DNA of 64,000 bases, from assembly GCF_901000735.1 (NCBI RefSeq), contig NC_081547.1:11453156-11517155 (forward strand), read 5' to 3'. Position numbers and translations under genes: made by a program. This stretch comes from Corylus avellana. Taxonomy: Eukaryota; Streptophyta; Magnoliopsida; Fagales; Betulaceae. Shown here piece by piece: positions 1 through 64,000 of this stretch; within the stretch, counting starts at the first letter, position 1, and every line of letters starts with the position of its first letter. Under the pieces are notes generated by a model, which made no database searches, was not told the origin of the DNA, and saw only the letters and a list, made by a program, of their open reading frames with translations.

Positions 1-450
1 CGGGCGGTTTGAACATGAATAATGTCGTGTGATGGTGTTGTACGGTGCAGCGGCGGCGTTGGAATGGCCGTACGGTGGCCGATGAGCTCCAATTGCGGTG
101 GCGCGGAGCCTGACGTAGCGAAGGCTCGCTTGAACGATCGAATCCTTTATTTAATTGAGGAAGAACTGAAGAAAGCGTTTGTTTGGTTACACGGATTGCT
201 ATCCAGGTTTGTGGGTTTCTTCATCCTAATCGGTCATAAGAGCATATCCTGTTTGGGTACAAGTGTAAGGTAGCCTTATCCTCATTTAAGTATGTCCCAA
301 TCTCAGGTTAATAGCTATAACTGAAGCCGTTTGGTTCTAGACATAAGGTAATCCATATTCTAGTTTTCCTGTAACCATGGGTAAGTTTTATAACACTCTA
401 AAATACATGGCAATTATTTTTAAATAAGTATCGATTTACAAATCAATATA
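1..450. other. Unassigned stretch at the left edge
   Basis: No gene could be recognised. An open frame on the plus strand at 22-273 (83 codons) has a moderately GC-rich first half, unlike the AT-rich flank. It could be the edge of an exon, but it shows no domain and no clear splice sites. From about 290 the sequence is AT-rich spacer leading into the target duplication of the MITE at 451. Confidence 0.3.
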
Positions 451-1201
451 GGGTTAAATACTAAATTAGTCCCTCGGGTTTTATTACTTTATTTTTTCCC
501 CCTAGGTTTCATTTTTATCACAGGAGGTCTCTGTGGTTTTAATAATAGACCAAGTTAGTCCTCCGTCAGTTGACCATTAGTTGAACGAAATTTTACGTGG
601 ACTAATCAAACGTTGACACGTGACACCTACTTAAATTTGGGGATGGCTCGGCCACCCCCTTTGGCCATGGGGGTAGACACTCCCTTTGCCATGGGGGTGG
701 CCACCCCCTGGTGCCTAAGGGGGTGGCCGAAACCACCCCCAACCACCATTGGAGGTGGTTTCGGCCACCCCCTAGGCTCCATGAGGTGGCTCAGTACCCA
801 TTGCGCGTGGTTTCGACCACCCCCCTTGGAGCCAAGGGGGGTGGCTCAGCCACCCCCATCTGGCCAGATGAGGGTGGCCAGGCCACCCCCGTGGCCAAAG
901 GTGGTGGCCGAGCCACCCCCAAATGGCCAAGGGGTTGACTCCCAAATTTTTTTTTTTTTTTTTTCAAAAATACCTTTTTTTATTTTTTTATTTTTTCTGA
1001 AAAAAAAAAAATTAAGTTGGTGCTACGTGTCAACATTTGATTGATTCACGTGGAATTCCGTTAAGTCAACTAACGGTCAACTGACGGATGACTAACTTGG
1101 TTTATTATCAAAACTATAGGAATCTCCTATGATAAAAATGAAACCCTAGGGGGGAAAAAATAAAGTAATGAAACCCTAGGGACTAATTTAGTATTTAACC
1201 C
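451..1201. mobile_element. Mutator-type MITE with long TIRs and 9-bp TSD
   Basis: The element is flanked by a perfect 9-bp duplication, ATCAATATA, at 442-450 and 1202-1210. Its two ends, about 451-625 and 1028-1201, are inverted repeats of about 175 bp beginning GGGTTAAATACTAAATTAGT. Long TIRs with a 9-bp duplication are the mark of Mutator-like elements. It encodes no transposase, so it must have been moved in trans. The centre (about 640-940) is a GC-rich island of alternating GGGGTGGC and GCCACCCC words followed by T and A runs. Open frames across this island are low-complexity artefacts. Confidence 0.93.
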
Positions 1202-1259
1202 ATCAATATAACTTTTTTAATATTTCAATGTTTAAACATATAATTTTCTCTTAAAAATA

Positions 1260-1767
1260 TATTATGACACCTATGTACAAGTGTTCCACCAAAAGGATGT
1301 TAAAAGGATTTTAAAAAGTTAGGATTTAGCCAAAAGACTAACAATCAGCTTCTCACTGAATGTTCGTTGAGGGACCACCGAATGTTTGAGCTCAACCTTT
1401 GTGCGAACGTTCGTCCACGGACCACACCGAACGTTTGCTGACCAAGTGTTCAATCTGTAATCCTAGAACCACTGTGTAAAGTGCAAACATTCATTGACAG
1501 TCTAAAAAAATAATTTTAACTCATTCTCCACCTTTTCAGACCAAGTCTCACCCCTCCCACTATAAATATCCCTTTCTTCTTGTCCCAAACTCCACCTCTA
1601 CACCAGAAACCCAAATCCTAGAGTGGGAAGAGATTTTTGAGAAAGAATGAGAAGACTTTGGAGTGGTTTGTCATCTTCAAGGTAAGCTCTTCTAAATTTA
1701 CTTGGTTTTCATGTTGTACTTGTGATTTTCATGCTCTTTACAAGTCTTAAAAACACTTCATGTTTGC
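1260..1767 (+). mobile_element. Ty3/gypsy-type LTR, 5' portion (interrupted)
   Basis: This segment and 4517-5860 together align along their length with the LTR at 54931-56970: a shared TATA/leader region, then a shared motif near 4850 (AGTGAGCG-ACGAGGTAAGT) and a long block ending in a shared 'ATATCTCGGGTA' motif. The segment lies upstream of the CACTA insertion. It has short palindromic words (CGAACGTTCG at 1404-1413, relatives at 1357-1366, 1379-1388 and 1428-1437) and a TATA box at 1561. The 5' boundary is uncertain, because no clean TG end was found and the sequence decays near 1260. No internal region or second LTR is visible nearby, so it is a solo or truncated LTR. Confidence 0.65.
1561..1568 (+). 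promoter_or_regulatory. TATA box of gypsy-type LTR copy 1
   Basis: TATAAATA sits in a pyrimidine-rich context and matches the position of the TATA box at 55369 in the second LTR copy. It follows the palindromic words by about 125 bp, placing those in U3. Confidence 0.6.
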
Positions 1768-2135
1768 TTACACTACAAAAAATAAAATAAAATAAAAGGA
1801 GGTTTAGTGATGGTTGTATAGTGTCGTTTTAAGAAAATGATAGTATACAAACACTCCAAGGTGTCGGTTTACTCTAAAACCGACACCCCTTAATGTTTTG
1901 GTTCCCGCACCCTAAACTTGCACGCGTGTACCTATCCCGCGCCCCTCTCTCTCTGATCCGGCCCACACCTCTTCTCTTCTCTCTTCAATTCTGAACAGTA
2001 TTCTCTCTCTCGCAGCTCCCTCTCTCTCATAGTTCCCTCTCTCTCTCAGCTCCCTCTTAATTTCTCCGTCTAACCTCATCCCATCGTGTACCTCGATCCC
2101 GCGCCTCTCTCCCCCTCAACTCTTCTCTTCTCTTT

Positions 2136-2144
2136 TCTAAACAA

Positions 2145-2197
<53 letters not shown>

Positions 2198-2246
2198 TCT
2201 CTCTCTCTCTCTCTCAACTCTCTCTCTCTCTCTCTCAGCTCCCTCT
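2136..2246. repeat. (CT)n(CA)n(CT)n microsatellite
   Basis: Runs of CT, then CA, then CT dinucleotides lie inside the CACTA element. The Arg/Glu-rich and Ser/Leu-rich open frames across this block on both strands are produced by the repeat and are not genes. Confidence 0.9.
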
Positions 2247-2639
2247 TTCTCCATTTGACCTCTTCCCCCGTAGGCCGTCCTCGCTCACTAATCTTTCTCC
2301 ACCGCGGTGCAGCATTCTCAGTCGGCCGTCCTCGCTCTGCCGGTACCGATCGAACTCCTCCCCCCCTCTAGCCGACCTCCTCATCACAGTACTGGTATAT
2401 ATGTACATTAATTTGTTGGTTTGAGTTTTTTTTTTTTTTGTCATGCTGGGGTTAGGGTTTTCGCTTGATGATCATCAATTTGAGGTTATTCAGTGTAAAT
2501 TTTGTTGGTTTAGGGTTCAGCTAGTGATGGAGCTTTAATTTGTTGGTTTGGGGGTTTTTTTTTTCCTGCTGGGGTTTGGGGTTTGGGTACGAATTATGGA
2601 TGTAAGGGGTCCTGTATTATTTGTGATGGTCCTTCCTGA

Positions 2640-3113
2640 AGATGAGGGAATTGATGCCAAATTACACTGCTGCAACATCCAGTTTGACAGAGGGATCAAT
2701 ACGATGGTCAGAGGACGACGTGTATGCGATTGCTATGGGGAAGCCGAAACACTCCGGCTGTGTATGAGGGGTACCTGGGGAACTACAGCACAAATCTAGC
2801 AGTCGTTTGACTAGGCCATCATCGCAAGACTCACAGGTTTCTACTTTACTAGGTGAGATTGGTATGTTGAAGGGATTATTGATGGCACAGCAGGAACGGT
2901 TCCAGGCACATGTAGAATAGTACGAGTCACAGCAGCAACTCTACGAGTCACAACATTAACTCATCCACAAACAACAAGAGGATATGTTGCAGATGCAGAA
3001 GATGCTTGAAATTGTTATGGCTAATACAGGAACTAGCAGCCAATTTTCAATGTCGGACACAGAGTACTCTCCCGGCCATGTGAGAGCGAGATTATCAGTG
3101 GCCAGTCGTCTAG
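2640..3113 (+). pseudogene. Decayed CACTA-associated transposase-type exon (Transposase_24-like)
   Basis: One reading frame gives a stretch starting SEDDVYAIAMGKPKHSGCV, then a TGA stop, then GVPG. This resembles the conserved end of the plant Ptta/En/Spm Transposase_24 family, where a D-x-Y-x-x-x-x-G-K segment precedes a G-R-V-R-G-x-G motif. The stop sits where the family has Arg, which suggests a CGA-to-TGA transition. A Gln-rich coiled-coil-like tail follows, with further stops, and a good donor (CTAG|GTAACA) closes the exon at 3113. Family recall is from memory and the fragment is short. Confidence 0.5.
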
Positions 3114-4516
3114 GTAACAGTCTTAATTTCATCCTTATGAGATAGATGAATAGTAGTACAAGGTAACATATACACTAGTTAATTAATGGTGCAAATAATA
3201 CAAGGTAGTATTTAGTGTACGTATATACACATTATCTAGTAAGTCTATGATGCAAATAATACAATGACTTATTTATTATGCATGTGCTTGAACTTAATGG
3301 GCTGAAGATGAAGACTGTTTGTTATGTTCTTAAAAAATATGTTGCATTTTTTTAGTAGTTGTTACTTAAAGGATCAAGTAATAAATGCAGGTGTGGAACT
3401 GCAACTGCAGAGGATGAACGGAGCTACACACATTTCTTGTGGTTCATCATAAAGTACGTATATATCCCCATCTCGATGGAATATATCCGTCTTATTGACA
3501 TATATGAAATTAGATACATTTTCCATAGTTCATTAGCTAAACTATTATGAAGTTTAAGATTTCTTGGTTTTTTTCTTTTTCAATGTATTGCAGATAATCG
3601 TTAACAGCTGTTGGTCTAGGAGTCAACTAGCAAGTTGGAAGTGCATCAAGATTTTGTGATTGTATTACTTTTAATACTTTGTTTGGGTTATTTTATTCCT
3701 TTGATTAAACTTGAGTATTGCTTTGGATACATATTATGAGATTAAACTTTTACTATGTTGTTTTGGATATTATTTATGGGTTTAACTTGAGTGTTGTTTT
3801 TTATATTAGTTATGAGCTGAACTTGAGTCTTGAGTTGGATATTATTTATGAGTTTGAACTTTAGTATTGAGTTGTGATGTTTAGTTATGATGTGATGTTG
3901 TGTTGCATTGAAACCTATATTATTTATGAGTTTGAACTTGAGTATTGAGTTGTGATGTGATGTTGTGTTGCATTGAACCCATATGTTGAGTTATGACAAT
4001 TAGCTAGAATGAAGCATGTATTTGTTACATGTGTAGTTGAGTTGAGTTGAATTGTGACAATATAACCCATGTATTGAGTTGTATTGAGTTGCCAATATAA
4101 CCCATGTGTTGAGTTGCATTAAGTTGTGATGTTGCATTCAAGATCTTGCTAGCTTCTTGAATTGTGCATGCTTCTTGCACAATGCAAGAAGCTGGCGTGC
4201 AAGAAGTTGCAGGCAGCTTCTCGCATTGTGCAAGAAGTTGCCAGCTTCTTGCACTGTGCAAGATGCTGGAAAAAAAAAATTGTAAAGAAAAAAAATTCGA
4301 AAAAAAATATATATTAAAAAAAAAAAAAAAAACAAAGGTGTCGGTTTGGACAAACCATCACTAATTGGTGTCGGTTTTGCCTAAACTGACACATTTTCTC
4401 GTTTCCCTACCCTTGTTTCACTACCCTTAGGAAGAGTCACTATTAAACCGTCACTACTTATGTAGTGACAATTTTTAGCCCAAAACCATCACTAAAGTGG
4501 ATTTTTTTTTGTAGTG

Positions 4517-5860
4517 TTAGGTTTACATGCTATTATGATTTACTATGCTTACATGTAATGTACTCATTAAGAACCTAATATGAGTATTGTTACGTGATGA
4601 TTTGGAATACGAGCTTTGCATGCATTCTGACCACTAGCGAAACGTTCTCTACATTATCACCAAACGTTTAGCTATAAGTCAGAACACTTGAACAGTGTCC
4701 AAAATGGGTGAAAATAAGATTTTTGTGACCTTAAGCTAGTTTGTTATTCGATATGACTTTGTGTGTTTAGAATAGACACCCTAATACTATGCAAGACGAT
4801 AATCTGTGTTTTGTTATAGTAGGAGTCCAAAAATATTGGGGGAATCAAGTGAGCGTACGAGGTAAGTTAATACTTACAACTGTTTTCCTTAAAAACATAC
4901 AATAAGTCAACTAACTGAGCACACGTATGTTATGAGCATAATCTTTTTATGCAACTTGATAACTGTCTTAATAACTGATTAATAAGATGCATTGTATGAC
5001 ATGGTACAACGGTACGTTCGGTATAATGGTCATGGACTTACTATACTATATATACTTGATTCTATGGTCAAATGTATGTATGATATGGTCCTTTGATTCA
5101 ATGGTTCTTTTGTAACCGACGTAGCCATGTGTGAGTGGCGGGTCATTACAAAGACGTACATAGTAGTGTGGTCCACCTGAGGTCGAACTCAGTCGAGCTG
5201 CTAGTGTTATGAATAGTAGTGTACAATAGCTCGTGCGTCAGTGTTGTATTATAGGTCCCTAGGAACAGTGTCAACTCTGTTAAAAATGTGTAATATCTCG
5301 GGTAAACCATACATGATAGTTATGATCTATTCAAGCATTAATTTTCTGCATTAAAACTTATAGGCGATTGTTGCTGGGATTACACCTACACAACTATAAT
5401 TATATTTTAATGGTGTGATAACAGAGGCATCACCTCAATTGTTTACTGAAATAAATACATTTCTATTACTGCTTACAAACCAGAGCTCATTTCATACTCA
5501 ACTGTGGGATTTACTTATTAAGTCTTAGATTTACTCAGTGTTTGCAGCTTATCAGGTTATTTGTTTTAAGAGGACCTTTAAGGAAAAGAAGTCTGTGGAC
5601 TATTGTATTTAGGTTTGATTAGAATAACTATATTTCGATTAGTAGCTTCCCGTTTGTAATTGATGATAGCATATGCATGCATGATGACTTATTTTAGATA
5701 TCCCATATTTGTCATTTTCACCTTTTGTTACAATTACTCTGAGTATGCTTAATGGGCGACTCTTTCAGTTAGTTACCAATTAACTGAATTGGGAGAATTG
5801 CTAGTAACCTTGCTAAAACTATAGAAGAAGTTGATCTCTATTCCACCCCATAATTTTCAA
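4517..5860 (+). mobile_element. Ty3/gypsy-type LTR, 3' portion
   Basis: This continues the LTR interrupted at 1770. It matches 55700-56960 over most of its length. It has a pair of GAAACGTT/CAAACGTT words at 4638-4647 and 4660-4669, in the place where the second copy has CGTACGTACG words. The 3' end is blurred; the expected GGGG-ATTACA end and primer binding site are not recognisable near 5860. Confidence 0.65.
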
Positions 5861-6844
5861 TTTTTTTTTTTTCTAGTGCGATTTTTTATAGTATTATGAT
5901 AAAAATTGAATTCTTCTATAATTTTATGATTTTCGTATGCCTACGATTTAGCTCATTGAATTAGTCATTTCATATCTATTACAATTGCTTATGTAGAAAT
6001 AAATTTTTCAAAATTTAAATTTGACAAAATTCTACCTAAGATCGAAACATGTAACAAGAAAGATTAAGTAGATTAGCCATATTATCAATTGAAAATGAAA
6101 TTTTAGAAAAACTTGAATATAAAAATTTAACTAGTAATTTTGTAACCCAAAAAGCAAGAAGAGCAATTTTAAGTAAAAAATAAAATAAAAAATACGTAAT
6201 TAATATTAAAATAAACCTCACTTAAATTTATCGCTTTAAGCCTCAAGATCTATCAAGTTGACCCTAGTGATAATGGCTCAATAAACCTTTCCTTTGTTAC
6301 CTGAGCTAGTTATTAGCTTTTAAATATTCTGAAGACCTGGAAGAATATTAAATAAGTAAAAATTGACTGTATGTAGATAAGCAAATAATATGCATCAAAT
6401 ATTTTAAGGATGCTAAAGTTATAACTAACATGCATCAAAATTTAGATAATGATCAGAATTGGGTTAAGCTTTGTAGCTTGGTGGAGTGGTAAGTTATGAT
6501 TGTATGCAACATGCAGGTGAGTTAAATTTCTTTACATTTTCTACCACAATAGTTAATGTTGTCATTATTAGTATTTAAAATATGTACAATGAAATAAAAT
6601 CATAATATCTCTGCCTAAATAAGACTATGATAAAACATAGCCATTTGCTATGAAATAACAAAGTCATAGATATAATCAGAAAATTCTTACAATCAAATCC
6701 TATTTATGATATCAATTTCTGCTAAGCTATTTAAAACTTTAGTTATGAAATAGATCTTCTCCCGGCAGACTATATCTAAGATATGGGTAGCCTAAATTCT
6801 CAAAACTTATTTTCCAATCGTGAGAGATAATCCTTCACATTGAT
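5861..6844. other. AT-rich spacer, nothing recognised
   Basis: No open frame with coding character, repeat end or RNA gene was found. A short GTAGCTTGGTGGAGTGGTAAG string near 6478 looks tRNA-like at first glance, but no cloverleaf follows. Confidence 0.5.
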
Positions 6845-7796
6845 CTAATCCTCCTCGCCCCAAAGGTCAGGAGTCAACTCACGTCGTCGACTCAAAAGCC
6901 AGGACAAAAGAACAAAAAATAAATCAAAGCAAAAAACTAAAAACAACAAAACCCTACCAGAAGCAGCAGCAGAGGAGTATGGCATTGTAGATATCATTGA
7001 GAAGACATGCCTTGGCGTGTGAGACCCATGCGTCGGTGCTTGAGAAACACACTCCGGCACGGGAAAAATACGCTTCGGCATGGGAGACTCCATTGAGTGA
7101 TCGGTGCAAAAGCAATGGAAAGCGGAGAAGCAAGTCGGGACAAGTATATCTGAGTATCAAGAATTATATCTAGATCTAGATCTAAAAACTAGATCTAAAA
7201 CAAAACCACCAAAACGGAGATAGGAAAAGACTATAAAGAAGATACCGAGCACTGCTGCTAGGGGGAGGAAGAGGCCTCTTCCTCCCCACAACCGACTTAT
7301 TTTTCTTTCTCTTGAGAGCTTGAACTTGCCTACTTGGGTCTTGTTGCTTCTGTGATTTTTGATTTAGTCCCAAATTTTTTTTTTCTATTATAGTTTTGTT
7401 TAAGAGTAACATTAGGTGTATTATGAAGTTCATAACAACACTTTTACAAATTATTATGTGATATCATGCTTGAGTCTAGATGACTCACTTGTTGCTTTTA
7501 GTAAGGAGAAAATCAATTTGGCTTGTTCAGTTTTATATGTTTTAAATGATAATTAAATTTGTTGAATTATTTATTTATTTCATTGTTAAATTCTTTAGGG
7601 TAAATATATTATAAGTTCCCGAGTCAATGTGCCAAAACTATAGAATCCCTCAATTTTTTCTCTGGAATTTTTACTCCCTTGGTTAATCGAACACGCAATA
7701 AAATCCCTACTATTATATTTTTTTCCAAAGGGTTAACAGACATCAGTCTCATTGAAACACACCATTTCATCTTATGCCATATCAATCCAAATTTTT
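6845..7796. other. Unassigned stretch with short imperfect repeats
   Basis: Positions 7015-7095 hold three imperfect tandem-like phrases built on CGGTGCTTGAGAAA, CCGGCACGGGAAAA and CGGCATGGGAGA, in an otherwise unidentified segment. From about 7600 the phrase AGGGTAAATATATTATAAGTTC recalls one end of a TIR element, but no matching second end was found. Minus-strand open frames here show no domain. Confidence 0.3.
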
Positions 7797-7829
7797 GATC
7801 CTATGTGTCCATTGTGGACACATAGGATC
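7797..7829. repeat. Perfect 15-bp inverted repeat (3-bp loop)
   Basis: GATCCTATGTGTCCA and its exact reverse complement are separated by TTG. This could be a small hairpin or the fused ends of a decayed element. No function is implied. Confidence 0.9.
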
Positions 7830-8255
7830 ACAACGCTATCTCAAGAATCAAGTGGTTTCGTCTCCAAGAACGTTTAAGGTATGTAAGAACAATTCATGTT
7901 TCCCCTTTCGCTTTTCCTCTCTATTTGGTTTCTTGGAAATAGCGAGAAAATAAGTCGGTTGCGAGGTGTCTTTTTTATTATTTTTATTATTTTTAATGTT
8001 TCCGATCATCCAAACAGAGCGTGGGTTTCGAATATTGTTGGTCATGAAGATTTCATTGCTCTGCTTCTCTCGCTTTTAATTTCTGGCTGTTTGGTCACTT
8101 TTTTTAAAAAAATTCTTGGTTTTCCCTCTCTCTCTGTTTCCAAGTAATGAAACAGGGAATTGCGACATATATTATTGATCCAGAAGACTTTGTTGCTATG
8201 TTTCATTTGCCTTTTCTTGCTGTTTGGTTTCTGAATGTTAATTGGTTTTCCATTT
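7830..8255 (+). other. Possible 5'UTR exon and intron start of an unknown transcript
   Basis: A short segment ending AACGTTTAAG at about 7880 is followed by GTATGTAAG, a strong plant donor, and then by a T-rich intron-like stretch with repeated 'tgTTTGGTTTCTg' phrases. No coding exon follows on this strand; the next coding-like DNA (8260-9260) is on the minus strand. It may be a captured promoter/leader fragment. Low confidence. Confidence 0.25.
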
Positions 8256-8259
8256 GTGG

Positions 8260-9260
8260 CCATTTCTTCCTTTTGGAATTCTGAGCTTTTTGGTACCTCT
8301 CATGTAGCTTCCTTTTGGTGGCTTCAAGTTTCAACTCTATTAACTCCTCATCCATCTGAAGCTTTTCTGGACAACTCTTATCTATAGCCTTTGCCAGGGA
8401 AGAACAGCCATTGGTGGACCCTATTTGTTACATAGGCGTCTTGTTTTGGTGTGGTGCAGACATCACACGTCTTTCTTTTTTCTCATCACCATTCCTGCCA
8501 CTCATGCTATTGGAAGGCATCAATACTAGTTTGTCATCCATGGCTCTCTTCATAACTTTACATGCTTTCTTTTCAGCACAATTCGTACCACTAGAAGCTG
8601 TTGGAATCTGCTTCTTGTCCGATTTGTGTTTGGTGGCAACCTTTGATGCCGATTTTGTAGGACAACGAGAAATGGGGTTCTTGGAACGACTATTCTGGCA
8701 CCCATTTTTCAGGTCAATGTCGTTGGAAGTTGTGGGTACCCTCACATGGATAGAGTTTTCTTTCAAACTGAGTTGAAGGAACTTCTTTCAGCCTGGTCTT
8801 TAAAAATGACATGTGTCAATTCTTTTAATAACATGTGAGATGCACATGAGTTTTTAATAGTATTTATTCCAACTTTGTCCCTACTATTAAAAAATATGTG
8901 TATCTCACAGGTTTAAATGACACATGTCATTTTTATAGACTGAGTTAGAGGAAGTTCCTCGAACCCAGTTTGGAGGAAAACTCTGTCCCCTTCGCATTGG
9001 AAGACAGTTTTTCTTTGTTGTGGGCTGTTTGAGGCAATTTGATCCTCAACACAAGTGATAGTTTGTTTTCAACACCGTTCATGGTGCTTGAAGACGTTAG
9101 GACTGGCTTCCCATTCGCTCTTTCCTTGATGACTTTGCAAGGCGTTTTTGCTTTGTTGTGGGTTGGGGGCAATTTCATTATGAGAACAAGCCTTGGATTC
9201 TCTTCACCACCATTCATGCAACTTGAAGACATTGAGTCGTTCTTGCAACTACTCTACATG
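8260..9260 (-). pseudogene. Unidentified Lys/Ser-rich protein gene fragment, interrupted
   Basis: Reading on the minus strand from about 9232, a frame of 95 codons is cut by a small MITE (8775-8960). It resumes at 8766 for 112 codons, meets one TAA (about 8428-8430) and continues in the same frame with a helical, charged segment (LQMDEELIELKLEATKRKLH). The first part carries a degenerate internal repeat: phrases SSSCMNGGEE...LVLIMKLPPT and SSSTMNGVEN...LVLRIKLPQT. No family was recognised; the composition suggests a disordered nuclear protein. The upstream end adjoins the copia LTR end at 9343, so that insertion may have separated the 5' part. Confidence 0.4.
8775..8960. mobile_element. Small MITE with about 43-bp TIRs
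   Basis: The two ends are inverted repeats: GGAACTTC near 8778 through ATGACATGTGTCA at about 8817, and TGACACATGTCAT near 8918 through GAAGTTCC at about 8958. About 100 bp of AT-rich DNA separates them. Coding-like DNA on the minus strand flanks both sides, so it lies inside an older gene fragment. No target duplication could be fixed. Confidence 0.65.
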
Positions 9261-9342
9261 CCCATATTCTTGGGAAATTGATCAACAGGATTGGTGGCAG
9301 AAAAAATCATGTTTGAAAACTTCTTCTTGTGTTCTTACGATC

Positions 9343-9635
9343 TGTTGCGTGAGGATTGGAAATCAGTAACACGTGTTGTTACCGTACACAATAATGATGA
9401 ATAATATGGAATCGAAAAGAGAGAGATCAAGAGAGTCTCGAGACACAGATTTATGTGATTCGGTAATGTGCCTACGTCCACAGGAGAGAGTGTGACTATA
9501 TTTTACTATTCAATGATTTAGGGTTACAACATAACATATTTATAGGAAAACCATAATTATAAGTATTTTGAAAAAACTCAAAATACCCCAACAACGTATT
9601 TGTCCCTAAACCCACATAAACTAATTACACCTAAT
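9343..9635 (-). mobile_element. Copia 3' LTR, distal part
   Basis: This is the R/U5 side of the copia LTR on the minus strand. It contains the 'ACGTAGGCACATTACCGAAT' phrase and ends in CA at 9343-9344. The remaining LTR start (TGTTGGAACAAGTGGC) lies at 11272-11313 on the other side of the hAT insertion. Confidence 0.7.
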
Positions 9636-11271
9636 TAGGGGTGGGTATTGGTCAAAACGGTCTGGTTTTGACTCTTATCAGTTATTAACCAATAATATTC
9701 GGTTAAACTGTTTGTTAACCGATACCGGGCCGATAAAGATTTTAACCGAAATTATCAGTTATAACAGTACACGGTTAAATGGTTCGGTTAAACCGGTTAA
9801 GCTTTAAATTGGTTACTTACTGTTGGGCCAAAAATTAGTCGTTTTGACTTTTGAGAGCCCAAATACTTTTTGTTGGGCTAAAATAACTTATTAAAAATTA
9901 GTTGTTTTTGGGCTTAAATACTTTTTGTTGGGCTAAAACAGCTTATTACAAATTAGTTGTTTTGGGGACCAAAATATTTGTTTTTTGGGCTAAAAATTAA
10001 AGCTTTTTTATATTTATCCACCACAACTAAATGATACTAAATCAGAAAGCTTTTTTGTGGGGACCCATTTATACTAAATTAGAAAGCTTAATATGCAAAA
10101 ATCCAACTAGTACAGTAAAAGCAAACCCAAATGAAAATCCAGATGCTTAAATGCTCTTATTGATGCATTCTCACTGAAGCCAACCAGATATACATTTATT
10201 TCTCTTTCCATTGCCACTCACCAGCATTTGTTCTAGGTTATTGCAGGTTATATGAATCATCATCATTGATGACTGAAACTCTGAACAAGAAATGATACAA
10301 CGCTTTTGCTATTTCTGTTCCATCACAAGATGAAAATCCAGATGCTTAAAATCCAACTGGCAAGGCTTAAACAATAAACAATATTCGCACAAAACAAGCT
10401 AAGAGGGGAGTAACAAAGCCAGATTGTTATGCAGAGGAATAATAGAGCAAAATACGGGTGAGGATAATCTGACCCAGCCGCTCAAATGGCAAATATGCTA
10501 CTATCAACGAAGAAATCCCATGGCCTACGCAGTTGAGTTCCAGTAACAAGAGCTAAGCTGCTGCTACATCTGAAGAGCAGGAAATCCACCCAACATCACG
10601 AATCCAACATCACAAACCACCACTAAAAATCCACCCCAAATCTGCCATTACATAAACCCTTAAATCAGCCACCCATCTATTTAAATCCTCAAAGCCAACA
10701 AAATCACAATCCATATCCAACAATCAATACCCACAAATTCAACACAAAAATACTTAAATCAAACTAACGAAATACTAGAGATTACCTAACGTTGTGATTT
10801 ATGAGCACAAAGACCATCAGAGAAGTGGAGTCCTCGCCGACTAGCACGCGGGGCAACTGGAAGGGACGGGCAGGCAGTTGCGAGACTTACAACACAAGAG
10901 AGGCGAGAGAGGCTGAGACTCTGCAGATGGGGGTGCAGGGTCAGAGAGGAGAGAGCGTAGAGAGCAGAGAGGCGAGAGAAGATAGGGGCGGGGCGGCAGA
11001 TGGGTCTATTTAGGCTTAGGGTTTGATATTTAGATAGGTATATATATAATCCCAAAACGGTGTCGTTTTATCTTCCCCACTAATCGGTTCTTATCGGTTA
11101 AATCAGTTAACCGATAACAAATGGTTAACCGGACTAGACCGGACAGATAAGAATTTCGGTGTAAAATTTCTAACTGATAAGAATATCGGTTAAATAGTTA
11201 CGATTAATATCAGTTTGGTCAAAATTGGTAGATGGCCGGTAATCGGTAACCGGTTAATCTGCTCACCCCTA
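9636..11271. mobile_element. Non-autonomous hAT element
   Basis: It begins TAGGGGTGGGTATTGG and ends CTCACCCCTA. The 8-bp duplication is CACCTAAT at 9628-9635 and CACCCAAT at 11272-11279 (7 of 8 match), as expected for hAT. Both ends carry many CGGTTAACCGAT-like subterminal words. The interior has no transposase. The segment 10786-11020 looks like a short 5' leader on the minus strand (TATTTAGG-rich promoter-like start, then a Leu/Ser-rich 89-codon frame), probably the residue of the parental element. It sits inside the copia 3' LTR. Confidence 0.85.
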
Positions 11272-11313
11272 CACCCAATGGGCCAGTAGTAGAATATAAG
11301 CCACTTGTTCCAA
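11272..11313 (-). mobile_element. Copia 3' LTR, proximal start
   Basis: On the minus strand the LTR opens TGTTGGAACAAGTGGC directly after the purine tract GGTGGAGAT, the usual copia arrangement. It is cut by the hAT element after about 42 bp. Confidence 0.7.
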
Positions 11314-11639
11314 CAATCTCCACCTTGGTGAGTATTCACCTATTTGAAGATAATCAAGTATTGAGCCTCCACCTGGAACTGATAAGTTTGGAGATGCCGC
11401 CTCCTCTCCTTTCCTTTCTAGCACCTGAAGACATTTGTCAAGTCTAAGCAATGCTTGAACTTGTCTGTGGTAACATGTTTCATCAACATGTCCGTTGCAT
11501 TATTAGAAGTGTGAATCTTTTCAAGTAACAATTCACCTATAACAATAATTCCCTGATCTTGTAAAACCTCACATCAATGTGTTTGGTTCTCCCATGATAC
11601 ACCTGGTTCTTTGCCAAGTAAATGACCTCTGACTATCAT

Positions 11640-12791
11640 AATACAACGAAACTCCACCTTGCTGAATACCCAGCTCCCTGACTAACCTTGTAAGTCACAA
11701 AGCTTCCTTTGCAACCTCAGCCACTGCCATGCACTCTGCCTTAGTTGTGGACATCGCAATCGTGGACTGGATCATAGACCTCCAACATATGAGTCCTCTT
11801 GCAAGAATGAAAACATAACCCGTGGTCGACTTCCTGTCATCCAAATCCCCTACATAATCTGCATCTACATACTCGACAATTGATAAATCACTTTTCTGTC
11901 TGACAAAGGTGATGTCATACTCTGTAGTACCTTTCAAGTATCTAAAAATCCATTTGACTACATCCTAGTGCTGTCTCCTTGGATTTGCCATGTACTTGCT
12001 CACCACACTAACTACATGAGCCAATTTTGGCCTGGTACATACCATAACATACATCAGCCATCCCACTGCACTAGCATATGGGACCTTAGACATGTCTTCA
12101 GTTTCTTCAACTGTCTTTGGATACTGTGAGGTAAACAAATAGAAGTGATTCGCCAAAAGCGTACTCATCGATTTCGCATTCTCCATGCGAAATCTCTCCA
12201 ACACCTTTTTCACGTAGCTGGCCAGAGATAGCCACAATTTCTTGGCATCCATGCCCCTACGAATCTCCATCTCAAGAATTTTCTTGGCTGTGCCCAAATC
12301 CTTCATATCAAATTCTCTACTCAACAAAACTTTCAGTTTGTTAACCTCCATTATACTCTTAGCTGCAATAAGCATATCATCTACGTACAGTACCAGAAAA
12401 ATAAATGAGCCATCATCAAGGCTCCTCACATAAACACAACAGTTATACTCACATCTCTTGTAGCCAATTCTGATCATGTAGAAGTCAAACCGCTTATACC
12501 ACTGCCTTGGAGACTACTTCAACCCATAAAGCGACTTCTTCAATTTACAGACCAAGTGCCCCTGTCCAGGTTGATTGAACCCTTCTGGCTACTCAATGTA
12601 AATCTACTCCTTCAAATCAAGTGGAGAAAAGTTGTCTTCACATCCATGTGCTCCAATGCCATGAGATAATGAGCTACCAACGCCAATACCACTTTGATGG
12701 AAGTATGTCTGACCACTAGGAAAAATATTTCCTCATAATCATCCCCTTTCTACTATGAATAACCATTTGCTACTAGGCGAGCCTTGAACTT
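11640..12791 (-). pseudogene. Copia pol fragment: reverse transcriptase and RNase H
   Basis: The minus-strand frame 11965-12477 contains the copia RT signature VLYVDDMLIA. Upstream (12480-12791) lie the earlier RT motifs, including FKARLVANGYS just before the solo-LTR insertion. RNase H follows at 11695-11937 with YVDADYVGDLDDRKSTTGYVF, which supplies the first catalytic Asp, and STTKAECMA, where the family has a Glu-bearing STTEAEYMA. Stop codons at the RT/RNase H junction and after KEAL make it non-functional. These enzymes would copy element RNA into DNA in cytoplasmic particles. Confidence 0.88.
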
Positions 12792-14261
12792 TGTTTTGCC
12801 AAATACTACCTAAATTAATAGATAATATTTAGTACGTTTTATTCACAAGTGCACAAGATCAAACGATAGTATAGCAGACAAATACGAGATCATTCCCATG
12901 AGGATTGGTAAATTATGTTTAGAAGTAAATTCCTATTTAATTAAAAGATAAAATTCAATTGTTACGGTTTAATTTAATAAAATAAAAGATAAACAAAAAC
13001 TAAAAAGGATTAGGGTTTTGATATCCACCACTAATTATATTAAGCTAATATAACAATATGTCAATGCTTTGATCATGTTATGCATATCTAATGTTTGTCA
13101 ACCTAAGGGCATGGGTGTCTACTCCTTAAGCTATTGATTTCCTTAAGTAACGAATTAGGATGGGTGTCTATTCTAATTCTTTTCTTTCTTAAAGGATTTA
13201 GCATGAGTGTCTACTAAGTTGTTCTTTAAGAAAGCATAAAACTGTGGAAATGGACAAACACATGAGGCCTAGGGCATGGGTGTCTACTCCCGATTCCCCA
13301 TGTTGATTAACTCAAGAATCGTGGTATTGATTCTTTTGTTACTTATGTTAAACCCAGGACTCGGTCATCCAAATTGATTTAACTAACTAGTACATACCAC
13401 ATGCATATGTTGGCCAAACAGACACATATGAGGAATTCATGAAAGCAAGTATTAGTCAAGTTAAATAGCACAACAAGATCATCACAAAGGCGCCAATATT
13501 GAAATATTAATTAAACATAACTAGGGCTTCAATCTAGCCCTAAATAAAATATAAACTACATAATAAAAATAAAAGGTAAAAGAGAAGAAAAACCCAAACT
13601 CCTCTTGATTCAGCCTTTAGTTCCTTTCCAGAGCTTGTGCCTTTTTTCTCCACACTTATTCCTAGAGGCTAAGAGGTCTATTTATAGGGCTTAGGAGAGT
13701 CGTAGAAGCCCTAGTAATCCTAGAAATTTCGGAGATTTAAGTCCAAGTCCAATTAGGATAAAGAAAACCTAAGTCCAAATCGAAATAGGATTCGCCCAAA
13801 ATTGCGGTCTCATCTTGTAGGGCGATTTTGGCCTTACGATACTCCGAATTGGGAAAATTATTATAACAATAATTTGTACAATTTTGAGTTAGCTTTCCAA
13901 TGCCGCTTGAATCACCTCAATCGGATATTTGAGATGGAAGTTATGGTCAAAATACCGAGAGGTATGCAGAATCCAATTTTGCTTCTAATCCGATTTTGAC
14001 TCCAATTTGAGAAATTCCGAATTAATCATTTCCTTTATTTGATTAAACTGAACCATGATTGGCTAAGCTTAACCATATCTTCTAGGTCTTCCCAATTTGC
14101 CCTTTAAGCTTGGAATTTTTCCAGAAACACTTTCTTTTCTTCCAAAAACCTATAAAACAAAGAAAATACAAAAAAGAAGTAAAATGGCATGAATTAACTA
14201 AAACTAAAGGATTAAAACATGTAAGTTAAGGGCTAAAAATATGAACATTTGGCACTTAACA
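12792..14261 (-). mobile_element. Solo LTR of an Athila-like element, perfect 5-bp TSD
   Basis: The 1470-bp sequence starts and ends with TG/CA in reverse orientation. It is flanked by AACTT at 12787-12791 and 14262-14266. It is homologous to the LTR of element A (15009-16338) read on the opposite strand: shared ends around TTAAGTGC/AATATG and GGTA-TATTT, and the shared 'gggcatgggtgtctactcc' phrases. No internal region remains, so it arose by LTR-LTR recombination. Unlike elements A and B it has no TGCGATCGAGCGCA-type words. Confidence 0.92.
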
Positions 14262-15008
14262 AACTTTCCCCCCCATTTTTCTAATATTGTTTCATTTTTC
14301 TTGAACACCCATTTGCACCCTATCGTCCTCTTCCTCTCTGGAAGCTTCACCAAATCCCACATCTAGTTTTTATGCAGAGACTCCATCTTTTCAGCCATAG
14401 CACCCACCCATCTGCTCTTCTCTTGGTTATTGACAGCCTCTTGAAAAGTAGTAGGATCTCCACTGCTGATGACTAGAGTATAAGAAGGCATGTCTTCAAA
14501 ATCGTACCTGGTTGGTGGCCTAATAGTGCGTCTAGGCCTGTTTGTGGCTATAGTGTCATGCTCTTTAACTCCTGAAGTAGAGGTCTCTATAGCCTGAGAA
14601 GCATTCTCCTGCACAGGAGTCTTTAACTCCACCTGCACCACCTTCTTATCACTGTTACTGCTTTCTGGCACCTGTTGCTCTTTTACCTTGAGTACTCTTC
14701 TACATGGAATTTTTACCACGTCTCTACTGATCACAACCTTGTTTGCCTTCGGATCCCAAAACTTGTAACCCTTAGCCCCTTTCCCATATCCGAGAAAGAC
14801 ACTGTCTAGACTTTGGATCAAGCTTCAATTGCTCTTCACTATGTATGTGAATATAGGCTGGACAACCAAATACTCTCAAACCAGAGTATTCTACCTCATT
14901 ATTTGTCCACACCTCCTTTGCAACTTTCCCATGTAGTGCTACCCTCGGGGACCTGTTGATCAACTAGCATGCCATACTCACTGCATTTGCCCAGAAAATC
15001 TTTGCAAG
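14262..15008 (-). pseudogene. Copia pol fragment: integrase C-terminus and start of RT
   Basis: The minus-strand frames 14772-14963 and 14363-14821 read LINRSPRVALHGKVAKEVW, VFGCPAYIHI, and VFLGYGKGAKGYKFWDP, the conserved copia integrase C-terminal region. An acidic/Ser-rich linker follows, then RPPTRYDFEDMPSY and EAVNNQEKSRWVGAMAEKMESL, the start of the RT domain. A frameshift near 14800 and a TAG shortly after the Athila-A junction disable it. The plus-left flank continues at 12791 across the solo LTR. Confidence 0.85.
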
Positions 15009-16338
15009 TGATAAGTGCTAAAATATTCATATTTTCAGCCCTTAACTTGCATGTTTTATTCCTTTGGTTTTACTTAATTAGGCCATTTTAATTTCTTTTT
15101 GTGTTTTTTTTATGTTTTTATAGTCTTTTGGAAGAAAATGAAGTAAAACTGGGTTATTTGGGCTCAAAAAGAGAAGATGGAAAAAATTGGAACTCCCTGA
15201 CACTGCGATCAATCGCAGGTACCTGCGATCGAGTGCAATACCCGAGAGGACATAGCACAAAGCAAGCCAGGAACGATCGAGCGCATGCCAGAAGAAGGAT
15301 CAATCGCAGACCTGCGATCGAGCGCACCGTGCACAGGAGACAAACCAAGGTGGCGGCTAAGATGTCCCTATTTCCATATTAGGGTTTTCCAACTCCCAAT
15401 TGTAACAGGATTGAAACCCTACGAGTTCCCTAGGGTTCCAAGGACTTCTAAAGCCTATAAATAGACTCTTAAGCCTTTAGAATAGGGAGAGGTTTTTGCA
15501 AGGAGAGAATAGGAGCTTGTCAAGTTCAAGTCTCGGGTTTATTCTTTTCCTTTCTTTTCTTTTATTTTATGAAGATGTTTAACATCAACTTTATGTGTAG
15601 CTAATTTAATTAGTAGGGCTTGATTGAAGCCCTAGTTATGTTTTGTTAATATTTCAATATTGGCGCCTTTGTGATGATCTTGTTATGCTATTTAACTTGA
15701 TTAATATCTGCTTGCATGAATTCCTCATATGTGTATGCCTGATCAACATATGCATGTGGTATGGACTAGTTAGTTAAATCAATTTGAATGGCCGAGTCCT
15801 GGGTTTAACATAAGTAACAAAAGAAATCCACAGCAGGTTCTTGGGTTAATCAACATGGGGAACTGGGAGTATATGCCATGCCCTAGGCCTCGTGTGTTTG
15901 TCGATTTCCATAGAACATATGCTTTCCTAAGGAACAACTTAGTATAAATCATGCTAAATCCCTTATGAATGAAAAGAGTTAGAGTAGATGCCATGCCTAA
16001 CTTGTTGCTTAGGGAAATCTATAGTTTTAGGAGTATACGCCATGCCCTAAGGTTGACAAACATTAGATATGCATAACCTCATCAAAGCATTGGCATATTG
16101 TTATATTAACTAAATATAATTAGTGGTGGATATCAAAGCCCTACCCTTTATTATCATCACTTCAAAAATCAATATTTGTTTTGTTTTTGCTTATGGAATC
16201 TATTTTTAAACATAAATTCAGCAATCCTCATGGGAATGATCCTGTACTTGCACCATATACTACTATGTTGACCTTATGCACTTGCAGGTAAAACGTACAA
16301 ATTATTATCTATTAATTTAGGTAATATTTTGCACGACA
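15009..16338 (+). repeat. Left LTR of element A
   Basis: It is 1330 bp long, opening TGATAAGTGC and ending TTGCACGACA. It has palindromic words at 15204-15326 (U3), a TATA box at 15456 and a long, variably repeated 'atgCCatgCCcta' region near 15870-16050. It is close to the right LTR by eye, with scattered substitutions and small indels. Confidence 0.92.
15456..15463 (+). promoter_or_regulatory. TATA box in element A left LTR
   Basis: TATAAATA precedes the conserved GACTCTTAAGCCTT phrase and matches 22271-22278 in the right LTR. It marks the U3/R boundary region. Confidence 0.65.
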
Positions 16339-16344
16339 AGTTTT

Positions 16345-16362
16345 TGGCACCGTTGCCGGGGA
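16345..16362 (+). promoter_or_regulatory. Primer binding site of element A
   Basis: TGGCACCGTTGCCGGGGA lies six bases after the LTR end. Athila/Tat-group elements usually have TGGCGCCGTTGCCGGGGA, generally attributed to tRNA-Asp. Here the CG has become CA. Confidence 0.8.
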
Positions 16363-16516
16363 TTGCGGCGAATTTTGTTTAAATTTATCTTCCTTTAAGT
16401 TTTGTTATTTTAATTTAGTATTAGCAAAAAAAAAAAAAAAAATCATCACAAATAATTTCTTGTTTTCCCTAACTTTTCTGTTTTCTGTTTTAGGTTGCAA
16501 ATTGACATTCTGTGAG

Positions 16517-16586
16517 TGCGATCAATCGTCAGCCAAGTGTGATCGAGCGCACTGCGATCGAACGCACAAACCTGTGATCGAGCTTA
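16517..16586. repeat. Four palindromic 14-mers in the element A leader
   Basis: Words of the TGCGATCGAGCGCA type start at 16517, 16538, 16553 and 16573. The first pair is 21 bp apart and the last pair 20 bp. They lie between the primer binding site and the gag start. Confidence 0.85.
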
Positions 16587-16649
16587 GTTCCAGGGAGCTT
16601 CTGGACCAAGTAGTACTGAAGGTGCCTAACTGAAGAAGCAATCAAGTTC

Positions 16650-18120
16650 ATGCAAGGTCGTCGATCTCAAGCCTCACCCGTTTTTCCCCTCGATCCTGAA
16701 ATTGAGCGGACAATTCGACAAAGACCTAGTGACAAAGAAGGAGAAGAAGAAGTTGAAATGGAAGATTTGCAAGAAAATCCAATTGGGCCAAGACCCCTGG
16801 AAGCAAATCCACCACGAGTGAGGAGACCAATGAAGCAAGCATACGTACCAACAAACCTCCATCAACCCTCATGCATAGCATACCAACCGGAGGTGGATGG
16901 CAGCAATTATATTTCTCTCCAAATTCTCAATGCATTGACTCACTTTAGAGGCACAGCTACTGAGGATCCCAACTTGCATCTTAAGGAATTCTTTGACTTA
17001 TGGAAGCTGCAACATGTCCAAGGCCTAACTCCAGAGAGACTCAGGTTAGTCCTCTTTCCTTTTTCCTTGAAAGATAATGCTAAACTGTGGTACAATTCCT
17101 TGCCTGCAGAGTCCATTCATACTTGGGAAGAATTGACCACCAAGTTTCTGAAGAGGTTTTTCCTAGCCCAGAAGACAAAGCAACTTAAAAGGGAACTTTA
17201 AATGTTCCAACAGCGAGACGGAGATTTGTTCTTTGAAGCCTGGGACCACTTCAATTCCTTACTTCTAAAGTGCCCACACCACAATATTCCTCAAGATGAG
17301 CAGGTACAAATTTTCTATGAAGGATTAGATGATACTAACAAAGGGATGGTTGATTCAGCTTGCGGAGGAACACTTATGGAAAGGAGTAGTGAGCAAGCTG
17401 TGGAACTTTTTGAGACATTCAGTGAGCACTCACAGCAATTCTGTTCAAGAGAAAGGAGAGGAGTCAAAAGCAAGGGCATGTATGAAGTGAATCTCAATGG
17501 GGGATCAACCAATCAGTTGGCTGCAGTAGAAAAGAAATTGGATATGCTCGTCAAGGCCATGACTGTTCAGAAAATTTCACCTCTGCAACAAGACACTCCA
17601 ATCCAGGTATGTGCTATTTGTGCCCATTTAGATCACACCATTGAGAAGTGTCCGTTACCTTCTTGTGCAGAACAAGAAGAGGTGAATTTTGTGGGACAAA
17701 ACAATTATCCCCACAAGAACAACCCATACTCCAATACTTACAATCCAAGTTGGCGTAACCATCCAAATTTTTCCTGGAGTAATAATCAAGGACAACAGAA
17801 AGGGCCCTAACAAGCAAGTCAACCAGCTCAAGAGCCAAAGATGAACCAACTGGAGAACAAGATACATAACCTGGTGACTTCACAACAGCAATTCATGGCT
17901 GATCAAAAACATGTCAATACAAAGACTGAGTAAGCCATACAAAAGCTGGAAGTGCAAATGGGTCAGATGGCAAAGGAGCTGAGTGAGAGGAAGCAGGGAG
18001 AATTCCCAGCTCAAACAGTACCTAACCTAGGCAATCAATAGCGGCTGAAGGTAGCTACAGTTCTAAGAGGTCCTACTCCTACAAGAGCACTTGAGCCAAA
18101 TTCTGAAGAGCTCAAGTGCA
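16650..18120 (+). pseudogene. Athila-type gag of element A
   Basis: The gag starts at the ATG at 16650 (MQGRRSQ) and stays in one frame to about 18120, with TAA at 17199, TAA at 17808, TAA at 17931 and TAG at 18039. It contains the retrotransposon gag core (LKEFFDLWKLQHVQGLTPER... LWYNSLPAESIHTWEEL... FFEAWDHFNSLLLKCPHH). A zinc knuckle CAICAHLDHTIEKC of exact CX2CX4HX4C spacing follows, then the Athila signature YSNTYNPSWRNHPNFSW and a coiled-coil-like tail. Gag forms the cytoplasmic particle and binds genomic RNA through the knuckle. All breaks are in-frame stops with no frameshift seen, so decay is mild. No protease follows. Confidence 0.88.
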
Positions 18121-18362
18121 GCTCTTCACACTAGGAGTCCTACAGTCACCAGTAGACGCATTTGAGCAGGCAAGAACCTCAAGTGCATCTACTCACAACA
18201 GTGGTATTGATGCCACTAAGAGGGCGGTAACATTTTCTCTCTTGTCTTTTCATCTTACTTTCTTTCCTTCACATATGTTTTGATTATCCTTGATGTTTTG
18301 ACCTTTGCTTTTCTTTTGTTTGATTTTTCAAAAAAAAAAAAAAAAAAAAATTATTCTGGTAC

Positions 18363-18531
18363 TACGATCGATCGCAGGGTACTTACGATCGAGCGCAGTT
18401 ACCGAAAGGTAGCTCGATACTTTCTGTTAGTGCGATCGAACGCACCTTAGGTGCGATCGAGTGCACTATGCCCAGGCATGCGTACCTCTGACCGAATGCA
18501 ATCGAACGCACCTGGAGTGCGATCGAGTGCA
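18363..18531. repeat. Three pairs of palindromic 14-mers before element A ORF2
   Basis: Words start at 18363 and 18384, 18431 and 18452, and 18497 and 18518. Each pair is exactly 21 bp apart. The middle pair folds into a hairpin with about 17-base arms (14 paired) and a TTA loop. The words lie in the spacer where pol would normally end. Confidence 0.88.
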
Positions 18532-18879
18532 CTCGGGCAGCAAGGCCTGCGAACTATTTAGGTCACTTTTTCCCCATGGCCCACAACTTTCTCCTGGCGC
18601 CGTACAGACCCTCTCCAAGCCCCCCACCTCCAGCACTCGTCTTCCTCCCATCTTACGCCTCATTTTCACAAATCTCACCACTCCACCACCACATAAGTCA
18701 TTCTCCGGCCACCATACCACCTTCTTTCACCGAAAACCACCTCATACATCCCACTCTCACCCCCAACCCTCAATATCTCCAAACACTCATCCAACCTCCA
18801 TTTTGTTTAATTTTTCTCGCAATTGTGGGTGTTTACCCACCCACATTGCCTCTATGTTGGAATTTTTTGCATATTTGCA

Positions 18880-18881
18880 GG
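18880..18881 (+). promoter_or_regulatory. Predicted splice acceptor before element A ORF2
   Basis: A long pyrimidine-rich tract (18590-18840) leads to TTTTTTGCATATTTGCAG|GGAG. Element B has the same arrangement at 35671. This suggests that ORF2 is expressed from a spliced subgenomic RNA. Inferred only. Confidence 0.45.
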
Positions 18882-18970
18882 GAGTTTGGAACATCCTAGG
18901 TTGGAGTTGTCTTTGTGGTCAACCAGAGTGCACACTACTTGTTCGACAAAAGTCCCCAACCAAGTTCCAA

Positions 18971-20047
18971 ATGCCTAGAACACGTGCTTCATCTTCCAGA
19001 GGGTCTGGAGCTCATGTTATTTCTCCCCCATCAGCTTTTGAAAAGCGGGAGCTGCTGTTTGAAACCACTTTCACCATAAGAGAAGATTTTCAACACAATG
19101 AGGCGACTCAATGGGCGGTCACCGAGTTTAGGCGAAGGGGCCTCAAGAAGCTCTTTAAACCGGTCACCTCTACCGTTTATCGGAAGTTGGTCGTGGAATT
19201 CTATGCCATGCTTTCCCATGACTGTGACAACCCAGCCACTCTCTCCTCAAATGTACAAGGCTAAATTGTTCATGTAACGAGGGCCGACATAGCCCCCGCC
19301 TTGCAGTGCAATGATGAGCATCCTCTCGAAACTGCAAATCTTGCCGAGCAATCGGCCCGATATTATATGGCGGAGATCATTGAAGACATGTGCGAAGGGA
19401 ACTATGCAGATGCCCACCACAATGCTGGCAGCCGGTCCAAGTTGCCGCGGAGGTTATGGTTCGTAGACTCGGTGCTTCACCGCAATGCATTCCCCTTGGG
19501 ACACAAAACTCAAAGGCGTGATCAATTCTTTCAAACTCTCTACGCCTTTCATAAGGATGTATGGTACTCCATTCCTGACATCATTTGGAACCAAATCCAT
19601 AAATTTTTGAATAGAGTGCACATTGGGGGAGCTGAGTCCACACATTCATGGGGATTGCCTTTCCCCTATTTGATCACATATATTTTGCGGAAAAAGTGCA
19701 TTAAGGGCACCGCAGCTGATGAGCTAGTCACCACCACTCCATTATTTGGCATTCGCCAATGGAACAAGAGCTGCTCCCATATGCCCCGGGCACATCTAGA
19801 GGAAGAGGAAGAAGCAGATGAGGTCGAGCCAATGGCTGAAGATGAACCGGCAGTTGAGCCGGTAGATGAAGATGAGGAGGAGACCTTAATTGATGTTCGA
19901 GCCATCCAATACCGATCCCTTTGTGAACAAATGAACGGTCTTCGGAGGGAGCTAGTTGATCAAAGAAGGAAGGCTAGGGAAGATAAGGTTGCCATGGACA
20001 AATGCTTAGCTGCCCTAGAAGCATTGATGCGATCCATCCTAACCTGA
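18971..20047 (+). pseudogene. Downstream ORF (env position) of element A
   Basis: The ATG at 18971 (MPRTRASSS) follows the predicted acceptor. One in-frame TAA at 19262-19264 interrupts about 359 codons. The first half (ELLFETTFTIREDF..., FRRRGLKKLF, VVEFYAML) and the second half (LPRRLWFVDSVLHRNAFPLGHKTQRRDQFFQTLYAF) match the plant 'putative plant transposon protein' domain seen downstream of pol in Athila-type elements, and are clearly related to 35764-36900 in element B. An acidic stretch (LEEEEEADEVEPMAEDEPAVEPVDEDEEE, here summarised) and a coiled-coil-like C-terminus follow. No signal peptide or membrane segment is obvious, so an envelope role is not supported by the sequence. Function unknown. 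Confidence 0.75.
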
Positions 20048-20270
20048 TTACCACCACCACCTGGAGCATCTACTTCTGGACAACATTGAGAGGGGACCAC
20101 AGTCTGGTTGAAGACGTAAAACTTAGCGCTCATGGGAGGCACCCCATAGCATATCCTTTTGTTTTATTGTTTGTTTTATATTATTTTGTTTCTGTTTGTT
20201 TGTGTTTTATTTTTTTTATTTTTTATTTTTTGTATTTCAAGTATTTTCTCACATTTTTACATTCTGTTAT

Positions 20271-20374
20271 TGTGATCGATCGTACCTTGCGTGCGATCGG
20301 ACGCAGATTTCCATTTGGCATTTCATCACATTCTGTTAGTGCGATCGAACGCACCATGCGTGCGATCGAGCGCA
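20271..20374. repeat. Two pairs of palindromic 14-mers after element A ORF2
   Basis: Words start at 20271 and 20292, and at 20340 and 20361, each pair 21 bp apart. The second pair forms a hairpin with about 16-bp arms and a CATGC loop. Confidence 0.88.
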
Positions 20375-20479
20375 CTTGGCAGCATCCCATAGTTAGTTTT
20401 TTTTTTTTTTGTTCTGTTCAATTTTTATTTCGTTTTAGTTTTGTTCATTTTTACTTGTTTGTGTGTTTTATTATTTTGC

Positions 20480-21791
20480 AGGGACAAGTGTGCTTCAATT
20501 CAAGTTTGGGGTGTGCTACGAGCCATGCTTTCCAAGACTATGTCCACCATCTCTCGGGTACATTCATTCCTTTACTTAGACATATTGGGAACAATGTGTC
20601 ATTTAAGTTTGGAGGTATGGGAAACACACACACTTTGTCCCAGTTTTACTTTGTTTATGTTGAAAAAAAAAAAAAAAATCAAAAAGAAGAAAAAATATAT
20701 GCATGTTCATGTTTGTCTTAAAATTTTGGTTGATCTTAAAAATTGTGATTTGATTTCATTGGTGAGCTTAAAATTTTGAACACATGATTTAATAATTGAG
20801 TCTTTCAGTTTGGTTACTTGCTTAGGACAGTTGAGAATTCACATGTTTGATCTAATCTTATACAAGCACATTAGTACATAATTTGTGAGGTATAACATGA
20901 AGGTTGATGTGTGTGTTTCTATGTCTTAAGTGAAACTGGATGATTTATTAGATGGATACCTTGGTATATATTTATGTGAAAAAAAAAAAAAAGAATAAGA
21001 GAAAAAAATTAATGATCATTGATAAGCTTTTCACTGAGTAACTAGACTTCTTGCCTCAAAGCATTGAGTGTTCACGTCAAAAGTTGAAGAATTTTGACTT
21101 GGTTAATGTCATGGTTAGTTTGGTTTCGTAGCCTTTTTGACTTGAGTTAGTAAGTCCTAGGGGTGTCTCTACACCTAATACCCTAAAACCATCTGGTTTG
21201 GGAGTCATTGACTTAACACTCGTTACATGGGTCAATTAGAAAGCTTAAGGGAATCAAGCATTGCACAACCTGACAAAGCAAAAAAAAAAAAAGAAGAAGA
21301 AAGAGAAAAATATGCCATTGTTGTTCATTCTAATAGGGATTTCAGTGAACTTTGAAATATTGAGACATTGCACATTAGAAACAATTGGAAGCGTCATATT
21401 TATGTGCTAGTTCACTTTACCCTATTTTCAAACTTGTGATGTCTTAGCATGTCTTTTGTCAGTAATTAAATTTTAAAATTGCAATTCATTGTGAAGATGG
21501 AGTTTATTTTTTTAAGCTTGCTAATGAATAAGAATCATGGTTTTGAGTGATACCTTAATTTTCGGATAGCATAAACTCTTGCATGATGTTTGTGGGTAAC
21601 ATTTCTGAAAAACCCTCACGAGACTCCACTCGTCCACTAGGGAATTCCTAGGGGTTTAAAAGACTTGTTGCATACGCTAAATGCAATCGTACATCCCACG
21701 AAAGATGGATTTATCTCTTGTTTTCTGTTTTTCCATTCTTGTTTTTAGTTCTGTATTGCTAAGGGACTAGCAATATGTAAGTTTGGGGGTG
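20480..21791 (+). other. Conserved 3' non-coding block and polypurine tracts of element A
   Basis: A second acceptor-like ATTTTGCAG|GGAC ends at about 20481. It is followed by an internal polypurine-like CAAGTTTGGGGTGTG (20501-20515). The block 21130-21260 (AGTTAGTAAGTCCT... ACATGGGTCAAT) and 21600-21720 (ACCCTCACGAGACTCCACTCG... ACATCCCACGAAAGATG) is strongly conserved with 37440-38030 in element B. The functional polypurine tract AAGTTTGGGGGTG ends at 21791, directly before the right LTR. Confidence 0.75.
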
Positions 21792-23150
21792 TGATAAGTG
21801 CTAAAATATTCATATTTTCAGCCCTTAACTTGCATGTTTTATTCCTTTGGTTTTACTTAATTAGGCCATTTTAATTCCTTTTTGTGTTTTTTTATGTTTT
21901 TACAGGCTTTTGGAAGAAAATGAAGTAAAACTGAGTGATTTGGGGTCAAAGAGAGAAGATGAGAAAAATTGGAACTCCCCGACACTGCGATCAATTGCAG
22001 GGTACCTGCGATCGAGCGCAGTACCCGAGAGGACATAGCACAAAGCAAGCCAGGAACGATCGAGCGCATGCCAGAAGAAGGATCAATCGCGGACCTGGGA
22101 TCGAGCGCACACAGGTTGCGATCGAGCGCACCCGTGCACAGGAGACAGACCAAGGTGGCAGCTAAGATGTCCCTATTTCCATATTAGGGTTTTCCAACTC
22201 CCAATTGTAATAGGATTGAAACCCTACAAAATCCATAGGGTTTACTACTTTTCCAAGGACTTCTAAAACCTATAAATAGACTCTTAAGCCTTCAGAATAG
22301 GGAGAGGTTTTTGCAAGGAGAGAATAGGAGCTTGTCAAGTTCAAGTCTCAGGTTTATTCTTTTCCTTTCTTTTATTTTATTTTATGAATGTTTAACATCA
22401 ACTTTATGTGTAGCTAATTTAATTAGTAGGGCTTGATTGAAGCCCTAGTTATGTTTTGTTAATATTTCAACATTAGCGCCTTGGTGATGATCTTGTTGTG
22501 CTATTTAACTTGATTAATACCTGCTTGCATGAATTCTTCATATGTGTGTGCCTGCTCAACATATGCATGTGGTATGGACTAGTTAGTTAAATCAATTTGG
22601 ATGGCCGAGTCCTGGGTTTAACATAAGTAACAAAAGAAATCCACGCCGGGTTCTTAGGTTAATCAACATGGGGAACCGGGAGTATATGCCATGCCCTAGG
22701 CCTCGTGTGTTTGTCAATTTCCATAGAACATATGCTTTCCTAAGGAACAACTTAGTATAAATCATGTTAAATCCTTAGGAATGAAAAGAGTTAGAGTAGA
22801 TGCCATGCCTAACTTGTTGCTTAGGGAAATCTATAGCTTTAGGAGTATACGACTTGCCCTAAGGTTGACAAACATTAGATATGCATAACCTGATCAAAGC
22901 ATTGGCATATTGTTATATTAGCTACATATAATTAGTGGTGGATATCAAATCCCTACCCTTTATTGTCATCACTTGAAAAATCAATCTTTGTTTTGCTTTT
23001 GCTTAAGGAATCTATTTTTAAACATAAATTCAGCAATCCTCGTGGGAATGATCTTGTACTTGCACCATATACTACTATGTTAACCTTGTGCACTTGTAGG
23101 TAAAACGTAAAAATTATTATCTATTAATTTAGGTACTATTTTGCACAACA
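21792..23150 (+). repeat. Right LTR of element A
   Basis: This is the partner of 15009-16338. It has palindromic words at 21986, 22007, 22056, 22096 and 22117 and a TATA box at 22271. The pair 22096/22117 is present here, whereas the left LTR has only one word at the matching place, so word number varies between the two LTRs. Confidence 0.92.
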
Positions 23151-23935
23151 ACAAGTCCAGCATTCAATCTGAGACATTGTTTTCTCTGTGCAATAGACCT
23201 ATTCATCCTTTCCGCCACACCATTTTGCTGTGGTGTCTTGCGTACTGTGAAATGTCTCTTTATACCATGCTTTCCGCCACACCATTTTGCTGTGGTGTCT
23301 TGCATACTGTAAAATGTCTCTTTATACTATGCTGCTAACAGAAATCTCTAAACATGTCGTTTGTGCACTCGGTTCCATTATCTGTCCTGAGGCACTTAAC
23401 CTTCTTCCTAGTCTGGTTCTCCACTTCAGCTTTCCACAGCTTGAACTTGCCAAACATCTCTGATTTGTGTCGCATGAAGTACACCCAAACCTTTTTGGAG
23501 AAATCATCAATAAAGATCACGAAATGCATATGTCCTTCCTGTGACACTGTCCTCACTGATCCCCAAAAATCAGAATTGACATAGTCCAGAATGCCCTCTA
23601 TCTTGTGTGTGGCTGTCTTGAGTTGTACCCGATTCTGCTTCCCTAGAACACAGAATTTACAGAAATCAATTTTGCACGTTTTAACACCCTTCAACAGATT
23701 TTTCTTATGAATCTCCAACATGCCTTGCTCACACATATGACCTAACCGCATATGCCACAAAATAGTACAATCAGACTCAGACTCCACAGAGGCAATTCCA
23801 TTTACAACTATACTTCCCAACAGTTTATAGATATTCTTTGAACTTTTCTGCCCCTTCATCACCGTTTGAGTCTAAGGTGCCTAATGAAATCAGATTCTTT
23901 TCCACATCTGGTACATGTCTAACATCACATAGGTC
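23151..23935 (-). pseudogene. Copia pol fragment: GAG-pre-integrase and integrase core
   Basis: The minus-strand frame 23335-23862 reads LWHMRLGHMCEQGMLEIHKK (GAG-pre-integrase HHCC region: LWHMRLGH, CKFCVLGKQ) and then integrase core motifs VNSDFWGS and CLRTDNGTECTND, the first two catalytic Asp residues. The catalytic Glu segment (QQNGVAE) lies in a 62-bp tandem duplication at 23209-23332. Upstream DVRHVPDVEKNLISLGTLDSNG extends copia homology to about 23935, where it is lost. The other half of integrase is at 14363-15008, beyond element A. Confidence 0.85.
23209..23332. repeat. 62-bp tandem duplication in copia integrase
   Basis: TTTCCGCCACACCATTTTGC... is present at 23209-23270 and again at 23271-23332 with a few differences. 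Because 62 is not a multiple of three, it shifts the frame. Confidence 0.9.
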
Positions 23936-24034
23936 ACATACGAAGCAATAGAAACAATGAAAATCCTGAAGTATCTAGATGTGATGCATGAATAAATCAT
24001 ACAGCCAATCGTGGGAAGAGAAGAGGAAACGTAT

Positions 24035-24600
24035 AGGCTATGTTTGGCATAAATCGTGATTCATTCAGAATATGAATGTGTATTATTAGGAATACAAGAT
24101 CAAAACTTTTCATGAGAATTGAATATATTTGCTCTTTTTTTTTTTTTTTTAAAAAAAAATACCCTAGGTTTAAAATTATTTACCAAAAAGCCATTATTTT
24201 AATTTTTCTTGGTAAAAAAAAAATCTCAATGGGTAGCTGACCACCCCCATCAACGAGAAGCTTTGGGGTAGTCGCACCATCCCTAGAGCTCCTCGGGGTG
24301 GTCACTAGAAGGATCTATGGGTGCTTCCAACCACTACTAAGTCCTTTAGGGTTGGTCACGGCAACTCTTAATGTGTGACAACTCAGTGTTTTCGGCACCC
24401 CTAACCCATTGTAGATTTATTTTTTCCAAAAAAAAAAAAAAAAAAAGGTTTTTTGGAATAAAAAAAGAAACATAAGGCTTTTTTATTTATTTATGGGGGA
24501 ATGGCTATTCCTCTTCGTTTAGGAAAAAATAACTAGTCCTCAAAATGATAAATAACCATTCCTATGGAAAAAAGTTGTCTTGTCAAAGCTCCGACCCAAA
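24035..24600. mobile_element. Degraded Harbinger-like MITE with GGGGTGGT core
   Basis: The left end (GGCTATGTTTGG...TATTATTAGGAATA) resembles the left end of the element at 49357 (GGGCTCGTTTGG...TCTATTAGGAAAA). The right part has the same AATGGCTATTCC and AACCATTCCTAT words. Between them lies a core of GGGGTGGTC and GACCACCCCC words (24230-24400) with poly-A/T on both sides. No right terminal repeat or target duplication is evident. Confidence 0.45.
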
Positions 24601-25231
24601 GTGAAATCTTCTAATTTTTTTAATTCTATCTTTTATGAAGAAAAAAAAACTTGGAATTAAATATGAATATTAAAAAAAAATACAAAACATCTCTTGTGTT
24701 TACTTTTTTTTTCCCCCTTTTTACCGTATATAAACCAAAGAGAGCGTCTTGGGTACTGAGGTTGCACAAAAGGTGGATTTTGTGCCAGCCACTAAATGAC
24801 TAACATGTCAGCCTGGAGCAAGTTAGAAAAAGTTCTTGGATGCACTAGATTATACCTTTTTAAAAACAGACCGTGAGTTTTCTCAGTTTTCTTTCTAGCT
24901 CAGTTTTCTCAGTTTTCTTTCGCCTACCGCCGCCCAGCTCGCTGTCGTCCAGTCCACCACTGTCCAGGTCACCAGCACAGCCTTGAAAAAAGATGAATAG
25001 AGAAATTGAGCCTCGCTGTCGTCCAGCCCAGTTCATTGCTGCCGCCCAGTTCACTACCGCCGCCCAGCTCGCTGCCGCCTAGCCCACTGCCCAGATCACT
25101 GTCGTCTGCACCAATATTGCCACACCCGCATCACCCAATGAACCCCACTGCTCAGCCCACTCACACCGCTCAGAAGTGGATAAAAGTTCTTTCTTTCTTT
25201 TTTTGGATTTTTTTTAACTAACAAGGGATTC

Positions 25232-25690
25232 TAATTAAGGCCCTTAAAAAATCCTTTGTATTTAAGGGTGTCTGCAACTAGATACTTGATGAAATTGAAA
25301 ATTCTAAGTTTCACTTGCATTTTTTTTTTTCGTCCAGAGCATTTGCAATTTTTTTGGCCCAGAGCACTCTGGTATTTTCTTGCTGGTTGTAGAATAAATC
25401 TGCTATTTTGCTTTCATTGTTGTAAGTTGGAATAAAAAATATTGTTGATTCTCAATAAAGTTCTAATTAAGGGTGTCTGCAACTAGATTCACCTACATTT
25501 TCAATGAAGTTCTAATCTGCCCTTACAAAATCCTTTGTATTTAAGGGTGTCTGCAACTAGATTCACCTGCATTTTTATTTCTTCCAGAGCACTTGTAATT
25601 TAATAGTTGCAGAAGCACTCTGGTATTTTCTTGGTGCTTGTGGAATAAATCTGCCATTTTACTTTCATTGTTGTAAGTTGGAACAAATAT
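25232..25690. repeat. Imperfect direct repeat (about 200 bp, two and a half copies)
   Basis: Phrases ATCCTTTGTATTTAAGGGTG, TCTGCAACTAGAT, CAGAGCA, TCTGGTATTTTCTTG and TTCATTGTTGTAAGTTGGAA recur in the same order at about 25250-25430 and 25528-25682, with a partial copy near 25450-25515. It lies in the 3' non-coding part of the Mutator-like element. Confidence 0.75.
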
Positions 25691-26084
25691 TGAGCAAATA
25701 CTGTTGCTCTCAGTCTTGAAAAATATTGAGCAAATACTATTGGTTATATAGCAAGCTTAAACATTGTTGGTTATACAAAAAATAAACCAAAATGTGGTCA
25801 CCATAACAGCATACAACTTACATACATTCCTTATGGTCACCATAACCTCACAAAAAAGACCACTCCACACAAATCACAACTTCAAGGAATTTCATAGGGG
25901 TTGTTGTCTGCACCAATATCAATTGTGGTAGATGAAAATACAGGATCTTGAGACATGACAAATGTAGTTGCGGATGGATACTCCATAGTTGGCAAAGAGC
26001 ATTGTATCCAAAAATAATAAAATTTAGATAGTGGACAAAATATGACTTTGATAGAGGATATGTTATAATAAGAAATTACTTTTA

Positions 26085-26746
26085 GAGGAAACTTCAGAAA
26101 GCCCCCCTGAACTTCCAACCATTTTGACAAGCACCCCTTGAATTTTCAAAACTCTCACTTAGGCCCCCTGAACTTTTGTTTGCTCTCACTTTGGACCCTT
26201 TTAACGTCAAAGTCAAACAATTTGACTTTTTATACCCATTTTACCCTTAACGAAAACTACGTCGTTTTGGACTCCAAAACTACACCGTTTTGGGCTTCAA
26301 AACTACATCACCACCCAACCCAAAACGACGTCGTTTTGAGCATAATATTATAAAATTAAATTAAATTAAAAAAAAAGAAAAGGAAAAGCAAAATATATAT
26401 TAAAAAAATAAAAAGGAAAGGAAATCGGGATGGTTCAGCCACCCCCTGGCTGGTCTAGGGGTGGCTGGAGGCACCCCCTTTGCTTTTTTTTTTTTTTTAA
26501 AATAATAATAATGCCTAAAACGACGTCGTTTTGGGCTGGGTAGGTGTTGTAATTTTAGGACACAGAACGACGTAGTTTTGGGGGAGGGTAAAATGGGTAT
26601 AAAAATTCAAATTATTTGACTTTAACGTTAAAATGGTCCAAAGTGAGAGCAAACCAAAGTTTAGGGGGCTTAAGTGAGAGTTTTAGAAATTCAAGGGTAC
26701 TTGTCAAAACGGTTGAAAGTTCAGGGGGGCTTTCTGAAGTTTTCCC
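26085..26746. mobile_element. Mutator-type MITE with long TIRs and 9-bp TSD
   Basis: The flanking duplication TTACTTTTA is perfect (26076-26084 and 26747-26755). The inverted repeats are about 165 bp (about 26085-26260 and 26585-26746), beginning GAGGAAACTTCAGAAAGCCC. The centre has a short GCCACCCC/GGGGTGGC core (26430-26480) with A and T tracts, and the palindromic word AAAACGACGTCGTTTT at 26322-26337 and 26517-26532. It encodes nothing. It is inserted in the 3' part of the Mutator-like element. Confidence 0.93.
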
Positions 26747-26871
26747 TTACTTTTACTAAACTTTGTTGATCCATCAACTCTAAATTAGTTGACTGCATAT
26801 TGTCTTTCACAACATCCCTGTAGAAAATAAGATTTTAATGCAAATTAAAACACAATGTATTTTAATGTAAA

Positions 26872-28143
26872 TTATTGTAAATCACAAAATTTATAACAAT
26901 ACCTTGCTTGCTTTTGTGAAGGACAATTGGTTCTCACATGCCCGGTTTTCTTGCAAATGAAATATGCCATTTTCTTGATTTCTTGATTTTCTTTTGCATT
27001 TTTTTGTCTCAAAGATTTGGGTTTTCCTTTATAACAAACATTTAAAGGATCTTGCAAGGTTTGATAGTACTTCGTTGTTCAACATGGGACCCTCGATGCT
27101 TCCTACATCACAATCATCATCCATTGCCAAAAGCTCGTGATGAAGCTTTTCTAAACCAATGCCAAGATGTTCATATTTTCGTTTTGATTGGCACCCTGCT
27201 TCTATAACTTCATAAAATTGCAACATTAAGCTATTTCTCATCAAAGTGAAAGAATTTGGTTTCTCTACTTGATTATCATCACTAGATATGCCATGTATAA
27301 TGCGACTCTTGGCATTGATCATTCATCTCTCTAAAACATAATGTTGAGGAATAGTGTCCACCAAAGATTTCTTCATAAAAATTTGAAGAATGTGCCTACA
27401 TAGAATTCCAACAGATTCAAACGTATGGCATGTACAAGTTGCTTTCTTTTCAAGAACTTCAAATGTAACTTCATAAAATGGAGTTTCTCTCCCATGAAGG
27501 GTCACCCTATATATCTTCGTCCCTCCTTCTTCCCAATATTTGAATGATTTGTAATTTTGAGTGTTAAATAGATCTTCTTGAAACATCAAAAAAGACTCTC
27601 TTGTGTAAACCTTTGCAGCCTCTGCTTCCATCTTGTAACATGTTTTTAAAATCGGTCTAGAATTTAATGTCTTCACATCTCTTTCTTTCTCTTTAAAATA
27701 ATGTGTATCCAAGGCTTTTTCATATTGATATACAAAGTCACACACCATTGTGCTTGACCAAACATAATCTTTAAAAAACTTATTCATACTCTCACTCCTT
27801 TGAGTAGTAAACATGCCAGCACAAAATGTGGTTCGCAAGTAAGCTGGTATCCACTTTTCACGTTGCCTATAAATATTTTTCAACCAATCATTCTCTCCCA
27901 ATTGATATTTGCTTACAATTTCACTCAATTTAGTCTCAAACTCTTCAATCGTGATTGTATTATGAATACAATGTTGAAAATCTCCTTGGAAAGATGGATA
28001 TTTATTATATATATAAGCCAAAGGTTCTAGAACTTTTTGTAAAATATACCACAAGCACAATCTATGAGTAGTATTTGATAGTACCTCTGCAATTGCCTTA
28101 CCCATAGCCTTGTCATCATCTGTGATAATTGTAGAAGGAGCAC
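26872..28143 (-). pseudogene. FAR1/MULE transposase, C-terminal half
   Basis: Minus-strand frame with the later MULE-domain motifs: STIITDDDKAMGKAI carrying the second catalytic Asp region, CLWYILQKV, and FTTQRSESMNKFFKDYV with the expected Glu. A SWIM zinc finger follows: CTCHTFESVGILCRH, CxC...CxH. A TGA replaces Trp right after HYVLER (about 27320). A frameshift near 27050 follows, and the last zinc-knuckle-like segment FICKKTGHVRTNCP lacks its first Cys. The protein would bind the element ends and cut and paste the DNA in the nucleus. The frame joins the N-terminal half at 39360, across element B. Domesticated FAR1-related genes have the same domains, but flanking inverted repeats favour a transposon copy. 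Confidence 0.85.
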
Positions 28144-29230
28144 TGATAAGCGCCGAATGTTGCACATTCAAGCCCTTAAATTTACATATGTTAATTCCTT
28201 AGCATTGTTATTTGTTTGATTTTGTTTTGTTTTTGTGTTTCAAGTCTTATTTGACAAACCATTGAAAATTGGGCTTAAAAGGGCAAAAAGCTGAGCATTC
28301 TGGATCTAGGATCAAGCGCAGCTACTCCTGAGCTCGAGCGCATCTGCGCTCAAGAGTCTGCGGCCAGGGATCGAGCGCATGCCTACGCTCGTGCACATAA
28401 CAGCTAGGCTCGAGCGCACAAAACTTAGGATCGAGCGCACTCGGGCATGTATTGCACGACAGCAATCCTTTTCTAGCGTGGATTTGGTTTTCAGTCTCCC
28501 AATTGGTCTAGGAGACTGACCTCCAGTTTTCTGAGGGTTTCTAGGGTTTTTAGGGTTTGCCTAATCCCTATAAATAGGGCTCTAAAGATTGCTACAATTG
28601 ATTTTTGTTCTTCGTATTAAATGCAATTGTTCTTAAATTCCAACTCAATATTAGTAAAATTCTTATCTTGTCTTAGAAATTATTTTACTATTATTGAACT
28701 CAAATCATTCTTATTTTCTGTGAGTATAAGAATGATGGTTATACAATGGTTCTTAATTGACATGCAATCAATAGGGTTAGATAGACCATACCTAGAAAAG
28801 ACGGATCGTACTACACCCTAGTTTAGTGTAATTTAGGTAGACGATCTGTGCCAACCGAAGATGGGTTATGCTATTCCATTGATTGTATGAAATTATTTTC
28901 ATGTGTTTTCTTGTTTAAATTATAACATGCATAGAATGAATTGCTAGAATTAAATATGGTTAACCATTGATGTGCGGATAGTGGTGAAGTCAATACCCTA
29001 CTCTCTCTTTCTCATATATTTACTCTTTTTATTTTCATGCACTTTAAAATTATACATAACAAATCATTCTCTTTTAAATTAAGTTAACTTTAATCTTTTA
29101 AATTTTGATAATTAAACTCCTGCAGTCCTTAAGGTTCGACACCCTCAATACAGCCGTATCCTACAAAGATTCGTCCTATTGCGAGTGGTTATTTTTAATT
29201 GATATTTTTTGTCACAAAAATACCACATCA
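28144..29230 (+). repeat. Left LTR of element B, with internal deletion
   Basis: It is 1087 bp against 1270 bp in the right LTR. About 183 bp just after the TATA region are missing between two GATTG copies. Palindromic words of the TGCGCTCGAGCGCA type lie at 28307-28439, with starts 28384, 28405 and 28426 exactly 21 bp apart. Confidence 0.93.
28569..28576 (+). promoter_or_regulatory. TATA box in element B left LTR
   Basis: TATAAATA in CCCTATAAATAGGGC, a perfect inverted context, is also present at 38510 in the right LTR. Confidence 0.65.
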
Positions 29231-29235
29231 ATTTT

Positions 29236-29253
29236 TGGTGCCGTTGCCGGGGA
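29236..29253 (+). promoter_or_regulatory. Primer binding site of element B
   Basis: TGGTGCCGTTGCCGGGGA begins five bases after the LTR end. It differs from the usual Athila form at the same CpG as in element A, but here CG has become TG. Confidence 0.8.
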
Positions 29254-29404
29254 TTGTTTAACGGTTTCATTATCTAAATTTAAGGTTGATTTTAGGTTAA
29301 TAATTTATTTTTCTGTTTTAAGTTGCTAATTTTAATTCTGTTGTGTGTTTGGTTTTTATTTTTTTAGAATTTGAAAATAGGTCCATAGCTACCTTCTCTG
29401 TGAC

Positions 29405-29550
29405 TGCAATTGAGCGCAGGTCGCGTGTGATCGAGCGCACAGACGCATTCCAGCAGGAATCAAGCCAGCAGCGCTCGAGCTTTCCCCTCTTGCGCTCGCA
29501 CCCATCTGTAGCAGTACGCTCGAGCGCACCCTGCCGTGCAATCGAGCGCA
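29405..29550. repeat. Three pairs of palindromic words in the element B leader
   Basis: Words start at 29405 and 29426 (21 bp), 29470 and 29491 (21 bp), and 29515 and 29537 (22 bp). They lie between the PBS and gag, as in element A. Confidence 0.85.
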
Positions 29551-29645
29551 CTTGCGGCAACCTGCATCCAAAACCCCAACACATCTAAGGGCCGTTTGTG
29601 AGCTTTACTTTTCTATTTTAGCTTAGTTTTTCTTTATTTTCTGTT

Positions 29646-31160
29646 TTGTTTATGCTCGGTCGCCGTTCTTTGTCTTTTCCATTAATTTCTTGCAACCTTG
29701 AAATTGAACGCACTTTTAGACAAATTAGATCCCAAAGGACCCCTAATTTGCTAGAAGAGCGATCTACTGAGACCATGGGAGACGATAACCACGTAGCTTT
29801 GCAAGACCACTATCTTCCTACCACTTAAACTACTCCCACATGTCTCCAGCTGCCGGAAATTACGGCAACCCATTATGAAATTAAGCCCAGCACTAGACGA
29901 AGTTTACCTTCGTTCCTAGGGCTTAGCACTGAGAATCCTTATGACTTCCTTAGTGATCTCGAAGCAATTTGTGATACCACTAACATGAATGGATTCACTG
30001 AGGACGCCCTAAGGATGCGTCTTTTTCCTTTCCCCCTCAAGGAAAAAGCCAAACATTGGTTCCAGTCCTTAACACTCAACTCTATCACTTCTTGGGCTCA
30101 ATTGCAGCAAGAATTTCTTAAGAAGTATTTTCCTATAGGAATGACCAATTACACTAGGAGAGCTATCATTACCTTCTCCCAATATGAGGGAGAAGATTTC
30201 CATGAGACTTGGGATAGGCTGCAGAGCTTGCTTCGATCATGTCCACACCACGCTGTCCCGAAATGGCAGCTAGTGCAGTGTTTTTTTATGATGGCCTGAT
30301 GGAGTCCAATAGAAAAATGGTAGATGCATCATGTGGGGGAACTTCATGTTAAAAAGCGAAGATGAAGCATGGGCTATGTTTGAAAATTTGAGTAACAATT
30401 CTCTTCAATAGGTTTCCACCAGACGAAGAGCACCAGCACCTAAAGCACTTAAGACAGAGTTTGTATGAAGCAGGCCAGCCCCCAAACATGGCCAACCAAG
30501 TAGTTGAGTCTATCACCAAGAAGCTAGACCAATGGATGACTGCTGGTTTTGCTCCTAATACTGCTCACACGCACACACCACCTGAACCATGCTCATTCTG
30601 TTCTAGTCCTATGCATCATGTAAATAACTACCCTGTTACTGGAAATTATACTGATATTGTTAATGAGCAGGTTAATGCAGCATTCTCCAAACCAGGTAAA
30701 GATCCATACTCCAATACCTACAATCCCGGGTGGAGAAATCATCCAAATTTCTCATGGAAGAATACACATTCGGGCAATTCAGCCCCAAGGCCACACAATC
30801 AAGCTTAATCCAACAGGCAGCCCTATCAACCTCATTCCACTTACCGGCCTCCACAGCAGCAATACCAGGCCGCAGATTCTAATTTTGAGGATCGGGCGCT
30901 TAAAATGATGAGTGAGCTGGCGGACGAGATTAAGCAGACGGTTAAATCTCAAGAGGAAATAGTAAACTCACACTCCCAATCCATTGCCAAGCTACAAGCT
31001 CAAGTCGGACAACTTGCCAACACCTTCAATAGAAGGGACGAAGGAAAGCTTTCGAGTCAGTCAGTGGTAAATCCTAAGGGGCATTACATGGTAAATGATG
31101 GCACTTCGTACCATCAGCAAGTTCAAGCCATCACCACCTAGAGAAGCGGGAGAATAGTTG
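29646..31160 (+). pseudogene. Athila-type gag of element B
   Basis: Gag homology begins at about 29646 (ISCNLEIERTFRQIR) and runs through NPYDFLSDLEAICDT, LRMRLFPFPLKEKAKHWFQS and FHETWDRLQSLLRSCPHH. An extra base in a T-run near 30283 shifts the frame. The zinc knuckle region reads CSFCSSPMHHVNNYP: the first two Cys and the His are in place but the last Cys is Tyr, so it could not bind zinc normally. Then YSNTYNPGWRNHPNFSW and a coiled-coil-like segment with AKLQAQVGQLANTF. Stop codons occur near 29826, 30410, 30806 and 31139. It would package element RNA. Confidence 0.85.
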
Positions 31161-31210
31161 ACAATCATGTAGAGGAGAAGAAGGATGAGCACACGGAGGT
31201 TGTACAGAAT

Positions 31211-33920
31211 TTGCAGAATGATAAATGTAAGCAAGTAAGTAATGAGGCTTCGTCATCAATAGCTCCCACTCTAGAGATTCCATATGAGCCACGGGCCCCC
31301 TTCCCAGAACGTCTCAAGGAACCGTCTCACTTTGGGAAACAAGGAGAGAAAATACAAGGAATGATGGAGATGTTCAAACAGGTAAAAATCAATCTCCCCC
31401 TTCTTGATGCCATCGCACAAGTGCCTGCCTATGCCAAGTTCCTTAAAGACTTGTGTACTCAAAAGAGGATGACCGAAAATAACATCCCCAAGAAAGTCCT
31501 TCTGACTGAGCAAGTGAGTTCCCTAATTAAGCACAACATTCCTCCGAAGTTCAAGGACCCCGGGGCCCCTACAATTTCATGCATCATTGAAAAAAGGGAG
31601 ATTGATAAGACACTCTCAGATCTGGGGGCTGGTGTGAATTTACTTCCCTATTTGGTATATCAGCAGCTCAGCCTAGGGGAGCTGAAGCCCACCACATTGA
31701 TTCTGCAACTAGTTGATTGGTCGATTAAGAAGCCTAGAGGGATTGTAGAAGATGTGATAATCCAGGTGGATAAATTTTCCTTCCTAGTCGACTTTATAGT
31801 GCTTGACACCGAGCTTGTGCCCAATCCTGATAAGTTGATTCCTGTCATCCTTGGGCCCCCTTTCTTAGCCACAGCAAATGCATGTATCAATTGTCGAACT
31901 GAAGTCATGGAGATATCATTTGGCAATATGAAGGTTCGATTGAATATCTTTACTGCATTTCAGCATGCTCCTGATCAGAATGAGTGTTTCTTTTTGGATA
32001 ACATTGAAGAATATGAAGAAACCTGCTTGAATTACTTCGACTGTGATAAGTTCAATACCAACCAGTACATCAAAGAGGTTCAAGATTTGCTAGAAATAGC
32101 CGCAAGTGCAGATTTCCATCCATGGAGAGTAGTAAAGGCGCCCCTACCTATAACATCGAGCACTCCTCATGTTCCTTCTCTATTGTCTCCACCGAAACTT
32201 GAGTTGAAGCCCCTGCTAGCAAAGCTCAAGTATGCATTTCTAGGATCTAACAACACTTTACCGGTCATCATTGCTTCCAACCTTCAAAAGGACCAAGAGG
32301 ATAGTCTGCTAGCAATGTTAAAGGAATATAAAGAAGCCATTGGATGGACCGCGACAGATTTGAAAGGCATCGACCCCTCTATCTGTATGCACCGAATCCA
32401 TTTGGAAGAAGATGCTCGACCTTCCAGTGAGGCACAGCGCCGATTGAATCCCAACATGAAAGAGGTGGTGATGAAAGAGGTAGTCAAGTTACTTGATGCA
32501 TGCATCATCTACCCTATCTCAGATAGCAAATGGGTGAGCCCCATTCAAGTGGTTCCAAAGAAATCCGGCATCACCGTCGTTGAGAATTCTGTTGGAGAGT
32601 TGGTTCTACAGCACACAACTAAGGGATGGCGTGTTTGCATCGACTACCGGAAGCTCAATTCCCATACCCGGACGGATCACTTCCCGCTCCCATTCATTGA
32701 TCAAATTTTGGAGCGTCTTGCTGGCCAAAGCTACTATTGCTTCCTAGATGGCTATTTAAGGTATAATCAGGTTGCAGTTGATCCCCAAGACCAAAATAAG
32801 ACGACGTTTACCTGTCCATTCGATACCTTTGCTTACCGACGCATGCCCTTCGGCTTATGCAATGCACCTGCCACATTCTAGAGATGTATGATGTCTATCT
32901 TCTCCGACATGGTGGAGAAATTTTTGGAGGTATTTAAGGATGATTTTTCTGTTTTTGGATCTTCTTTTGATAAATGTCTCCATAATCTTTCACTTGTGCT
33001 TCAATGTTGCAAAGAAACTAACCTGATTTTAAGTTGGGAGAAGAGCCACTTCATGGTGTAGGAAGGTATAGTTTTGGGCCATATAGTGTCCAAAAGAGGT
33101 GTTGAGGTGGACCGGGCTAAAGCGGAGCTAATTGAAAATCTACCGCCGCCCACTTCAGTAAAGCAAATCCGTTCCTTCCTAGGATATGCCGGCTTCTATC
33201 GCCATTTTATCAAGGACTTCAGTAAAATTGCAAGGCCCTTATGTAACTTGCTTGCTAAGGACGCCCCTTTTTACTTTGATGAAGCATGTCACGAGGCATT
33301 TCAGAAGCTACGGTCTCTGTTATCTTCTCCCCCCATCATGCAGCCTCCTGACTGGTCTTTACCCTTTGAAATCATGTGTAATGCGTCTGACTATGTTGTG
33401 GGTGCAGTTTTGGGACAACGGGTAGGCAAGCTTCCTCATGTCATTTATTATGCTAGCAAGACACTAATGGATGCTTAAGTCAATTACACAACCACCGAGA
33501 AAGAATTGCTAGCTGTGGTCTTTGCTCTTGATTAATTCCGTTCATATCTTCTGGGATCAAAGGTTATCATTTTTTCTGATCATGCTACTCTACAACATTT
33601 GCTGGCCAAGAAGGAAACAAAGCCACGATTGATCTGCTGGATATTACTTCTACAAGAATTTGATATTGAGATTCGGGACAAGAAGGGTACTTAGAATGTT
33701 GTTGCCGACCATCTGTCACAAATTTTATTTGAGACACCCCAGCCGGTTCCTGTTCATGACTCGTTCCCAGATGAGCAACTATTGAAATCACTCCGAAAAA
33801 TCTGCCATGGTATGCCGATATTGTCAATTATCTAGCTACAGGATGGATTCCTTCTCATTGGTCTAAGCAAGATAAGGACCGCTTCTTCAAGCAAGTTCGA
33901 TTCTATTTTTGGGAAGATCA
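31211..33920 (+). pseudogene. Athila-type pol of element B: protease, RT, RNase H
   Basis: One frame from 31211 covers the aspartic protease (LSDLGAGVNLLP with the catalytic Asp; VILGPPFLATANA) and the reverse transcriptase (WRVCIDYRKLNSHTR, FPLPFIDQILERLAG, YRRMPFGLCNAPATF). A TAG at 32879 interrupts, and the same frame continues with FKDDFSVFG, the catalytic DD box where Met is usual before DD. A second TAG precedes EGIVLGHIVSKRGVEVD. RNase H opens NASDYVVGAVLGQ, with Asn where the family has the first catalytic Asp. Stops at about 33476, 33531 and 33692 and a frameshift near 33790 follow. The enzymes process gag-pol and copy element RNA. Confidence 0.9.
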
Positions 33921-33924
33921 GGAG

Positions 33925-35108
33925 TTGTTCAAGTATTGTGCTGATCAGATCATCCGACGCTGTGTCCCTGAGAGTGAATTTTCCAGTATTTTCACATTCT
34001 GTCACTCTCTAGCTTGTGGAGGACATTTCAGTGCCAAGAAGACAACATCCAAAGTTCTACAATGCGGATTCACATGGCCCACCTTGTTCAAAAATGCCTA
34101 TGAATTCTGTCGAGCTTGTGAGAGATGTCAATACCTAGGAGCTATGTCTCGGAGGGACATGATGCCATTGAACCCCATCCTTATTGTCGAGATTTTTGAT
34201 GTCTAGGGTATTGACTTTATGAGACCCTTCCCACCGTCTTGTGGATATTAGTACATTTTGGTAGGAGTAGATTATGTCTCTAAGTGGGTAGAAGCCATTG
34301 CCACAAAGACCAATGATCACAAGGTTGTGGTGAAGATCCTCCAAGCTAACATTTTCAGCTAATTTGGTACTCCTCGGGCTATCATCAGTGATGAAGGTAG
34401 ACACTTTTGCAACCGGTTTTTCAAAGCCTTGCTTCTCAAATACTACGTCACACATAAGGTAGCCACTCCGTACCATCCTCAAACAAATGGCCAAGTGGAA
34501 GTTTCTAACCAGGAGATTAAGCATATTCTAGAGAAGACGATTAGGCCAGACCGAAAGGATTGGTCCTTGCGCCTCAATGATGCATTATGGGCCTACCGCA
34601 CAGCTTACAAAACCCCCATTGGAATGTCTCCCTATAGGCTGGTATATGGCAAGGCGTGTCACTTCCCTGTGGAATTAGAACATAAGGCTCTATGGGCAAT
34701 TAAGCAGTTCAATTTCGACATGCAAGCAGCCGGTCCCACCGGAAACTTCAGTTGACAGAGTTGGAGGAGCTGCGGCGGGATGCATATGATAGTGATCGCC
34801 TTTATAAGGAGCGGACTAAGGCTTTTCATGACAAGCATATCCTGCCCAAGACATTTGTGCCGGACCAGCAAGAATGGCTCTTCAATTCCAAACTCCGGTT
34901 TTTCCATGGGAAACTCCACTCCAGATGGGACAGTCCATTCATAGTCACCTCGGTGTCGCCCCATGGCGCCGTCGAATTGCGGGACCCAAAGGATGGCACT
35001 CTATTCAAGGTCAGCGGTCAAAGGTTGAAGCCCTACATCCAGAACTTCGAGCCAAGTATAGACGTGGAATCTGTCGATTTGACGGATCCCGTCTACCTTT
35101 TTGATTGA
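33925..35108 (+). pseudogene. Athila-type integrase of element B
   Basis: It starts with an HHCC zinc-binding region (CHSLACGGH... FCRACERCQ). The catalytic core has [13 protein letters not shown] and [11 protein letters not shown], giving the Asp, Asp and Glu of the triad. The tail has [20 protein letters not shown], then after a frameshift at about 34750 KAFHDKHILPKTFVPDQQEWLF and PFIVTSVSPHGAVELRD. TAG and TAA stops at about 34204, 34249 and 34360 disable it. Integrase would insert the DNA copy; no chromodomain is seen, as expected for Athila. Confidence 0.9.
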
Positions 35109-35121
35109 GGCACTGGCACTC

Positions 35122-35300
35122 TAGGCTCGAGCGCACCCACTGTGCGCTCGATCTCAGAACACAGGCCTGCGCACACACCGACACACACATGCACGAATGC
35201 GCTTGAGCACACCTTATGGAGCGCTCGAGCGTACACCCGCCCATCCATCCCCCCTCTGCACAAGTACAATCGAGCGCACTCTGGTGCCCACTCGAGCGCA
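35122..35300. repeat. Palindromic word cluster before element B ORF2
   Basis: Words start at 35122 and 35143 (21 bp), 35198 and 35220 (22 bp), and 35265 and 35287 (22 bp). The first pair, GGCTCGAGCGCAC/GTGCGCTCGATC, forms a hairpin with a short loop. Confidence 0.85.
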
Positions 35301-35669
35301 CTCGTTCAGAGGTCTCACATGACCTTTTCAGGTCACAGGTCATTTTTTTTCCTCTATTTCTTCCCCCACCCCCGCAGCCCCACTTCTCTCCCCCACACCA
35401 CTGTACTCAACCAATGCCACCTACTCACCACCACCAATCACCACCCCATCACCGCCGCACCCCCTACGGCCACCGAACCACCTAACGCCGCCACCACCTT
35501 CCTTCCCCCACTCTCTTTCTCCCTCTCCATCCCCTCTTCTCTCCTCTATTTCCCATTCTCCCAAACACCCCACTGTACCCATTTTTCCCCATTTTTTTGT
35601 GGATACAGCAGTCCGTGGGTGCTCCATCACACACGGACTGCTGTGTGTTAGGTTTTTACTTCTACTTGC

Positions 35670-35671
35670 AG
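35670..35671 (+). promoter_or_regulatory. Predicted splice acceptor before element B ORF2
   Basis: A pyrimidine-rich stretch (35345-35600) leads to TTTTTACTTCTACTTGCAG|GGGG, at the same place relative to the ORF as in element A. Confidence 0.45.
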
Positions 35672-35763
35672 GGGGTTAGGCAGCCGGGTACAGTGGTTCT
35701 CTACCACTTCACTTTTGAGGTGCCCACCAGGTGTTCGACAAAAAGCCTCAACGAAGCCACATC

Positions 35764-36921
35764 ATGCTTCAGGCCCCCGCTTCCACCCCTCGGGCTTCCC
35801 TCGCTCGGGATACCACCCCCGAAGTCCTCGCCCAACCTTTACCACGTCGTGGAAGGCAACGAAAGCTCATCTTGGAGACGTCGTTTGCCATTGACACCGT
35901 CTTCAAGAGCCTTCAAGCAACCAAGTGGGCGGTCAAAGAATGCAAACGCCGCGGCCTCACAGCACTGTTCCAGCCTGTCAGTCTCGTTGCTTACGAAGGC
36001 CTGGTCCGAGAATTCTATCACCATCTCACATTCGATTGTACTCGACTGGGCATCCTCTCTTTTTTGGTGGCGGGCATGGACATTGAGTTGACCACTGACA
36101 ACATTGCAGCTGCTTTGCAATGTTCCCATGAGTGCCCTTCGGATATTTTGGCTCAGGATGGCTCCCCGCAGTACTCAAACCTACCACCCAATCTTACACT
36201 GTAGCATATTGTGGATGACATCTGCCACGACCGTTGTACTGATGATCTCCGCAACTGTACAAGCAAGGTCTTGCTGCCTTCCCGACTGTGGTTCGTGGAC
36301 TTCATTTTGCAGCGGAATGTGTGTCCATTTGAACACAAAACTCAGCGATGCAGTCCCTTCCTAGCGGCACTGTATGCTTTTCAGGAAGGCTTTTGGATTT
36401 CCATCCCTTAGCTCATTTGGGACCAGATACACATGTTTTGGGACAGGGCGATGGTACGGTGCACTTAGGGTTCGTCTTCATGGGGACTTCCCTTCCCTTT
36501 TCTCCTCACTCATATCCTTCAGACCCGAGGCATTGCGGGTACACCAGCTGATGGGCCACTTTTTGCTCACCATCAGTTCGGCTTGATCTAGTGGAACTAG
36601 AGTTATTCCCACATGCTGAGACGACGTTGGGAGCCCGCAGCAACTGAGGTCGTCCGGGAGGCTGATGGGCATATACACAACGAGCCACCCGCAGTTGAGC
36701 GATCAGAGAGAGAGGGAGCGGTGGAGACCGTTACTATGAGCATGTCCTAATATGAGTCCCTCCACAAAGAATTGTAGGAGCTCCGATTTGAGCTTGCCAC
36801 CTAGAGGGCGGAGGATAAGCGCCTGGCAGATGAAAGATTTGAAGCCCAGGAAGAACTGTTGTGCGCCATTTTAGCACGGATGCCACCTGATTCGGGAGCA
36901 TCTTCTTCTGTGTCGCAGTGA
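35764..36921 (+). pseudogene. Downstream ORF (env position) of element B
   Basis: The first ATG after the acceptor is at 35764 (MLQAPASTPRASLARD). Homology to element A ORF2 is plain: RKLILETSFAIDTVF, CKRRGLTALFQPV, LVREFYHHL and, further on, LPSRLWFVDFILQRNVCPFEHKTQR and ALYAFQEGFW. It is broken by a TAG at 36202, by later stops near 36409, 36467 and 36586, and by a frameshift. The C-terminus is again coiled-coil-like (ERFEAQEELLCAIL). No signal peptide or transmembrane segment is evident. Function unknown; it may be a structural or accessory product. Confidence 0.7.
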
Positions 36922-36959
36922 TAGGTCAGGTACTCCTATCCCTTGCACTGCTTTATTGT

Positions 36960-38084
36960 TGTTTTCCACACACTGAGGACATTGTGCATTTTAAGTTGGG
37001 GGGTGTGGGCATACATGTTAGTTGTGAGTATGCAATTAATTTTCCTGTTATGATTTGAAATTCATTGATGGGCTTAATATGACAAACACATGATCACTTG
37101 ATTAAGGAATTCAAATTGTGTTACTTTCATTGGCAGCATTAGATATTACTTGTTTCAATGTGATTTTCACAAGCACACTAGCATATAGTCTGTGGGGCAT
37201 AAAATCTAAAATCAGTGATGTCTGGTTTTAATATTTGGAAGGTAGTTGGGTAACTTATCGAGACAATGACCTTGGCATCAATTAAAAAAAAAAGAAAAAA
37301 AAAAAGAGATAATTTTAAACTTTCCACCAAGTAACCAGACCTCCTGCCTCATTAAGCAGTGAGTGTTCGCGTCAAAAAGTGAGAAGTTTGGTTTGATTGA
37401 TAAAATAAATAAAAAAATGATAAAAAAAAGTAGCTTAGCTTCGTAGCCTTTTTGACCCAAGTTAGTAAGTCCTTAGGAGTGTCTTTACACCTAATGCCCT
37501 AAAACCGTCTGGTTTGGGAGTCATTGGCCTAACGCTCGATACATGGGTCAATCAGAAATCTTAAGGGAGCTAAGTGATATATATATATATAAAAAAAAAA
37601 TTAAAAAAAAAGGGGAAATTTTCGCCTTGGTTGTTTTATCCGATGGGAAGTCCAATGAATTTTGGGTATTGATCCATGCATGATTGAGATTAGTTTTGAA
37701 ATCCCATGATTATGTGTTGAGTTAACATACATTAGTTGAATCCTGTAATGCCTCATAATTGCCATGATTGGAGCTAATATGTAATTTCCTGAAATTGTGA
37801 AGATAGTGTTTGTTTTATTAAGCCTATTAATGACTGAGAACCATGATGGTCATGATATTGCATTCTTGGGAATTACATGGTTAAAAAAATGTTTGTGGGT
37901 ATCATTCTGGAAAACCCTCACGAGACTTCACTCATCCTCTAGGGAACTCCTAGGGGTTTAAAAGGCTTGTTGCATATGCTAAATGCAATCGTACATCCCA
38001 CGAAAGATGAATTCATCTTTTTATTTTTCACTTTATTTTCTGTTCGTATTGCTAAGGGGCTAGCAATATGTAAGTTGGGGGGTG
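36960..38084 (+). other. 3' non-coding block and polypurine tracts of element B
   Basis: An internal polypurine-like AAGTTGGGGGGTGTGG (36993-37008) is followed by about 1.1 kb without coding sequence. Parts 37440-37570 and 37905-38030 match element A closely, although the LTRs of A and B have diverged. The functional PPT AAGTTGGGGGGTG ends at 38084. Short A-rich and TA-rich runs are scattered through it. Confidence 0.75.
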
Positions 38085-39354
38085 TGATAAGCGCCGAATG
38101 TTGCACATCCAAGCCCTTTAACTTACATATGTTAATTCCTTAGCATTGTTATTTGTTTGATTTTGTTTTGTTTTTGTGTTTTAGGTCTGATTTGACAAAC
38201 TATTGAAAATTAGGCTTAAAAGGGCAAAAAGCTGAGCATTCTGGATCTAGGATCGAGCGCAACTACTCCTGAGCTCGAGCGCACCTGCGCTCGAGCGTCT
38301 GCGGCCAGGGATCGAGCGCATGCCTACGCTCGTGCGCATAACTGCTAGGCTCGAGCGCACAAAACTTAGGATCGAGCGCACTCGGGCGTGTATTGCACGG
38401 CAGCAATCCTTTTCCAGCGTGGATTTGGTTTTCAGTCTCCCAATTGGACTGGGAGACTGACCTCCAGTTTTCTGGGGGTTTCTAGGGTTTTTAGGGTTTG
38501 CCTAATCCCTATAAATAGGGCTCTAAAGATTGTAAACACACACACCGCTTTCTAGAGTTTAAATTTCAGTAAATTGTTTGTGGAGCTTAGAAGATCATGA
38601 GCGGCTAAACCCAATTGTGGGGTATTGATGTAACCCTTTCCAAGTAGAATGGTTTGATTGTATTTAATTTATAGTTTTTCAATTTATGCATGTTGATTGT
38701 ATAACTTTGAGGATTGCTACAATTGATTTCTGTTCTTCATATTAAATGCAATTGTTCTTAAATTCCAACTCAATATTAGTAAAATTATTATCTTGTCTTA
38801 GAAATTATTTTACTATTATTAAACTCAAATCATTCTTATTTTCTGTGAGTATAAGAATGATGGTTATACAATGGTTCTTAATTGACATGCAATCAATAGG
38901 GTTAGATAGACCATACCTAGGAAAGACGGATCATACTACACCCTAGTTTAGTGTAATTTAGGTAGACGATCCGTGCCAACCGGAGATGGGTTATGCTATT
39001 CCATTGACTGTATGAAATTATTTTCATGTATTTTCTTGTTTAAATTATAACATGCATAGAATGAATTGCTAGAATTAAATATGGTTAACCATTGATGTAC
39101 GGATAGTCATGAAGTCAATACCCTACTCTCTTTTTCTCATATATTTACTCTTTTTATTTTCATGCACTTTGAAATTATACACAACAAATCATTCTATTTT
39201 AAATTAAGTTAACTTTAATCTTTTAAATTTTGATAATTAAACCCCTGCGTTCTTGAGGTTCGACACCCTCAATATAGCCGTATCCTACAAAGATTCGTCC
39301 TATTGCGAGTGGTTATTTTTAATTGATATTTTTGGTCACAAAAATACCACATCA
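38085..39354 (+). repeat. Right LTR of element B
   Basis: It is 1270 bp, the complete version of the LTR. Palindromic words lie at 38249-38385, with more CG-intact copies than in the left LTR, and a TATA box at 38510. It ends CACATCA at 39354, followed by the target duplication AGCAC. Confidence 0.93.
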
Positions 39355-39359
39355 AGCAC

Positions 39360-40347
39360 GTCCAAGCATTGCCTCAAGCCATGTTTCCAACAACCATGTA
39401 TATGATTCAGCGGTTTCATTTATGAGCAAAGCACATCCAAACATCATAGATTTGTGCTGGTGGTTAACTTCAGTAAAAGGAACAAAAGGCATCTTATAAC
39501 AATTTGTCAAATAGGTAGTATCAAAAGTAACAACATCTCCAAAATATTAGTATGCAGCTCGTGATCTAGCATCTGCCCAAAAACAATTGCCCATTCTTCC
39601 ATTTTCATCCACTTGGATTGCGTAAACAAAACCCGGATTTTTGCTTTGTCTCTCAAGAAAATAATTGTACATTTTTTGTGCATCTCCCTCTCCAAACATA
39701 AGACTTCTTCTATTCCCCAAATAATTTTGAACATCTTTAGCAATACAACCAACATTATGGTCACCACCGGATTCTTTACTCAACACCGACATTATCTTCC
39801 TTGGAGGTACACCGGCCTCATTTAGTGTATCTATAAGACTCTTTTGGGCATGTGTTACCACTCTATGTTCATGAAGTAAACTTGTACTTCTAGGAGAAAG
39901 GAGCACATGATTATGTTCAATTACAAACTTACATACAATCCATCCTAATCCCACTTTCTTCAAACCCATCATTGCTTTGAATCCTATCTTTGTTTCTGGC
40001 TTCGAATTTGTAGAGATTGTGTTTTGAGATTTTTTATAACGAAATCCTTCCCTTGAACACACATATTCTATCACAACTAATGAGCTATCATTCAATCGTC
40101 GAGAATGACTTTTCCTAATGCTAAAACCTATTCGTCTTGAATAAGCATTATGACATGCATAAGCATCTTCTAATTCATCAAATTCCATATTAAGACATGG
40201 TTCTGTGGGACCATTACACCAAGAAAAGTGGGCTGTAGATTGCTTCAAATCACATTGATCTTCTGCCATTACATTGTCAACATGTCTATCTTTAATAATC
40301 TCATCACCACATGATATTATCTCAAGTTCTTTACTATTAGTATTCAT
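39360..40347 (-). pseudogene. FAR1/MULE transposase, N-terminal half
   Basis: The start codon at 40347 (MNTNSKELEI) lies just after an acceptor-like CTTGCAG, so a 5'UTR intron is likely. Residues about 50-150 form a FAR1 DNA-binding domain (MEFDELEDAYACHNAYSRRIGF... EYVCSREGFR... WIVCKFVIEHNH), a WRKY-GCM1-like zinc site of Cys and HxH residues. The MULE domain begins at YAIQVDENGRMGNCFWADARSRAAY. A TAA at 39547-39549 replaces the usual Lys, and the same frame continues YFGDVVTFDTTY with the first catalytic Asp, up to the element B junction. The remaining half is at 26872-28143. Confidence 0.87.
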
Positions 40348-41349
40348 TTTGGAAATCCTGCAAGATGATTATCTTTAACCATTGAGACAAAAGAATTTCA
40401 CGATAAGTTTTTACAACTAGATAAAGACTAATATGCTGAGAATATCATATATTGATTCATGGGAATAACAGGAAGAACATTATCAAATATGGACCAGGCG
40501 TGCATTTTCATTGTTACAGTAGAGGAGGAACACAACAAAGTAGGGAAAAATAATGTTGAACTTTACAAAATCATGCATGAATATGTTGAGGAATCTACGG
40601 TTTTCTAGTTTTGTGAAAGGATCAATCTGGCAATATGTTGCAGAAGCATAGGATTTGGAGTTACTGATTTTCTTTAGAAAAACAAAAGAGAATGTTATTG
40701 TTCCTTGCTTGATTAGCGAAGATTTCATATAAAATAAAGGGACCAATTAACTTTTGATATTAAAAAAAAAAAAATCAAAAGTTTATGCTGTTAATAATAA
40801 CAACGTATACAAGCTAGAGTGCTACACTGCTACTTTTCATATGGAAAGCAAAGTTCTTTGATTTTCAAGAAAAGTTGTCCTTAAGATTAACGGGAAAGAC
40901 AGGGGAACAAAGACGGAGAGTTAGAGAAAAAAAAAATATCACTTACTGGTGGTGGAAATCTGCCTGGGTGTGGCGGCAGTGGGTGGTTGATGTTGCGTTA
41001 TAAAATAAGAGTAATAACAGGGGAAAATAAGGATTTAGGTTTAACAATAGGTTGGCATAATCTAGTGCATTCAAACTTTTTTTTTTCTAATTTGGAATAA
41101 GCTTAGTTGTCACTCATTGAGTGGTGGGCACAAAAAGTCATTGTTGTGCAACCTCTACATATAAGTTATTCTCTAAACCAAATCCTTTATTTATCTTACC
41201 ACTGGCTTCTGATTAAGGGTCAAAAACCCAAAATTTTAGGTTTTGCTAATTTCATTTGTCTTGTAATTGAAAAAGAGATAAGAGAAAGAGCATAATGGAA
41301 AGAGGTTTATTAAAAAAAATGGAAACGGATCATCTCCGAAGCGTATCCA

Positions 41350-41755
41350 GTTAAAGGCTAAGATTTCTTTTCCAAAATCTTAAGGCCATAAATGGGACAC
41401 CTATCCCACTACTAAAATAATAATAAAATATTATTTATAATTAAAATAAAAAATAAAAAAAATAAGGGGTGGTTGGCCACCCCATTTTTGCCCTAGGAGG
41501 TGGCCGACCGGTTTGGGGTGGCTTTGGCAGGACAAAAATGGGGTGGTTAGATCTTTTTTTTTTTTTTTTTTTTGATTTGGCCCTTGGGGTGGCTGCCAAA
41601 CCTCCTCGGGCAAAAAAGGGTTAGCCAGCCACTTTTTTTTAAAAAAATTATTTTATTTTTTAATTATTTTAAATTATAAATAATATTTTATTATTATTTT
41701 AGTAGTGAGACATGTGTCCCATTTGAGACTTTAGAATTTCTGAAAAGAAATTCAA
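41350..41755. mobile_element. TIR element with GGGGTGGC core
   Basis: The arms are inverted repeats: ATGGGACACCTATCCCACTA with AATAATAATAAAATATT after it (41393-41440), and the reverse complement at about 41670-41735. Shorter matching ends continue to GATTTCTTTTC near 41362. The centre (41465-41640) is GGGGTGGTTGGCCACCCC-type DNA between A and T tracts. A partly matching direct phrase, GTATCC-GTTAAAGG, occurs on both sides (41345 and 41768), but it does not abut the arms, so the target duplication is unresolved. Confidence 0.65.
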
Positions 41756-42166
41756 TTTTTTTGAAAAAGTATCCGGTTAAAGGTTATTGGCTGATTTTTA
41801 TGATTTGTTACGACTAGAAATATATACTGCGTCGGGCTGTGTTGCCTTTTCATCGTTGTTGTCCCTTCAAAAAAATATTATAAAGCGGACATGTTCGCCT
41901 TAATAAACATAATGTCGCCGCAAGAACTATCTTAATTTGAATTTTAGTCTTTAGATGCTAATGCTATGGATCACTTTTCCATGCCCGTCGCCCATTGGGC
42001 AGCCAAAAAGCCAGTGCCCGATGGCGAATAACGCGTGGAGCAAACCTCTTCAGATTCCTCAGCTTCTGCCTTTACCTTCCCTATTTCCCAGTGTCTCACG
42101 CTTTCGATTCCCAATTTCCCCAACTCAACGCCAAATCTATTCCCTGCTTCTCTGCCAAGGAAGAAC

Positions 42167-44788
42167 ATGAATACTGACCATGACCGTGGCCGTGGCGGTA
42201 GCCGTGGCCGAGCTGGGAACATCAGAGGCTATTCAAGTCCCCGTGGGGCCTGGAAATCAGCGCATCGTTACAAACCTGTAATTTTACCAGACCCCATTTT
42301 CGTATTATCTCAATCAAAATGTGTTTTTCTTTGAAATTTTTTTATTGCTCTGATTCTGTTACTTTTATGATTGAAATTTAGTGCGGCGAACATAGAGTTC
42401 TCTGTAAAATTTGTGATTTCTGTTTTGTTAAATGCTGTCATAATACTTGGGTTTTATTCGTTTGATGGAGAACGATATAATATTGCACAGTTAGCGGCTG
42501 ATTTTTCAAGTGTGATGCCAAATGGAACACTTTTGCGTATAAAATTGCAAATTTGAGATCTGGGTTTCTATCATCGTTGTATTAGTTTAATGGTGTGGAA
42601 CCTAATTGAAAAAACTATTGAGAATGATTTGAAAAAAAAAACCCTAGATGAATATGCAGAGTGAAAACGGCTTTGCGGGTTTGTAAGTAAGAAAATTAGG
42701 TTAATCCAGAAGTTGCATGAAATTAAGTACTGAGTATATGTGCTTGGACTTCTTCATTATTTAGTGCTTTGTAGTTCTGATCAGAAGAATAGGTTCTTAA
42801 ATTTAGATTATCATCATCATATTGTTTGTTTTTTTTTCTCTATCTGGTGCAACTATGGCTTTGAGTGTGATTAATTGATTTTGATTAGCTTTGTGTTCGT
42901 TTAACTAATTGTATTACACAAACTACAGCTTGGAGCAGACAGCTCTCCTGAGGACTCTCTTTGTGGTGAGGATGGATTGTCCATACGTGAGAAGAAAAAT
43001 TTAGGGCAGATGTCAGCGAGTGGTGTTTCTAAGCACACTGAGCATAAACCTAAATTAGGTACCACATACCAGAAGAAGTGGATTCCATGTGGTTCGAAAG
43101 ATGGTTTTTCTAATGTCAGGAGGTATCAGCAAGGAACAAATTCACCAGATGGTGTAGGCAGTGGATCAAAACAATCCAAGTGCTTAGTTACTTCAGATTC
43201 AGCTTATAAACAGGATGTTCCGCCATTGTCTGGGCATTCAGGTTCTGAGGGCTTGGATGGGGGGAGCATTCAGATTGAGCAAACCTTAGGTGGGAAGACT
43301 GCTGATGTTAATACATTACATCATGACTTCTCAAACAAATTGACAATTTCCGGTTCACAGAGTGAGATTCAGCTGCCCTCCCAATCTGTTAAAAAGGATG
43401 AGCCTGACCCAAGCAAGAGTCCAAAAAGCTCAACTGGCCATAATAATTCAAAGCATTCTGGACACTCAGCTGATGTTATTACATTACATCATGACTTCTC
43501 AGACAAATTGATAATTTCCAGCTTGCAGAGCGAGACTCAGCTGCCCTCCCAATCTGCTAAAAAGAATGAGCCTGCCCCAAGCAAGGGTCCAAAGCATTCT
43601 GAACACTCGGCTGATGTTATTCCATTACATCATGATTTCTCAGACAAATTGATAATTTCTGGTCTGCAGAATGAGACTCAGCTGCCCTCCCATTCTGCTA
43701 AAATGGATGAGCCTGCCCCAAGCAAGGGTCCAAAAAGTTCAACTGTCCATAATAATTCAAAGTATTCTGAACACTCTGTAGTGCTTGATCCTTTTGATAT
43801 CTGCCCTCCCAAAACTGTGACCTCTGTTACCCTAAAACCTTCTCTACATGCAATGAATAGACAAAAACGAAATGAAATCAAACGGTCTGTGGAAGGACAA
43901 AATGGAATTGAGTTGAGGTCTGGGATGATTCATTTAAAGGGTTACATTTCTTTAAGAGATCAGGTCATGATAGTAAAATCATGCCGAGACCTTGGTCTGG
44001 GTCCTGGAGGTTTCTACCAACCTGGTTACCGTGATGGAGGAAAACTGCAGTTGAGGATGATGTGCCTTGGTAAGAATTGGGACCCTGAGGCAAGGAAATA
44101 TGGAAACAACCGGCCATATGATGGTGCCAAACCACCCGTTATACCTGATAATTTGTATCAGTTAGTCAAAAAGGCAATCACTGATTCCCATTCCATTATT
44201 CAGAAAAATTCTAAAGCTAGCAATGTAGAAAACATACTCCCCTGGATGTCACCAGACATTTGTCTTGTAAATTTCTACACAGTGAATGGCCGACTGGGTC
44301 TCCATCAGGTTTGTTACAAACCTTCTTACCCATATTATTTGAGTTATCAGAGTTTTTGCCGTTACTTTTATTGGAAATTTAGGTTTTTTTACCTGGCAGT
44401 TTTTGTTTTCTTTTAATGAATTATATCATCCAAAACTTGCACCTTCCTCAGTTGTCTAGAATGATTATGGTTCTGTGAAGTTCTTTACATTAGTGACTTC
44501 GTTCCCATGCAGGATTGCGACGAAAGCCAAGGAACTCTTCATAAAGGATTACCTGTGGTATCTTTTTCCATTGGTGACTCGGCAGACTTCTTATATGGGG
44601 ATCAGAGAGATGAAGACAACGCAGAGAAGGTTAAGTTAGAATCAGGAGATGTTCTAATATTTGGTGGGAAATCTAGGCATATTTTTCATGGTGTTACTAC
44701 CATTCACCCAAACACCGCCCCGAAGACTTTGCTTGAAGAAACAAATCTTCGTCCTGGTCGGTTGAATCTTACTTTCAGACAGTATTGA
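42167..44788 (+). CDS. ALKBH1-type 2-oxoglutarate/Fe(II)-dependent dioxygenase
   Basis: Three coding exons: 42167-42277, 42929-44308 and 44513-44788, all joined in phase 0 by GT-AG introns, giving 588 residues. The family removes methyl groups from nucleic-acid bases using 2-oxoglutarate, Fe(II) and oxygen. Residues 1-37 are Arg/Gly-rich (RGRGGSRGRAGN), as in RNA-binding tails. Residues about 38-320 are low-complexity with three 47-56-residue repeats. The catalytic domain is about 340-588: MSPDICLVNFY, then HQD (His496, Asp498; the motif spans intron 2), distal His556 in IFHGV, and Arg580/Arg586 in RLNLTFR, the AlkB RxxxxxR site. The first in-frame ATG at 42167 was chosen; an upstream frame ends in an ATGA overlap with it. 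It converges with the DUF936 gene. As I recall, Arabidopsis has ALKBH1-like genes around At3g14140-At3g14160. It looks intact. Confidence 0.9.
43298..43774 (+). repeat. Three tandem coding repeats in the ALKBH1-like gene
   Basis: The units are 43298-43465 (56 codons), 43466-43606 (47 codons) and 43607-43774 (56 codons). Each begins with a (S/T)ADV...LHHDFS-KL-IS core and contains QLPS-S-K--EP-PSK. The middle unit lacks nine codons (the SSTGHNNSK type). All are in frame, so unit number can vary without breaking the protein. Confidence 0.93.
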
Positions 44789-47240
44789 AAACCTTGATTT
44801 TGTAATTGGCAGTCTCAGTGATTGTATGCTCTTTATGTTTCCTCAGTTTTAAGGGCTAGGAAGTAATGACACAGAAGGTGCTTGAAAAATAGTGTTATGT
44901 AATGACAGTATGTAGATAATATGTGGGTCAATGTTATAGCACATTTTTAACTGTTAAACGATTTGTAGGAGCTTTCTTCTCACTGATAAACGACTTGTAG
45001 TAGCATATTTGTTTCCCCCTATGGTACTGAAGTAATGACAATTCATGTAATGACAGAGAAGGGGCGAGGTCTCTCCTCGCAAAAAATTGATTTTAACCCA
45101 ACTGGCCCAGATAGACTGACTACTACTAGAGCAAATTAGCCATACATGTTCAACAACTCCATTATCTGTCTGAGAGTTGCTGAATCTGACATTATTTTAC
45201 AATGGCCTGAAATGTTAATGGTGTAATCAATATAATATTTTTTAATTTTACTTCTCACTCTTGAAACCTTTTTAAGTTCTGCTTCGAAAGATTGCACCAA
45301 TTTCGTGTAAGTTGAAAGTGTCAGAGGTTCTGCTTATTAGTTGCTGCTTGTCAAGGTGATTATAGATTGAGATACGAATGGTCCTTTATATACTTGCTTC
45401 AAATGCCACAAAGCTTGTACTACAAGTAATTACAAAAATAAGTAACCGAATTGCATTTCAGCTGATGCTCTTGAATAATATGTTTCTAGTTAGTATTGCA
45501 TTTCAATTGCCTGTCTCAAATTGTTTCCGGAAAGCAATAAGCAAAAACCCATTTCCTTTCCCACCTATATCTCACCAAGTTCTTGGCGGTGGGTGGTCTG
45601 CCGGGAGGGGGGAGGGAGGGTACTAGTTTATGTTTGCGTTTGGTAGACCTCATATTCCCATGATATTTTCAGTGCTGTCGCCACTTAATTAGCCCCCCCT
45701 TTTTGGCGGCCAAACTTCAACGGTCAATAAACCAGAGTTTATTTGGTGCAACATGCCTTTGGCTTTGCTTGGAGGGAGGACAATCACAAGATCAACCACT
45801 CACCCACCAAAAATTATGCTTGTGTTGGCCATCTCATGGGTGGGATCCATGTAAGCTTAACAGCCTTGGACAACATTTATTATAACCGTTCAAGTACATT
45901 TTACTGCATATAAAAGTCCTTTGTAATTTAGAATCTATCAGCCATGCTTTGCTTTCTATAGTGGGTTGAAGCCTTTGGGCTACACAAATGATCTGCTTAC
46001 CAAAAGTTTTTGGTGCTTCAGTTCTCAGGAAAGCAGATGGGGGAGAATAGAGAGGGTGAGCCATGCTGGAGAAGCAGGGCACATGCTAGATATATCAGAT
46101 TGAAGATCTGAGCATTTTGCATGTGCTCTTGTTCTCCAGCTTGGACCCTCTTTCTTGCAAACACAAGGCTGGATACATCGACCAGGCTGCTTTATATAAT
46201 GATAAGAAGTAAGTCTCCTGCTGCTTTATCTTGTAACTTCTATTTGAGTTCACCTTTATGGATGTATATTTGAATTCACATTTCCATTTCCTTTGAAATG
46301 GAGAGGAGCCGGTCTTCTTTTTTACAAGGGTATAATGGTTCAAAAAAAAGTGAAATGACCATTTTACCCTTGTAAAATAAGGGACCAACATGCCATTCTA
46401 TTTAGTATTTATTGTTTACATTGAGCTGAAGGATTAACAAAGGAAAGAAAACACAACTACACCGTTCTAGTAATTTTTTAGGGGTCTAGTGTGAGGTATT
46501 TGAGGATTAGAATTGAATAACTATAAATAATATGTTATCACATTAGAAGTGATTTATTCTAGTTAGTTTTTTATTTCTATTATGCATTGTAAGTGTCTAT
46601 TTAAAGACACTATAAAGTTTTTTTTTTTTTAAATAATCAATGAGTTTAGTTATCAAACTTTTATGTTTGTTGTTAGGAGTTTTAGGGTTTCTCAAACTAC
46701 CCTAAAACAATGAGGCCTAATGTAGAGTAAAATTCGCACCTGACGAGTTTTACTAAAAGGTCATACTTCAAATTTTAAGCATTGGATTGGAGGAAACTTG
46801 ATGACATTGGAAAACTAATTCAAAGATCTACAAAGTTGTGTTTGTTTTACTAGGTCAAAACAAGCTGCAAAGGGAAGATTGAAAAGCTGGACGAAAATAA
46901 ATGCAAAAATCCAAGAAGAAAAGACTTGATTGCTCTATTGAGGACTTTAATGAAGATTTTATTCCAGCAAACCAAATAATCCAGCAATCAAAAATATTCG
47001 ATTTCATTATTTATGTTCTTTAAATTAAGATTTTATTTAATTGTAATTTTTTCTTTATTATTCTAGAAATTTCCATAATAGGTTTAAGTTTACTCTTGCT
47101 CCAAGTTTGTTTTTTTGTTATAAATACAGCTGACCTAATATGTAAGAGGGAGAATTGATTTTTATTATGATAGTTTATCAATAAGAAATAATGAGAGGTT
47201 GAGTTTTCTTTTATGTTCTTCCTTTGAATACTTGATAGAC
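44789..47240. other. Intergenic DNA between convergent genes
   Basis: No further coding exon was recognised after the ALKBH1-like stop. Positions 46318-46382 hold a short inverted repeat (TTTTACAAGGGTA and TACCCTTGTAAAA). Positions 46500-47230 contain two LTR-like phrases, a TATTTAAAG/TATAAAG and a TTATAAATAC, each followed by AATCAATGAG or ATCAATAAGA, suggesting remnants of an old LTR element. Its ends are not clear. Confidence 0.35.
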
Positions 47241-47530
47241 TCAAGGTTTTGAAAAGAGTTTGTAAATTATTTGTTGTTTGTCTTTGCAACCCACAACATC
47301 ATGCTGCATCAGACTTAGTATTCTCCTACCATAATCTATCATTCTTAGTAATTTTTCATCCCACGTTACGTAGGCACGTAACATAATTGGACCTTCAATG
47401 GCCTTATCATTCATATAGACAACTTGTCTCAAATAGTTTGTAATATAAATATATTTGGCCAAAACTTCAATAACATTGTTTGGCTCAAATGACAGATAGT
47501 TAGCAATATATTCATATCACCTTAACCATA
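47241..47530 (-). pseudogene. Unidentified coding-like fragment
   Basis: On the minus strand a frame reads from about 47530 through YLSFEPNNVIEVLAKYIYI, VVYMNDKAIEGPIMLRAYVT and WDEKLLRMIDYGRRIL to 47241. The composition is protein-like. It starts only 33 bp beyond the DUF936 stop and is oriented the same way. The family was not recognised. It could be a decayed gene or transposon piece. Confidence 0.3.
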
Positions 47531-47562
47531 AGTTATTCATAAAACCATATTTTTTAGCTGAA

Positions 47563-50491
47563 TCAACCACGATGATCAGATCGATTCTCTAGAGCTGATG
47601 CAGCAGACTCCACATGAACAAGTAAACAAGTATAAACTTTCTTCTTCAACCTCTCCACAATTTCCACTGAGCCATCATTCTCTGTGCTCAATTTGCTTCT
47701 CAGTTTATCCAACCACTCATTTGCATGCTTAAGCTGCGACAATGTCACAGCAATATGGTTGCCTGGCTCCATTCGTCGCCCTGCACTGTCCTTACTTTTC
47801 TTCTCCTGGGTAGCTACAGGAAACCCAACATCCAATGCTCCTTCCAAGAACTTCAAAAACCAAGATCTTGTTTCATTTAAGAGAACCTCTCTCAGTTCTT
47901 TGATCTCTTTGGCACCATCCCATTTAGCCCACTCTAGTTTCTCAGGCACACTTAACTCTATAGGGGGCTTTGGAGACTTTAACATACTTTTGCTATGAAT
48001 AGAACCAGCCCTTTTGCTACTTTTGTCTGTGTCTGGAGCAGATGGGTGATTCGATAGCCGAAGTGATTTATCCTTTAATGTAGTTGCTATGTTTGGTTGT
48101 TCAATGAGCTGGTAGAGTGTGAAGAACTTCGTGAGATATAGGTGGGGGTTCTCCGGTGAGGCATAGGAGCAAAGATCAGAAAACATACTGAGAAAAGAAA
48201 AAAATATGGAAGTAAGGCTTGTAGGATATAATTACAAATGGTTTCCCCTTCTGGTGGTCAAATTATGTTTGAAATAAACTAACCTGAGGCACTTGACCAG
48301 AGTTGCAGCTGTGGCTGCCTGCTTCTGAGCTTCTACTGCAACCAAAGAGGCTGAATCTCTCCTTCTAAGCATTCCCTAATAAAAAATATAATAAAGGACA
48401 AGAAAGAAGAATTGCTTAGTGATGGTAAATTTAGTTTGAAGCAAGAATTTGTGAGATTTTTCTGTTTAAGGTATTTTTGTTTCCCCATATATCAATTCTA
48501 ATTTGATTAGTAGGCCATCTACTCTGTCCAAAAAACAGACAAGAGAAGGCCTCTTTGAATCAGATGGAAGAAACAAGCCATGATAGAAATTTAGCAATAT
48601 TTTATCCAAAGGATTAACAGTATGAGTAATTCTGAAACATAAAGTTGGAACAGAAAAAAGTGGAAGAAACAAGATAAGGTACCTTCCCTGGCTTCAAAAG
48701 ATTAGCAGGCAGAGATGCCCATGAAGCTGTCTCAGGCGATTGGTTTTTATCTTTATTGTTTGACAAACAATTCAAGTTCATGTTTTCCTGTTTACTTGAA
48801 GTGCGTTTTGCAGGAGTACTCTTAGAAGGAACTGCAGTCTCCTTGTTGTCAGATGCAGAAAACTCTGGCTTCGATGAAAGTGCATCAGCTCGATTTCGGG
48901 AAGGAGTCATTGAGCGTGTCTGTCATGGCAGTATAAATGACATTTATGAAACATGTTGTCGAATTGCATCCTCACATTACAGGGGACAGTAGATCCTAAA
49001 TAATTAGCATTAACATTTGCATTTGCTGCACAAAAAAATTGTTGGTTGATAATTTCCTGTAAAACATTCTTGTTGTTTCACAATATGCGCCTCACATTTT
49101 CTTGTATCAAGAGCAGTGGGCAATATAATTACTTCAGGATGTCATGTTTGTACTGCACAAAAACACGGCGTCCTGCTTGTTAGAACAGAAAGATAAAACA
49201 GGAAATGAAATGATCATAAGGTGCGGTTACTCATCACTTTTTTTAAGAAATTATTTTTTTTGCGGCAAATATTTTTTCAGAATACAATGGAGTCTGGAAA
49301 TCCCTTGTAGTTTGGTTGTGTTTTGCAAGAAACAAAACCAAATTGGAACACCCTTAGGGCTCGTTTGGTTCGCGGATTGAGTATTCTATTAGGAAAAAGA
49401 ATAGTTATTACCAGGAATAGAAAAAAGTGGAATGGAATAGTTATTCACATGGTAACAACGTATATATTCTAATTTGAGTTAAACTAAAATTACCATAAAC
49501 TCCACTCTTTTTGTTTTTTGTTTTTTTTTTAAAAAAGAAAGAAGAGGAAAAACCTAGAATTGCAAGGGTGGCTGGTCACCCCTGGCATGACTTGGGGGTG
49601 GTTGCACCACCCACTGAGCACCTTGGGGTGGACCCCTGAGGTGCCTCGGGGGTGGCCTTGGCCACCCCCAAGGCTCATTGGGGGTGGCCTGGCTACCTCC
49701 GATGGCAAAGGGGGAGGCCGTGGCCACCCCCTAAACGTCATGGGGGGTGGCTGCGACCTCCCTTGCCGCCATCGGCGGTGGACAGGCCACCCCCGATGAG
49801 CCTCGAGGGTGGCCTTAGCCACCTCCAAATCCACCCGGGGTGGTCGCGCCATCCCCGGGGCACCTTGGTGGTCCACCCCAAGGTGCTCTGGGGGTGGTGC
49901 AACCACCCCCCAGGTCCTGCCTGTGGGTGGCCGGCAACCCCATCCACCCTTTGAATTCTATGTTTTCTTTTTCTTTTCTTTTTTTCTTCTTTTTTAATAA
50001 AAAACAAATTTGTGTGTTAAAATAAAATAAAAAAATAATGAGGGGTTTTTTGGAAAATCTATTCCATTCCAGAAGGAATAACTATTCCACTCATTTTTTA
50101 GAGGAATAGCTATTCCTGTGTGTGTGAGATTAGTTATTCTCATGTGAATAACTATTTCTAAGAATAGACTCTTACTAAACAAAGGAATGACTATTCCATA
50201 GGAATAGTCATTTCATTTTAGGGGTCTATTTTGCAAACCAAATGGGCCCTTAAAGTTTCTATTCTAGTAAGAGAGAGAGACTCGAATTTAAAAACGGATA
50301 TGATCACTCCGATGCGTACTAAAGCATACACATAAGTGCATATACTGAAGCATTGCTTATTTTAAAGCAATAACTTAACGTGAATTGGGCCTTATAAATG
50401 CCAACTTCAATTTATCTTTTTCTCATGTGAGACTCGCTTCTTCCAAGGCTCTTTAGAACCGTCCATTTAAAATATTCCCAAACCACAACTA

Positions 50492-50528
<37 letters not shown>

Positions 50529-51348
50529 CTTTTATGATCTCTTCTATTGGCCTTTCAATTCTAACAACACTTCATAGTTTCCAACCACCTTATATCGGCT
50601 AGACAAAGAAGTCTGCAGAATCAAAAAAACAAGTCCCAGAACTGTTTGTTTGTGCCTTTTAAAGATTGGAGTAAATGTTAAGCAAGAATCATACCTGTCC
50701 TTTCAGCTCTGCAGGCTGCTTTCCTTTCACTACTCCAACCTTCTTACTTCCCCCAACAACAATGCCATTCTCGTTACTCTTCCCACCTCCATTGGATTCT
50801 GCTGCACTTGCTTTAGCATTACTCGGTGTCAGAACACCCTGCATGTACCTTGACGCAACATTTGCCTTTTCCTCTTTGATAACAATTTTCTGCCTTGGGC
50901 TTTCCTCCACCTCCAAAAACTGCCTCACCTTCGCACCATTTGTTCCTTCATTATCAGATTGGACAGGACCCTCCAACGGCTCCAACATGTGCATCAAATC
51001 CTTTGGATTCCCGACAAAAGGGTGGCGTCCTGGGACCGGTCTTGCCCCGACAAGAAGAGGAACCGGTGTTCCGGCCTCCACCCTATCAACATAGAAAAAC
51101 TGGCCGAGTTGCAGCTTGTTGTTCAAGATGAGCTCATTGTCTTCCTTTGATAGTGAGACATATGTTGAGTGAGAGGAGTCAGAGACCTTTATGAAGAAGC
51201 CTTGGTTAGGCCACAAGTCAGAACCCGTTAAAGCAGGCACAATGCTGATCACTTGTAGAAGAACGGATCTATATTCTCCACGAACCTTTACATTCGAATT
51301 TATGCTCTGAAGAAGCTTTAGAAGAACTCCTGGGGTAAGCGATGCCAT
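47563..51348 (-). CDS. DUF936 family protein (CORD-like)
   Basis: Four coding exons on the minus strand: 51348-50695, 48919-48683, 48375-48284 and 48187-47563. All junctions are GT-AG, the first two in phase 0 and the last within a codon; 535 residues in total. The N-terminal DUF936 domain ([19 protein letters not shown]... [22 protein letters not shown]... [37 protein letters not shown]) covers residues about 1-115. A Ser/Lys-rich linker follows. Exons 3-4 hold the helical C-terminal domain typical of the family ([19 protein letters not shown]... [12 protein letters not shown]... [15 protein letters not shown]). Family members in Arabidopsis include CORD proteins, which act on cortical microtubules in xylem vessel walls; that assignment is by recall. 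Intron 1 hosts a Harbinger-like MITE. The gene looks intact. Confidence 0.9.
49357..50249. mobile_element. Harbinger/PIF-type (Tourist-like) MITE in DUF936 intron 1
   Basis: The ends are inverted repeats GGGCTCGTTTGGTTCGC and (reverse) GGGCCCATTTGGTTTGC. The flanking duplication is TTA at 49354-49356 and 50250-50252, the PIF/Harbinger TWA form. Subterminal AGGAATAGCTATTCC-type words lie on both sides. The middle (49561-49945) is a large GGGGTGGC/GCCACCCC island ending in a T/A-rich tract. No transposase. Pro/Arg-rich frames in the island are artefacts. Confidence 0.88.
50494..50525. repeat. (TA)n microsatellite
   Basis: About 16 TA units in intron 1 of the DUF936 gene. Confidence 0.9.
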
Positions 51349-51423
51349 TCTTTTTCCCTACGATTGATGCATTGAAGTTCAAGGCATTAAGCAATCAGAA
51401 TTGTCTGTTTATTCCAGGAAATT

Positions 51424-51665
51424 TTTTTTTTTTTCTTGAGAAAAAAAAAAAGACGGAAAGGGGTGATGGCTACTCGTTGGGAACCAATGACATATATGAA
51501 AGGCCTATATGGTGGGAACCGTAGGTCCTCCCTCATCCCAGTTGAACCATAATTCAACCCACGAACACTAGCGACACCCAAGCCGATAGTATGGAAGCTA
51601 AAACCTTCTACCCACCAAACCATTAGGAGTTAGCCCGAATGCCACTAGACCACCACCCTCGGTAG
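51424..51665 (-). mobile_element. tRNA-derived SINE in the DUF936 5'UTR intron
   Basis: On the minus strand it starts with a pol III A-box-like TGGTCTAGTGGC (51652-51641) and a weak B-box-like GGTTTTAGCTTCC about 35 bp on. It ends in a T-run and an A-run. A 15-bp target duplication, TTATTCGAGGAAATT at 51666-51680 and TTATTCCAGGAAATT at 51409-51423, matches at 14 of 15 positions. Length about 242 bp, normal for plant SINEs. Confidence 0.8.
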
Positions 51666-52008
51666 TTATTCGAGGAAATTGACCTCGTTCAGGACAAATA
51701 CCAACTTTTCCTAGGAAAATTGAATCAACACATTCTCCCATTTATAGCTTCCTATTAGTAGTTAAAAAGTTTCGTTCAAGTAAAAAAATTATTTTCTCAA
51801 AATGTTTGCACACTCTACAAGGCTAGAAAATCTGGCAAATAAATGTTACAAAAATCTGAAAAATGCATGAAACAACACAAGGCCGGCTTCATTCACATAT
51901 AAGAAATCAACCAAGAAAATGGACATTTGGGATACAAATGGATAAACTATTAAGACGTATGTGTGACAGTGTGAGAATGATGTGAGAGAGAAAGATATAA
52001 GTACCTGA

Positions 52009-52140
52009 GAGAGGCAGCATAGAAAAATATGAAAGATTTGCTGCAAAGTTGTGTATAGCTAGAGCGGTGAGGATCGATCAACTGTAGCTTGAAGGCACAA
52101 AATGATGAGCGAAGACTGAATTCCAAGAGCACCTCTAGCT
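52009..52140 (-). other. Probable 5'UTR exon of the DUF936 gene
   Basis: On the minus strand a non-coding segment ends TGCCTCTCTCAG|GTACTTAT at about 52009, a good donor. An acceptor-like AATAAACAG lies near 51400 upstream of the start codon. This would make a 5'UTR intron of about 600 bp that contains the SINE. The transcription start is not defined. Confidence 0.4.
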
Positions 52141-53150
52141 TTGCATGCCAGGCACGTATCTATCAATACTCAACTAACTCTTGGCTTCCAAGCCAAGGGA
52201 CATTGTTTACATATTTTGTTCTTCCTTCTGTGAACGAAATCACTAATCTGCCCCCCATAAAGAGGATACGTGTATCAGGGTGCTTAATGCCGTCAATGGG
52301 CATTCTGGTCAGTTGGCTGTGGGCCTCTTCCAGGTTGCATTTCCCTTTTAAGTTAGCGGAAGGGGAGCCATTGAGGAAGGTGAGGGCATTCCAATGTCCT
52401 CTTCGCTATTATTCCCTCTAGGTTCTCTAATTTGACTAGGATTTCAACATGTTACACATTATAAATATCGTTTAATTATCTTCTTTTTTTTTTTTTTTGT
52501 TATTTTTCACATAATTTTTTGATGTTCTCAGCTTAATTTATTATTAACCACAAGGTGGTAGATAAACGTTATCACTCATATAAATAAGTCTAATTAGTAT
52601 TAGTTGTCTTAAGATTTTTGTAGGGTTAAGTGAAGCTATAACTCAATTAATCTTGATGGAGCGCATATAATTTCCGTCATCTAACCCTTTCTTAACATTT
52701 CTTAACGAATAAATGCTACCACAGTCACACGCACATAGAATTACCATATCTAGTCACATCCTCATGTTCCTTTCTATTAGAAAAAAGATAATAATAATAA
52801 GCTTTATCAATTCAATCATATCCTTCTGATTTTATTCCGTTAATTTTTTTTACTAGAAAGTTACAAAGAACAAATAATTGGAAAAAAACAAAAATTGACA
52901 CGGAGAAAGGCGAACAGAAGAAGGAAAAGACGAAGAAAAGAAAATGCACATAAAGACAGAAAAAGAAGAAGAAGAAAGCAACAGCTTTCTGATCTGTCTC
53001 ATCCCCGGAAATCAAATGATCTCATTTCAATTATCAGTTGTTTTCGCGGTAAATTCGTTCTGAAACCATATTTTCCGTCATTTTCTCTGATTCCGTCAAT
53101 GCAAACAAAAGTTCGGAATAAGCGTCGACCCCTTTTCTGCATTTAAGAAT
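52141..53150. other. Upstream region of the DUF936 gene, nothing recognised
   Basis: AT-rich DNA with T-runs near 52480 and a purine-rich stretch at 52900-52980 that gives Arg/Lys-rich frames without meaning. Promoter elements for the minus-strand gene are presumably in the right-hand neighbourhood of 52140, but none stands out. Confidence 0.4.
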
Positions 53151-53159
53151 ACGCGGTAA

Positions 53160-53480
53160 TTTATAGCCAGAACCACCTCCAGATTTTGAATTTTTCTCGG
53201 CTAGGGTTTACTGATTCTTGATTTTCAGGCAATTGGGTTAATCGGGTTACTGATTGATTGCGGAAACTTCTTGATGATCAGAGATTCGTTCTTTGCTCTG
53301 TTTTCCTGGGAGCTGATTGGGAGAGTTACACGTGTGAAGCGTCTTGATATTTGTCTTTCTTTTTTTTTTCTTTTTTCTTTTCTCTTCTTCTTCTTCTTCT
53401 TCTCCTTGCTTATGGGTTAGTTGTGGGCTTGACCAGTATGGGTGGTGGGCTCAGTCGTGGGTCAGTGGCTAGCAGTTGTG
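53160..53480 (+). other. Orphan 5'-leader-like segment
   Basis: A pattern common in plant 5' leaders occurs here: CGGCTAGGGTTTACTGATTC, then TTGATTTTCAG|GCAATTGGG as a possible acceptor, then a long CTT-rich tract. No coding exon follows before repeat DNA starts near 53500. It may be the left-over leader of a lost gene. Confidence 0.25.
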
Positions 53481-53489
53481 TTGAAAGGC

Positions 53490-54430
53490 TAATTTTTTAT
53501 TTTTAAATTTATTTTAAGTACTTTCATTCATTCAAGAAAAATTACAACGAAAACTAAAAATAGAAAGCAAATAAAAACTAAACTGAAAAACTCAAACTAG
53601 ACAAACCACTAGCACCTCAGTAAACTAGAAGGAAATTAGAAAGGTGAAAGTCACTAGCGAATTTAGCCAATGAAAGCCGTGACACTCTATGATGTTCAAG
53701 TGCAGCAGAATCCAATCAACTCAAATAAAAAATTTATTTTGTGTTGGTTGTTGAGAAAAATTCACTTACCACTCATATTTTTTTTTTTATCACTTCTGCA
53801 TTCATATATATCCTTAAACTTTAAATAGTGTCAATTTAGGTTCACCATTTTTCAATTTTTTGCTATGTTAACTATTCTATTTAAATTCATCCTTAAATTC
53901 TAACTGAGAAAGTGAAATACCAAAAATATTTCACCTTTGTGACTTGCCGTGAGTCACAAAGGTAACCCTTGTGACACACTGTGGATCACGTTTTTGTGAC
54001 CTTGACCCATAGAGGGACAGACTTGAGTTTGTTTTGTTTTGTTTTGTTTGGTTTTTTTTTTTTAAAAAAAAAAAAAATTAATAAATTTTTTTAAAAAAAC
54101 ATATGTATTCTTGAAGAAATTGCATATCTTGGTGAGTGGAGCTTCAAAAAGGGTTTTGTGATAGCATTTGGAGGCTAGGGTTTTGTTATGGGTGCAATTG
54201 GTGGGGCTGAACTATGGTGGGGAGTCACTCAATAGCAAGACACGGTGTGTGAAGGAGTGGGAAGACTCTAGAAGATGGCTCTGCACAGCTGGCATCCCTT
54301 GTCATTTAAATGCTTTATTTCATTTACCTTGTCGTTTTGCTTTGTATTTGCGCTTTATGTTCATGTTGCTGCGTTTTGTAACATTCCCCTCAAGCTGTCA
54401 TTTGTCAGCTTGTGTGAATAGGTGGAATTC
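53490..54430. other. Repeat-like spacer
   Basis: Positions 53800-54070 have one half of a TIR-like element (TCCTTAAACTTTAAATAGTG...) and then a core of GTGAC/GTCAC words followed by T and A tracts, an architecture like the GGGGTGGC elements but with a different core word. No matching right end was found. The rest to 54430 is unassigned. Confidence 0.35.
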
Positions 54431-54659
54431 TGTTAGAAAAGGATTCTAACAGAATGCGGGATATAAGGGCTAGGCCAAAGGGGTAGAAGTTCAGATTTTA
54501 GGATATTTTGTATTACCTGAGTCTCTGGAGAGTAGCTCTCTCGAACCAGCTTATCTTTAATGTTATTGCACCGTGTTTTTCCCCATTATCATCTTCAATC
54601 TTTCTTCATTCAGCCATAATATCCATGTAATTGTGCACTACCAATAAACTCCCCTTACA
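54431..54659 (+). mobile_element. Short LTR (229 bp) with primer binding site
   Basis: It starts TGTTAGAAAAGGATTCTAAC and ends CCCCTTACA. At 54662-54673 follows TGGTATCAGAGA, a match to the primer site complementary to initiator tRNA-Met. A TATAAGGG near 54463 may be its TATA box. No second LTR is seen. Confidence 0.7.
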
Positions 54660-54799
54660 TTTGGTATCAGAGACCTACGTTCCTCCCTTCATTTGCTTCT
54701 ATAGCATCCAATTTTTTTTTTCTTTTTCTTTTTCCATGGTTAACAGCACACATTTAGCTCAGATATGGGCTATAACATTCCAGATTGCTCTGTTCAGAT

Positions 54800-54930
54800 C
54801 AGAGAATTATTGAGAGGGTTTAAGAAGGTTTTTGAGGAACCTAAGGGGCTACCACCACCTAGAAGTCAGGACCATCAAATCCGACTTAAAGAGACACAAA
54901 CTATTAGTATAAGACCCTATAGATACCCTT
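54800..54930 (+). pseudogene. Ty3/gypsy pol fragment (RT N-terminal edge)
   Basis: A frame reads FKKVFEEPKGLPPPRSQDHQ and ends RPYRYP, the conserved segment just upstream of the Ty3/gypsy RT. It lies only about 140 bp after the primer binding site, so gag and protease are deleted. The fragment is cut by the LTR beginning at 54931. Confidence 0.75.
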
Positions 54931-56970
54931 TGTAATACCCCGACAAAAACAACCGTTTTATTAAAGACTTATTAAGAGTAATATTTCATAAAGCATAGTA
55001 TTAAAACAAAAAGATCGAAGCCCTCGCACTTAACAGGAAAGCCTTGAGGCAAAACCTAAAATTTTCACCTTTCTAATCATATGTACGCCATGGCTACCCA
55101 TACGTACGCGCTTGTCTTTAGTGAGGACGTACACTAGGGGACCACCGTAAGTACGCTCTTATTTTCAGTGAGGACGTACATCGGGTGACCACCCGTACAT
55201 ATGTTGACCAGTTTTTGACCCAATGGGCAATACACCATGACGTACGCATTTACCTAATGTACAATAGTACCATACGCACACCCTTAGTACCGTACGTACG
55301 CTACCACGCTGAAAAGCAGTTTTAACCCATTATCCACTTTTCTAGACAAGTGCACTCCCCAGAATCCTATAAATACCCCTCCCTTCGACCCTCAACCTTC
55401 GCTAACCCCAAAAAACCCTAATATTGGTGTGAGGAGTGATTTTCTTTGTGAAAAAGGAAGAGGGTCTTGTGTTCTTGCTATCTTCTAAGGTAACCCCTGC
55501 TCATTTCTATGCGTTCAATATTGTTCTTACTATGTTATAAGTTTTAAACACCGTGTTAAGCTTTTGCGTTCATTTTCTTACAAAACCAAAGAAACGTTTT
55601 TAAAAGAGTTTAAAACACCTCTTTGATTCCTTGTGTTGCACGTAAATGTGTTTTCCTTACGATGCATGTGCTTATTTATTAGCCTAGAAGGAAACATAGT
55701 AGCCTATAAATTTCATAGAAGCCTTAAAACACAGTTTGGAGCTTTTGGCTGGAATACCTAACTCACTGGCCGGACGTACGCTCTTGAGCCCGTACGTACG
55801 ACCAGGAAGCCAGGCGTCTACCCTTAGCCTCACTTGTGTATTTTAGAGTCCAACAACACTTTTGTTAGATAGGGGTAGTACCATACTCATAGAAGTTCTC
55901 TAGTATAATGACGTGTCGTACTTCGTTATAGCAGGGTGTCTTGATGTTGGAGGACTCAAGTGAGCGAACGAGGTAAGTAAACACTTATGAAAACTTTCCT
56001 TCAAAACGTGGGATATGTCAGTTGACTGACCACATGTATGATATGAGCACGTCTATATTTTTGTAATAACTTGGTAATTGTTTCTAATAAATGGTTAATA
56101 AGAAGCAATGTATGACCTGGTACACTGGTACTTGTGGTATAATAGCCATAGGCTTACTATATTGACTTGATTCTTTGGTCAAATCTGTGTGTGATATATG
56201 GGCCTTGTATCCAATGGTTGTTTCGTGACCGGTACAGCCTTAACGAGCGGTCACTATAGGACGTACATCATTAGTAGCGTGGGTCACCTGAGGTCGGACT
56301 CAGTCAGGCTGCTAGTGTTATGGATGGTAGCGTACAATGGTCGGGGTACCGGCATTGTATTACAGGTCCATCGGGACAGTGCCAACCCTACTGGGAATGA
56401 GTAATATCTCGGGTAGACCATAAATGATAGTTATGACTTATAAAGCATTAGTTTTTCTACATTAAAATACTTAGGCAATTGTCACTAGAAATACACCACC
56501 CTTTATCAAATTAAACTATATTTTAGGGTGTATTAACGGAGACAACTCCTTTTTTAATGTTTACCAAGGACTGAACATTTATTTCTGATAATAATATGGA
56601 GCTCATGTCATACCTAAATGTGAGGTTTACTTACTAAGTCGTTAGACTTACGCAGTTATCACTCTTATAGGAAGCTTGTCTTTAGGAGTCAGGAGTGGTG
56701 TGATTATCACTACAGACCTTGCTTATGAATGATCTTCCTGTTGTTATCAGGTTTGCCTTATATTATCGTTACTTGCTCAATGTCTTTAATTTGAGGATTT
56801 TACTTGTACTGTAATAATTCATAGATCTCTCAGATTTATTTCACCTTTCTATGCATTAACTCTGAAAATGCTTAGATGGGCGATTCCCCATTTAGCCACA
56901 AGTTCGCTGAATTGGGATAATTGCTAGTAAGCCTGCTAGGCTATTCGAGGTTAGTTTTGGGGGCATTATA
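54931..56970 (+). mobile_element. Ty3/gypsy-type LTR (about 2.0 kb)
   Basis: It opens TGTAATACCCCGAC and closes GGGGCATTATA, imperfect inverted termini. It has many GTAC-centred words: CGTACG at 55103 and 55241, CGTACGTACG at 55291 and 55791, and relatives. TATA box at 55369. It is homologous to the interrupted LTR at about 1260-5860. An internal primer site follows at 56974; no right LTR was found in the window. Confidence 0.8.
55369..55376 (+). promoter_or_regulatory. TATA box of gypsy-type LTR copy 2
   Basis: TATAAATA precedes CCCCTCCC, matching the TATA box at 1561 in copy 1. Confidence 0.6.
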
Positions 56971-56973
56971 GTA

Positions 56974-56985
56974 TGGTATCAGAGC
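56974..56985 (+). promoter_or_regulatory. Primer binding site (initiator tRNA-Met type)
   Basis: TGGTATCAGAGC begins three bases after the LTR end. It is the common plant retrotransposon primer site. Confidence 0.8.
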
Positions 56986-57690
56986 ACACGATCTTGCCGA
57001 CCGTAGTAAATAATTTGAGAATAGGCTACAACACCCTAAGTATAAATCTTAATAGACTGAAGCATAAGGTAGACTTAGGTTTCTTGTTTGTTGTTTGATT
57101 AAGGTGCGGGCTAGAGTAACAGCCTTCTTGATTGCTTAGTATGGAGTTGAATGGGATCGCCTGTTCCACGTTATAGGAACTTGATCCTACTTCACACTCA
57201 AATGAGCGATGGATGCTAACGCTGGGCGACTGTTCGAGATTGGCTAGCCGAGTATGAGCCATATGCACCGGGATACAAGCTGCACCACATCAAGCGCAAG
57301 ACTTTCACTTGACCCTTTCGGAGGCTAAAGTCCCCGTCACTAGAACAGATTCAGGAAGGGAACTCGCAAATAGGCTTTAAGGATGGCTCGACTACAGCAA
57401 AATGGAAGCGTCGCAGCGTGTCAGCAATATGAGATTTCCCACCTATTCCTGGAAGATATGACCCCTACCTTAGCATGGAAAGAAAACGGGAGATGCATAC
57501 CCATCTAACTTAGATTGCGGACGAATATGCGAAGTTGGAGCAAGAGGAGATCCGACTACTGAAGGCAGGAGCCCTGCCAGATGGATATGACCGCCAGAAG
57601 GTCGCTTTTCTCTCCATCTTTGACAAATACTATAAGGCATTGATCAAAGATGAAGAAGACCCATCAGAAGAATCAATCGGAGAGTGCTAG
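56986..57690 (+). pseudogene. Internal region of a pol-less gypsy-type element, with a small ORF
   Basis: No gag or pol motif could be found after the primer site, so the element resembles a large retrotransposon derivative. At 57509-57688 a clean frame reads IADEYAKLEQEEIRLL, GALPDGYDRQKVAFLS and IFDKYYKALIKDEEDP and stops at TAG. Upstream in the same frame is MHTHLT followed by a TAG stop. The segment is helical and acidic, like part of a small coiled-coil protein. Family not recognised. Confidence 0.5.
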
Positions 57691-58555
57691 ACTTAGGAGT
57701 GGGTAGCTATGAGTAGGCAAACACTAGGTAGCTTGGCTGCACACTGTACTTCGAAGTACATTTTGTATCCATGTGTTTTCCAAAATGAATTTCAAAAGAA
57801 AGTGAATTTTCACTCGTACCTTGGATTTTTAATACACCCAGAAACCCTAACCCCTTGTACGCCTCTTCTTTAAAAATGGCCGAATGTACCCTAAACCCTA
57901 TTCATTTCAACTTTCTTCCATTTTCTCATGAACAAAACACCCTCAACCCCATTTTCGGCTAAGCCTCCCAAGGATTTCAAAGATCACTCCTCTACACAGA
58001 TTAAAATGAGGTATGTAGATTTTCAAGCCTTTTTCTAAATTTCGCAATGTTAGGGTTTTGATTTGGATTTTCAATTTTCTAGCATTTCATGGCATTTAGC
58101 TGGATGGTTGTGAACTAGGATCATGCTATAGGATAGCTATGCTTGCATTATGCATCATTTTCACTTCAAATCCCTACACATTCGGATTTGGGGGTTTTTG
58201 CCCTAAATCTGAAATCGTTGTGATTTATTGACCCCAATAGGCAATTGATGCATGGGTTGTGACCCAAATAACCCTATGATGACCTATGAATGAGACCCAC
58301 TCACTCCCTTGACCGATTTTGATCAACCCAAACCCTAGTTTTGAATTTAGGAGTTTTTGCCTAAATTTGAATTTTATTGATTTTGTGACCTCAATTGGGC
58401 CCTATGGACCAATTAAAACCAAAGTCTCTCAGTTGGGGACCCGATCTACGGGTTTGACCAATTCGATTCAGGCGTTTTAGCCCGGATCTAAAAAATGACC
58501 AAAATACCCCTCATCCTTAATGATTAACTTTGATTTTCCCTAAACATAATCAAAC
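57691..58555. other. Unassigned stretch
   Basis: It has a perfect palindrome GTACTTCGAAGTAC at 57747-57760 and a leader-like segment (AACCCTAACCCC...) near 57840-58010 ending ATGAG|GTATGT. No coding sequence. It could be the 3' part of the pol-less gypsy-type element or LTR-type DNA. Confidence 0.3.
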
Positions 58556-58559
58556 ACCA

Positions 58560-60580
58560 TTCATGTGAATGAGCTTCAGCCAACTCTCATGCTTCCTCTA
58601 ATTCAATCATTTGAGGAGAAGCACTCCCACTAGGTTCAGCATCCTCTAGAAATTTTGCATTTCTAGACTCAACAATTATAGGATTGAATGAAGGACAGTA
58701 AAAACTATACTCTTTGGAGTTTACTACTTAGCCTATAAAATTCCGCTAATGGTCCTTGAATCTAATTTCCTTAGGTGTGGATTATAAATCCTCACTTTAG
58801 CAGGACAACCCCATATGTGTAATTAAAAATATGAATTAATTACAATATGATGTTAATTTTCTTTATGAAGTTCACATATATAATCTTGATGCAATTATCA
58901 TTATAAAATCGGGACGCTGTGGCTCTCCCAAAATTATTATGATAATCATGACTTCATTAACATCTTATAACTGTATAGATACCAAAATAAATTTCCCAAG
59001 AATAAAGACCAAACCAACATGGAAGTAGGTAAATAGTATTTTTTCAAAGTACAACCGGATAAGTTCCTCGGAACGTGAGCGGACGCACAATGACGCACTT
59101 AAATCCCAAGACCTTTCTTTGCCTGAATTTTCCTAGACATTGCAATTTTGGATAGTGCCATAAACATTCACCAACATATGTGGCTTAGTTAATTATTCTT
59201 AGGTCCAGGCATCAAATAATTTACATTTAAATAATATAAATAAAAAGAATAGATTTAATCTTAAGTCCATGCATTAAAGAAATAATAATTTCAATGCCAA
59301 ACAATTTAAATAATAACATATATTCAATTGCTATATGAAAGTATATGAAAATGCATGGCCTAATGGTCAATAAAGGTGGCCTTGGATCTTTGTGCTTTAA
59401 GGACTCAAGCTCTAAACCCACTCATGCCCAAATTTTTATTAAAACCGGATGTGCTACTTGAAATGGATTGGGCTTCTAAGTCAGCCTACTTGATCGGGCT
59501 TGGGTTAAAATAAACCCATACCCAATGACCCATATTGCTTGACCTGGTTCCTATATGGGTTTGAAACCCTACCCACATCCTTAAGTTTTGACCCGAAAAA
59601 ATCCCAAAAAATAGAAACCCTATCCGCCGCCTTTATTCAGCCGCCTTTCTTATGCGCCGACCACCAAGAGCCAGCGCTCCGACCAGACAACATGCAGCCC
59701 ATCACGGGCTGCCTATGCCCAGACGAGCACATCAACCCCAATCGACGCTAGCCGGTAGGAAGTCGTGGTGTCATCCAAGCCGGCTTCATCGCTGTTACCC
59801 ACATGGCCAGAGACCGCCACTGATTCCAGTGCACAGGCAGCTCGTTTAGGGCTGCCGTTCGCCGGTTAGAATAGTAGCCTTGGCCCCCCGCTGCATCCTT
59901 CTTTATGCAGCTAAACGACGCTTGTTGGCGGCTAGGCAGTGGTTCACGGTGGGTTTTGTCATGGGCGTGGGTTTCTCATGTTGGGTTACCATATTTCGTT
60001 TCAATAATGAAACAAGATTAAAACAAAATTAACAGCAAACATATCCAAAAAATAGACTGAGCAAATATATCCTAGAGATGGCTCTAATACCATATGCAAG
60101 AATTCTATATATAATTAAATGCTAATTGACAATAAAACTAGTAGCGAAATAATTAATTATATAAATACCTCTAGCTATTATTTGCTCAAGCAAAGTGAAG
60201 AAAACTCCTCAGCAATAAGGAATCCAGAAAACTAGAAATCAAGATTTTTGAGATAGGTTCTTCTAACCTATGCCTACCAGTGGTGCCAATAGATAGAATA
60301 CACAGGCCTTATTTATAGGTAGGTTAGGGACCCTTAATCAGAAATGTTACCTTATTTATTCCTCCCATCAAGAAATAAGAATCAAATTAGTAATCAATTC
60401 AGATTATTTGATTCCATAAAATAAAATCAATAATGAATTCAAATATTTGTTTCCACAAGAATCAAATCAATAATTTAATTCAAAATATTTGATTTCACAA
60501 AATAATATTTAATTGGAATAAATTGATCACTAAACACCGTAATTATACATATTTTATAATCACAGTAAATATATGTGACA
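58560..60580 (-). mobile_element. Internally deleted copia remnant
   Basis: On the minus strand the LTR is 60580-60095 (TGTCACATATATTTACTG to TTGCA). It is followed by a primer site TGGTATTAGAGCC (60092-60080), a long leader and then, at 58829-58560, a copia integrase C-terminal fragment: WGCPAKVRIYNP, KLDSRTISG, FYCP and IVESRNAKFLEDAEPSGS. A TAG and a frameshift occur after RTISGIL. Gag and the integrase core are missing. A GC-richer patch at 59600-59900 has no recognised content. Confidence 0.75.
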
Positions 60581-60773
60581 GAAGGGACATACCTTAAATG
60601 GAAAATTTTACAGGATGTGCCTGGAGTAAGAAACTAATTGCGGCAAAGAAACTTCTCACATTCAATGAGTTGTTGTTACGACAAGCTCAAAGATAGAATC
60701 TATGGCAGAACTTTGGAAATTTTGGAAGGACAAGGGTTTGAAACAAACTACTAGTGGTAGAAAGAATATACGA

Positions 60774-61222
60774 GTCCTGATTATGGCTGAAGAAGAAGCT
60801 GAATGTGACAAGATACTGCAAATTGCTAACGATAATAGGATCGAAGCACGTAATTATGTATAGGATTTGTTTTAGGTATGGCTTTCTTTTTTGTGATATC
60901 TGAATGTTAATCTTAAACTAGATGTAAGATTATTAGTATGTAAATTATATCTATTTTATTAGGTTTTGCTTGTTTTTTATATTACAGGTTGAACTAAACT
61001 GAGTGCTGGTTATGGCAAAAGAAGAAGCTGAAAGTCACAAGATACTGGAAATTGCTAATAGCTATAGGATTGAAGCACGTATGGATGTATATGATCTGTT
61101 TTAGGTATGGCTTTCTTTTTGTGATATCTGAATCTTAATCTTAAATTATAGATCTGAGATTATTAGTGTGTAAATTTTATCTAATTTATTAGGTTTTGCT
61201 TGTTTTTTACATTACAGGTTGA
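60774..61222 (+). pseudogene. Tandemly duplicated unidentified exon with intron
   Basis: The units 60774-60996 and about 61001-61222 are near copies. Each has a coding-like part (MAEEEAECDKILQIANDNRI, and MAKEEAESHKILEIANSYRI), then TTTTAG|GTATGGC as donor, an AT-rich intron, and ATTACAG|GTTGAACT as acceptor. The frame extends upstream to about 60700 (ELWKFWKDKGLKQT). Unit 1 has a TAG where unit 2 reads on. Family not recognised. Confidence 0.5.
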
Positions 61223-62529
61223 ACTGAGCCACAACTAACGTTGAAGACACGGGAGAAGAAATTGTTTATTTTTTATTTTTATTTTTCTTATAATTAAATA
61301 AATTTGAACTGTTAGTTGTAATTTGCTGAACATTTTTCCTTCAAATAAATTTAAATTGTTGTTGTTGCTGTTACTACCAAAAAGGAGCTTTGGCAGAGAT
61401 TCCACGCTTAATCTAGGTATAATAGTTATATTTTTATTCTTGTATTTGATCACGAATGAAAATCTTGAGTTACGCACAAGAGAAGCACTCTGTCAAAGTA
61501 GAACTTTGTCGATTATGACATAAAGGGAAGTTTAATTGAAGAAAAGATCTTGCTGAGTTCTTAATAAGATGATATCTCAATAAGACCTTAATTCATGATC
61601 TTAGTAGAAATACAAAGCAATCATAAATATTAGGATAGAGATCTTGACAAGAGCTCAACTTTATCAAGATTTGAGAAATAGCACAATATCCAAATATTTT
61701 TTTATCTTCTTTTAGATTTCTAAAAGAGAACAAACCAATGCCAATTGACATGCACATGAGTTGTAACTTTTGGTGAAACTTTTTATGGAAGAAATGGAAT
61801 GAAAAAGAAATGTGATCTATTTTTTCTAAATTTATTTTTATTTTAATTTTTCTTGTTGAATTATAAAATGATGTCTTTTTCAACTTATAGTAATGTTATT
61901 GGATTAGGACAGATGGACTACATTCAAGGTTGGAGCTAGGATTTTAAGGTAGGGAGGACTGGACTAAATTTTCTTTTATGGTTTTTATATATTTATTTTG
62001 GTTGGGGCAGGGGCCATTGCCCCCTACAAAATATGGAAAATAAACAATTTTTTTTTTTTTCAATGAAAATTTGTTCCAAATATGTATACATGGTTTAATA
62101 TGAGAAATATAAAGAAAAAAAAAATAGGCTTTTAAAATAATGGGCTATACGGCCGATTTTTATTTTTTATTTTTTATTTTTATTTTTATGACTTATATGG
62201 CTTAATGTAGTATGTTTTTAAATTTTAAAGGTTGTCTTTATATAGTTTAGGAGAGTAATAAACTCTGAGAAATAATATCATACATTAAATTTTTGAACTT
62301 AATGGAATCGCATCACATATAAGGAAAATTATTGAAATATAATTAAATGCTCTTAATTAAGCTAATGTAACGACCAGTTCACTCTTACAAAACTGGTTCA
62401 AAAATTATGCCTTAAAAAACCGGTTTAGTTTTTTAAAAAAATGGGTTCACGCCACATGTTGCAATTCTAGACTACTTCTAAAGAGTGATTCAGCTTTTAT
62501 ATATATAAACTACTTCCTCATAAAAAAAG
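61223..62529. other. AT-rich stretch, nothing recognised
   Basis: No gene was found. A GGGGCAGGGGCCATTGCCCCCT string at about 62004-62025 is a short imperfect palindrome found in many plant repeats. Poly-A/T runs are common. Confidence 0.4.
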
Positions 62530-63853
62530 AGATTGCTAATCTACGACCCAGAGAAGAGATTAACAAGGAGGCAAGGGTAGTTGATCTTATTGACTAGACC
62601 TCTAAAGGGTGACAGACTAATTGGCTGAGGGAGCTATTTGATGTGGGTACGGTTAAGGGTATATGCCAAATTCCTATTGGCTCTATCAATAATAGTGACG
62701 TGCCGATTTGGAATGCCACATCACATGGTCAGTTTTTGTTGAGGAGTGCCTACCATCTTCAGAGAGAGTTAGTCACATCTATCAAAGGTGAATGCTCCCA
62801 ATCACGACAACATAGCTATTTGTGGAAGTAGATTTGGCAGATGAATACTCCTAATGTCGTGAAGGTGTTTATTTGGAGAGCATGTCACAATGCTCTAGCT
62901 ACGAAATCAAATCTGTGCCGACGAAAAATCATAGAGGATACTTTATGCCCCATTTGTGGAACAGAGGTGAAAACTACAGGGCATGTTTTATGGAGCTGTC
63001 CGGCTGCACAGGACATATGAAATAGGTGTGATAGACACATTCAAAAAAAAAAAGGAGCGTCAATCACAAGGAATTTGTGTTTATATGGGAGGAGCTTCTA
63101 AGACTTTTGAGTAAGGAAGGCATGGAATTCATGGCAGTGGTTGCTCGACAACTATGGCTACGACATAACGCCTTTGTTTATGGGAATAAGATCAGCCCGT
63201 CTAGCATAGTGGTCGGACGTGTCAGGGAGTCATTGGAGGCGTATCGTGCAGCAAATTCTCGAAAAGAGGGAATTGTTATTAGGGGGAATATAAACTCTCT
63301 CAGATGGGAAGCTCCCAATAATGGCTTTATTAAAGTAAATTGGGATGCTGCTGTGGATAAACATAGGATAAAAATTAGTATCAGTGTGATAGTTAGAGAT
63401 AGGATGAGAGAGGTTCTGGCTACTCTATCATCACTAAGAGATCATATTATTGAGCCAAATGTTGCAGAGGCAAATGCGGCATTGAGAGCGACCCATCTAT
63501 GTCGTAAGCTAGGGTTTTACAGGGTGGTTCTGGAAGGCGATGCTCTTCAAGTGGTGCAGGCACTTAGGAAAGATGGTAGAAATTGGACTTGCTATGGACA
63601 TATTATTGAGGAAGCTCGAGGGGTATTAAGCAATCTTTATAGCTGAAAGGTTAATCATGTTAGACGACATTTCAATGGTACAACCCATTGTCTTGCGAAA
63701 GAAGCACTTTCTCTCACTATGGAACAATGACTTATTGAGGAAGTCCCCCCTTGTATTTCAGATATTATCTCTGTAGAGCGGTGTGTTTAATTTGGTTTTT
63801 TATTCTATAGAAATCGCTCTATTCTTCTCAAAAAAAAAAAAAAAAAAAAAAAA
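62530..63853 (+). mobile_element. 5'-truncated L1-type LINE
   Basis: It covers only the end of ORF2 (zinc-binding region and RNase H) and a poly-A tail at 63830-63853. Stops and a frameshift show it is dead. The 5' end near 62530 is approximate and no target duplication was found. Confidence 0.75.
62643..63650 (+). pseudogene. LINE ORF2 end: RT zinc-binding domain and RNase H
   Basis: The first frame gives the zf-RVT region (NTPNVVKVFIWRACHNALAT... CPICGTEVKTTGHVLWSCP, a CCHC pattern). It has a TAG at 62829 and a TGA near 63017. After an A-run at 63044 the frame shifts, and the 63077-63646 frame holds an RNase H-like domain: KVNWDAAVDK (Asp), PNVAEANAALRA (Glu) and VVLEGDALQVVQAL (Asp). The last HCLAKEAL motif follows beyond a stop. 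In plant LINEs this domain removes RNA during target-primed copying. Confidence 0.8.
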
Positions 63854-64000
63854 ACTCACCATTTGGTGTGTGTATATAGCGTAGAGTAATATTATTTAGT
63901 AGATTGTTATATGACTGTCATACAACTAAGATAATGTGACAGTGAAAATAAGTATTTGGATCAACAAGGGATTATAAAAGAAAAAAAAAAATTACGGATT
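63854..64000. other. AT-rich right edge
   Basis: Nothing was recognised after the LINE tail. Confidence 0.5.

What the first reader, a model, noticed from the sequence alone, without database searches (positions are those of the whole stretch)
15204..22130. Paired palindromic 14-mers at 21-bp spacing throughout the non-coding parts of Athila-type element A
Words of form TGCGATCGAKCGCA (near or perfect palindromes) start at 18363/18384, 18431/18452, 18497/18518, 20271/20292, 20340/20361, 16517/16538, 21986/22007 and 22096/22117. All of these pairs are exactly 21 bp apart; 15204/15224 and 16553/16573 are 20 apart. They occur in U3, leader, pre-ORF2 spacer and post-ORF2 region, but not in gag or ORF2. 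Each word has several CpGs in a genome where methylated CpG decays, so retention suggests recent spread or selection. 21 bp is two helical turns, which would suit a dimeric DNA-binding protein. The related solo LTR at 12792 has none, so the array is lineage-specific. Several pairs also fold into hairpins, so an RNA role (dimerisation or packaging) is a rival idea.
Basis: partly seen in the sequence, partly recalled or inferred. Interest (0 to 1): 0.88.

Follow-up and report, generated by a model that had tools for sequence, protein, structure and literature searches.

The report
Paired palindrome arrays in plant retrotransposons
Thousands of copies of a short palindromic DNA word, often set in pairs two helical turns apart, sit in the control regions of a plant retrotransposon lineage, and they look like docking sites for a protein that may help these elements resist silencing.

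Summary
In the window, 41 words (up to 2 mismatches) occur where 0.06 are expected; all 41 lie in two Athila-type elements, A (gag and ORF2, no pol) and B (gag-pol and ORF2). Genome-wide there are 22,286 sites (up to 1 mismatch) against 26 for the backwards control. In 20 further regions chosen for words, 39 of 107 neighbouring distances are exactly 21 bp.

Words mostly share one orientation, often end about 140 bp before TATA, form CpG-rich cassettes, and lie before ORF2 at similar distances in 5 of 5 ORF2 copies seen. Between copies they change less than flanks; between LTRs of one insertion they do not. No covariation supports an RNA hairpin.

The parts
15009..23150 (+). Element A, non-autonomous Athila-type element (gag and ORF2, no pol); target duplication matches in 4 of 5 bases (gCAAG/aCAAG)
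15009..16338 (+). 5' LTR of A
15204..15326 (+). U3 word cassette of A, 5' LTR; one word-plus-linker unit fewer than the 3' LTR (22-nt gap in the alignment)
16517..16586 (+). Leader word cassette of A (distances 21, 15, 20 bp)
16620..17810 (+). gag of A, in two open pieces (PF03732; second piece below the cut-off)
18363..18531 (+). Pre-ORF2 word cassette of A: three 21-bp pairs; last word starts 453 bp before ORF2
18971..20047 (+). ORF2 of A, interrupted by a stop at 19262-19264; its pieces match PF20167 only weakly or not at all, but align with relatives that carry it; pieces searched apart
20271..20374 (+). Post-ORF2 word cassette of A: two 21-bp pairs
21792..23150 (+). 3' LTR of A
21986..22130 (+). 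U3 word cassette of A, 3' LTR; ends 140 bp before TATAAATA at 22271
28144..39354 (+). Element B, Athila-type element with gag, pol (RVT_1) and broken ORF2; 5-bp target duplication AGCAC
28307..28439 (+). U3 word cassette of B, 5' LTR
29405..29550 (+). Leader word cassette of B
35122..35300 (+). Pre-ORF2 word cassette of B: three pairs (21, 22, 22 bp)
35764..36921 (+). ORF2 region of B, broken; ends approximate; PF20167 match below the cut-off; 37-42% identical to the ORF2 pieces of A
38248..38380 (+). U3 word cassette of B, 3' LTR: seven words; ends 129 bp before TATAAATA at 38510
12790..14266 (-). Related solo LTR; U3 flanks align to A but the word-bearing module is replaced and has no words

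Best explanation
The words are arrayed, oriented DNA-binding sites in the control cassettes of an Athila lineage in a hazelnut-like genome: U3 about 140 bp before TATA, the leader, and the flanks of ORF2. The protein that binds them is most likely the element's own ORF2 product, a nuclear DNA-binding protein of VANC-like fold, which by occupying these CpG-rich cassettes counteracts silencing and drives transcription of the LTR and perhaps of ORF2. Pairs 21/22 bp apart would put two binding units on the same face of the helix. Shown: word arrays, spacing, orientation bias, TATA distance, CpG richness, conservation between copies, gain and loss of units, genome-wide abundance. Inferred: binding by any protein, binding by ORF2, nuclear action, anti-silencing, dimer contact.
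For: Words and spacing exceed chance in the window and in 20 further regions: in clusters of 3 or more words, 47 of 104 distances are 20-22 bp; null mean 9.1, maximum 20 in 500 trials. Genome: 22,286 against 26 control. Orientation against TATA: 51 of 57 asymmetric words agree; the cluster end is 138-141 bp from TATA in 11 of 21 clusters (some clusters are copies of one another). CpG observed/expected 1.0-1.7 in seven cassettes against 0.23-0.68 in five other stretches of the elements. Five of 5 ORF2 copies seen (A, B, L044, L054, L058) have words upstream, the last starting 453-492 bp before ORF2; three also have four words downstream at matching places. Words are more alike than flanks in 10 of 10 upstream and 2 of 3 downstream comparisons among these copies.

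Confidence: 0.4

Rival explanations
1. The words are sites for a host transcription factor, an enhancer captured by the LTR, as suggested for Sirevirus repeated motifs. ORF2 has an unrelated job (env-like or structural).
For: U3 position about 140 bp before TATA; words in regions without ORF2 in the fetched 10 kb, 17 of 20; Sirevirus motifs sit in LTRs and before ENV, form CpG islands, and their authors recovered mainly stress-related factor sites (sections 9, 10, 19 of PMC2829016).
Against: Words also flank ORF2 and lie in the leader, which a plain LTR enhancer does not need; the 21/22-bp layout recurs in elements whose ORF2 is only 37-42% identical. No host factor could be named; no motif library was available.
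Confidence: 0.33
2. RNA role: pairs fold into hairpins in the genomic RNA for packaging or dimerisation.
For: RNA fold z of -4.0 and -5.3 (A spacer), -3.3 (A post), -4.0 (B spacer); orientation is mostly fixed.
Against: U3 and leader cassettes fold little better than shuffles (z -0.8 to -1.3); the reverse strand of the A spacer scores -6.0. No covariation within words; pair partners barely fit better than non-partners (12.2 against 11.7 of 16 positions, P 0.10).
Confidence: 0.07
3. Neutral tandem repeats: slippage spreads a word with no function, and inheritance within the lineage explains the copies.
For: One-unit length change between A's LTRs; tandem pair array in L052; after insertion words change as fast as other LTR sites (8 of 168 against 98 of 2237).
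Against: Among close copies words stay 91-95% alike where flanks are 79-80%; cassettes recur in separate places of one element and at similar distances from TATA and ORF2; the word is kept in A and B, whose flanks are 50-57% alike in forced alignments.
Confidence: 0.12
4. The arrays are hot spots for host small-RNA silencing, kept as recurring siRNA templates or decoys.
For: RdDM targets overlap VANC targets in VANDAL non-coding regions (passages of PMC10398659).
Against: No small-RNA data here; silencing alone would select against keeping the words. An Arabidopsis study reports no genome-wide link between DCL3-RdDM targets and palindromes or inverted repeats, data not shown (passage of PMC4977677).
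Confidence: 0.08

Closest known systems
Sirevirus repeated motifs (RM boxes) of Ty1/copia elements (PMC2829016; abstract and sections 9, 10, 19 read)
   Same: Short palindromes, many copies, clustered in the LTR upstream of TATA and again upstream of the env-like gene; clusters make CpG islands; function unproven.
   Different: Sireviruses are Ty1/copia, this is an Athila-type element; RM core is CGG-CCG in 12 of the 13 listed, here GATCGA/CTCGAG; RM copies after ENV are rare (2 of 79 linker copies), here A, L044 and L054 have four after ORF2; 21/22-bp pairing and leader cassettes are not in the sections I read.
VANDAL transposons with VANC anti-silencing proteins (PMC5735166 passages and sections 10-11; PMC10398659 passages)
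   Same: Element-encoded protein and same-orientation short motif arrays in non-coding parts of the element; tandem gain and loss; the predicted ORF2 fold best matches VANC21 bound to DNA.
   Different: VANDAL is a Mutator-like DNA transposon (recalled); VANC21 carries DUF1985, ORF2 relatives carry PF20167 with no significant sequence link; the VANC21 motif YAGTATTAY is not palindromic; no binding or demethylation data here.
Athila lineage of Ty3/gypsy elements (PMC1142308, PMC11728184; passages read)
   Same: gag-pol followed by a 3' ORF; PF20167 has been reported in a sunflower Athila 3' ORF.
   Different: A lacks pol. My ten paper searches (listed in the report, capped listings) showed no description of these word arrays in Athila.
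Plant mobile domain proteins MAIL1/MAIN (PMC5418596, PMC7156037; passages read)
   Same: Retroelement-related domain in proteins that act in silencing; linked to a promoter DNA motif; DUF1985 relatives show weak PMD hits (5 of 31 scanned, best E 3.3e-5).
   Different: PMD is not among the 25 families shown of 34 for ORF2 relatives.

Membership tests
Sirevirus RM boxes | Palindromic repeated motif clustered in U3 upstream of TATA | tested here: met
Sirevirus RM boxes | Extra copies just upstream of the env-like 3' ORF | tested here: met
   5 of 5 ORF2 copies seen, three of them in regions chosen for words
Sirevirus RM boxes | Clusters form CpG islands | tested here: met
   CpG o/e 1.0-1.7 against 0.23-0.68; stretches measured are 86-191 bp, shorter than the 400 bp average reported, and no island caller was run
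Sirevirus RM boxes | CGG-CCG core | tested here: not met
   Core is (A/C)TCGA(G/T/A)
Sirevirus RM boxes | Carrier is Ty1/copia | tested here: not met
   Carrier has PF03732 gag, RVT_1 (PF00078) and a PF20167-type 3' ORF; gypsy placement is inferred from these
VANC/VANDAL anti-silencing system | Same-orientation short motif arrays in non-coding parts | tested here: met
   22 of 23 asymmetric words in the window (read); 51 of 57 in fetched regions
VANC/VANDAL anti-silencing system | Arrays gain and lose units | tested here: met
VANC/VANDAL anti-silencing system | Encoded protein with DUF1985 | tested here: not met
   Four ORF2 relatives list PF20167 and not DUF1985; not among 25 of 34 families shown for 100 relatives; hhalign P 0.19-0.36
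VANC/VANDAL anti-silencing system | Protein fold of VANC21 | tested here: inconclusive
VANC/VANDAL anti-silencing system | Protein binds the motif and lowers methylation | not testable with these tools
   no binding or methylation data
VANC/VANDAL anti-silencing system | Carrier is a Mutator-like DNA transposon | tested here: not met
   LTRs, gag, RVT_1
Athila lineage | gag-pol followed by a 3' ORF with PF20167 | tested here: met
   B: PF03732 and RVT_1 above cut-off, PF20167 below it; B ORF2 aligns with A ORF2, whose relatives reach the PF20167 cut-off
Athila lineage | Phylogenetic placement of reverse transcriptase | not tested
   no tree was built

The most novel reading that the evidence does not exclude
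Athila retrotransposons run a VANC-type anti-silencing system: ORF2, long filed as env-like, is a sequence-specific DNA-binding protein whose target is the paired palindrome array in its own LTR, leader and ORF2 flanks, and word variants and ORF2 clades have evolved together. Non-autonomous relatives keep words to borrow the protein.
Probability: 0.35. Interest if true: 0.9.

Novelty: new variant of a known kind. Interest (0 to 1): 0.72.

Why it matters
Athila elements are common in flowering plants and the job of their third gene is unknown (both recalled). If ORF2 binds these arrays, sequence-specific anti-silencing, known from VANDAL DNA transposons, would also exist in retrotransposons; it could explain the clade-specific methylation drops reported for sunflower Athila LTRs, and it gives a testable protein-site pair. 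If the binder is a host factor, the arrays are still a set of some 22,000 regulatory-looking sites in one plant genome.

Tried and rejected
RNA hairpins: rejected as main explanation. Related DNA in viral contigs: 75 stretches matched a peptide pattern and none encodes an ORF2 relative; the half-word pair pattern hit 38 contigs that I did not analyse. Sequence link between ORF2 and VANC21/DUF1985: not significant. Chance-like Pfam hits (for example Trypan_PARP on acidic tails) ignored. Selection after insertion: not seen, as LTR pairs show words and other sites changing alike; non-CpG word sites had 0 of 110 changes against 84 of 2165, which I did not use. CpG retention as proof of selection: rejected. 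A test of ORF2-word coevolution and an unbiased ORF2 sample were planned and not done, because the genome search did not complete. 'Env-like' as ORF2's role was neither supported nor excluded.

In one search words are chosen by likeness to the pattern, which favours them; I quote the 'either' count, which is less biased; there, up to 42 word bases per pair of copies face gaps (whole units lost) and are left out. The 20 regions are all on C1, picked from the first 100 places listed; clusters in one region (for example three LTR clusters in L054, two in L040) are copies of one another, so counts are not independent. ORF2 starts in B and L044 are extrapolated from partial tblastn matches.
Full report
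What was checked. The word TGCGMTCGAKCGCA occurs 41 times in the window with up to 2 mismatches, against a mean of 0.06 in 100 dinucleotide-preserving shuffles. All coordinates in the finding are right. All 41 words lie in two LTR elements. Element A (15009-23150) has gag (PF03732) and an ORF2 but no pol; element B (28144-39354) has gag, reverse transcriptase (RVT_1) and a broken ORF2. In both, ORF2 matches PF20167 only below the cut-off or not at all; the assignment rests on relatives of A's ORF2 that reach the cut-off and on the A-B match. Both elements begin TGATAAG and have a primer site of the form TGG(C/T)(A/G)CCGTTGCCGGGGA; that this is typical of Athila is recalled, not tested. B has a clean 5-bp target duplication AGCAC; A has four of five matching bases (read).

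Layout. In A the words form four kinds of cassette: U3, leader, before ORF2, after ORF2. In B they form three: U3, leader, before ORF2. With one LTR counted per element there are 37 words and 30 neighbouring distances; 18 are 20-22 bp and 13 are exactly 21 bp, against a mean of 3.7 for random placement in the same spans and none of 20,000 trials as high. TCGAGCGCA is the commonest 9-mer listed in B (15 copies); in A it ties at 9 copies with two overlapping 9-mers, behind TGCGATCGA (10). Cassettes have CpG observed/expected of 1.0 to 1.7; gag, gag-pol, ORF2 and the rest of A's LTR 0.23 to 0.68.

The genome. The window lies at C7:11453156-11517155 of a 369,928,215-base genome in 12 contigs; with up to 1 mismatch the word has 22,286 sites and the backwards pattern 26. 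A's ORF2 piece is 81% identical to a Corylus avellana protein over 83% of its length, so the host is most likely hazelnut or a relative (inference). I fetched 20 regions of 10 kb on C1, picked from the first 100 places listed because they hold exact words. They contain 33 clusters of two or more words and 107 neighbouring distances: 39 are exactly 21 bp and 49 are 20-22; in clusters of three or more, 47 of 104, with a null mean of 9.1 and a maximum of 20 in 500 trials. Several clusters are copies of each other (LTR pairs, related insertions), so these counts are not independent. One region, L052, has 12 words with spacings alternating between 21/22 and 37 bp, so pairs themselves are tandemly amplified.

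Orientation and position. The pattern is its own reverse complement, so strand calls by it are void. Positions 5 and 10 break the symmetry. Read by eye from the list, 37 words in the window give 22 forward, 1 reverse, 13 symmetric and 1 other. In the fetched regions, 21 of 33 clusters have TATAAATA on one side only within 250 bp; among their 57 asymmetric words 51 point toward it, and the cluster end lies 138-141 bp from it in 11 of the 21 (range of all 21: 86-190). Three of the six disagreeing words come from one post-ORF2 cluster in L044, where ORF2 runs the other way and the TATA is probably chance. In the 3' LTR of A the distance is 140 bp and in that of B 129 bp (read).

Link to ORF2. Only 3 of the 20 fetched regions hold a recognisable ORF2. 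With A and B that makes five copies; the others are from 37 to 85% identical to A's pieces. All five have words upstream, the last starting 453, 455, 453, 462 and 492 bp before ORF2 (A, L044, L054, L058, B; starts in L044 and B extrapolated). A, L044 and L054 also have four downstream words at 227-240, 248-261, 296-308 and 317-329 bp; L058 and B have none within 700 bp. At 3 mismatches one hit lies inside ORF2 in A and one in L054. Because the three outside loci came from word-bearing regions this is not an unbiased association test; that test needs a search by PF20167, which the service did not answer.

Conservation. Upstream of ORF2, words are 91-95% alike where flanks are 79-80% alike among A, L044 and L054, and words exceed flanks in all 10 pairwise comparisons of the five copies, narrowly in one (L044-B, 55 against 50%); downstream they do so in 2 of 3, the exception being A-L054 (83 against 88%). 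Whole units are missing in some copies and fall in gaps. Between A and B, words aligned to words are 74-80% alike, flanks 50-57%, and words aligned to non-words 29-46%. Within an insertion, the two LTRs show no such protection: words 8 of 168 changed, other sites 98 of 2237; word CpG sites 8 of 58, other CpG sites 14 of 72. A's 5' LTR lacks one word-plus-linker unit that its 3' LTR has. A related reverse-strand solo LTR aligns to A on both sides of the U3 core but has an unrelated stretch and no words where A has its cassette, so U3 cores seem to be swapped as modules.

RNA or DNA. Six possible pairs across the word show no covariation: 65.2% of cells pair against 65.1% after shuffling, and two pairs change on both sides against 3.6 expected (33 distinct words). 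The two words of a pair fit each other only slightly better than words of other pairs (12.2 against 11.7 of 16, P 0.10; 0.18 without G-U; 18 pairs). Strong predicted folds occur only beside ORF2 (z -3.3 to -5.3); U3 and leader cassettes give z of -0.8 to -1.3. Two reverse strands were folded: A's spacer gives -6.0 and B's U3 -1.85. This is what DNA dyads give by themselves. I therefore favour a DNA-level role.

What is in print. Sireviruses, which are Ty1/copia, have palindromic repeated motifs in the LTR before TATA and before the env-like gene, forming CpG islands (abstract and sections 9, 10, 19 of PMC2829016). The architecture here is strikingly parallel in an Athila-type element with a different core. 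A sunflower study reports Athila clades with reduced LTR methylation and leaves open whether Athila-encoded factors act (passages of PMC12844716). PF20167 in a sunflower Athila 3' ORF with a predicted nuclear localisation signal is reported in PMC11728184 (passages). Ten searches, whose listings held 4 to 20 papers each and were mostly capped, showed no paper on these arrays in Athila; two papers on VANC evolution and on Athila that I looked for were not held.

Verdict. Real, abundant, organised and conserved. It works like Sirevirus motif boxes and like VANC target arrays, and is a member of neither by tested features. Most likely DNA-binding sites; ORF2 as binder is the boldest reading that the evidence allows, at about 0.35 to 0.4.

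Noticed in passing
12790-14266 (-): Solo LTR related to A whose U3 core is replaced by about 340 bp of unrelated sequence: modular U3 swapping.
   Followed up: partly
42905-44416 (+): Part of a host gene with a 2OG-Fe(II) oxygenase domain (PF13532, AlkB-type by recall) and an internal repeat of about 167 bp in three copies (43301-43776) in the same open frame.
   Followed up: no
27323-28198 (-) and 39547-40368 (-): Long minus-strand open frames on or beside both ends of element B, which may have split one coding unit; not identified.
   Followed up: no
11965-12513, 14363-14824, 23335-23871 (-): Minus-strand open frames around element A and the solo LTR, perhaps one older element into which both inserted; not searched.
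   Followed up: no
5161-5330 and 56272-56441: A 170-nt direct repeat, 79% identical, 51 kb apart.
   Followed up: no
26135-26697 and 41363-41751: Two inverted-repeat pairs (87% and 82% complementary), possible MITE-like or fold-back elements.
   Followed up: no
L052:4445-4771: Array of 12 words with spacing alternating 21/22 and 37 bp, no ORF2 found in the 10-kb region: tandem amplification of the pair unit.
   Followed up: partly
18875-18882 and 35666-35673: TTGCAGGG after a pyrimidine-rich run lies about 90-110 bp before ORF2 in both A and B and resembles a 3' splice site; ORF2 might be made from a spliced RNA. Read by eye.
   Followed up: no
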